DNA of 35,706 nucleotides from Granulicella sp. (GTDB taxonomy: Bacteria; Acidobacteriota; Terriglobia; Terriglobales; Acidobacteriaceae): contig DAHWOF010000053.1 of assembly GCA_027335345.1 (NCBI GenBank), forward strand, positions 1 through 35,706. The letters are read 5' to 3'. Under the pieces are notes generated by a model, which did no database searches, was not told the origin of the DNA, and saw only the letters and a list, made by a program, of their open reading frames with translations. Shown here piece by piece: positions 1 through 35,706 of the stretch (the first letter of the stretch is position 1; each line of letters opens with the position of its first letter). A program made the position numbers and the translations under genes.

Positions 1-304
1 GCTGCAACAGGCCGGAAACGCTAAACTGCATAAGGCGGGATCGCTCCGCAAAAGAATGAGTGACGCAACCCGATTCTAATGCCGGCGATCCACGCCCCTA
101 TCCGCAAAATCCGGCGAGATACGGAATTTTGCAAGAGGCTCGACTGAAACTTAATTACTCATTCACGAGGTCGTGATACTAGGCCTTGACAGGACGGTCA
201 CGCACTGCGGGGCGGGCGGGGATTGCTGCGAAGCAGAGCGTCGAAAAGGACGCATCAGCAACAGGGAGTTCAGCGATTTTGTGAAGGCTGAGCGGTCATC
301 TTGA

Positions 305-324
305 CAATCGATAGTAATCGATCA
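305..324. promoter_or_regulatory. Putative operator A (CAATCG-N8-CGATCA) upstream of the kinase/isomerase genes
   Basis: caATCGATagtaATCGATca; same AATCG-N8-CGAT(T/C) arrangement as the site near 11648 and related to the site near 3033. Confidence 0.5.
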
Positions 325-410
325 TAGCATGACGGGGATATCTCAGCTCATCTTTAGCTGATTCTCAATATAGCATAAACGGTCGGTGGCGCAGCGGAGG
401 CAAGCCTCAG

Positions 411-1649
411 ATGACGGAGCGCAACATCTTGGTGGTGCAGGCGGGCGGTCCGACTCAGGTGCTGAACACCTCGCTGGCAGCCATTGTGGAAGAAGCTCGT
501 GGATCGGGGGCCTTTCAGCAAATCCTGGGCGCTCGCTCTGCCATGAGGGGGCTTGCCAAGGGACAAGTGGCGGACCTGACCGGTCTCTCCGCGCAGGATC
601 TTCGCGTCCTGCGAAGCACGCCTGGAGCAGCGCTGGGTGCGTCTCGCTATCAGTTGACGGTAGAGGACCTTACAGCGATACTGCAGCACCTGGAACGCCT
701 GCGGGTGACCGATCTGCTGCTGATTGGCGGAAATGGAACCATGCATGCCGCGAATCAACTCGCCAATCGGGTTCAGCAGGAGGGACGATTGATCCGGATC
801 GTCGGCGTGCCGAAGACGGTTGACAATGATCTGGAGAGGACGGACCGCTCCCCGGGCTATGCAAGCGCGGCCCGCTATATTGCTCAGGTAACGTGCGACC
901 TTGCTGCGGACGTGCGCTCCATGCCGCAGCCGGTCTCTATCCTTGAGACGATGGGGCGTAGCGTAGGATGGTTGGCGGCTGCGGCTTCAGCAACAAAAGG
1001 AGATGAGGCGGAAGCTCCTCATATCGTTCTTCTGCCGGAAAGACCCTTCGTGTTGGATCGTTTTTTGGGCCAGGTAGACGAGTGCGTTATGCGGCGCGGG
1101 TGGTGTGTGGTTGTAGTGGCGGAAGGTCTTCGGGATCCACAGGGGCGCATGGTCTATGAGGTAGAGGATCCGGCTCAGGCTGATGCGCTGAAACGATCCA
1201 TCACAGGCGGAGTCGCGCAGTACCTGGCCGACAGGGTGGCCCAGCATCTCCAGTTGCGCTGCCGAAGTGAGAAGCCCGGCCTGTTGGGGAGATCGTCGAT
1301 GCAGCATGTGGCTCGCCAGGATCGTGAGGACGCGGAGTTGGTAGGGCAAGCCGGGGTGCGAGCTCTCCTGGAGGGTGGCGCCGCGCGGATGGTATCGCTG
1401 CGACCACTGCAGAGCACGCAGTCAGGAGAATATGATCTTGTGCCGCTGATTGAGGTTGCGGGCAGGGAGCGTCCAATTCCTGGCGAGTGGATTCAAGATG
1501 GCGATGTTCCGCTTGCCGCGCCATTTTTCGAGTACATCCGACCGCTGATCGGCCAGTTGGGCTCACACCCTCAGATCACATTGCCGGATTATCCGCCAAG
1601 CTTTCGGGAGACCGCTTCCGAAGAAGAGAGGAAACATGTCATCCAATAG
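411..1649 (+). CDS. 6-phosphofructokinase (PfkA)-family sugar kinase; candidate 6-deoxy-6-sulfofructose kinase
   Basis: PFK motifs LLLIGGNGTMHAANQL, GVPKTVDNDL, ILETMGRSVGWLA, PGLLGRSSM; stop overlaps the next gene. Confidence 0.8.
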   Translation: MTERNILVVQAGGPTQVLNTSLAAIVEEARGSGAFQQILGARSAMRGLAKGQVADLTGLSAQDLRVLRSTPGAALGASRYQLTVEDLTAILQHLERLRVTDLLLIGGNGTMHAANQLANRVQQEGRLIRIVGVPKTVDNDLERTDRSPGYASAARYIAQVTCDLAADVRSMPQPVSILETMGRSVGWLAAAASATKGDEAEAPHIVLLPERPFVLDRFLGQVDECVMRRGWCVVVVAEGLRDPQGRMVYEVEDPAQADALKRSITGGVAQYLADRVAQHLQLRCRSEKPGLLGRSSMQHVARQDREDAELVGQAGVRALLEGGAARMVSLRPLQSTQSGEYDLVPLIEVAGRERPIPGEWIQDGDVPLAAPFFEYIRPLIGQLGSHPQITLPDYPPSFRETASEEERKHVIQ

Positions 1650-3006
1650 CGAAGCTCGGAAGGGCGTTCGTCTAGGCGTTATTTCTGTGGGCCGCAAGCG
1701 CCCGGGATTTGACCAGGAGTGGAATCAGATAATGACGGCCCGCTGCCTGGAGAGGTTGGAGAAGTTTGGCTACTCCGCGATGCGAATCGAAGAGCCAGTG
1801 GTCGACGAGATGACGACCGTAGCAGCTCTGGAGGAGGTTCAGCGGGCAGGGTGCGAGGCGCTTCTGCTGCTGCAGCCCTCGATTGCCCATGGACAACTGG
1901 CCCTTACAGTGGCCCAGCGATGGTCTGATCCGGTGATTCTCTGGGCGACTCCGGAACGGCCTGGCGATGGGAAGGTGAGCTCCTGTTCGCTGGTGGGGCA
2001 GCATCTCTGGGCCTCGTCTCTGCGGCAGGCAGGACATCCCTTTGAATTTGTCTATGGCGATCCCGATGACAGCGCTGCGCGTGAGGAGTTGGCGAGGGCG
2101 GTCACGCTGGCGCGCGCGGCCTTTCGCCTTCGCCGTAGCCGTGTCGGTCTGGTGGGGACGCACGTTCCGGGTTTCATTGATCTGGCGGTAGAGCCGTTTC
2201 TGCTGCGTCAAACGGTCGGCGCCCAGCTTTGTCCGCTCAGCCTGCCGCAGTTTATTGAGCGCGTCCGAGAGCTACCTGAGCAAGCTGTTCTCCGCGATGT
2301 CCAGAAGGTGCAGGAGATAAAGTTGCCTCTGCGCGGCGTGGTGGCCGAGGATCTGACGATCAACTCGCGCTACTACCTGGCGATGCGAGAGCTGATGGAA
2401 GAGGAGAGGCTGGATGCTCTGGCCATCCAATGCTGGCCTGAACTGCCGAACCTGCTTGGGCAGTGGCCGTATCTCGCTGTTTCGCGGCTAAGCACTGAGG
2501 GACGCGCCGTCGCCATCGAAGGCGATGTGGATGGGGCCCTGAGCAGTCTGATCAGTCTTCTGATTGGGGCTGGGCCTGGATTTCTGACCGACTGGCTGGA
2601 ACACGACCAGAACTCGATCTTCTTCTGGCACCCCGGTATGGCTCCCATGGATATGTGCGACGGCCCTGGGTGCGATGGGGCTCCCGCGCTGGCGCCCCAC
2701 TTCAATATCGCCAAGCCGCTGGTGGTAGATGGCCGTATCCGAACGAACGAGCCTGTGACGGTTCTGCGTCTGTGGCGCTGCGATAATCGCTACCATCTTA
2801 CGGCGCTGGAAGGCCATACCATCGAGCCACGCCGCAAGCTTACGGGTAATACCGCTCTGGTCCAGATCCCGGACGTCGCCGTTCCTCCCTGGTTTGATCG
2901 TTTGCTGCATGCAGGGTTGCCGCACCACGTGCTGGTCTCCTTTGGAACCCATGGCGAAACTTTGCGCCGGCTAGCCAGATTGCTGGGAATTTCATGGTGG
3001 CAGTGA
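1636..3006 (+). CDS. L-fucose/L-arabinose isomerase-like protein; candidate sulfoquinovose isomerase
   Basis: 456 aa protein with overall FucI-like features (e.g. HFNIAKPLVVDGRIRTNEPVTVLRLWRC); start overlaps the kinase gene by 14 bp. Confidence 0.65.
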   Translation: MSSNSEARKGVRLGVISVGRKRPGFDQEWNQIMTARCLERLEKFGYSAMRIEEPVVDEMTTVAALEEVQRAGCEALLLLQPSIAHGQLALTVAQRWSDPVILWATPERPGDGKVSSCSLVGQHLWASSLRQAGHPFEFVYGDPDDSAAREELARAVTLARAAFRLRRSRVGLVGTHVPGFIDLAVEPFLLRQTVGAQLCPLSLPQFIERVRELPEQAVLRDVQKVQEIKLPLRGVVAEDLTINSRYYLAMRELMEEERLDALAIQCWPELPNLLGQWPYLAVSRLSTEGRAVAIEGDVDGALSSLISLLIGAGPGFLTDWLEHDQNSIFFWHPGMAPMDMCDGPGCDGAPALAPHFNIAKPLVVDGRIRTNEPVTVLRLWRCDNRYHLTALEGHTIEPRRKLTGNTALVQIPDVAVPPWFDRLLHAGLPHHVLVSFGTHGETLRRLARLLGISWWQ

Positions 3007-3032
3007 TTTGGTAACAGCGGATTTATCAAGAT

Positions 3033-3056
3033 GATAGCGATTATCGATTGTGATAG
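3033..3056. promoter_or_regulatory. Putative operator B upstream of the GntR-ALDH-suyAB gene block
   Basis: gatagcgattATCGATtgtgatag; shares TATCGATTGT with the reverse complement of site A. Confidence 0.45.
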
Positions 3057-3149
3057 TTTATGACCAGTAGCTGATTGAAAAACGTGCCGAAGCAACAAGC
3101 GAGGCGTAGCGAAAAGATGAAGTGGCAAACAGAGCAACGCAATGGATCG

Positions 3150-3269
3150 GCTATTGCATTTTCAGTGTTGGCGGGCGCCCCGAAGAGGGCTTTCAGTGGC
3201 GTTTTCCTTGGGGAAAGCGCCCATCGAGGTCGAGGAGTCTGTCTACACTTACACTGAAAATGCTGTAGC
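3150..3269. repeat. Palindromic structured element, copy 1 (~120 bp)
   Basis: Ends GCTATTGCATTTTCAGTGT / ACACTGAAAATGCTGTAGC pair with two mismatches; internal hairpin GGCGTTTTCC-TTGG-GGAAAGCGCC; collinear with copy 2 at 24047-24164. Confidence 0.75.
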
Positions 3270-3365
3270 GTCTTGGACTCCGCTTCTTGATCAGCTTCCA
3301 AGACCAGAGCCTGACTGCTCTTCATTGCGCAAGTCCGCAATCAGCCGAAAGGAAAGGGAGGCCCA

Positions 3366-4019
3366 ATGCCTGCACGTGTAGCGCGCCATCATGTTCGTCA
3401 AGAGATCCAGCGCCGAATTCTGTCTGGGGAATCGAAGCCCGGGGAGCGTCTCAGCCAGCAGAGCCTGGCTCGGGAACTGGGAGTAGCGCAGGGTACGGTT
3501 CGCGAATCTCTGTTTGAACTACAGAGGCTTGGTCTGGTCGAATCGGTGGATCAGTTGGGAGTGTTTGTCGGGAGCCTGGATGCCAATCGCATCTGCCAAG
3601 CCTATCAGGTTCGCGAAGCGCTGGAGGGATTGGCTGCCCGTCTGGGTTGTGGCAATGTGGCTCCTGCCGACATCGTCACCTTGCGAGAGATGGCCGATGA
3701 GATCTATCAACTGGCCAGGAAGGGCAAGGAAGAGGCGATGGGCCGGCTGGATCGCGATTTCCATTTGCATATCACGGAGTTATCGCGAAACAAGATTCTG
3801 ACGCGCCTGGCGGAGACGTATCGCGTCTTGGGCATGATGGTGCGCGCTTCGCGCGAGCCACGAACGATCCACGATGAACACCTGGCGATCATCACCGCAA
3901 TTGAGAAGAACCAACCGGATAACGCGGAGCGATTGGCCCGGCATCACGTGGCGGAGGCGGCCAAGATGATCGATTCGCAGGCGCGTCAAGGAAAGTTTGT
4001 TCCTAAATGGGTGGACTGA
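3366..4019 (+). CDS. GntR family transcriptional regulator (FadR/FCD type)
   Basis: N-terminal wHTH (VRQEIQRRILSGESKPGERLSQQSLARELGVAQGTVRESLFELQRLGLVE) plus FCD-type C-terminus; GGGAGG RBS. Confidence 0.9.
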   Translation: MPARVARHHVRQEIQRRILSGESKPGERLSQQSLARELGVAQGTVRESLFELQRLGLVESVDQLGVFVGSLDANRICQAYQVREALEGLAARLGCGNVAPADIVTLREMADEIYQLARKGKEEAMGRLDRDFHLHITELSRNKILTRLAETYRVLGMMVRASREPRTIHDEHLAIITAIEKNQPDNAERLARHHVAEAAKMIDSQARQGKFVPKWVD

Positions 4020-4035
4020 AGGAGAGAGGGCCGAG

Positions 4036-5478
4036 ATGGAGCAGAAACCGGACGAGGTGCGCGGGTCTTATGTGAACGGGCATTGGATCGTCACCGCGGA
4101 TGTCGCCGACGTGATCAATCCTGCCACAGGCGAGGCGTTTGCGCGGGTCTCGCGGATCACGCGGGATCAGGTGGCTATGGCCCTTGAGGATGCGGATCGG
4201 GCCCTCCCCTCATGGCGAGCGCTGAATGCGAAGGTGAGAGGAGCTTATCTTCACCGAATTGCGGACGAGCTGGCTCGCCGGCGGGACGAGATTGCCCGCA
4301 CAATTACGCTGGAGAATGGCAAGCCGCTCGCGCAAAGCCGCGGAGAGGTGGCCATGGCGGAAGAGCACCTGCGCTGGTTTGCTGAAGAGGGAAAGCGGGT
4401 CTATGGGCGCATCATTCCGCATCAGACCGACGGCCGCCGCAACCTGGTCGTTCGGACTCCCATTGGCGTCGTTGGCGCCATCTCTCCGTGGAACTTTCCG
4501 TTGGTGCTGGCCGTGCGCAAGGTGGCGCCAGCGCTGGCGGCGGGCTGCCCTGTGGTGTTGAAGCCCTCGATGCAGACCCCACTTTGCGCCATCGCCTTTG
4601 CGGAGTGCGTGGAGAGCGCCGGCGTTCCCCCTGGCGCCTTTCAGTTAGTGCTGGGCAATGCAAGGGCGATCTCCGAAGAATTTCTCGCCAATTCCATCTG
4701 CCGCAAGATCACCTTCACCGGTTCCACCGAGGTGGGAAGGGAACTGATTGCTGGCGCGGCGCAAACAATCAAACCGCTCTCCCTGGAGCTGGGCGGACTG
4801 GCGCCCGTTCTGGTCTTTGAAGACTGCGATTTGGACGTGGCGGTTCGCGAGACGCTCATCGCCAAGTTCCGGAATACTGGTCAATCCTGCATTGCCGCCA
4901 ACCGCATTTACGTCCAACGTTCCATCCACGACAAGTTCGTCCAGCGTTTTGTGGATGGAGTAAAGAAGCTGAAGGCCTGCTCAGGGCTGGAGCCCGGTGC
5001 TGACATCGGTCCGTTGATCAACAAGCAGGCACTTGACGGGGCTCTGAACCAGATCGAGAACGCCGTCAGCCTGGGCGGGGAGCTGCTCTGCGGCGGGAAG
5101 CGCGCAGCCGGCGCCGGCGGCTTCTTTTTGGAGCCAACGGTTATCGATAACGCTCCCCAGGGCGCGATGTGCATGCGCGAGGAGACCTTTGCCCCGGTCG
5201 CACCGATTGCCGGTTTTGATACCGAAGAAGAGGCTATCGAGATGGCCAACCACTCGGAGTATGGCTTGAGCGCCTATGCCATGACGCGAGATGCGGCGCG
5301 GATCTTCCGGCTCGCCGAAAAAATTGAAGCCGGCACGCTGGGCATTAACGACGGCGCTCCCACCACCAGCCAGAGTCCCTTTGGCGGTGTGAAGCAGAGC
5401 GGATGGGGCCGCGAGCTGGGCAGCGAGGGTTTGGACGCGTTTCTCGAAACGAAGCACGTTTCCATCGGCGTCCTTTAA
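4036..5478 (+). CDS. NAD(P)-dependent aldehyde dehydrogenase (succinate-semialdehyde dehydrogenase/GabD-like); candidate sulfolactaldehyde dehydrogenase
   Basis: ALDH motifs GAISPWNFPL, FTGSTEVGRELI, LELGGLAP, NTGQSCIAANRIYV; ATG at 4036 preceded by GGAGAGAGGG is a better start than 3997. Confidence 0.9.
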   Translation: MEQKPDEVRGSYVNGHWIVTADVADVINPATGEAFARVSRITRDQVAMALEDADRALPSWRALNAKVRGAYLHRIADELARRRDEIARTITLENGKPLAQSRGEVAMAEEHLRWFAEEGKRVYGRIIPHQTDGRRNLVVRTPIGVVGAISPWNFPLVLAVRKVAPALAAGCPVVLKPSMQTPLCAIAFAECVESAGVPPGAFQLVLGNARAISEEFLANSICRKITFTGSTEVGRELIAGAAQTIKPLSLELGGLAPVLVFEDCDLDVAVRETLIAKFRNTGQSCIAANRIYVQRSIHDKFVQRFVDGVKKLKACSGLEPGADIGPLINKQALDGALNQIENAVSLGGELLCGGKRAAGAGGFFLEPTVIDNAPQGAMCMREETFAPVAPIAGFDTEEEAIEMANHSEYGLSAYAMTRDAARIFRLAEKIEAGTLGINDGAPTTSQSPFGGVKQSGWGRELGSEGLDAFLETKHVSIGVL

Positions 5479-5505
5479 AGCTCTTGAAAGGAGAAATCGA
5501 ACGCT

Positions 5506-5784
5506 ATGATTCATTTTCTTATTCACGATTCGGCGGATACGGTCGCAGTGGCCGTAACCGACCTTGCAGCCGGCGCCGAGTGCACTGGTCGGGATCTTTC
5601 GACCAACAAGACGCTCACCGCGAAGACGGCCGAGGCTATTCCGCTTGGGCATAAATTTGCGCTACGGGATTTTGCCGTCGGCGATACAGCAATTAAGTAT
5701 GGCTGCGAGATTGGCAAAGTCGTGCAGCCCATCCGCGCGGGACAGCACGTTCACGTGCATAACCTGAAGACGAAAAGGTGGTAG
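5506..5784 (+). CDS. suyA: UxaA-family small (SAF-domain) subunit; probable (2R)-sulfolactate sulfo-lyase alpha subunit
   Basis: 92 aa, IPLGHKFALRDFAVGDTAIKYGCEIGKVVQPIRAGQHVHVHNLKTKRW; immediately followed by the large subunit. Confidence 0.75.
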   Translation: MIHFLIHDSADTVAVAVTDLAAGAECTGRDLSTNKTLTAKTAEAIPLGHKFALRDFAVGDTAIKYGCEIGKVVQPIRAGQHVHVHNLKTKRW

Positions 5785-5787
5785 ATC

Positions 5788-6951
5788 ATGACAGACCGGA
5801 AGATTCACGCATTTCGACGCGAAAACGGGCGGGTGGGTGTCCGCAACCATGTCGTCATCCTGCCGGTGGACGATATCTCGAACGCCGCCTGCGAAGCAGT
5901 CGCCAATAATATCAAGGGGACGCTCGCTCTGCCGCACGCTTACGGCCGCCTGCAGTTTGGCGAAGATTTTGAGCTGTTCTTCCGCACGATGATTGGTATC
6001 GGCAGCAATCCGAACGTTGCGGCCGTGGTGGTGATCGGCATTGAGGCGGGTTGGACCAAGCGCATCGTGGATGGCATTGCGAAGACCGGCAAACCGGTGG
6101 AGGGCTTCTCGATCGAGGGCCATGGCGATATACGCACCATCGCCGATGCTTCCTACAAGGCGAAGGAGTTCGTGCAGTGGGCTTCGGAGCTGCAGCGCAC
6201 GGAGTGCAAGCTGAGTGAGCTTTATATCAGCGTAAAGTGCGGAGAGTCCGATACTACCACCGGCCTCGCCAGTTGCCCCACCGTCGGCAACGTTCTGGAC
6301 AAGCACTGCGCGCTGGGCGGGACAGCCTCCTTCGGTGAGACGACCGAGTTGACCGGAGCGGAGCATATCGTCGCCGCCAAAGCGGCCAATGAAGAGGTGC
6401 GCAAGCAGTTCATGGCGGCTTTCGAGGACTACACACGTCTGGTCTTCAGAGAAAAGACCAACGACTTGTCCGAGTCGCAGCCGACCAAAGGGAATATTGC
6501 CGGCGGCCTCTCAACCATTGAAGAGAAGGCGCTAGGCAACGTGGAAAAGCTAGGCAAGAAGACCAAGTTCATTGGGTGTCTCAAGCCCGCGGAAGCCCCG
6601 ACAAAATCCGGCATGTGGTTCATGGACACCTCCAGCGCCGCGGCGGAGGCAGTGACGCTGTGGGCTGCTTCGGGCGCGGTCGTGCATCTGTTTCCCACCG
6701 GTCAGGGCAACGTCATCGGCAACCCCATTGAGCCGGTTATCAAGCTATCGGGAAATCCCAAAACCGTCGCCACGATGAAGGAGCATATCGACCTGGATGT
6801 TGCGCCAATTTTGCAGGGCGAGATGACGCTCGACCAGGCCGGCGACGCTCTCATCGAGATGGTTGTTCGTACGGCAAACGGCAGGCTCACGGCGGCGGAG
6901 GCGCTCGGCCATCGCGAGTTTGTGATGACCAAACTCTATCGCAGCGCCTGA
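5788..6951 (+). CDS. suyB: UxaA-family large subunit; probable (2R)-sulfolactate sulfo-lyase beta subunit
   Basis: 387 aa; [122 protein letters not shown], which resemble SuyB. Confidence 0.75.
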
Positions 6952-7023
6952 TCTGTCTCTCTCAACGCGCAGAGGCGCAGTTCCGTGGGCTGTGCCTCTG
7001 CCAAGGATCTCGGGCAGGAATGT

Positions 7024-8094
7024 ATGGTTCGTTATCGAAAAGAAACGCTGGAGCGCCTTGTCGCGCGGCTTGCCGTTGGCGTTGGGGTTCCTGAGCAGGA
7101 TGCGGCTCTGTTTGCGCGTGCGCTGGTTGATGCCGATCTGCATGGCGTCTCTACGCACGGAGTCTCGCGCCTCAGTATCTATTTGCGCCGCATAAAGGAG
7201 GGGTTGATAGATCCCGCAGCGCGGCTCACCGCGGATCGAGGAGCCGGCAGCGTGTTGGCGCTGGATGCAGGCAATGGACTGGGGCAGGTACAGGCGCGGA
7301 AGGCGCTCGATCGTCTGATCCCTCTAGCGCGACAGAACGGGGTAGCCGCGGCCACCATCCGCAACTCGCAGCACTTTGGCGCGCTGTCCTGGTACTGCAA
7401 CGCCGCGGCGGAGCAGGGCATGGTGCTGCTGGCGATGACCAACTGTGAACCGGCCATGTCGCCTGCGGGCGGCTACGAGCCTTTCTTCGGCACCAATCCC
7501 ATTGCCGCATCTTTCCCCACTCGCCGGGGTTTTCCGGTGAAGATCGATCTAGCTACCTCGATCGTGGCCCGTGGCAACATCATTGCCGCGCAAAGGCGCA
7601 ATCAGCCTATTCCAGAGGGCTGGGCGCTTGATCCAGAAGGAAAACCCACCACGGATGCCCAGGCAGCCTTGTTGGGCACGGTTCTCACCATGGCTGGCCA
7701 CAAGGGTTATGCTCTGGCCCTGATGGTGGAGTTATTCAGCGGAGTTCTCTCCGGAGCGGCTATTGGCTCGCAGGTAGGCTCGATGTATAAGAACCTGGAT
7801 CGCCCACAGAATGTGGGCCATTTCTTCTGCCTGTTCGACATCGCCGCCTTCCTGGATTACGAAGCGTATCTGCAGCGCATGGACGAGACGATCGACCAGA
7901 TCAAGTCCTCGCAGAGACGCAGTGGAGTGGACGAGATTCTGATTCCCGGAGAGCGCTCCGCACGCATCGCTGAGCAAAACCAGGCGCGGGGTATTCCCCT
8001 TGCACCGGAGACCCTCGCCGAGATTGAACAGTGGTGCCGGCGATTGAAGATTGCATTTGACTGTCCCGAGGTGACCGCATGCCCGACATCCTGA
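7024..8094 (+). CDS. Ldh_2 (malate/L-lactate/sulfolactate) family dehydrogenase; candidate ComC-type (R)-sulfolactate dehydrogenase
   Basis: DADLHGVSTHGVSRL, GLGQVQARKALDRLIPLARQNGVAAATIRNSQHFGALSWYC, FFGTNPIAASFP, MAGHKGYALALMVELFSGVLSGA; likely ATG 7024. Confidence 0.85.
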   Translation: MVRYRKETLERLVARLAVGVGVPEQDAALFARALVDADLHGVSTHGVSRLSIYLRRIKEGLIDPAARLTADRGAGSVLALDAGNGLGQVQARKALDRLIPLARQNGVAAATIRNSQHFGALSWYCNAAAEQGMVLLAMTNCEPAMSPAGGYEPFFGTNPIAASFPTRRGFPVKIDLATSIVARGNIIAAQRRNQPIPEGWALDPEGKPTTDAQAALLGTVLTMAGHKGYALALMVELFSGVLSGAAIGSQVGSMYKNLDRPQNVGHFFCLFDIAAFLDYEAYLQRMDETIDQIKSSQRRSGVDEILIPGERSARIAEQNQARGIPLAPETLAEIEQWCRRLKIAFDCPEVTACPTS

Positions 8095-9056
8095 TCTCCG
8101 AAGCTATCGAAGGGGCGGCAGTGGACGAGCTCCGCAGCCGTTTTGATGTGCTCTATCTGCCGGACGCCTGGAAGTCGCCTCAGCTTCTGGCTGAGAAGGT
8201 CAGGGACTGCCGTGCGCTCATCGTGCGTAATCAGACGCCGGTAACGGCGCAGTTGATGGATGCGGCCCCCGAGCTACTGGTGATCGGGCGCGCCGGAGTA
8301 GGACTGGACAATGTGGATGTGGATTACGCTCGCCAGGCCGGCATAGTGGTAGCCTTCACGCCGGATCAGAATGCGATCAGCGTCGCAGAACTTGCCATCG
8401 GCCTCATGATCTCGCTGGTACGCTTCATCCCCGCCGCCGACCGCGATACCAAGGCAGGGAACTGGAACCGCCGCCGCTTTGTCGGCTCAGAGCTCTATGG
8501 CAAGACGCTGGGCATTGTTGGCGCCGGCAAAATTGGTTATCTTACCGCTCGGCGCGCTCGGGCTTTTGGCATGAGTGTGCTGGCCTGCGACCCATTCCTC
8601 AGCCCGGATAATGTTCTGCTCGCCGATCTTCAGGCCGAGTTGGTGACGCTGGAGGAGGTGTTTGCACGAGCGGATATTGTCTCCTGCCATCTGCCGGCTT
8701 CGCCGCAGACATCGGGGCTTCTAAACTCCTCCTGCTTTGAAAGGATGAAGCCCGGCTCTTACTTCATCAATACGTCGCGCGGGAAGGTGGTAAATGAGCC
8801 TGATCTGTTGTCCGCACTCAAGTCCGGAAGGCTAGCTGGTGTGGCGCTGGATGTTCGCGCCACCGAGCCACCGCAGCAGGGCGAGCTGGAGTCGATGTCC
8901 AATGTGATTCTGATGCCACACATTGGGGCCTGGACGCACGAGGCCCAGGATCGGGTGACCGTGGCCATCTGCGAGGACATCACTCGAGCGCTGGAGGGTA
9001 GACCGGTGGTGAGCGCGGTCCATCAGGCAACGCCCCAGCGCATGACCGCGCGGTAG
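8079..9056 (+). CDS. D-2-hydroxyacid (phosphoglycerate-type) dehydrogenase; candidate SlcC-type (S)-sulfolactate dehydrogenase
   Basis: ALIVRNQTPVTAQLMDAAPELLVIGRAGVGLDNVDVDYAR, GKTLGIVGAGKIGYLTARRARAFGMSVLACDP, MKPGSYFINTSRGKVVNEPDLLSALKSGRLAGVALDV; overlaps the previous gene. Confidence 0.85.
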   Translation: MPDILISEAIEGAAVDELRSRFDVLYLPDAWKSPQLLAEKVRDCRALIVRNQTPVTAQLMDAAPELLVIGRAGVGLDNVDVDYARQAGIVVAFTPDQNAISVAELAIGLMISLVRFIPAADRDTKAGNWNRRRFVGSELYGKTLGIVGAGKIGYLTARRARAFGMSVLACDPFLSPDNVLLADLQAELVTLEEVFARADIVSCHLPASPQTSGLLNSSCFERMKPGSYFINTSRGKVVNEPDLLSALKSGRLAGVALDVRATEPPQQGELESMSNVILMPHIGAWTHEAQDRVTVAICEDITRALEGRPVVSAVHQATPQRMTAR

Positions 9057-9123
9057 GCGTCACTGAAAGAAAGACGCTTCGGCGGCCACGAGGCGCCGGC
9101 AGAAAATTGGAGAGAAGATGATT

Positions 9124-10143
9124 ATGACCTCAGTTCTCACTCAGGGAAAGATTGCCGGTCTCAACGCCGTAGCCAATCCGCGAGGAGTCATTGCGGCGGC
9201 TGCACTGGACCAGCGCGGGTTGCTGAAAAAGATGATGGCAAAGGAGATGCGAGCCGGCGAACCGACCGATGCCATGGTCTCCGAGTTCAAGGAGATTGTT
9301 ACCGAGGCGCTGACGCATCACGCATCGGCAATCCTGCTGGATGTAGAGTATGGCCTGCCGGCCCTCGCGCATTGCAACGGGAAAGGCGCGATGCTGGCCT
9401 ACGAAAAGTCCGGCTATGATTTTACGGCTCCGGAGTTTTTACCCAGCCTGACGGAAGGATGGTCGGTGTTGCGGTTGAGCGAAGCGGGAGCCGCCGCGGT
9501 TAAGATTCTGCTCTTCTATTCGCCGTTTGAAGATGCCTGGGTGAATCAACAGAAGAAGGCTTGGGTGGAGCGAATTGGCGCCGAGTGCCGTGCGCTCGAT
9601 ATGCCCTTGTTTTTGGAGTTGCTCGCTTATGGCGTGGGCGAAGAGGAAAGCTCCCTGAGCTATGCAAGGCGCAAGCCGGAGATTGTGATTCGCTCCATCG
9701 AAGAGTTCACCGCGGATCGATACGGGGCCGACGTGCTCAAACTGGAGTTCCCGGTTCGCATGCAGTCGGTTCCTGGCATGAAGGTCTACACAGGTCAGCA
9801 AGCCTATTCTCGCGCTGAAGCTGCTGAGTACTTCCGGAGAGCCGCGGCCGCCTCCACCAAGCCGTTCGTATATCTCTCCGCGGGTGTTCCCAACAGCGCG
9901 TTCATTGAAGGGTTGGAGTTCGCGCTTGAAAGTGGCGTTCAGTTTCATGGAGTCCTGTGTGGCCGCGCTACCTGGCAAGGCGGCGTGCCCATCTTCGTGC
10001 AGCAAGGCGCTACGGCGCTGCGTGCGTGGCTGGAGACGGAGGGCGCGGAAAATATCTGCAAGGTGAACAAAGTGCTTGAGGCCGCGACTCCGTGGCAGGA
10101 GAAGTTTGGCGTCAAGCTGGCCTCATCCTCGCAGGTTCTTTGA
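9124..10143 (+). CDS. LacD/YihT-family class I aldolase (tagatose-1,6-bisphosphate aldolase-like); candidate sulfofructose-1-phosphate aldolase
   Basis: AAALDQRGLLKKMM, ASAILLDVEYGLPAL, KILLFYSPFEDAWVNQQKKAWVERIGAECRALDMPLFLELL, GADVLKLEFPV (likely Schiff-base Lys), VYLSAGVPNSAFIEGLEFA, GVLCGRATWQGGV. Confidence 0.85.
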   Translation: MTSVLTQGKIAGLNAVANPRGVIAAAALDQRGLLKKMMAKEMRAGEPTDAMVSEFKEIVTEALTHHASAILLDVEYGLPALAHCNGKGAMLAYEKSGYDFTAPEFLPSLTEGWSVLRLSEAGAAAVKILLFYSPFEDAWVNQQKKAWVERIGAECRALDMPLFLELLAYGVGEEESSLSYARRKPEIVIRSIEEFTADRYGADVLKLEFPVRMQSVPGMKVYTGQQAYSRAEAAEYFRRAAAASTKPFVYLSAGVPNSAFIEGLEFALESGVQFHGVLCGRATWQGGVPIFVQQGATALRAWLETEGAENICKVNKVLEAATPWQEKFGVKLASSSQVL

Positions 10144-10172
10144 AACATCTCTCGGCTTCAGGAGTATTCGAC

Positions 10173-11453
10173 TCAGGCTTGCGCTGCTTCGTTCCGAGCC
10201 ATCGTCCGGTACTTCCGCGCCAGAACAAACAGCGCAACGGTTCCAAGCAAGGGCATCAGCGCCGCCATCATAAAGACAGACCGATAGGAGCCATGATCCA
10301 CCAAATAACCGGTGAGTAGCGGAAACAGCAGGCCGGTCAGGCCGCTGGCAACGCCGCTCATTCCGGTCGCCCGTCCCACCTCCGCCCCGGTAAAGAGATC
10401 TGTGATTGCCCCGAACATATTCACGGAGAGGAAGTTGTGTCCGAAGATCGCGACGCTGATCATCGTGAGCGCCAGCGTGGGACCCGCCACGAACGGCACC
10501 AAAAAGCTGGCCAGGCACAGGCCGCTGCTGAAGTACATGGTGAGTTTGCGAACCCGGGGCGGATTCGCTCCGCGCCGCTGCAGCCAACCGGCTGCCCACC
10601 CTCCGGCAACGCCTCCAACACTGCCCAGGAAGAAGGGAATCCAGGAGAGGCTGCCGATCTGCGTCATCGTCATGTGCCGTGCGCTATAGAGATAGCTAGG
10701 TAGCCAGTACCAGTAAAACTGGATCACGGGACCGATGAAGGCGCGGCAGAGCACCACTGCCCAAGTAGACGAGTTGCTCAGCAGCGCCTTCAAAGGTATC
10801 TTCGGCGTCTCGCTGTCCTTCAACTCCTTGTTTCGGTGACTTGGGTAGGTGAGCCACCATAGCGCCACCCAGATAAATCCGAGCAGCGCGGGAACGAAAA
10901 ATGCAGCGCGGAACCCGTAGCGCTGCGCCAGATAGACGATCAGCGGTGGGGCAATCACGGCGCCGACCACGCTACCACTGTTGAAGATGCCTATGGCGAA
11001 GGTGCGTTCCTTCTCTTCAAAGGTCTCGGATACGACCTTCATCCCGCCGGAGAAGTTGCCGCACTCGGTTCCGCCCATCCCCAGTCGCGAAAGGCCGAGC
11101 TGCATCCCGGAGCGAACAAACGCCTGCGAGCCTGTGCACATTGACCACCAGCAGACCGCGGCGCACATCCCGATGCGGCATCCCCACTGATCCATCAACT
11201 GTCCCATGGGCAATTCGCCGCTCATCATGCCGAATTGAAAGGCGGCAACGATTCGCCCGTAGGCTTCGTCGGAGAGGTGGAACGCCGCCTTGATCAGCGG
11301 CGCCAACACGGACACAGTCTGACGATCGATGATGTTGATCACCGTGATCGCAAAGAGCAGCGAGAGAATCGTCCAGCGTTGGACGTTCGCCTGAGGAGGA
11401 GGCGCCGTAAGTTCTTCGACCGGGGTTCTGGTTGCCAAGCTGCAAGCTTCCAT
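10173..11453 (-). CDS. MFS transporter (anion:cation symporter/hexuronate-transporter-like)
   Basis: Hydrophobic multi-TM protein; INIIDRQTVSVLAPLIK, GQLMDQWGCRIGM, GMGGTECGNFSGGMKVVSETFEEKERTFAIGIFNSGSVVGAVIAPPLIVYLAQRYGFRAAFF. Confidence 0.85.
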   Translation of the reverse strand: MEACSLATRTPVEELTAPPPQANVQRWTILSLLFAITVINIIDRQTVSVLAPLIKAAFHLSDEAYGRIVAAFQFGMMSGELPMGQLMDQWGCRIGMCAAVCWWSMCTGSQAFVRSGMQLGLSRLGMGGTECGNFSGGMKVVSETFEEKERTFAIGIFNSGSVVGAVIAPPLIVYLAQRYGFRAAFFVPALLGFIWVALWWLTYPSHRNKELKDSETPKIPLKALLSNSSTWAVVLCRAFIGPVIQFYWYWLPSYLYSARHMTMTQIGSLSWIPFFLGSVGGVAGGWAAGWLQRRGANPPRVRKLTMYFSSGLCLASFLVPFVAGPTLALTMISVAIFGHNFLSVNMFGAITDLFTGAEVGRATGMSGVASGLTGLLFPLLTGYLVDHGSYRSVFMMAALMPLLGTVALFVLARKYRTMARNEAAQA

Positions 11454-11647
11454 TCTGATTGATCTGCCGGCAGGATGTTCTTCGTCGGAATAGCCATCCG
11501 GCCAGGCGCGTTTGTTGCTTCGAGAAGGTTACGTCAAATGCGGCATGGCGTGCTCCCCATTTGTGCCTGGCTGCAAATACCTGCTGTGCTCGTGCTCCTG
11601 TTTGGGCAGGAGTTTTAGGCGCCCTCGACTTAGTCTCTACCTTACGT

Positions 11648-11669
11648 ATAATCGATTGGAAACGATTAT
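11648..11669. promoter_or_regulatory. Putative operator C upstream of the MFS gene
   Basis: Perfect inverted repeat ATAATCG-ATTGGAAA-CGATTAT. Confidence 0.55.
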
Positions 11670-12102
11670 TGCCAAATGATAATCCATCTCAAAGGTCGGA
11701 GCCAAATGCCGGTCTCTTTTTGGGGGAAAGCTAGCGGCGGTGTTTTTGGAGGGCCGCTGGAGCGCAGGATCTTTTCCAGGGAAACTTCCTCGAGGCCTAC
11801 GTCCGGAGGCCTGTATCAGAAGACCCTGCTCGCTGAGATTCTGTCCATCGCGATCCACTGTTTACCGTCTCTCTTTTGCGCAAAGCGGCGCCGGGCCTGC
11901 CCCTCAGACGATGGAAAAGTCATTGTAGATGCTAAGAGGGGGTCAAATCAGGTGGCCATTTCTTGGGCTAAGCTTAATGCGAACTGCGCAATGTGGCGCT
12001 ACCGTGGCGCCAAGCCGGCCTAAGCGAAACCGGTCTTTTGAGTAAGCATGTCACGCAACACGTTTCGCCGTCATCGATAGACATCCAAAATGGGAGAAGG
12101 CA

Positions 12103-14307
12103 ATGGATCGTAGAACGTTTAACAAGGTGGCTGGTTTTACCGCGTTGGCTGCTCTGGCCGATATTGACAACGCCAGTGTGGCGCAGGACGCTGCCGCCGG
12201 CGGCGAGGTTGTGCTTGAAGACGCGGAGGTTATCCTTGCATTCGATCCTGCTTCCGGCGCGCTCACCCGGATGCAACGCAAGTCAACCATGTGGTCCATT
12301 GAGCGGCGCCCCGCCCTTGGCGCCTCCTTTCGCATGATGGTTCCCACGCCGGACCGCAGCGACAACTTTATCGTCGGGCACAAGCAACGCGCCAAGCGTG
12401 TGGAGAAGATCGCTCGCAACCAGGTTCAGATCGAATGGACAGACTTGCTCAGTGAGCATGCAGGCGTGCTGCCGATTACCTTCACGGCCACCGTTACGCT
12501 CCAAAGCGGGGATCTCACGTTTGATGGTGTGATTCACAATCAGTCGGATCTGAGCGTCGATACGATCGAGTATCCCTGCTTTGGGGATCTGACCCCGCCC
12601 ACGCTCAACGCACCGATGCTGGCTCATTCCATGTTTGTGGGAGCCTTGCAGACCCAGGAACTCTATCCAAGCTTTTCGAACAACCTTGGCTATTGGGGAG
12701 ATCGCTATCCCACCAAGATCATCAACACCGGCGCGTTTCGAAGCCAGTTTTGCCTGATTCAATCGCCGGAGCAGGGCATCTATGTGGTCATGAAAGACCC
12801 CGAGATCCGTTATTTCCTGCAGTTTATCTTTGCCCAACTTCCGGGCGTAGTGGATGCGAACACCAACGCCGTTCCCCGGACCGATGACATCTCCGGAACT
12901 CCGGTGCATCTTGAATTCCGTCTGTGCCACTTCGTCTTCATGCACCCCAAATCCTCCTTCCATCTCGCGCCCATCGTGGTGCGCCCCTATTCGGGCGACT
13001 GGCACGCCGGCCTGGATATCTACAAGCAGTGGCGCGCCACATGGTTCGGCAAGCCGCATATCCCCGACTGGGTGAAAGAAGTCCACTCTTGGCAGCAACT
13101 TCGCGTAGATGGCGCGGAGCAGGACTACCTGGTGCCCTATACGGATCTTGTGCAGTACGGCAAGGAGTGCGCCGAGAACGGCGTCAAGGCTATCCAAGTG
13201 GTCGGCTGGGCCTACGGCGGCCAGGACGGAGGCGATCCGGACCTTTCCACAGACCCGGGCCTTGGCACGTGGGAGCAACTCCACGACGCGATCGCACAGA
13301 TTCAGGCCATGGGCGTCAAGATCATCCTGTTTGGCAAGCCCATCTTCGCCGCCATCTCCAGGACCTGGTATAGGGAGGTTCTTTACAAGTACGAGTGCAC
13401 CGATCCCTATGGAGATAAGTACGAGTCCGGCGGCTACAGCTACACTACGCCGGTTCAGCTTGCCGGAATCAACAACCGCCGGCGCGCCATTATGGATGTC
13501 TGTTGCCAGGAGTACCGCGACATCGCCACGCACGAGTTCGAGAAGACGGTAAAGCTGGGCGCCGCCGGCTGGCTCTTCGACGAGGTGATGCAGCACAACG
13601 GCGTCATCTATAACTTCAGCGCCGATCATGGCTACAACCCTCCCGGCTACCTGTTCAACGCCGATATCCCGCTCGCCAGGCAGTTTCGCCAGGCCGCAGT
13701 CAACACCGACCCAAAATTCTTCCTGCCTGGCGGAGCCACCAACGGAGAGGATTTTCTCTTTTCCGGAGAAGGTCCGGGAGACTGGCTGATGCCATACTAT
13801 GTGCTCGGCTATTACCGGATCGATTGGGGTACGGTGCATGCTCTACGTTACATTGATCCCCAAGCCCCGCTCATGGCGGCTGTCCGCGGCTTCAATGCCC
13901 GGGATGAGATCAACCTGTGCCTGCTCTACCGTTACATCATGGAGTACGAGCCGTACAATTTCAAAGGGCACATCACAGATTTTCCGCTTACCCTGGAGTA
14001 TGGCAAAAAGGTCGATGCCCTGCGCAAGAAGTACCAGGCTTGGGTGTGGGACGCCGAGTTCCGCGACAATCTGGGAGCCAACGTACCTGCCGATGGCAAG
14101 GTCCGGTACACGGTATTTCGGCGTTCAGACGGCAAGCGTGCTGTTATTGTCGCTAGTCTCGAACAGACCAAGTCCGTGACCGTTGCCGTGGATCTTCCCA
14201 ACGCGGGCAAGCTTGTCTTCGCCACTCCCGAAGAACCAGACGCCAAGCCCTTCACCGGCTCTCTCCGGATCCCACCACGTTCAGCGGCAATAATGATGGA
14301 GTCGTAG
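12103..14307 (+). CDS. Putative exported TIM-barrel glycoside hydrolase (DUF6259-like)
   Basis: Tat-like N-terminus MDRRTFNKVAGFTALAALAD; N-terminal beta-rich region then WVKEVHSWQQLRVDG..., GVKAIQVVGWAYGGQDGGDPDLSTDPGLGTWEQLHDAIAQIQAMGVKIILFGKP, GAAGWLFDEVMQHN. Confidence 0.65.
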   Translation: MDRRTFNKVAGFTALAALADIDNASVAQDAAAGGEVVLEDAEVILAFDPASGALTRMQRKSTMWSIERRPALGASFRMMVPTPDRSDNFIVGHKQRAKRVEKIARNQVQIEWTDLLSEHAGVLPITFTATVTLQSGDLTFDGVIHNQSDLSVDTIEYPCFGDLTPPTLNAPMLAHSMFVGALQTQELYPSFSNNLGYWGDRYPTKIINTGAFRSQFCLIQSPEQGIYVVMKDPEIRYFLQFIFAQLPGVVDANTNAVPRTDDISGTPVHLEFRLCHFVFMHPKSSFHLAPIVVRPYSGDWHAGLDIYKQWRATWFGKPHIPDWVKEVHSWQQLRVDGAEQDYLVPYTDLVQYGKECAENGVKAIQVVGWAYGGQDGGDPDLSTDPGLGTWEQLHDAIAQIQAMGVKIILFGKPIFAAISRTWYREVLYKYECTDPYGDKYESGGYSYTTPVQLAGINNRRRAIMDVCCQEYRDIATHEFEKTVKLGAAGWLFDEVMQHNGVIYNFSADHGYNPPGYLFNADIPLARQFRQAAVNTDPKFFLPGGATNGEDFLFSGEGPGDWLMPYYVLGYYRIDWGTVHALRYIDPQAPLMAAVRGFNARDEINLCLLYRYIMEYEPYNFKGHITDFPLTLEYGKKVDALRKKYQAWVWDAEFRDNLGANVPADGKVRYTVFRRSDGKRAVIVASLEQTKSVTVAVDLPNAGKLVFATPEEPDAKPFTGSLRIPPRSAAIMMES

Positions 14308-14466
14308 GCGCCCATCTCCGTGGATTATGCAAGCACAGGAGGGGGACGCCAGCGGCCGTTTGGTGTTTTGGGTAGTTCATCCAGCTGGCTCTTCCTCTCT
14401 GTGCCAATCATGGTGAGACAAGTACTCCCTCGGCAATTACTGTAGGGCGGAGAAGGAAATCTCATC

Positions 14467-14925
14467 GTGGAACACACCGTGCCTCCCTCCCAGCTTGGTT
14501 CTCCTTCCGGGGCCGTGTCGACGGCCCCTCGGCCGGCATTGCCCGAGGTCGAAGTGATCGCCCAGCCCCTGCGACGGCGCTTCAGTGCTGAGTACAAGCG
14601 ATCCATTCTCGACCGGGCGGATGCCGCTCAGGACAGCGGCGAGGTTGGCGCTTTGTTGCGCCGCGAGGGCCTCTACTCGTCGCATTTGATCACCTGGAAG
14701 CGGCAGCGCGCGCAGGGCGAGATCGATGCTCTCACGCCCAAAAAGCGCGGCCCCAAGGCCACCATTAGCCCGCTGACCAAGGAGATTCGCACGCTCCAGG
14801 CCGCTAACGCCCGCCTGACCAAAAAGCTCAAGCAGGCCGAGCTGATCATCGAGGTTCAAAAAAAAGTGGCTGCGCTGTTGGGCAACCCAATTCCCAACAT
14901 CCAGATCGACGAGGAGAACGGATGA
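14467..14925 (+). CDS. IS3-family transposase OrfA-like protein
   Basis: RRRFSAEYKRSILDRADAAQDSGEVGALLRREGLYSSHLITWKRQRAQGEIDAL...LTKKLKQAELIIEVQKKVAALLG. Confidence 0.85.
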   Translation: MEHTVPPSQLGSPSGAVSTAPRPALPEVEVIAQPLRRRFSAEYKRSILDRADAAQDSGEVGALLRREGLYSSHLITWKRQRAQGEIDALTPKKRGPKATISPLTKEIRTLQAANARLTKKLKQAELIIEVQKKVAALLGNPIPNIQIDEENG

Positions 14926-15972
14926 ACGCCGCCTCGGAGTCTGGGCAAAGACGTGGGCCAGGCGGCAGCCTGCCGTGCCTTGGCCCTGCCGCGGACCACG
15001 TTGTATCGCCACTTGCGGCCGTCGGCTGAGAGCCGGCCGCGGCCCACGCCCCGGCGCGCCTTGCACGCCGCCGAACGTCAACGGGTGCTCGATGCTCTAC
15101 ACTCCGAGCGCTTCCGCGACAAGGCGCCGGCCGAGATCTATGCCACCTTGCTCGACGAGGGCGTCTATCTCTGCTCGATCCGCGCCATGCACCGCATCCT
15201 GGCTGAAAACGGAGAACTCAAGGAGCGCCGCAACCAACTCCGCCATCCCCAGTACAAGAAGCCGGAACTGCTGGCCACCGGCCCCAATCAGGTCTGAACC
15301 TGGGACATCACCAAGTTGCTGGGCCCGGTCAAATGGACGTACTTCTACCTCTACGTCATCCTGGACATCTTCAGCCGCTGCGTGGTCGGCTGGATGGTGG
15401 CCTACCGCGAGTCCGCCGAGCTGGCCCGGCGGCTGATCGCGGAAACCTGCGCCCATCAAGAGATCCAGCCGGGGGCGCTGACCATCCATGCGGATCGCGG
15501 AACCTCGATGACCTCCAAGCCGGTGGCGCTGCTGATGGCCGATCTGGGCGTGACCAAGACCCACAGCCGTCCGCATGTCTCCGACGACAACCCCTACTCC
15601 GAAAGCCAGTTCAAGACGCTCAAGTACCGGGGTCCCCGCGGATAGGTCTTCATCCGCGGGGTGGTCAAGTACCGGCCTGAGTTCCCGGACCGCTTCGGAT
15701 CGCTCGAAGATGCGCGCGCCTTCTGCCAGCAGTTCTTCCCCTGGTACAACCGCGAGCATCACCACAGCGCCATCGCCCTGCTAACCCCGGAGATGCTGCA
15801 TTACAGCCTCGCCGGCGAGGTCATCCAGCAGCGCCAGCAAGTGCTCGACGACGCCTTCGCCCGCCATCCCGAACGCTTCGTCCGAACTTCACCAAAACAT
15901 CCGCCCCAGCCTACTGCGGTCTGGATCAACCCGCCCTCCCCAAGCCCGTCGAGAGAAGACCTTCAACTCTAA
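14922..15972 (+). pseudogene. IS3-family transposase OrfB (rve integrase), disrupted
   Basis: Homologous reading frame (LGKDVGQAAACRALALPRTTLYR ... ATGPNQV*TWDITKLLGPVKWTYFYLYVILDIFSRCVVGWMV ... HADRGTSMTSK ... PYSESQFKTLKYR) broken by TGA at 15295 and TAG at 15643; N-terminus out of frame with the first ATG. Confidence 0.85.
15622..15675. repeat. 45-bp insertion with perfect 10-bp inverted repeat and 9-bp flanking direct repeats in the transposase pseudogene
   Basis: AAGTACCGG|ggt-CCCCGCGGAT-aggtcttc-ATCCGCGGGG-tggtc|AAGTACCGG. Confidence 0.8.
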
Positions 15973-16050
15973 ATTCAAAACATACCTGACTCAAAATCGT
16001 TGACACGTTCCGATTGGGGCTGCCATTCTGATTCCGGAGCACGCCCAAGC

Positions 16051-18789
16051 ATGCTGCGCAGGAACTTTCTCAAACTTGCAGGCGCGACCACCTTGTGCGG
16101 GCTTGCGTCAGTGGCACAGGCTGTTCCACTCCGCCGCGTGACGATCCTTTTGGACTCCGGCAACGCCGATGCTTCGGCCGCGTCGGTTCGGCGGGCCGCA
16201 GATAAGCTGCGCGCGGCGCTTGCGGGCAAGGGCGTTGATTGCGTGATTGTGACTGCTGCGCCTCGGGCACACGGGGCCAGCCTGACGGTGGTTGTGGCAG
16301 CGGACGGATCGGAGCTGGCCACTGGATTCACCGACGCGACGGAGGCAAAGGGCCCCGAAGGCCTGCGGCTGATTTCCGGTCATCTGGGGAATCAGCCCGC
16401 CCTGCTGGTCTCCGCCGGCGACCCGCGCGGATTCATCTATGGATTGCTCGAACTGGCCGAACGGGTCGAAGTTCTGCCCAATCCGGCTGCGGCGCTGCAT
16501 GTCGCGGAGCCCGTCGAGGAGCAGCCTGCGAACGAAATCCGCTGCGTGAGCCGCTACTTCTGCAGCGAAATCGAAGACAGGCCCTGGTACTACGACAAGA
16601 ATTTCTGGCCAGCGTATCTCGATACTCTGATTGCCTGCCGATTCAATCGCTTCTGCATGGCGTATGGGCTCGAGTACGACTTTCCGAAGGGCGTGACGGA
16701 CGACTATCTACTCCTGCCGTATCCGTACATGCTGGAAGTGCCTGGTTACAACGTGCGGGTGATGCAGCTTCGCTCGCCGGAAGGAAATCCGCTGCCTCAG
16801 CCCGTCGAAATCACCATGGAGGAGCGCGCGCGCAACCTCGATGCCTTGAAGTTTATCGCGGCCGAAACGAGCAAGCGCGGCCTGCACTTTCAGCTTGGAT
16901 TGTGGACTCATGCCTATGCCTGGACAGACAGTCCCGCCGCCTTTCACCGTATCGAGGGACTGACGCCGGAGACGCACGGCACGTACTGCCGCGATGCGCT
17001 GGCCATGCTGCTGAAGGAGTGTCCTGAGATTCAGGGACTGACCCTGCGGGTGCATGGCGAGAGCGGCATTCCCGAGGGCAGCTACTCGTTTTGGAAGACG
17101 CTGTTTGAAGCCATTTCGGGATCTGGCCGCACGATCGAGATCGACATGCACGCCAAGGGCGTGGACCAGAAGATGATCGACATTGCGGTGGCGACTGGGA
17201 TGCCGGTGCGGCTCAGCGCCAAGTATTCGGCCGAGCACCAGAGTCTTGGCTATCAGCAGGCGGATATTCGCGCACTGGAAATTCCCAACCCCAACCACCA
17301 CGACGACATGCGCCTGTTCAGCCTGAGCGGCGGCGCACGGCTGTTTACGCGTTATGGGTACGCGGATTTCCTGCAGGAAGGCAGCAAGGCGAAGGTCCTA
17401 TTCCGGCTCTGGCCGGGAACGCAGCGGCATCTGCTCTGCGCCGATCCGGAGATGGCGGCTGCCTACGGGCGCACGTCGCATTTTTGTGGAGCCCTGGGCA
17501 TCGACCTGATGGAGCCGCTCACCTTCAAGGGCCGCGAGGGCTCGGGCCATCCGGGCAGCCGCTGCGCCTATGCGGATGCGTCGCTAAACCCCGATGCCGA
17601 CTGGAAGAAATTCGAATATTACTACCGAGTGTGGGGCCGCAAGCTGTACGATCCCGGCGCCGATCTCGACATCACGCGCCGCTATCTGCGCGGTCTGTTC
17701 GGGCGCGGGGCCGAGCCGGTCGAAGCGGCATGCGCCAACTCCAGCCGTATTCTGGCGCTCATCACTTCAGCGCATCTGCCTTCGGCGTCGAATCATGCCT
17801 TCTGGCCGGAGATCTACACCAACATGCCCATCGTGCTGGGCAGCGAACCGTCGCCCTACGATGACACACCCAAGCCGCGCTGCTGGGCGACGGTCAGTCC
17901 GCTGGACCCGCAGCTCTTCTCGAGCATCGCCGAGTACGTACAGGACCTGCTCGCAGGGCAAGCGAATCCCAAGTACTCGCCGGTCGAGGTGGCGCAGTGG
18001 ATCGAAGACTTCGTTGCCGTTTCCAGCCGCGCCCTGACGCGGGCGCGAGCCACTTCTTCCACAACGGCCTCGCCTGAATTCCGACGCATCGAGGAAGATG
18101 TGCTGATTCAAAACGGTCTGGGCGCGTTCTTCGCGGCCAAGCTGCGCAGCGGCGTCCTGTATGAAATCTTTCAGCAGACCGGCGATGCGAGCGCTGGCAA
18201 GCGGGCTCTCGAACTATACAAGAAGGCGCGAACTGCATGGGCAACGATGTCCGCGCGCGCCAATCGAGTCTACGTCGCTGATGTCAGTTATGGCCGGATC
18301 CCGATGCGCCGCGGTCACTGGTCCGATCGCATCCCCGCCATCGATATCGACCTCGCCGCCATGGAGCAGAAGGTAGAGACAACGCCGCGCTCCTCGGCTT
18401 CCAATCCGCAGACGACCAAGGCGATTGCCGCCGCCAGCGGGCGGCCTCTCCGGCCCAGCAATTCCTGGACCCATACATCGCCGGAGAGCTTTGTCCCCGG
18501 CCAACCGCTGGGGCTAGTGTTAAGCTTGGGCAGCGGAACCGCCGCACCCAGCGCGGTCCGGCTCTGGTATCGACATGTGGATCAGGGCGAGCGCTGGAGC
18601 TCGATGCCGATGCAGGGCGGCGGTGGCAGGTACAGCGCTGCGATTCCAGGCGATTACACACAATCGCCGTTCTCGCTGGAATATTACTTCGAACCCGAAC
18701 TTGGATCCGGGGCAGCATGGCTGGCACCAGCGTTCAACACAACCCTCTCCAATCAGCCCTATTACACGGTTACGAAACGCAGTGCGTAG
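16051..18789 (+). CDS. Putative exported glycoside hydrolase with an alpha-glucuronidase-like N-terminal domain
   Basis: Tat signal MLRRNFLKLAGATTLCGLASVAQA; FIYGLLELAERV; TIM-barrel-like NFWPAYLDTLIACRFNRFCMAYGLEYDFPKG and LTLRVHGESGIPEGSYSFWKTLFEAI; start 16051 preferred over 16000. Confidence 0.6.
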   Translation: MLRRNFLKLAGATTLCGLASVAQAVPLRRVTILLDSGNADASAASVRRAADKLRAALAGKGVDCVIVTAAPRAHGASLTVVVAADGSELATGFTDATEAKGPEGLRLISGHLGNQPALLVSAGDPRGFIYGLLELAERVEVLPNPAAALHVAEPVEEQPANEIRCVSRYFCSEIEDRPWYYDKNFWPAYLDTLIACRFNRFCMAYGLEYDFPKGVTDDYLLLPYPYMLEVPGYNVRVMQLRSPEGNPLPQPVEITMEERARNLDALKFIAAETSKRGLHFQLGLWTHAYAWTDSPAAFHRIEGLTPETHGTYCRDALAMLLKECPEIQGLTLRVHGESGIPEGSYSFWKTLFEAISGSGRTIEIDMHAKGVDQKMIDIAVATGMPVRLSAKYSAEHQSLGYQQADIRALEIPNPNHHDDMRLFSLSGGARLFTRYGYADFLQEGSKAKVLFRLWPGTQRHLLCADPEMAAAYGRTSHFCGALGIDLMEPLTFKGREGSGHPGSRCAYADASLNPDADWKKFEYYYRVWGRKLYDPGADLDITRRYLRGLFGRGAEPVEAACANSSRILALITSAHLPSASNHAFWPEIYTNMPIVLGSEPSPYDDTPKPRCWATVSPLDPQLFSSIAEYVQDLLAGQANPKYSPVEVAQWIEDFVAVSSRALTRARATSSTTASPEFRRIEEDVLIQNGLGAFFAAKLRSGVLYEIFQQTGDASAGKRALELYKKARTAWATMSARANRVYVADVSYGRIPMRRGHWSDRIPAIDIDLAAMEQKVETTPRSSASNPQTTKAIAAASGRPLRPSNSWTHTSPESFVPGQPLGLVLSLGSGTAAPSAVRLWYRHVDQGERWSSMPMQGGGGRYSAAIPGDYTQSPFSLEYYFEPELGSGAAWLAPAFNTTLSNQPYYTVTKRSA

Positions 18790-19114
18790 ACGAGCACGCA
18801 GGTGACGACAAACTCGAATTCCTGAACCGCCCCAGTCGATACTCCTTCCCGGATCTCGGAAGTTCGATCCGCAATTCTCTGTCCGTGCCTGGCTAAAGGT
18901 TTAGCTGCGAGTTCTCACACGCATCGATTTTCTGTCATGCGGGACAAGTTGCAGCACCCGGTGGAGTCGTTATTCGGCGAGGAGTCGCGGTGGAGATGAT
19001 TCAAGGGTGAGGCGGAGGGGGTTTTCAGGATCGAAGCCGGATTTTGCGCAGGGCTCCGTTGCGCCGAAGGCGCGGCGGATGTGGAAAAGGTTGTCTTCAG
19101 CGCCGCCGCGAACT

Positions 19115-19340
19115 TCAGCAGCGCAGGGCGTCGAAGGCGCGGGCGTAAATCTGTTTCCACGGATAGGTGGAGTTCATCTCCAGCCACACGCCCCGGGCGC
19201 TGATGCGGACCATGGCGCCGATCTTGAACAGCCTGAGCCGAATGATATCGACCTGCGCATGGGCACGCGCGGCGCCCTTCAGGGCCAGCCGACAGAGCGC
19301 TTTGACGAGCGTGTAGGCCAGCGCCGGCGGAGGACGAGAG
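19115..19340 (-). pseudogene. IS1380/IS4-type transposase C-terminal remnant
   Basis: Reverse-strand translation AYTLVKALCRLALKGAARAHAQVDIIRLRLFKIGAMVRISARGVWLEMNSTYPWKQIYARAFDALRC*; no intact upstream ORF. Confidence 0.65.
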
Positions 19341-19540
19341 GCGTGTGCAGTTGAGCCGGGAGCAAGTTGTGCTGCTGATCGGAGGCATCAATCCGGCTCA
19401 GACCAGAGAGCGGAAGTGGTATCGCCGAGCCGTGGGAGAGGAAACGGAAGAATCAAGAGAGTCGCGGTGGTGGCAATGTGCAGATCGTTTGTTGAGATTG
19501 CTCGGTCGACACAAAGTCGCAGAACTTGTGCAGACTTTCC

Positions 19541-20962
19541 TTAGAGCTTCGGCCCCATCAACTGAGCCACCTGTTGCCACAGCATCATCAACGTCAACCC
19601 CACCATAATCACCGTCGAGGCCCAGGCCGTCCAGTTGAACCACGCAGAGTTTGTATGGTCGCCCATCAACCGCTTGTTGTTCACCAGCTTCAGCATGAAG
19701 TACAACACAAACGGCAGAAGCACTCCGTTCAGCACCTGGCTCAGAATCGTCATCATCACCAGCGGGAAGTGCGGTATGAGCACCACCGCTGCGCCTGCGG
19801 CGATCAGCAGCGTGTATAGCCAGTAGAAGAACGGAGCCTGCCGGAACTTCTTGTCTACCCCACTCTCAAATCCCAACCCCTCGCACACGCTGTACGCCGT
19901 TGAGATTGGCAGCACGCTGGCCGCAAAGAACGACGCATTGAACAGACCCGCCGCAAACAGGATGTAGGCGAAATCACCGGCCAATGGCCGCATCGCCTGG
20001 GCCGCATCCGCCGGCACATTGATGTTCTGCATCCCATGCACCCACAGAGTTGCGGCGCAGGCCACAATGATGAACCACGCCACAATATCAGTGAAAAAGC
20101 AGCCCACAATCACGTCCAACCGGGATGCGCCATACTCTTTGATGGAGACGCCCTTCTCCACCACCGAAGACTGCAAATAAAACTGCATCCAGGGTGCAAT
20201 CGTCGTTCCTACCACCCCCACCACCATGTACACATAGTTGTGATCCTGCCACACCGCTCTTCCCGGCACCTTGATCGTCTCAATCAACGCCGCGTGCCAG
20301 TCCGGCTGCGCCAACACTCCGGCCGCGACATAGCAGATGTAAAACACGCTGGCGACCAAAAAGATCTTCTCTACGCTCTTGTAATCCCCTTTGACCACCA
20401 GCGCCCACACTGCCAGGGCGCAGATCGGCACGCTAACGTATTTGCTCACGTGGAAGAGTTGCAGCGACCCGGCGATCCCGGAGAACTCCGCAATCACGTT
20501 GCCGAAGTTCACCACAACCAACAGCACCATCATCACAAAGGTCATGCGCAGGCCAAACTCTTCGCGGATCAGGTCGCTGAGTCCCTTGCCCGTCACCACC
20601 CCCATGCGCGCACACATCTCCTGCACCACAATCAGGGCCAGGGTCACCGGCAGCATCGTCCACAGCAGGTGGTAACCATACTGCGCGCCGGCCTGCGAGT
20701 AGGTCAGGATCCCCCCCGCGTCATTGTCCACATTCGCCGTGATAAACCCCGGCCCCAGCACCGCAAAAAAAAGAAGGATGCTGGTCCGGTAACGCTTCCA
20801 GAAACTCACACCCGCACCGCCGCCGTGGATCTTTCGCGGCACACAGCCGCTGCATCCAATGCGAAGCCGTCTGCCACACCACCGCAGACCCCACCCCGCA
20901 GGGGCCAGGACATGGCGCCATCCACCAACCTGATTGTCCTCAGCATCCTGCCTCCCCGGCAC
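19541..20962 (-). CDS. NRAMP-family divalent metal transporter (NRMT-like); true start probably an internal GTG (VSFWKRYR...)
   Basis: Multi-TM; TM1 LGPGFITANVDNDAGGILTYSQAGAQYGY, TM6 VVGTTIAPWMQFYLQSSVVEKG. Confidence 0.85.
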   Translation of the reverse strand: MPGRQDAEDNQVGGWRHVLAPAGWGLRWCGRRLRIGCSGCVPRKIHGGGAGVSFWKRYRTSILLFFAVLGPGFITANVDNDAGGILTYSQAGAQYGYHLLWTMLPVTLALIVVQEMCARMGVVTGKGLSDLIREEFGLRMTFVMMVLLVVVNFGNVIAEFSGIAGSLQLFHVSKYVSVPICALAVWALVVKGDYKSVEKIFLVASVFYICYVAAGVLAQPDWHAALIETIKVPGRAVWQDHNYVYMVVGVVGTTIAPWMQFYLQSSVVEKGVSIKEYGASRLDVIVGCFFTDIVAWFIIVACAATLWVHGMQNINVPADAAQAMRPLAGDFAYILFAAGLFNASFFAASVLPISTAYSVCEGLGFESGVDKKFRQAPFFYWLYTLLIAAGAAVVLIPHFPLVMMTILSQVLNGVLLPFVLYFMLKLVNNKRLMGDHTNSAWFNWTAWASTVIMVGLTLMMLWQQVAQLMGPKL

Positions 20963-21146
20963 TCAGTTTAGACTAACTTCTCTCTGCGCCTTATGGCATT
21001 GGAGCCTTTTTCCATCCAAGCCACCCAACGCCCGACCCTCGCGAGGAGCCTCCACCTATCTCCTTGGAAGCCCCCTCCAGAGAGACACCTCTGTCGATCC
21101 TCACTTGGAACCGTTCCACCGGCCGTCTTTCCCCGCCTCCGCTGTC

Positions 21147-22187
21147 TCAGCGCAGCGCCTCCAGACGAGCCAGAATCTTTGCCACCTGCGCGTCGTTGGA
21201 GTATCCGCTGCGCACCGCCCGTTCCCGGCCCGCGCGAGCGATCCTCTCTCGCGCCTTCTCGTCCGGCAGATACCGGCGGATCTTCTCCGCGCACTCCTCG
21301 AATCCCGTGAAGAAGACAGCTTCTTCATCCTCTACGAACCTCGCGCAATGCCCTTCAGACCGCTCCGCCAGCAAAAACCCGCCACAAGCCGCAATCTCAA
21401 AGCTCTTGTGCGCAAACTCATCCTGGTTGGAGTGGGTAAGGAAGCTCAAATTGATCTTCGACCGCCAGATTGCCTCACGATAATCCCTTCCATAGAGCTC
21501 TGATCCCGTGTAGAGCCTCTCGGCCGCCTCCTTGTCCAACCTCACCCTCCACATCGCGTCGCCCGAAATCACCACCGGGAACCCGCACTCCCTCCACAGC
21601 CGGGCAAGAAATTCCGGTCGGTCATCGTAGGATGTCCCGATGAAGGAGACCCCGCGATCCCGGTCAGCATCGCTCCAGGCCCTATTCCCGTTCTCCTCCA
21701 CAGGAAAGTGAATCGTCGGTTCATATGCCGTCTGGATCTTCAGCACATCGCGCGCCCCGCTCTGCCGATAATCCGCAATATTCCTGTCCCGCTGCACCAC
21801 ATGCAGATCAAAGTGCGGAATGCACCTCTTGTAAAGTCTCCATCCCGGATCGCGCCGCGGCCCGAACGCGTTATCGATCATGTAGCTTACCGTCCGGATG
21901 CCCATCCCCCGCAGCCGATCCAACGTCTTTGGCCACAACCCCAGCAGCTTGTCCGCCCAAAAGATGTCCGGAAGCTCCCGTTCGGCCTGGACCAGCAGAT
22001 CCCGGTTCAGCCGCATCACCCACGGCCCCATCTGCGCTCGATGCACCACCTTCCGAACCAACTCCGCACGCGGCTGATAGCGGAACGAATCCAGCGGCGC
22101 CACCGTGTGTCCCAGCCGTTCCAGAGCCCAGGCGCGGTACTGCGCTGAATCATTCGGCGAGAGTTGGGCCGCATAGAGAATCTTCAC
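21147..22187 (-). CDS. Glycosyltransferase (CgeB-like/GT1-like)
   Basis: C-terminal SKINLSFLTHSNQDEFAHKSFEIAACGGFLLAERSEGHCARFVEDEEAVFFTGFEECAEKIRRYLPDEKARERIARAGRERAV. Confidence 0.75.
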   Translation of the reverse strand: MKILYAAQLSPNDSAQYRAWALERLGHTVAPLDSFRYQPRAELVRKVVHRAQMGPWVMRLNRDLLVQAERELPDIFWADKLLGLWPKTLDRLRGMGIRTVSYMIDNAFGPRRDPGWRLYKRCIPHFDLHVVQRDRNIADYRQSGARDVLKIQTAYEPTIHFPVEENGNRAWSDADRDRGVSFIGTSYDDRPEFLARLWRECGFPVVISGDAMWRVRLDKEAAERLYTGSELYGRDYREAIWRSKINLSFLTHSNQDEFAHKSFEIAACGGFLLAERSEGHCARFVEDEEAVFFTGFEECAEKIRRYLPDEKARERIARAGRERAVRSGYSNDAQVAKILARLEALR

Positions 22188-22457
22188 CGTTCACTCCTCT
22201 GCCCTCTGGAAGCGGCTTTCTTCCCCAACCTCAGCAAACCGCCCGCATCCGCGCCCCATCTTGTCGTCGGCTCCAGATCTCTTTTGTCAACGCAACGTCC
22301 CGTAAGAGGACCGTCCCACCCTCCGGCTCTACCTCCCAGGCAATGTTACGGGTGAAACGAAACCGCCACTCCCGTGGCCATCCAGCTACGTCTTCCTCAG
22401 CAAAATGATGCAATGGCTTCCATTCTCTCCACCCCGCCCGAGGGATCTCTTGGTTTC

Positions 22458-23741
22458 TTATCTCTCACGCAGCAGGGCAATCACCTGCTCCGCATGGATC
22501 ACTCCGGTCAAGCGTCCCTGATGATCCACCACCGGCAGCGACCGCAGATTGTATTTATCAAACAGCTCGGCTACCTCTTTCTCCTTCGCATTCAGTTGGC
22601 AGCACACATTATGCCCGTCCGAGAGGGTCGCCAGCCGCGTCTCCATGGTCGCCAGCAATAGTCTGGGCAGCATGACCACCCCAGCCAGCTTCTCCTCCTC
22701 GCCCAGCAAATAGACCTCGGTAATGGTATCGGGATCTCCTTCGAACTCGCGCAGGGCTTGCACAGCATCGCCAACCGTGGCATCCATGGGCACGCTCACG
22801 TAGTCCGTCGTCATCCGGCCGGCGGCGGACTCTGCGGAGAACTCCAGTAATTCCTCCACATCCTGCCGTTCCTCCGGCTCCATCTCCCCCAGAATCGCCT
22901 CAGACTCCTCGTCGCTCAACTCCGCCAGTACGTCGGCCGCCGCACCCGGATCCATCTCCTCCAGAATGTCTGCCGCCCGCTCCGAGTCCAGCCCCTGCAG
23001 CAGCGCCTTTTGGAGCTTCGGTTCTACCTCCTCCAGCGTCTCAGCCGCAGTCTCCTCGGGCAGGCTGGAGAACACGGCCTCTCGCTCCACCGGAGCCAGA
23101 TCTTCCAGAATGTCCGCAATATCGGATGGGTGCAGCTTGGAGAGCCGATCCTGGCCAATCTTCAGCCGCACCATTCGCGCCGGGTCGCGATCGATCAGGT
23201 CGACGCAGGCCCAGGGAATCTGGCGTGAAGCCAGCCGCTCCACCAACTGATCCAGCAGGGCGACCGGCAGCCCCTTGAAGAGCCGTCGCATGGCGCCTCG
23301 GTTGCCTACCTCCACACCCTCAATCCGCAGCCCGGCAGTCTCTCCTGCACGCGGTCCGGCCTCCCAGACCAGGCTCACGTCGTTCACCCGCACCACCTTA
23401 TGCCCGTCCACGTCGATGATCTGCTGGTCCAAAACGTCATAATCCAGCAGCAGAAAGCCGTTCTGCTCCTTGTACTCCGCAGGATTTGACCTCGCCCTCA
23501 GCTCCGCTTCGTTGCTTGCCGGCCAAACCAGGTCCACCACCGGTTGCCGCATCTCCTTCTTCTTCCGGCCCGTGCCGGCCAGCAGCACCAGTTCGGCCAC
23601 ATGGGACTGGTCTACCGAGACATCGACGGCCAAGTCTTTTACCCGCCCCAGCACCCTCCCATCCGAGCCCAACACGCGGCGCCCGAGCAGCGACGATGCG
23701 CTGGTGAACACATTTGCCGGATTTGTCAGCAACCCGCCCAT
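22458..23741 (-). CDS. Soluble PRC-barrel + MgtE N-terminal + CBS-pair protein (no membrane domain)
   Basis: LLGRRVLGSDGRVLGRVKDLAVD (PRC-like); LSKLHPSDIADILEDLAPVEREAVFSSLPEETAAETLEEVEP (MgtE_N); MTTDYVSVPMDATVGDAVQALRE and LRSLPVVDHQGRLTGVIHAEQVIALL (CBS). Confidence 0.85.
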   Translation of the reverse strand: MGGLLTNPANVFTSASSLLGRRVLGSDGRVLGRVKDLAVDVSVDQSHVAELVLLAGTGRKKKEMRQPVVDLVWPASNEAELRARSNPAEYKEQNGFLLLDYDVLDQQIIDVDGHKVVRVNDVSLVWEAGPRAGETAGLRIEGVEVGNRGAMRRLFKGLPVALLDQLVERLASRQIPWACVDLIDRDPARMVRLKIGQDRLSKLHPSDIADILEDLAPVEREAVFSSLPEETAAETLEEVEPKLQKALLQGLDSERAADILEEMDPGAAADVLAELSDEESEAILGEMEPEERQDVEELLEFSAESAAGRMTTDYVSVPMDATVGDAVQALREFEGDPDTITEVYLLGEEEKLAGVVMLPRLLLATMETRLATLSDGHNVCCQLNAKEKEVAELFDKYNLRSLPVVDHQGRLTGVIHAEQVIALLRER

Positions 23742-23753
23742 CGCTCTCCTGGT

Positions 23754-23790
23754 GCATTTTCAGTGTAAGTGTAACGTGGCGCCTCGACTT
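23754..23790. repeat. Partial copy (copy 3) of the palindromic structured element
   Basis: GCATTTTCAGTGTAAGTGTAACGTGGCGCCTCGAC is the reverse complement of a variant of the copy 1 right end GTCGAGGAGTCTGTCTACACTTACACTGAAAATGC. Confidence 0.6.
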
Positions 23791-23983
23791 CCTTTTGCTT
23801 TTCTCTATCCAGGATCCCAGACAGGCATGCCCGTCCAGAGCCGGAATCAAGATGCCACAGCACACCCGCCTCGGACGCCCCTCCACGCAGAAGGCCCTGA
23901 ACAGACACCCCTTCTTCAGATCTCCGCCTCAACCCGCATCCGGGCTCGTTCTCACCCCTGCCTCTGTTCTCGGTTTGCCCTCA

Positions 23984-24018
23984 AAATCAAAACGGCGAAG
24001 CTACGCCGCTTCGCCGTT
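23984..24018 (-). terminator. Rho-independent terminator-like hairpin for the minus strand
   Basis: Minus strand AACGGCGAAGC-GGCGTA-GCTTCGCCGTT followed by TTGATTTTG; lies downstream of the DHS-like gene. Confidence 0.55.
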
Positions 24019-24046
24019 CTCATCCAGATTCCATGTGCCAGTCCCT

Positions 24047-24164
24047 TAGAGCATTTCTCCTGTTGCTGGGTATCCCGGGAGGGGCGTACAGCGGCGTTTT
24101 CTTTACTGGAAAACGCCCATCGTTGTCGAAACCCCAGCTATACACCTACAGGAGAAATGCTCTA
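24047..24164. repeat. Palindromic structured element, copy 2 (118 bp)
   Basis: Perfect 17-bp terminal inverted repeat TAGAGCATTTCTCCTGT / ACAGGAGAAATGCTCTA; internal hairpin GGCGTTTTC-TTTACTG-GAAAACGCC. Confidence 0.8.
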
Positions 24165-24174
24165 CGCTTTCCCT

Positions 24175-25239
24175 TCATACGTTCACCGCCTCCAGCAGCA
24201 CCTCAGCAAACTTCTTTCCGGCGCGAGCCTTGTACGCTCCCTTGTGAAACGCATAGCCCGCAATCAGTGGAAGCGCGATCGTGGCTTCGGCGTACACCAT
24301 CTGTTCAAAGGTCAGGTCCACCTTGCCCCAGCTCGAAGCTTCCTTCAGCGTCGACCCGCTCAGCGCTCCATCGCGAACATCAGCCACGGTAATCTGGATG
24401 GCATACTTGTGCATGGACGCTTCGATGCCGAGCACATCAGCGGCCACCACGATATCCTGGGCAAAGTTCTTCGGAACCCCTCCGCCGATCATCAGCAGTC
24501 CCGTCGTCGGGTTGGCGATCTTCAACTGGGTCAGCTCATAGAAATCCTTGGCGGAATCAATCGAAACCACAGGCTTGCCACGGCGCGCATGCTGGTGAGC
24601 CACCAGTCCGAACCCGGCGGAGCAGTCCGAGAAGGCTGGGCAAAAGATAGGAACACCCTTCTCAAAACAGGCCAGCACAATCGAGTCGTTCTGTCCGTCA
24701 GCAGGCGTCCGTCCTTGCTCCTTCAAATACCGCCCCATCTCCTGGATGAACTCCCGCGAGGAGTAGGGCCGAGGCTGGAGCCCATTGGCAATCTTCTCTG
24801 TGGTCTCGTCGCAGATTCTCAGTTGCTCCTCATCGATGAACGTGTCATAGATGCGGTCGATCATCAACTCACGCAGCTCGGCGTCACCGGCGCCATACTT
24901 GTACTCATCGCCGGCGATATAGTGCCGGAATCCCAGCGCCTCAAAAAAGTCCTGGTCTACGATATTGGCGCCCGTCGAGACGATCGCATCGACCATGTTG
25001 TTTCTTACCAGATCCACAATCACCTTCTGCAGCCCGGCTGAGATCAGGCTCCCGGCCAGGCAGAGGATTACTCCGCAATCGGTATCCTGCAGCATCTTCT
25101 CGTAGATTTGGGCCGCCCGCGCCAGATCGCGCGAGCTGTACGCCATGGACGCCATGGCGTCCACCAGCGCCACTACGTTGTGCTGCTTGATGTCGATGTG
25201 CTGAATCGGGTGCGTCAGAAGTTCATTTTTGGTCGTCAT
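24175..25239 (-). CDS. Deoxyhypusine synthase-family protein
   Basis: DAMASMAYSSRDLARAAQIYEKMLQDTDCGVILCLAGSLISAGLQKVIVDLV, VSTGANIVDQDFFEALG, CPAFSDCSAGFGL, DGALSGSTLKEASSWGKV (catalytic-Lys region retained). Confidence 0.9.
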   Translation of the reverse strand: MTTKNELLTHPIQHIDIKQHNVVALVDAMASMAYSSRDLARAAQIYEKMLQDTDCGVILCLAGSLISAGLQKVIVDLVRNNMVDAIVSTGANIVDQDFFEALGFRHYIAGDEYKYGAGDAELRELMIDRIYDTFIDEEQLRICDETTEKIANGLQPRPYSSREFIQEMGRYLKEQGRTPADGQNDSIVLACFEKGVPIFCPAFSDCSAGFGLVAHQHARRGKPVVSIDSAKDFYELTQLKIANPTTGLLMIGGGVPKNFAQDIVVAADVLGIEASMHKYAIQITVADVRDGALSGSTLKEASSWGKVDLTFEQMVYAEATIALPLIAGYAFHKGAYKARAGKKFAEVLLEAVNV

Positions 25240-25432
25240 ATCCCTTCAAGTTTATCGCGTCCCTCCCCGTCTTCAGGGCAGATTTGGGGAATTTACAAAT
25301 CTCAGGAACGTCGGCTGAACAGCCGAAGGACCTCTGTTGGACCGGAGCCCGGGCACACCAAGCCTGCGGCATGATCGCCTCCACTCCAGCACCTGGACCC
25401 TCCGGAACCCCCTCCACACTGGCTCTCCAGAT

Positions 25433-25502
25433 ATTCTCCCTATCCGCTCACTGGAAATTCTCCGCATCCGCTCGCCCATATTCTCCGCTTTCGCTCGCCC
25501 AT
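25433..25502. repeat. Short tandem repeat, three imperfect 23-24 bp units
   Basis: ATTCTCCCTATCCGCTCACTGGAA / ATTCTCCGCATCCGCTCGCCCAT / ATTCTCCGCTTTCGCTCGCCCAT. Confidence 0.75.
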
Positions 25503-25521
25503 TGATACCCTGTTAATCACG

Positions 25522-26832
25522 ATGAACGTCAACTTTGCCGAGCGCGCCCATAACCACAACTGGAAGCTGGACCCCATCGTCCGCTCGCTGCTCGACACTG
25601 ATTTTTACAAGCTGCTCATGTTGCAGTTCATCCGGAAGAACTTCCCCACCACCCACGCCACCAGCGAGATCTACAACCGCACTCTCCATATTCGGTTGGC
25701 CGATCGCATCCCCGCCGCCGCCCTGCGCGAGCAGATGGAACACGTCCGCTCGCTCCGCTTCCGCCGCAGTGAGCTGGTCTGGCTGGCCGGCAACACTTTT
25801 TACGGAACCAAGCAGATCTTCCGCCCTGACTTTCTGCACTGGCTGGAACACGAGTTCCGCCTCTCGGACTACACCATCGACGAATCTGAAGGTCAGCTCA
25901 ACATCCGCTTCTCCGGCCTTTGGAGCGAAGTCACCCTGTGGGAGATCTACTCTCTGGCCATCGTCAGCGAGATGAAGAGCCGCGCCGCTCTGGCGACTCT
26001 CAATGAACTCGAACTGGACGTACTCTACGCCCGGGCCAAGACCCGTCTGTGGGACAAGATCGAGCTGCTTCGCACCGTTCCAGGCCTTCAACTCTCTGAC
26101 TTCGGCACCCGGCGCCGTCACAGCTTCCTCTGGCAGGAGTACTGCATTCAGGCTCTGGCCACCGCCCTCGGCCCCTCTTTTGTGGGTACATCCAACACCG
26201 CGCTGGCCTTCAAACACGACCTCGAAGCCATCGGCACCAACGGGCACGAACTGCCCATGGCTATGGCGGCGCTGGCCTCCCTGGGCTCCGATAGCGACCT
26301 GCGCAACTCCCAGTACCGGGTCCTCGATCTCTGGCGCCTGTCTTACGACAACGAACTCCTCATCCTTCTGCCAGACACCTTTGGCACCACCCAGTTCCTC
26401 GACAACGCACCTCCCTGGGTAGCCACCTGGACCGGAGAACGGATCGATTCCAAAGACCCCTTTGTGGCCGGCGACGAGTACATCGCATGGCTCCGCGCTC
26501 GCGGCCAGGATCCCAACAGCAAGCGCCTGATCGCCTCCGATGCGCTGGATGCCTCCGCCATTGTCGAGATCCACAACTACTTCAACGGCCGCATTCGCTT
26601 TTCAGCCGGATGGGGAACGTTGCTCACCAATGACTTTCGCGGCTGCCACCCCCGCAACGAAGACTCCTTCGAGCCCATCAGCCTGGTCTGCAAGCTCACC
26701 AGCGTCGACGGCATCCCTACCGTCAAACTTTCAGACAACCCCAGCAAATCCACCGGCCCTGCCGACCTGATCGCACGCTATCGGCGCGTCTTCAATCACC
26801 CCGTCCAGAACGAAGTTCCCGTCCTGGTATAA
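25522..26832 (+). CDS. pncB: Nicotinate phosphoribosyltransferase
   Basis: LLDTDFYKLLMLQFIRKNFPTTHATSEIYNRT, GTKQIFRPDFLHWLEHEFRLSDYTI, FGTRRRHSFLWQEYCIQAL, GTSNTALAFKHDLEAIGTNGHELPMA. Confidence 0.93.
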   Translation: MNVNFAERAHNHNWKLDPIVRSLLDTDFYKLLMLQFIRKNFPTTHATSEIYNRTLHIRLADRIPAAALREQMEHVRSLRFRRSELVWLAGNTFYGTKQIFRPDFLHWLEHEFRLSDYTIDESEGQLNIRFSGLWSEVTLWEIYSLAIVSEMKSRAALATLNELELDVLYARAKTRLWDKIELLRTVPGLQLSDFGTRRRHSFLWQEYCIQALATALGPSFVGTSNTALAFKHDLEAIGTNGHELPMAMAALASLGSDSDLRNSQYRVLDLWRLSYDNELLILLPDTFGTTQFLDNAPPWVATWTGERIDSKDPFVAGDEYIAWLRARGQDPNSKRLIASDALDASAIVEIHNYFNGRIRFSAGWGTLLTNDFRGCHPRNEDSFEPISLVCKLTSVDGIPTVKLSDNPSKSTGPADLIARYRRVFNHPVQNEVPVLV

Positions 26833-26894
26833 CCCACGTGCGGGATAGCGCAGGCGCACAACCGAGTCCGGACCCGCAGCGCTATACTCCCCCC

Positions 26895-27887
26895 ATGCGC
26901 CCGGTCTCATCTTCACTTGCCCGCCTGACTGGCCTGGCTTTGGCTGCGGCCTTGTTTCTCAGTCTCCTGGCTCCCACGGCACACGCCTGGGGCCGCGATG
27001 GCCACAGGATCATCAACAAACTGGCCGCCGAATACCTTCCCCCAAACGTTCCTTACTTCCTGCGCAACGGTAACGGCATCGACGTGATGGAGTGGATGGG
27101 ACCGGAACCCGATCGCTGGAAGCATCGCGATGCCGAACCCCAACTGACCGCTACCCAGTCCCCGGACCACTTCCTCGACTACGAGTGGGCCATCTACGGC
27201 GCTACGCCGTGCGCCGCAGGCACACCTGATTGCATCGCCGGCTATGACTTCCCGCGCGCCCGGTATGACTTCATCCGCAACCTCACCGCCGCTCTTCCCC
27301 ATCACCCTGAGATCAAGAGCTTTGAGGCCGTGGGCTTCCAGCCGTGGCAGGTGGAAGAGGTCTGGCAGCGCCTCAAATCCGACTTCCGCCTCTATCGTCA
27401 ACTCACCGCAGCCAACCAAGACACGGCTCCCGTCCAACTCGCAATTCTCTACGACGCCGGATGGCTCGGCCACTACGTAGGCGACGGTTCCCAGCCTCTC
27501 CACGACACCATCCAATACAACGGCTGGACTGGCCCCAATCCCCACCACTACACCACCGGCCACTCCATCCACGCGCAGTTTGAGTCCGTCTACGTCTCGG
27601 CCAACATCAAGGCCTCCGATGTGGCTCCGCTGGTAGCCGCCGCGCCGCCCACCGTGATCAACGACGAGTGGACCCAGTACTGGCGTTATCTTCTCCACTC
27701 CCACTCGCTGGTCACCAAGGTCTACCAGCTTGACCAGCAAGGCGGTTTTCTGAACGCCGGTACGCCTCAGGCCAAATCCTTCACCGAAGAACGTCTGGCC
27801 GCAGGAGCCATCGAACTGCGTGACCTCATCGTCTCCGCCTGGGTTCACTCCGCCGACCCCGTCCAGGAGTACCCCGGCCCCCAATAG
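26895..27887 (+). CDS. Secreted S1/P1 nuclease-like / zinc-dependent phospholipase C-like protein
   Basis: Signal peptide ending HA|WGRDGHRIINKLAAEYL; DAGWLGHYVGDGSQPLHDTIQYNGWTGPNPHHYTTGHSIHAQFE. Confidence 0.75.
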   Translation: MRPVSSSLARLTGLALAAALFLSLLAPTAHAWGRDGHRIINKLAAEYLPPNVPYFLRNGNGIDVMEWMGPEPDRWKHRDAEPQLTATQSPDHFLDYEWAIYGATPCAAGTPDCIAGYDFPRARYDFIRNLTAALPHHPEIKSFEAVGFQPWQVEEVWQRLKSDFRLYRQLTAANQDTAPVQLAILYDAGWLGHYVGDGSQPLHDTIQYNGWTGPNPHHYTTGHSIHAQFESVYVSANIKASDVAPLVAAAPPTVINDEWTQYWRYLLHSHSLVTKVYQLDQQGGFLNAGTPQAKSFTEERLAAGAIELRDLIVSAWVHSADPVQEYPGPQ

Positions 27888-28020
27888 GAGCATCGGAAGC
27901 ATCTCTCTTTCTTTGGTAGAGTGCGTGGCCCAAAATCCACGGCCCTGAATGCAGATCACTGCTGCCGACCAGCTCCCCTGCCATCGGCAGAAAACGGCTT
28001 GATAGAGCTGGCGCACCCAA

Positions 28021-28524
28021 TTACCTGGTGGATGGCTGTTCCCTTGCCCGCGCCGCCATCCTACGCAACATCGGCTCGCTGCTGAGTGCGATCACCGGCA
28101 CGGCCACGGCGGCAAAGGCCGCCCAGACCACCAGCGCGTGCCACTCCCAATACCACAGCATCCGCGTCGTCTCCCAAGGGTGGGTCCGCACCGCCTCCCA
28201 GAGCGCATGGCCCTCCAGAGGCAGCCGGGGTGTGCCGAAGACCAGCGACCCTGCCTTGATGAAGACCGGAAACAGAACCAGCTCCAGCGGATACACCGCG
28301 TGGTTACCCACCTGCGATGCCACAATGTTCAGCCGCAGCAGCGCCGCCAGCCCCAAAACCAACACCGTCGTCGAGCCCAGCAGAGGGTTCACGCCGACCG
28401 CCACACCCAGCGCCAGCGACCAGGCTAGCTTGTCCGGATCCGCGCCCATCCGCAGCAGGCCCGTCACCGGGTTCACCATCCATCGCTGCCAGAGGTTGGC
28501 CACGTCACCAGCATACCGGTACAC
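28021..28524 (-). CDS. DUF2062 domain-containing membrane protein
   Basis: ALGVAVGVNPLLGSTTVLVLGLAALLRLNIVASQVGNHAVYPLELVLFPVFIKAG. Confidence 0.75.
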   Translation of the reverse strand: MYRYAGDVANLWQRWMVNPVTGLLRMGADPDKLAWSLALGVAVGVNPLLGSTTVLVLGLAALLRLNIVASQVGNHAVYPLELVLFPVFIKAGSLVFGTPRLPLEGHALWEAVRTHPWETTRMLWYWEWHALVVWAAFAAVAVPVIALSSEPMLRRMAARAREQPSTR

Positions 28525-28532
28525 TCAGCGCA

Positions 28533-29387
28533 GTGTCTTCCTTGCCGGCACTTGTTGGGGTGAAGGACCCGGTTGGCTTGTCCGTTCTACGCACGCTCCG
28601 TTTTGGGTTACGCCGCCTTTGGCGGCTGCTCGCGCTCGCTGCCATCCTGGCTTGGTCCATCCTCGATCTTCTCTTCTCCCGCCCGAACACCCGCGCCCTT
28701 CGCGCACAGTGGCTGAGCCGCCTCTGTCGGCGAGTCATCCGCCTGTGCCACGTCACCGTCACTACCATCGGTCCCGTCCCTGCCTGCGGGGCGGTGATCT
28801 CGAATCACCTGAGCTACGTCGATATTCCCGTCCACGCCGGCGCTCGCCCCTGCGTCTTTGTCTCCAAGATCGAACTCTGCTCCACCCTCATCTTTGGATG
28901 GATCAGCCAGATGGCCGGCACCATCTATGTGAACCGCTCCTCCGGCCGCAGCGCGCTGCAAGCAGGCGCCGGCATGGCGAAGGGCCTTCGCGACAACCTC
29001 CCCGTGGTCTTCTTTCCCGAAGGTACGACCGGCGTCGGCGACTTGCCCACCCTGCCCTTCCACGGCGGACTGATCGCTATGGCCATCGCCGCTGACCAGC
29101 CCGTGATTGCCTCCTTCATCCACTACGAACTCACGCCAGAAGATCTCTCCCGAGGCAAGTCGATCCGCGACGATGTTCACTGGGGTTCACAGACTCTCTT
29201 CCGGCACGTGTGGAACTACTTTGACCTCGGCGCTCTTCACGCCACCATACGATTTGCGCCTGAACCGATTCTCTTCTCCCCGGCAGCCATCACGAACCGA
29301 AAGATTGCCGCACGTGAGGCCCAGGCCGCGGTCAATGCTTTGGCCCTCGCCGTCAAGGCGCCTGCGCAGGACCGTCAGGTTGTTTAA
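28533..29387 (+). CDS. 1-acyl-sn-glycerol-3-phosphate acyltransferase-like (PlsC family)
   Basis: NHLSYVD (HX4D), GTIYVNRSSGRSALQAG, VVFFPEGTTGVGDLPTLPFHGGLIAMA; GTG start at 28533 likely. Confidence 0.8.
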   Translation: MSSLPALVGVKDPVGLSVLRTLRFGLRRLWRLLALAAILAWSILDLLFSRPNTRALRAQWLSRLCRRVIRLCHVTVTTIGPVPACGAVISNHLSYVDIPVHAGARPCVFVSKIELCSTLIFGWISQMAGTIYVNRSSGRSALQAGAGMAKGLRDNLPVVFFPEGTTGVGDLPTLPFHGGLIAMAIAADQPVIASFIHYELTPEDLSRGKSIRDDVHWGSQTLFRHVWNYFDLGALHATIRFAPEPILFSPAAITNRKIAAREAQAAVNALALAVKAPAQDRQVV

Positions 29388-29476
29388 CCGTTGAAACTCC
29401 GCAGTTTTCCCGGTGCAGGCAACCCTCGCGCTCAGATAGCCCATCCCTCATCCCTGCAAGCTTTATCCTTGGAACC

Positions 29477-31156
29477 ATGGAGACCGCCTTCACTGACCCG
29501 CTCGCCAACACCCCAGGACATCGCTCCTCACCGGATCGCCTGGCCGATCTTCCTCGCCTGGTCACAGCCTTCTACGCCAACCACCCCGACCCCGGGGTCA
29601 CCAGTCAGAAGGTGAGCTTCGGCACCAGCGGGCATCGTGGCTCCTCGCTGACCTCCAGCTTCAACTACGCCCACATTCTGGCCATCACCCAGGCCATCGT
29701 CGAGTACCGCGCCGCGCAAAAGACCACCGGCCCGCTCTTTCTGGCCCAGGATACCCATGCACTGTCCGAGCCCGCCTTCGCCACGGCCCTGGAGGTTCTC
29801 TCCGCAAACGGCGTTGACGTGATGATTGATAGCGTCCGCGACAGTCAGGAACAGGCTGGCGGTTATACCCCCACCCCCGTTCTCTCCCACGCCATCCTGG
29901 AGTACAACGCCTCGGGGACCAAAGCGCCGGCCGACGGCATCGTCATCACCCCCAGCCACAACCCTCCCCAGGACGGTGGCTTCAAGTACAACCCACCCAA
30001 CGGCGGACCCGCCGATACGTCGGCCACCAAGTGGATCGAGAACCGGGCCAACGAACTCATCGCCAACAAGCTCCAAGGCGTCAAACGGCTTGCCTTCTCC
30101 AAAGCCTTGGCCGCTTCCACCACCCACCGCCACGATTACATCACCGCCTACGTCCAGGACCTGGTCAACATCATCGACATCGATGCCATCCGTCACTCTG
30201 GACTCAAACTCGCTGTCGATCCTCTGGGTGGCGCCGGTGTAGCCTACTGGCCTCGCATCGCCGAGTTCTACCAGCTTCCACTGGAGATCCTGAACCCCTA
30301 CGTCGATCCCACCTTCCGCTTCATGACGTTGGATTGGGACTCGCGCATCCGCATGGACTGCTCCAGTCCCTTCGCCATGGCCAGCCTGATCGCCAACAAG
30401 GATCAGTACGACGTTGCCTGGGCCTGCGACACCGACCACGATCGCCACGGCATCGTCACTCGCAGCTCTGGCCTGCTCAACCCCAACCACTACCTTGCCG
30501 TTTGCATTCAGTACCTCTTCACCCACCGCGCAGAGTGGTCGCCAAAGGTGGGCATTGGCAAAACGCTGGTTTCCTCCAGCATCATCGATCGGGTCGCCAA
30601 AGGCCTTGGCCGCCCCATGGTCGAAGTACCCGTTGGCTTCAAATGGTTCGTTCCCGGCCTGATGAACGGCGAGCTTGGCTTTGTCGGCGAAGAGTCGGCT
30701 GGCGCGACCTTCCTCCGCCTCAACGGCAGGGTTTGGACCACTGACAAAGATGGACTCATCCTGGGCTTGCTCGCTGCCGAGATGACCGCCATCACCGGCA
30801 AGGACCCCGGCCAGATCTACAACGAACTGACGGCCAGGTATGGGAACCCGGTCTATCAACGCATCGATGCCGATGCAACCAGAGAACAGAAGGCCAAGCT
30901 GGCGCAACTCTCTCCCGCTCAGGTCACGGTCAAAGAGATGGCGGGCCAGCCCATCACCGCTATCCTCACGGAGGCTCCCGGCAACCATGCCTCCATCGGT
31001 GGGCTAAAGGTCACCACTGCGGACGGCTGGTTCGCCGCTCGTCCCAGCGGCACAGAAGACGTATATAAGATCTATGCGGAAAGCTTTCAGGGCGAGGCCC
31101 ACCTCAAACAGATCCAGAGTGAAGCCAAGGATCTGGTCACCGCTGCTATCGCATGA
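29477..31156 (+). CDS. pgm: Phosphoglucomutase (alpha-D-glucose phosphate-specific)
   Basis: KVSFGTSGHRGSS, GIVITPSHNPPQDGGFKYNPPNGGPAD, ACDTDHDRHGIVT, VGEESAGATFLR, ARPSGTEDVYKIYAESF. Confidence 0.95.
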   Translation: METAFTDPLANTPGHRSSPDRLADLPRLVTAFYANHPDPGVTSQKVSFGTSGHRGSSLTSSFNYAHILAITQAIVEYRAAQKTTGPLFLAQDTHALSEPAFATALEVLSANGVDVMIDSVRDSQEQAGGYTPTPVLSHAILEYNASGTKAPADGIVITPSHNPPQDGGFKYNPPNGGPADTSATKWIENRANELIANKLQGVKRLAFSKALAASTTHRHDYITAYVQDLVNIIDIDAIRHSGLKLAVDPLGGAGVAYWPRIAEFYQLPLEILNPYVDPTFRFMTLDWDSRIRMDCSSPFAMASLIANKDQYDVAWACDTDHDRHGIVTRSSGLLNPNHYLAVCIQYLFTHRAEWSPKVGIGKTLVSSSIIDRVAKGLGRPMVEVPVGFKWFVPGLMNGELGFVGEESAGATFLRLNGRVWTTDKDGLILGLLAAEMTAITGKDPGQIYNELTARYGNPVYQRIDADATREQKAKLAQLSPAQVTVKEMAGQPITAILTEAPGNHASIGGLKVTTADGWFAARPSGTEDVYKIYAESFQGEAHLKQIQSEAKDLVTAAIA

Positions 31157-31265
31157 CAGACCCATCATCGGATGAAATTCGAGCTTCTCCACCGCATGAC
31201 TTTCCAACTTGGCCCGCAAATGGCATCTGGGTCGAAACATCACACTCTCACCCAAGGATACTGAT

Positions 31266-32060
31266 ATGAACCTTCGTACTGCTTTTGCCTTCCTCGCTCT
31301 GGCGTCCCTCTCGCTGCCTGCTCTCGCTGCCAAGAATAAAGACAACACTTTCACTCTGGTTGACGCCACCAGCGGCAAGAACGTCGGCAAGGCTTCCTAC
31401 TCGATCCAGCAATCCAAAAAGGGCTACAAGATTGACGGTCGCTTCCAGTACAACATCACTTCCACTTCCACCCCCGCTGCCGGCACGCAGACCAAGGGCA
31501 AGGGCAACAGCAACGCCAGTTCCAACGAGCAGGGCCAGTACGATATCTCTTATAAGGTAGACAGCAACGGCAACTTTCTCTCCGGTTCCATTCAGGACCA
31601 GCTCGCTCAAAAGACCTACAGTTGGCAGCCCAACAAACAGCGCACCACGATTGAGGTCTCCACCATTCAGGCCGGCAGCCTGGGAAGCCCTACCACCGCC
31701 CCACTCCCCAAGCCGGACTTCTTCATGGTTACCGACGGCGACCCCTCCGCCATCCAGGTTCTCATGACCGCCTCCAAAGCCCATCCCAGCCCGAACTCCG
31801 TGTACTTGCTGCTGGTTCCTGAAGACGCCATCAATCCGAAGAACAAGTACATCCTGGTCAGCATCCAGCCCGACGCCGACCGCACCGGCACCCTGGACGG
31901 CAAATCCATCGCTCTCAAGAGCTTCATCTTGCGCTTCCACACCGGTCCAACGGCAGAGGTCTACCTGGATGGCAACGGCAACCTCATGGAGGCCGATCTG
32001 GCCAAGCTTCAACTCAACTACATCCGCAAGGGCTTCACACTCACTCCAGCGGCCAAGTAG
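31266..32060 (+). CDS. Hypothetical secreted protein
   Basis: Signal peptide MNLRTAFAFLALASLSLPALAA; no family recognised. Confidence 0.6.
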   Translation: MNLRTAFAFLALASLSLPALAAKNKDNTFTLVDATSGKNVGKASYSIQQSKKGYKIDGRFQYNITSTSTPAAGTQTKGKGNSNASSNEQGQYDISYKVDSNGNFLSGSIQDQLAQKTYSWQPNKQRTTIEVSTIQAGSLGSPTTAPLPKPDFFMVTDGDPSAIQVLMTASKAHPSPNSVYLLLVPEDAINPKNKYILVSIQPDADRTGTLDGKSIALKSFILRFHTGPTAEVYLDGNGNLMEADLAKLQLNYIRKGFTLTPAAK

Positions 32061-32588
32061 CACGGGGTATCTCCAACCCAATGGGAGTCCTGGGAGTCGG
32101 GAAAAGCCACTCATGCCGGCGGCCAGGCTCCCAGCCGCGGAGCCCTGCATCGATGCGTCGGATTGTGGGCTGATGACGGAAGCAGTCGTCCAGACTTCGA
32201 AGCCGCTCATCACCAGTTGAGCCCACTGCCGTTGGCGATCTCAGATCTTGACGCGCACCGGTCTCTCCCACACAGCCCTCGGTGAGACCTCCCTGCCAGG
32301 ATTCAGCTTCAACCGCAAGATGCGGGTGGCATTGGGACCCTCCCGGGGATGCGTTCGCTGCGCTTGCGCCAGAGTCTTCCAGCCGAACCACCCGGCGCCT
32401 TTTCCGCCGCGCCGTCCTCAGTCCGAGGTATGCTTTGGAGGAAAGAAGCTGCGAAAGAACTTACGCTTGGCCGGTGCGAAGATCCTTGGGATCGCCGAGC
32501 AACCCCACCCTGGTTGCAACCTTCCATCCCGTCGTCTCCGCACCTTCCATCTACCCCGCCGCCTCCAGGAACTCCGGTTGATCCGATC

Positions 32589-33227
32589 ATGCCCCAGCCA
32601 CTCTCCCCTGATCGCCTTGAAGCCTTCTCCGATGGAGTCATCGCCGTCATCATCACCATCATGGTGCTGGAACTTCAGGTGCCATCCAAAGAGATCTCGG
32701 ATATGGAAGGTCTGCGCCGGATCCTTCCCTTGCTCATCGTCTATCTGCTCAGCTTCGTCCAGACCGGCATCTACTGGGTCAATCACCACTACCTGACCGA
32801 CAGACTGGAGGGCGTCACCCATGGCATCCTGTGGTCCAACCTGGGCCTGCTCTTCTTCCTCTCCCTCATCCCCTTCGCCACGCGCTGGGTGGGCATGCGT
32901 GGCATCTCATCCTTTTCCATCGCTCTCTACGCCCTTACCTGCGCTCTGCCGGCTATCGCATGGTTCGTCCTCTCCACGATGATCGGCCGCCATACGGGAC
33001 AGCCCTTGGCCGCCAGCTTCAGCAAGCAGGCAGTCTCCACCGCGCTTTACCTGGGTGCGATTCCGGCCGCCTTTCTTGCGCCGACCTTTGCTCCCAACAT
33101 CGGGCCGACTCTCGCCCTGAGCATGATCGCCCTGGTCGCCTTGCTGTGGCTCATCCCGCCCCAAACGCTTGCTCAGCGGACCCGAAGCGCCTCTTCGGGC
33201 GAGCACTCCCACAACGATCAGCGTTAA
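32589..33227 (+). CDS. TMEM175-family (DUF1211) potassium channel-like protein
   Basis: RLEAFSDGVIAVIITIMVLELQVP and multiple TM segments; ATG 32589. Confidence 0.85.
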   Translation: MPQPLSPDRLEAFSDGVIAVIITIMVLELQVPSKEISDMEGLRRILPLLIVYLLSFVQTGIYWVNHHYLTDRLEGVTHGILWSNLGLLFFLSLIPFATRWVGMRGISSFSIALYALTCALPAIAWFVLSTMIGRHTGQPLAASFSKQAVSTALYLGAIPAAFLAPTFAPNIGPTLALSMIALVALLWLIPPQTLAQRTRSASSGEHSHNDQR

Positions 33228-33239
33228 ACTTTCATCGAG

Positions 33240-34133
33240 ATGAAACTCCAAGGCTGTGGCACCGCTCTCATCACCCCCTTTCGTCCCGACGGCTCATTGG
33301 ACGAACCAGCTCTCAATCTGCTCGTCCGTGCCCAGGTTGAGCAGGGCGTCTCCATCCTCATCCCGTGCGGCACCACCGGAGAGGCTTCCACGCTCACCGA
33401 GCAGGAGACAGAGCGAGTGATCGAGTTGACCATCTCCGCCGCTGCCGGCCGAGTCCCGGTCTTCGCCGGCTGCACTCACAACTCCACAGCGCAGGCTGTA
33501 CGCAACGCCCAGCGCCTCGCCCGCATCCCCGGCCTCACCGGCCTGCTCTCCGCCAATCCTTACTACAACCGGCCCAACCAGGAGGGTCAGTTCCAGCACT
33601 TCCGCGCCATCGCCGGAGCGGTCAACGTACCCATCCTGCTCTACAACATTCCCGGCCGCACCGCGACCAACTTGCTGCCGGAGACGGTCCTCCGCCTGGC
33701 CGAGTCTCCCAACATCATCGGGATCAAGGAGTCCAGCGGCCAGATCAGCCAGATTACGGAGATCATCGCTCACGCCCCTTCCACGTTCTCTGTCCTGGCC
33801 GGCGATGACGCCATGGCGTTGCCCGTGCTCGCCCTCGGCGGCAAAGGCCTGGTTTCGGTGGCCTCCAACGCCATCCCCGGCCCCATCTCGCAGATGATCG
33901 CCGCCGCGCTTCGCAACGACTGGGACGTGGCCCGCGAGCTCAACGCGCGGCACTTCGCCCTGATGCAAGCGCACTTTTGTGAACCCAGCCCGGCTCCCAT
34001 CAAAGCGGTAATGGCCATGCTCGGCCATTGTACGGAGACTCTCCGCCTGCCCATGGTCCCCGTAACCGAGGCCTCTCGCGCTAAGCTGAAGGCGCTCCTT
34101 GAGGAACTCGGCCTCCTGCCGAGGCCCTTGTAG
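33240..34133 (+). CDS. dapA: 4-hydroxy-tetrahydrodipicolinate synthase
   Basis: GCGTALITPFRPDGSLDE, IPCGTTGEASTLTEQE, ANPYYNRPNQEGQFQHFRAIA, LYNIPGRTATNLLPETVLRLAE, IIGIKESSG. Confidence 0.93.
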   Translation: MKLQGCGTALITPFRPDGSLDEPALNLLVRAQVEQGVSILIPCGTTGEASTLTEQETERVIELTISAAAGRVPVFAGCTHNSTAQAVRNAQRLARIPGLTGLLSANPYYNRPNQEGQFQHFRAIAGAVNVPILLYNIPGRTATNLLPETVLRLAESPNIIGIKESSGQISQITEIIAHAPSTFSVLAGDDAMALPVLALGGKGLVSVASNAIPGPISQMIAAALRNDWDVARELNARHFALMQAHFCEPSPAPIKAVMAMLGHCTETLRLPMVPVTEASRAKLKALLEELGLLPRPL

Positions 34134-34196
34134 ATACAAGGGCTTCAAACCGGCGTCAGCCCATCCACCGCCGGCCCCGCTACAATCGAACTGTCC

Positions 34197-35081
34197 ATGA
34201 ACGCTACCCGCTCCACCTCCGAGAGAGACGCTCTCGAACCCCTCATCGAACAGTTCTTTGCCCTGGGCCAGGCCGCCGCGGGCAACCATGACGCTCTGGC
34301 AGTCTTTCACCGGTTCCGTTCCGCGCTCGAGTCGGGCAAGATCCGCTCCGCTGAGCCCGATCCATCCTCCCCAACTGGCTACCGCGTCAACACCTGGGTC
34401 AAGCGCGGGATCCTGCTCGGCTTCCGTCTCGGCGTGCTCACCCAGATGAGCGAACCCTCGGGAGGGCGTTTTCCCCTGACCTTCGTCGACAAATCCACCT
34501 ACCCGGCCCGCCGCTTCACTCCGGGCGACAACATCCGCATCGTGCCCGGTGGCAGTTCGGTCCGCTCGGGAGCCCATCTGGCCCCGGGTGTGGTCATCAT
34601 GCCTCCGGCCTACGTCAATGTTGGAGCCTTCGTCGACGAGGAATCGATGATCGACTCCCACGCTCTGGTCGGCTCCTGCGCCCAGATCGGCAAGCGCGTC
34701 CACCTTTCGGCGTCGGCGCAGATCGGCGGCGTCCTGGAACCCATCAACGCATCCCCGGTCATCATTGAAGACGACGTTCTGGCGGGCGGCAACACCGGCA
34801 TCTACGAAGGGACCATCGTACGCTCGCGCGCGGTCCTGGCCTCCGGCGTCATCCTCACCCGCGGCACCCCGGTCTACGATATCCCCAGAAACACCGTCTA
34901 CAAGGCCACGGCCAGCATGCCGCTCATCATCCCCTCCGGCGCCGTGGTGGTGGCGGGCGCGCGAGCCATCCAGAAAGGCCCCGGCAAGGACCTCGGGCTC
35001 TCGATCTACGCTCCCATCATCGTCAAGTATCGCGATGAAAAGACCGACCTCTCCACCACGCTGGAAGATCTTCTGCGATAA
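34197..35081 (+). CDS. dapD: 2,3,4,5-tetrahydropyridine-2,6-dicarboxylate N-succinyltransferase
   Basis: [74 protein letters not shown] hexapeptide repeats. Confidence 0.92.
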
Positions 35082-35194
35082 AGATTCTTCCCGGCAGGTG
35101 TATCCCGACGCCTCGCCTGTTCGGGCGTTCACCCCCATCGATGGAGGCCGCAACGGGCTTGCCCGTATCGGCAGGCCCATCCGCAGGGCGGACG

Positions 35195-35704
35195 CTATGC
35201 AGCGGGTTCGGACTCAAAGTAAAGATACTTCCTCCAGTTGGCATCCGCGCTTCCAATCATCCGCATGATATGCCGCGAGGTATGCAGCGTAAACGGCCGC
35301 GGTTCGCGCAGGAGCCTCATGTCCGTCAGCTCATGCAGCATCTGGCTGCCCTTGCGCCGGTTGCAATCCCGGCAACACGCCACCAGGTTCTCCCAGGTTG
35401 ACTGCCCTCCGCGGCAGCGCGGCACCACATGGTCCAGCGTCAGATCCGCAGCCGTCAGCACCCTCTGGCAGTACTGGCAGGTGTTCCGGTCACGCAGCAG
35501 AATATTCTTCCGGCTCAGTGCCCGGGTCTGGTGCGGAATCCTCCGATACTCCAGCAGCCGGATCACGCTGGGCATCTGCAAGCTCATCCGATGCGCGTGC
35601 AAAACCGTCCCCTGCTCCTCCTCGGTCCGCGCTACCCCCTTGAGCACCAGCACCAGCGCCCGCCGCGCCCCGCAGATGTTGATTGGCTCATAGCTCGCAT
35701 TCAA
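35195..35704 (-). CDS. HNH endonuclease, probably 5'-truncated by the window edge
   Basis: LLRDRNTCQYCQRVLTAADLTLDHVVPRCRGGQSTWENLVACCRDCNRRKG; apparent TTG start is likely an internal Leu of ...LNASYEPINI. Confidence 0.88.
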   Translation of the reverse strand: MNASYEPINICGARRALVLVLKGVARTEEEQGTVLHAHRMSLQMPSVIRLLEYRRIPHQTRALSRKNILLRDRNTCQYCQRVLTAADLTLDHVVPRCRGGQSTWENLVACCRDCNRRKGSQMLHELTDMRLLREPRPFTLHTSRHIMRMIGSADANWRKYLYFESEPAA

Positions 35705-35706
35705 TA

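What the first reader, a model, noticed from the sequence alone, without database searches (positions are those of the whole stretch)
305..11669. Candidate complete sulfoglycolysis plus desulfonation locus in one organism
Read in chemical order, the genes fit: FucI-like isomerase (sulfoquinovose to sulfofructose), PfkA-like kinase (to sulfofructose-1-phosphate), LacD/YihT-like aldolase (to DHAP + sulfolactaldehyde), ALDH (to sulfolactate), SlcC-like and ComC-like dehydrogenases (stereo-inversion through sulfopyruvate), and SuyAB-like sulfo-lyase (to pyruvate + sulfite). Known sulfo-EMP/ED/TFT pathways generally excrete a C3 sulfonate that a second organism desulfonates. A contiguous locus joining an EMP-type upper half to a SuyAB lower half, with upper-half families differing from E. 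coli YihS (AGE family) and YihV (PfkB family), would be a distinct variant. The families are read from sequence; the substrate is inferred.
Basis: partly seen in the sequence, partly recalled or inferred. Interest (0 to 1): 0.93.

Follow-up and report, generated by a model that had tools for sequence, protein, structure and literature searches.

The report
Sulfosugar breakdown locus in an acidobacterium
A soil or mine-water acidobacterium carries one conserved gene block that should take a sulfur-bearing sugar all the way to pyruvate and sulfite, and its genome also carries the enzymes to reduce that sulfite to sulfide, so one cell might do a job usually shared between two kinds of bacteria.

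Summary
The genes are real, in the stated order (411-11453), and belong together. An eight-gene core (PFK-type kinase, FucI/AraA-type isomerase, GntR, ALDH, SuyA, SuyB, ComC, SlcC) is kept across diverged Acidobacteriaceae. In 396 genomes sampled across the phylum, the isomerase occurs in five, and all five also carry this SuyB. SuyB is firmly a sulfolactate sulfo-lyase (tree support 100 with Cupriavidus and Methylobacterium SuyB), not an altronate or galactarate dehydratase. The locus therefore most likely degrades a C6 sulfosugar by an EMP-type route, then inverts and cleaves sulfolactate. Tandem sulfosugar/SuyAB pathways are already predicted (Thermotogae, Chloroflexi) or shown (Paracoccus, sulfofucose). 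The substrate is open: no YihQ-type glycosidase was found, and galactosidase-family enzymes flank several loci, so sulfofucose rivals sulfoquinovose. New here: the genome and a sister MAG carry dsrABCMK without aprA, suggesting sulfosugar to sulfide in one cell, while relatives have a putative sulfate-exporter family or a SorA-like protein instead. No biochemistry exists for any step here.

The parts
305..324 (.). candidate operator dyad upstream of the kinase-isomerase unit (CAATCGATAGTAATCGATCA)
   Evidence: 5 matches at 3 places in window, 0.15 expected; recurs upstream of the kinase in L032, L033 and, weaker, L034
411..1649 (+). PF00365 kinase of the PPi-PFK subfamily; predicted sulfoketose 1-kinase. 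Clade signature GGNGT (Gly where PPi enzymes have Asp) and PKT[VI]DND
   Evidence: a separate PFK lies at G000:C184
1636..3006 (+). FucI/AraA-fold aldose-ketose isomerase; predicted sulfohexose isomerase; candidate metal ligands E295, D319, H430/H431 invariant in 9 orthologues; overlaps the kinase gene
3041..3060 (.). candidate operator between isomerase and GntR genes
   Evidence: identical GATAGCGATTATCGATTGTGATAG in L031 and L033
3366..4019 (+). GntR/FCD transcriptional regulator
   Evidence: dN/dS 0.011
4036..5478 (+). aldehyde dehydrogenase; predicted sulfolactaldehyde dehydrogenase (SlaB role); Arg pair equivalent to RlGabD Arg171/Arg289 present
   Evidence: the Arg pair is shared with SSADH, so not decisive
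5506..5784 (+). SuyA, small subunit of (R)-sulfolactate sulfo-lyase (SAF domain, 92 aa)
   Evidence: 49-52% to Methylobacterium and Cupriavidus SuyA
5788..6951 (+). SuyB, large subunit of (R)-sulfolactate sulfo-lyase
7024..8094 (+). ComC-type (R)-sulfolactate dehydrogenase (Ldh_2 family)
   Evidence: (best NCBIfam hit NF040650 L-sulfolactate DH, below its cut-off)
8079..9056 (+). SlcC-type (S)-sulfolactate dehydrogenase (D-2-hydroxyacid DH family)
   Evidence: 39% to its counterpart in the Methylobacterium suyAB locus
9118..10143 (+). LacD-type class I aldolase; predicted sulfoketose-1-phosphate aldolase giving DHAP + sulfolactaldehyde
   Evidence: in trans in some relatives
10173..11453 (-). 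MFS transporter, weak best match to the galactonate-type anion symporter model; predicted uptake of the anionic sulfosugar
   Evidence: kept with the locus in most relatives
11649..11668 (.). candidate operator between MFS and DUF6259 genes (TAATCGATTGGAAACGATTA)
12103..14307 (+). exported DUF6259-like protein, possible glycosidase releasing the sulfosugar; tentative member
   Evidence: homologue on the same contig as the locus in G026 and G004

Best explanation
The locus encodes complete catabolism of a 6-deoxy-6-sulfohexose (sulfoquinovose or its C4 epimer sulfofucose). MFS uptake; isomerase converts sulfoaldose to sulfoketose; PF00365 kinase makes sulfoketose-1-phosphate; LacD aldolase gives DHAP + (S)-sulfolactaldehyde; ALDH makes (S)-sulfolactate; SlcC and ComC invert it through sulfopyruvate to (R)-sulfolactate; SuyAB releases pyruvate + sulfite. 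Controlled by the GntR protein and/or a LacI-type factor through a shared operator. In this genome sulfite is probably passed to DsrAB/C/MK and reduced to sulfide. Shown by sequence: families, SuyB clade, synteny, co-occurrence, dsr genes. Inferred: every substrate and reaction, the uptake role of the MFS, the regulation, and use of sulfite by Dsr.
For: SuyB 72% and 69% identical to SuyB-type proteins in a Methylobacterium locus (suyAB-slcC-comC-GntR-molybdopterin oxidoreductase) and a Cupriavidus pinatubonensis hpsN-hpsO-suyAB locus, under 40% to other UxaA-family proteins sampled; ML tree places it with them at UFBoot 100. Core gene order conserved across diverged relatives under purifying selection. 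Isomerase found in 5 of 396 genomes, all five SuyB-positive. Second PFK elsewhere in the genome, so this kinase is probably dedicated. Shared operators. Same isomerase and kinase families as sulfo-EMP2. dsrA, dsrB, dsrC, dsrM, dsrK above cut-offs in G000, the same set syntenic and 93-100% identical in the independent MAG G003, aprA not detected.
Against: The upper enzymes are assigned by family only; kinase, isomerase and LacD families act mostly on non-sulfonated sugars. The isomerase is not specifically SftI-like. The ALDH scores best as SSADH and its Arg pair is not diagnostic. No YihQ-type sulfoquinovosidase or mutarotase was recognised. LacD is not next to the core in G025, G086 and G442. 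The five co-occurring genomes are one family, so they are not independent. dsr is on a different contig of a draft MAG.
Confidence: 0.75

Rival explanations
1. The substrate is sulfofucose (6-deoxy-6-sulfo-D-galactose) rather than sulfoquinovose: an EMP-type sulfofucose pathway through sulfotagatose and sulfotagatose-1-phosphate.
For: LacD is the tagatose-1,6-bisphosphate aldolase family. The isomerase model is closest to L-arabinose isomerase, a family known (my knowledge) to turn D-galactose into D-tagatose. Galactosidase-family enzymes lie beside or near the locus in several lineages: GH42 in L036, L047 and L085, GH27 in L047, GH59 in L037, GH2 in L050 and L051. No YihQ-like enzyme was found. 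Sulfofucose occurs in Thermoplasma acidophilum glycans.
Against: Acidobacterial genomes are rich in GH42 and GH2 genes; no chance expectation for their proximity was computed. LacD does not discriminate C4 epimers (my knowledge). FucI-type SqvD acts on sulfoquinovose. Sulfoquinovose is far commoner in nature.
Confidence: 0.3
2. Only the lower half handles sulfonates (sulfolactate degradation), and kinase, isomerase and aldolase serve an unrelated ordinary sugar.
For: Stand-alone suyAB loci exist in other acidobacteria (G105, G175, G430). The upper families are general sugar enzymes. LacD is sometimes in trans.
Against: Kinase and isomerase stay in order with ALDH-SuyAB-ComC-SlcC across diverged lineages; isomerase found only in SuyB-positive genomes in the phylum survey; shared operators.
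Confidence: 0.12
3. SuyA/SuyB are really a split altronate or galactarate dehydratase and the locus degrades a hexuronate or aldarate.
For: Same Pfam families, GD_AH and SAF.
Against: Tree, UFBoot 100 with sulfo-lyase loci; 72/69% vs under 40% identity; adjacent ComC- and SlcC-type genes.
Confidence: 0.02
4. The dsr genes are a binning error, or Dsr runs in another direction, and sulfite is simply exported or oxidised.
For: Draft MAG with 233 contigs, dsr on C120. Relatives with the same locus lack dsr and have instead a PF03601 putative sulfate-exporter family (G004, G019, G442, G517) or a SorA-like protein (G086).
Against: Independent MAG G003 has the same dsr block at 93-100% identity, similar GC and tetranucleotide profile, and no PF03601 protein. 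aprA not detected.
Confidence: 0.35

Closest known systems
sulfo-EMP2 pathway (SqvD-SqiK-SqiA, Bacillus urumqiensis, Megamonas; PMC9594981)
   Same: FucI-type isomerase, PF00365 kinase, aldolase, SLA oxidised by an ALDH
   Different: LacD class I aldolase instead of class II SqiA; isomerase only distantly SftI-like; Acidobacteriota not Firmicutes; SuyAB lower half attached
sulfo-EMP pathway (E. coli yihSTUVQ)
   Same: Predicted intermediates ketose, 1-phosphate, DHAP + SLA; class I aldolase of the same Pfam family
   Different: Different isomerase and kinase families; LacD not YihT; SLA oxidised rather than reduced; no YihQ found
Tandem sulfofucose-ED plus SlcC/ComC/SuyAB, Paracoccus wurundjeri (PMC12421959)
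   Same: Sulfosugar to pyruvate + sulfite in one organism with the same lower half
   Different: ED-type oxidative upper half; here EMP-type with a kinase and an ALDH in the locus
Extended sulfo-TAL gene clusters with SuyAB in Thermotogae and Chloroflexi (predicted; PMC9594981)
   Same: Sulfosugar upper half joined to SuyAB
   Different: Transaldolase instead of kinase plus aldolase
Peatland Acidobacteria SbA4/SbA5 with suyAB and sulfite-only Dsr (PMC6018796)
   Same: Acidobacteria with suyAB (SbA5 also comC, slcC) and dsrAB but only sulfite reduction
   Different: No sulfosugar upper half was mentioned in the passages read

Membership tests
(R)-sulfolactate sulfo-lyase SuyAB | Falls inside the SuyB clade, apart from UxaA/GarD | tested here: met
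   UFBoot 100; 72/69% identity to SuyB-type proteins in sulfonate loci
(R)-sulfolactate sulfo-lyase SuyAB | Separate small SAF subunit next to the large subunit, with sulfolactate dehydrogenases nearby | tested here: met
(R)-sulfolactate sulfo-lyase SuyAB | Cleaves (R)-sulfolactate to pyruvate and sulfite | not testable with these tools
   needs assay
sulfo-EMP2 | FucI-type isomerase and PF00365 kinase | tested here: met
   family level only
sulfo-EMP2 | Class II (PF01116) SF-1P aldolase SqiA | tested here: not met
   aldolase is PF01791, LacD
sulfo-EMP (Yih) | YihS, YihV and YihT orthologues | tested here: not met
SftI/SqvD sulfoquinovose isomerase | Passes or specifically approaches the SftI equivalog profile | tested here: not met
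   150 bits against cut-off 700; paralogues in other contexts score 140-149
SlaB/GabD sulfolactaldehyde dehydrogenase | Arg171/Arg289-equivalent sulfonate-binding pair | tested here: inconclusive
   present, but shared with SSADH
PPi-dependent PFK | Asp at the ATP-excluding position (GGDD/GGGD) | tested here: not met
   invariant GGNG in 12 orthologues although the NCBIfam PPi-PFK cut-off is passed; read as ATP-using
Sulfite-only Dsr respiration | dsrAB, dsrC, dsrMK present; aprA absent | tested here: met
   draft genome, about 85% complete

The most novel reading that the evidence does not exclude
The organism (and its sister G003) turns a sulfosugar, possibly sulfofucose, into DHAP, pyruvate and sulfite, and respires its own sulfite to sulfide: one cell doing what E. 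coli + Desulfovibrio or Agathobacter + Bilophila do in two steps, with the sulfosugar as both carbon source and source of electron acceptor.
Probability: 0.4. Interest if true: 0.85.

Novelty: new variant of a known kind. Interest (0 to 1): 0.72.

Why it matters
[quoted passage not shown] coexistence of both halves in one bacterium is called unusual in the 2025 literature (PMC12421959). A conserved acidobacterial locus with both halves, in a phylum not mentioned for sulfoglycolysis in the papers I searched, would add a new lineage of acid soils and mine waters to the sulfosugar sulfur cycle, with three apparent lineage-specific fates for sulfite (reduce, export, oxidise). No yihQ, the common marker gene, was found in carriers, so marker surveys would miss it.

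Tried and rejected
SuyB as altronate/galactarate dehydratase: rejected by tree and identity. Aldolase as YihT: rejected. Isomerase as SftI orthologue: not supported, since the NF048012 profile scores paralogues equally. YihQ-type GH31 sulfoquinovosidase in carriers: only generic GH31 hits at low identity. GH188-like enzyme: neighbouring Gfo/Idh proteins gave no recognisable SqgA hit in PDB; not a proper test, as no reference sequence was available. Structure of the DUF6259 protein: useless model, pLDDT 31, so its glycosidase role rests on weak Pfam similarity and context. The locus kinase as the only PFK of the genome: no, another lies at G000:C184. SorA-type sulfite dehydrogenase in G000: not found. 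aprA in G000: not found.
Full report
WHAT IS THERE. The window is contig C144 of a 3.65-Mb draft genome (about 85% complete, 233 contigs). Its relatives are acidobacterial MAGs, one titled Granulicella sp. and one Acidobacteriaceae bacterium. Kinase and isomerase genes overlap, as do the ComC and SlcC genes. An MFS gene (10173-11453, minus strand) and a DUF6259-like exported protein (12103-14307) follow.

IT IS ONE CONSERVED UNIT. tblastn of each protein against loci from relatives shows PFK-isomerase-GntR-ALDH-SuyA-SuyB-ComC-SlcC together wherever the contig is long enough, at 47-64% (PFK) and 54-79% (isomerase) outside the closest sister group. GntR is missing beside the locus in L038. In G004 the block is split over about 30 kb of one contig. 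LacD and MFS are also in the block in most loci; LacD is encoded elsewhere in G025, G086 and G442. Between the window and L033, dN/dS is 0.01-0.17 for eight genes. In 396 genomes drawn across the phylum the isomerase was found in G000, G004, G019, G442 and G517, and SuyB of the same clade (>=88%) in the same five; three further genomes (G105, G175, G430) carry SuyB at 67-73% without the isomerase. By my arithmetic a chance overlap of this kind (5 isomerase genomes all among 8 SuyB genomes of 396) is about 7e-10, but the five are one family and not independent. Three dyads of one pattern sit in the three intergenic regions (305-324, 3041-3060, 11649-11668), 5 matches against 0.15 expected, and recur in relatives. 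The pattern was built from the sites, so the recurrence is the stronger evidence. LacI-family genes lie near the kinase in L032 and L034, so LacI or GntR may bind.

THE LOWER HALF IS A SULFOLACTATE PATHWAY. SuyB is 72% identical to a Methylobacterium oryzae plasmid protein whose neighbours are SuyA, SlcC- and ComC-type dehydrogenases, GntR, a molybdopterin oxidoreductase, TauE and a putative sulfate exporter, and 69% to the protein beside hpsN/hpsO in Cupriavidus pinatubonensis. Other UxaA-family relatives sampled are below 40%. A maximum-likelihood tree with E. coli UxaA and GarD and others puts these SuyB proteins in one clade at UFBoot 100. ComC scores best on the L-sulfolactate dehydrogenase model but below its cut-off and is related to solved sulfolactate dehydrogenase 2x06.

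THE UPPER HALF IS INFERRED. The isomerase model (pLDDT 71) matches L-arabinose and L-fucose isomerases; candidate metal ligands E295, D319, H430/431 are invariant. Its SftI profile score of 150 bits (cut-off 700) is matched by acidobacterial paralogues in other contexts, so it is family-level evidence only. The kinase passes the PPi-PFK subfamily cut-off but has an invariant GGNG motif where PPi enzymes carry Asp; I read it as ATP-using, which is an inference. The aldolase is LacD-type. The ALDH has the Arg pair proposed to bind sulfonate in RlGabD, but SSADH shares it.

SUBSTRATE. Published sulfo-EMP2 uses the same isomerase and kinase families with sulfoquinovose. Against a plain sulfoquinovose reading: no YihQ-like GH31 was found in twelve genomes searched, only low-identity GH31 hits. 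Galactosidase-family enzymes lie beside or near the locus in several lineages (GH42, GH27, GH59, GH2), without a computed chance level. LacD is a tagatose-bisphosphate aldolase family. Sulfofucose is known from Thermoplasma acidophilum glycans. I give sulfoquinovose about 0.5 and sulfofucose about 0.3.

FATE OF SULFITE. G000 carries dsrA (553 bits), dsrB (517), dsrC, dsrM, dsrK above cut-offs, plus cobA and a cobB-like gene. An 83-aa ORF at L101:10731-10982 looked DsrD-like to me by eye but matched no NCBIfam model. aprA was not detected. The independent MAG G003 has dsrA, B, C, M and K at 93-100% identity, with similar GC and tetranucleotide profile. Of 150 relatives only seven have dsrA, and within the genus only G000 and G003. 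G004, G019, G442 and G517 have PF03601 proteins instead, one of them beside the locus in G442, and G086 has a SorA-like protein. G025 and G026 have none of the three. This is a pattern in nine draft genomes, not proof.

COMPARISON AND NOVELTY. Tandem sulfosugar/SuyAB pathways are predicted for Thermotogae and Chloroflexi and shown for sulfofucose in Paracoccus wurundjeri, whose authors call such coexistence unusual. Acidobacteria with suyAB and sulfite-only Dsr were described in 2018; the passages I read do not mention a sulfosugar upper half. Searches of the held open-access library found no acidobacterial sulfoglycolysis report; subscription papers are mostly missing from it. I file this as a new variant of a known kind: a hybrid EMP-type upper half with LacD, joined to SlcC/ComC/SuyAB, in a new phylum, possibly ending in sulfide.

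Noticed in passing
G000:C120:439-12424 (locus L101); G003:C153 (L102): dsrABCMK block with cobA and cobB-like genes in the window's own genome and one sister MAG, no aprA; an 83-aa DsrD-like ORF at L101:10731-10982 matched no model.
   Followed up: yes
L036:2367-3524, L047:4226-5368, L051:11860-12975, L083:17524-18666, L084:13931-15064: An M24/creatinase-like protein recurs beside the locus in five lineages but was not seen in the window; function unknown.
   Followed up: partly
window 12103-14307; L085:17160-19352; L033:20347-21366: DUF6259-like exported protein lies beside one of the locus's candidate operators and recurs near the locus in G026 and G004; possible novel sulfoglycosidase.
   Followed up: partly
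L036, L037, L047, L050, L051, L085: GH42, GH27, GH59 and GH2 enzymes near the locus in relatives; Gfo/Idh, AP_endonuc_2 and DUF1080-like proteins in others (L035, L049, L083, L038).
   Followed up: partly
L083:4518-5528: PF03601 protein (putative sulfate-exporter family, my reading of the family) next to the locus in G442; family not found in G000 and G003.
   Followed up: yes
G000:C229:4873-5859: Second LacD paralogue, 59% identical, with one in-frame TAG.
   Followed up: no
window 16000-18789: 929-aa protein with a possible export signal and no Pfam match.
   Followed up: no
window 24175-25239: Deoxyhypusine synthase family protein in a bacterium.
   Followed up: no
L089:8525-12374: A distant isomerase paralogue (25%) in G208 adjoins an 819-aa protein that looked transketolase- or E1-like by eye; possible sulfo-TK-like cluster.
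   Followed up: no
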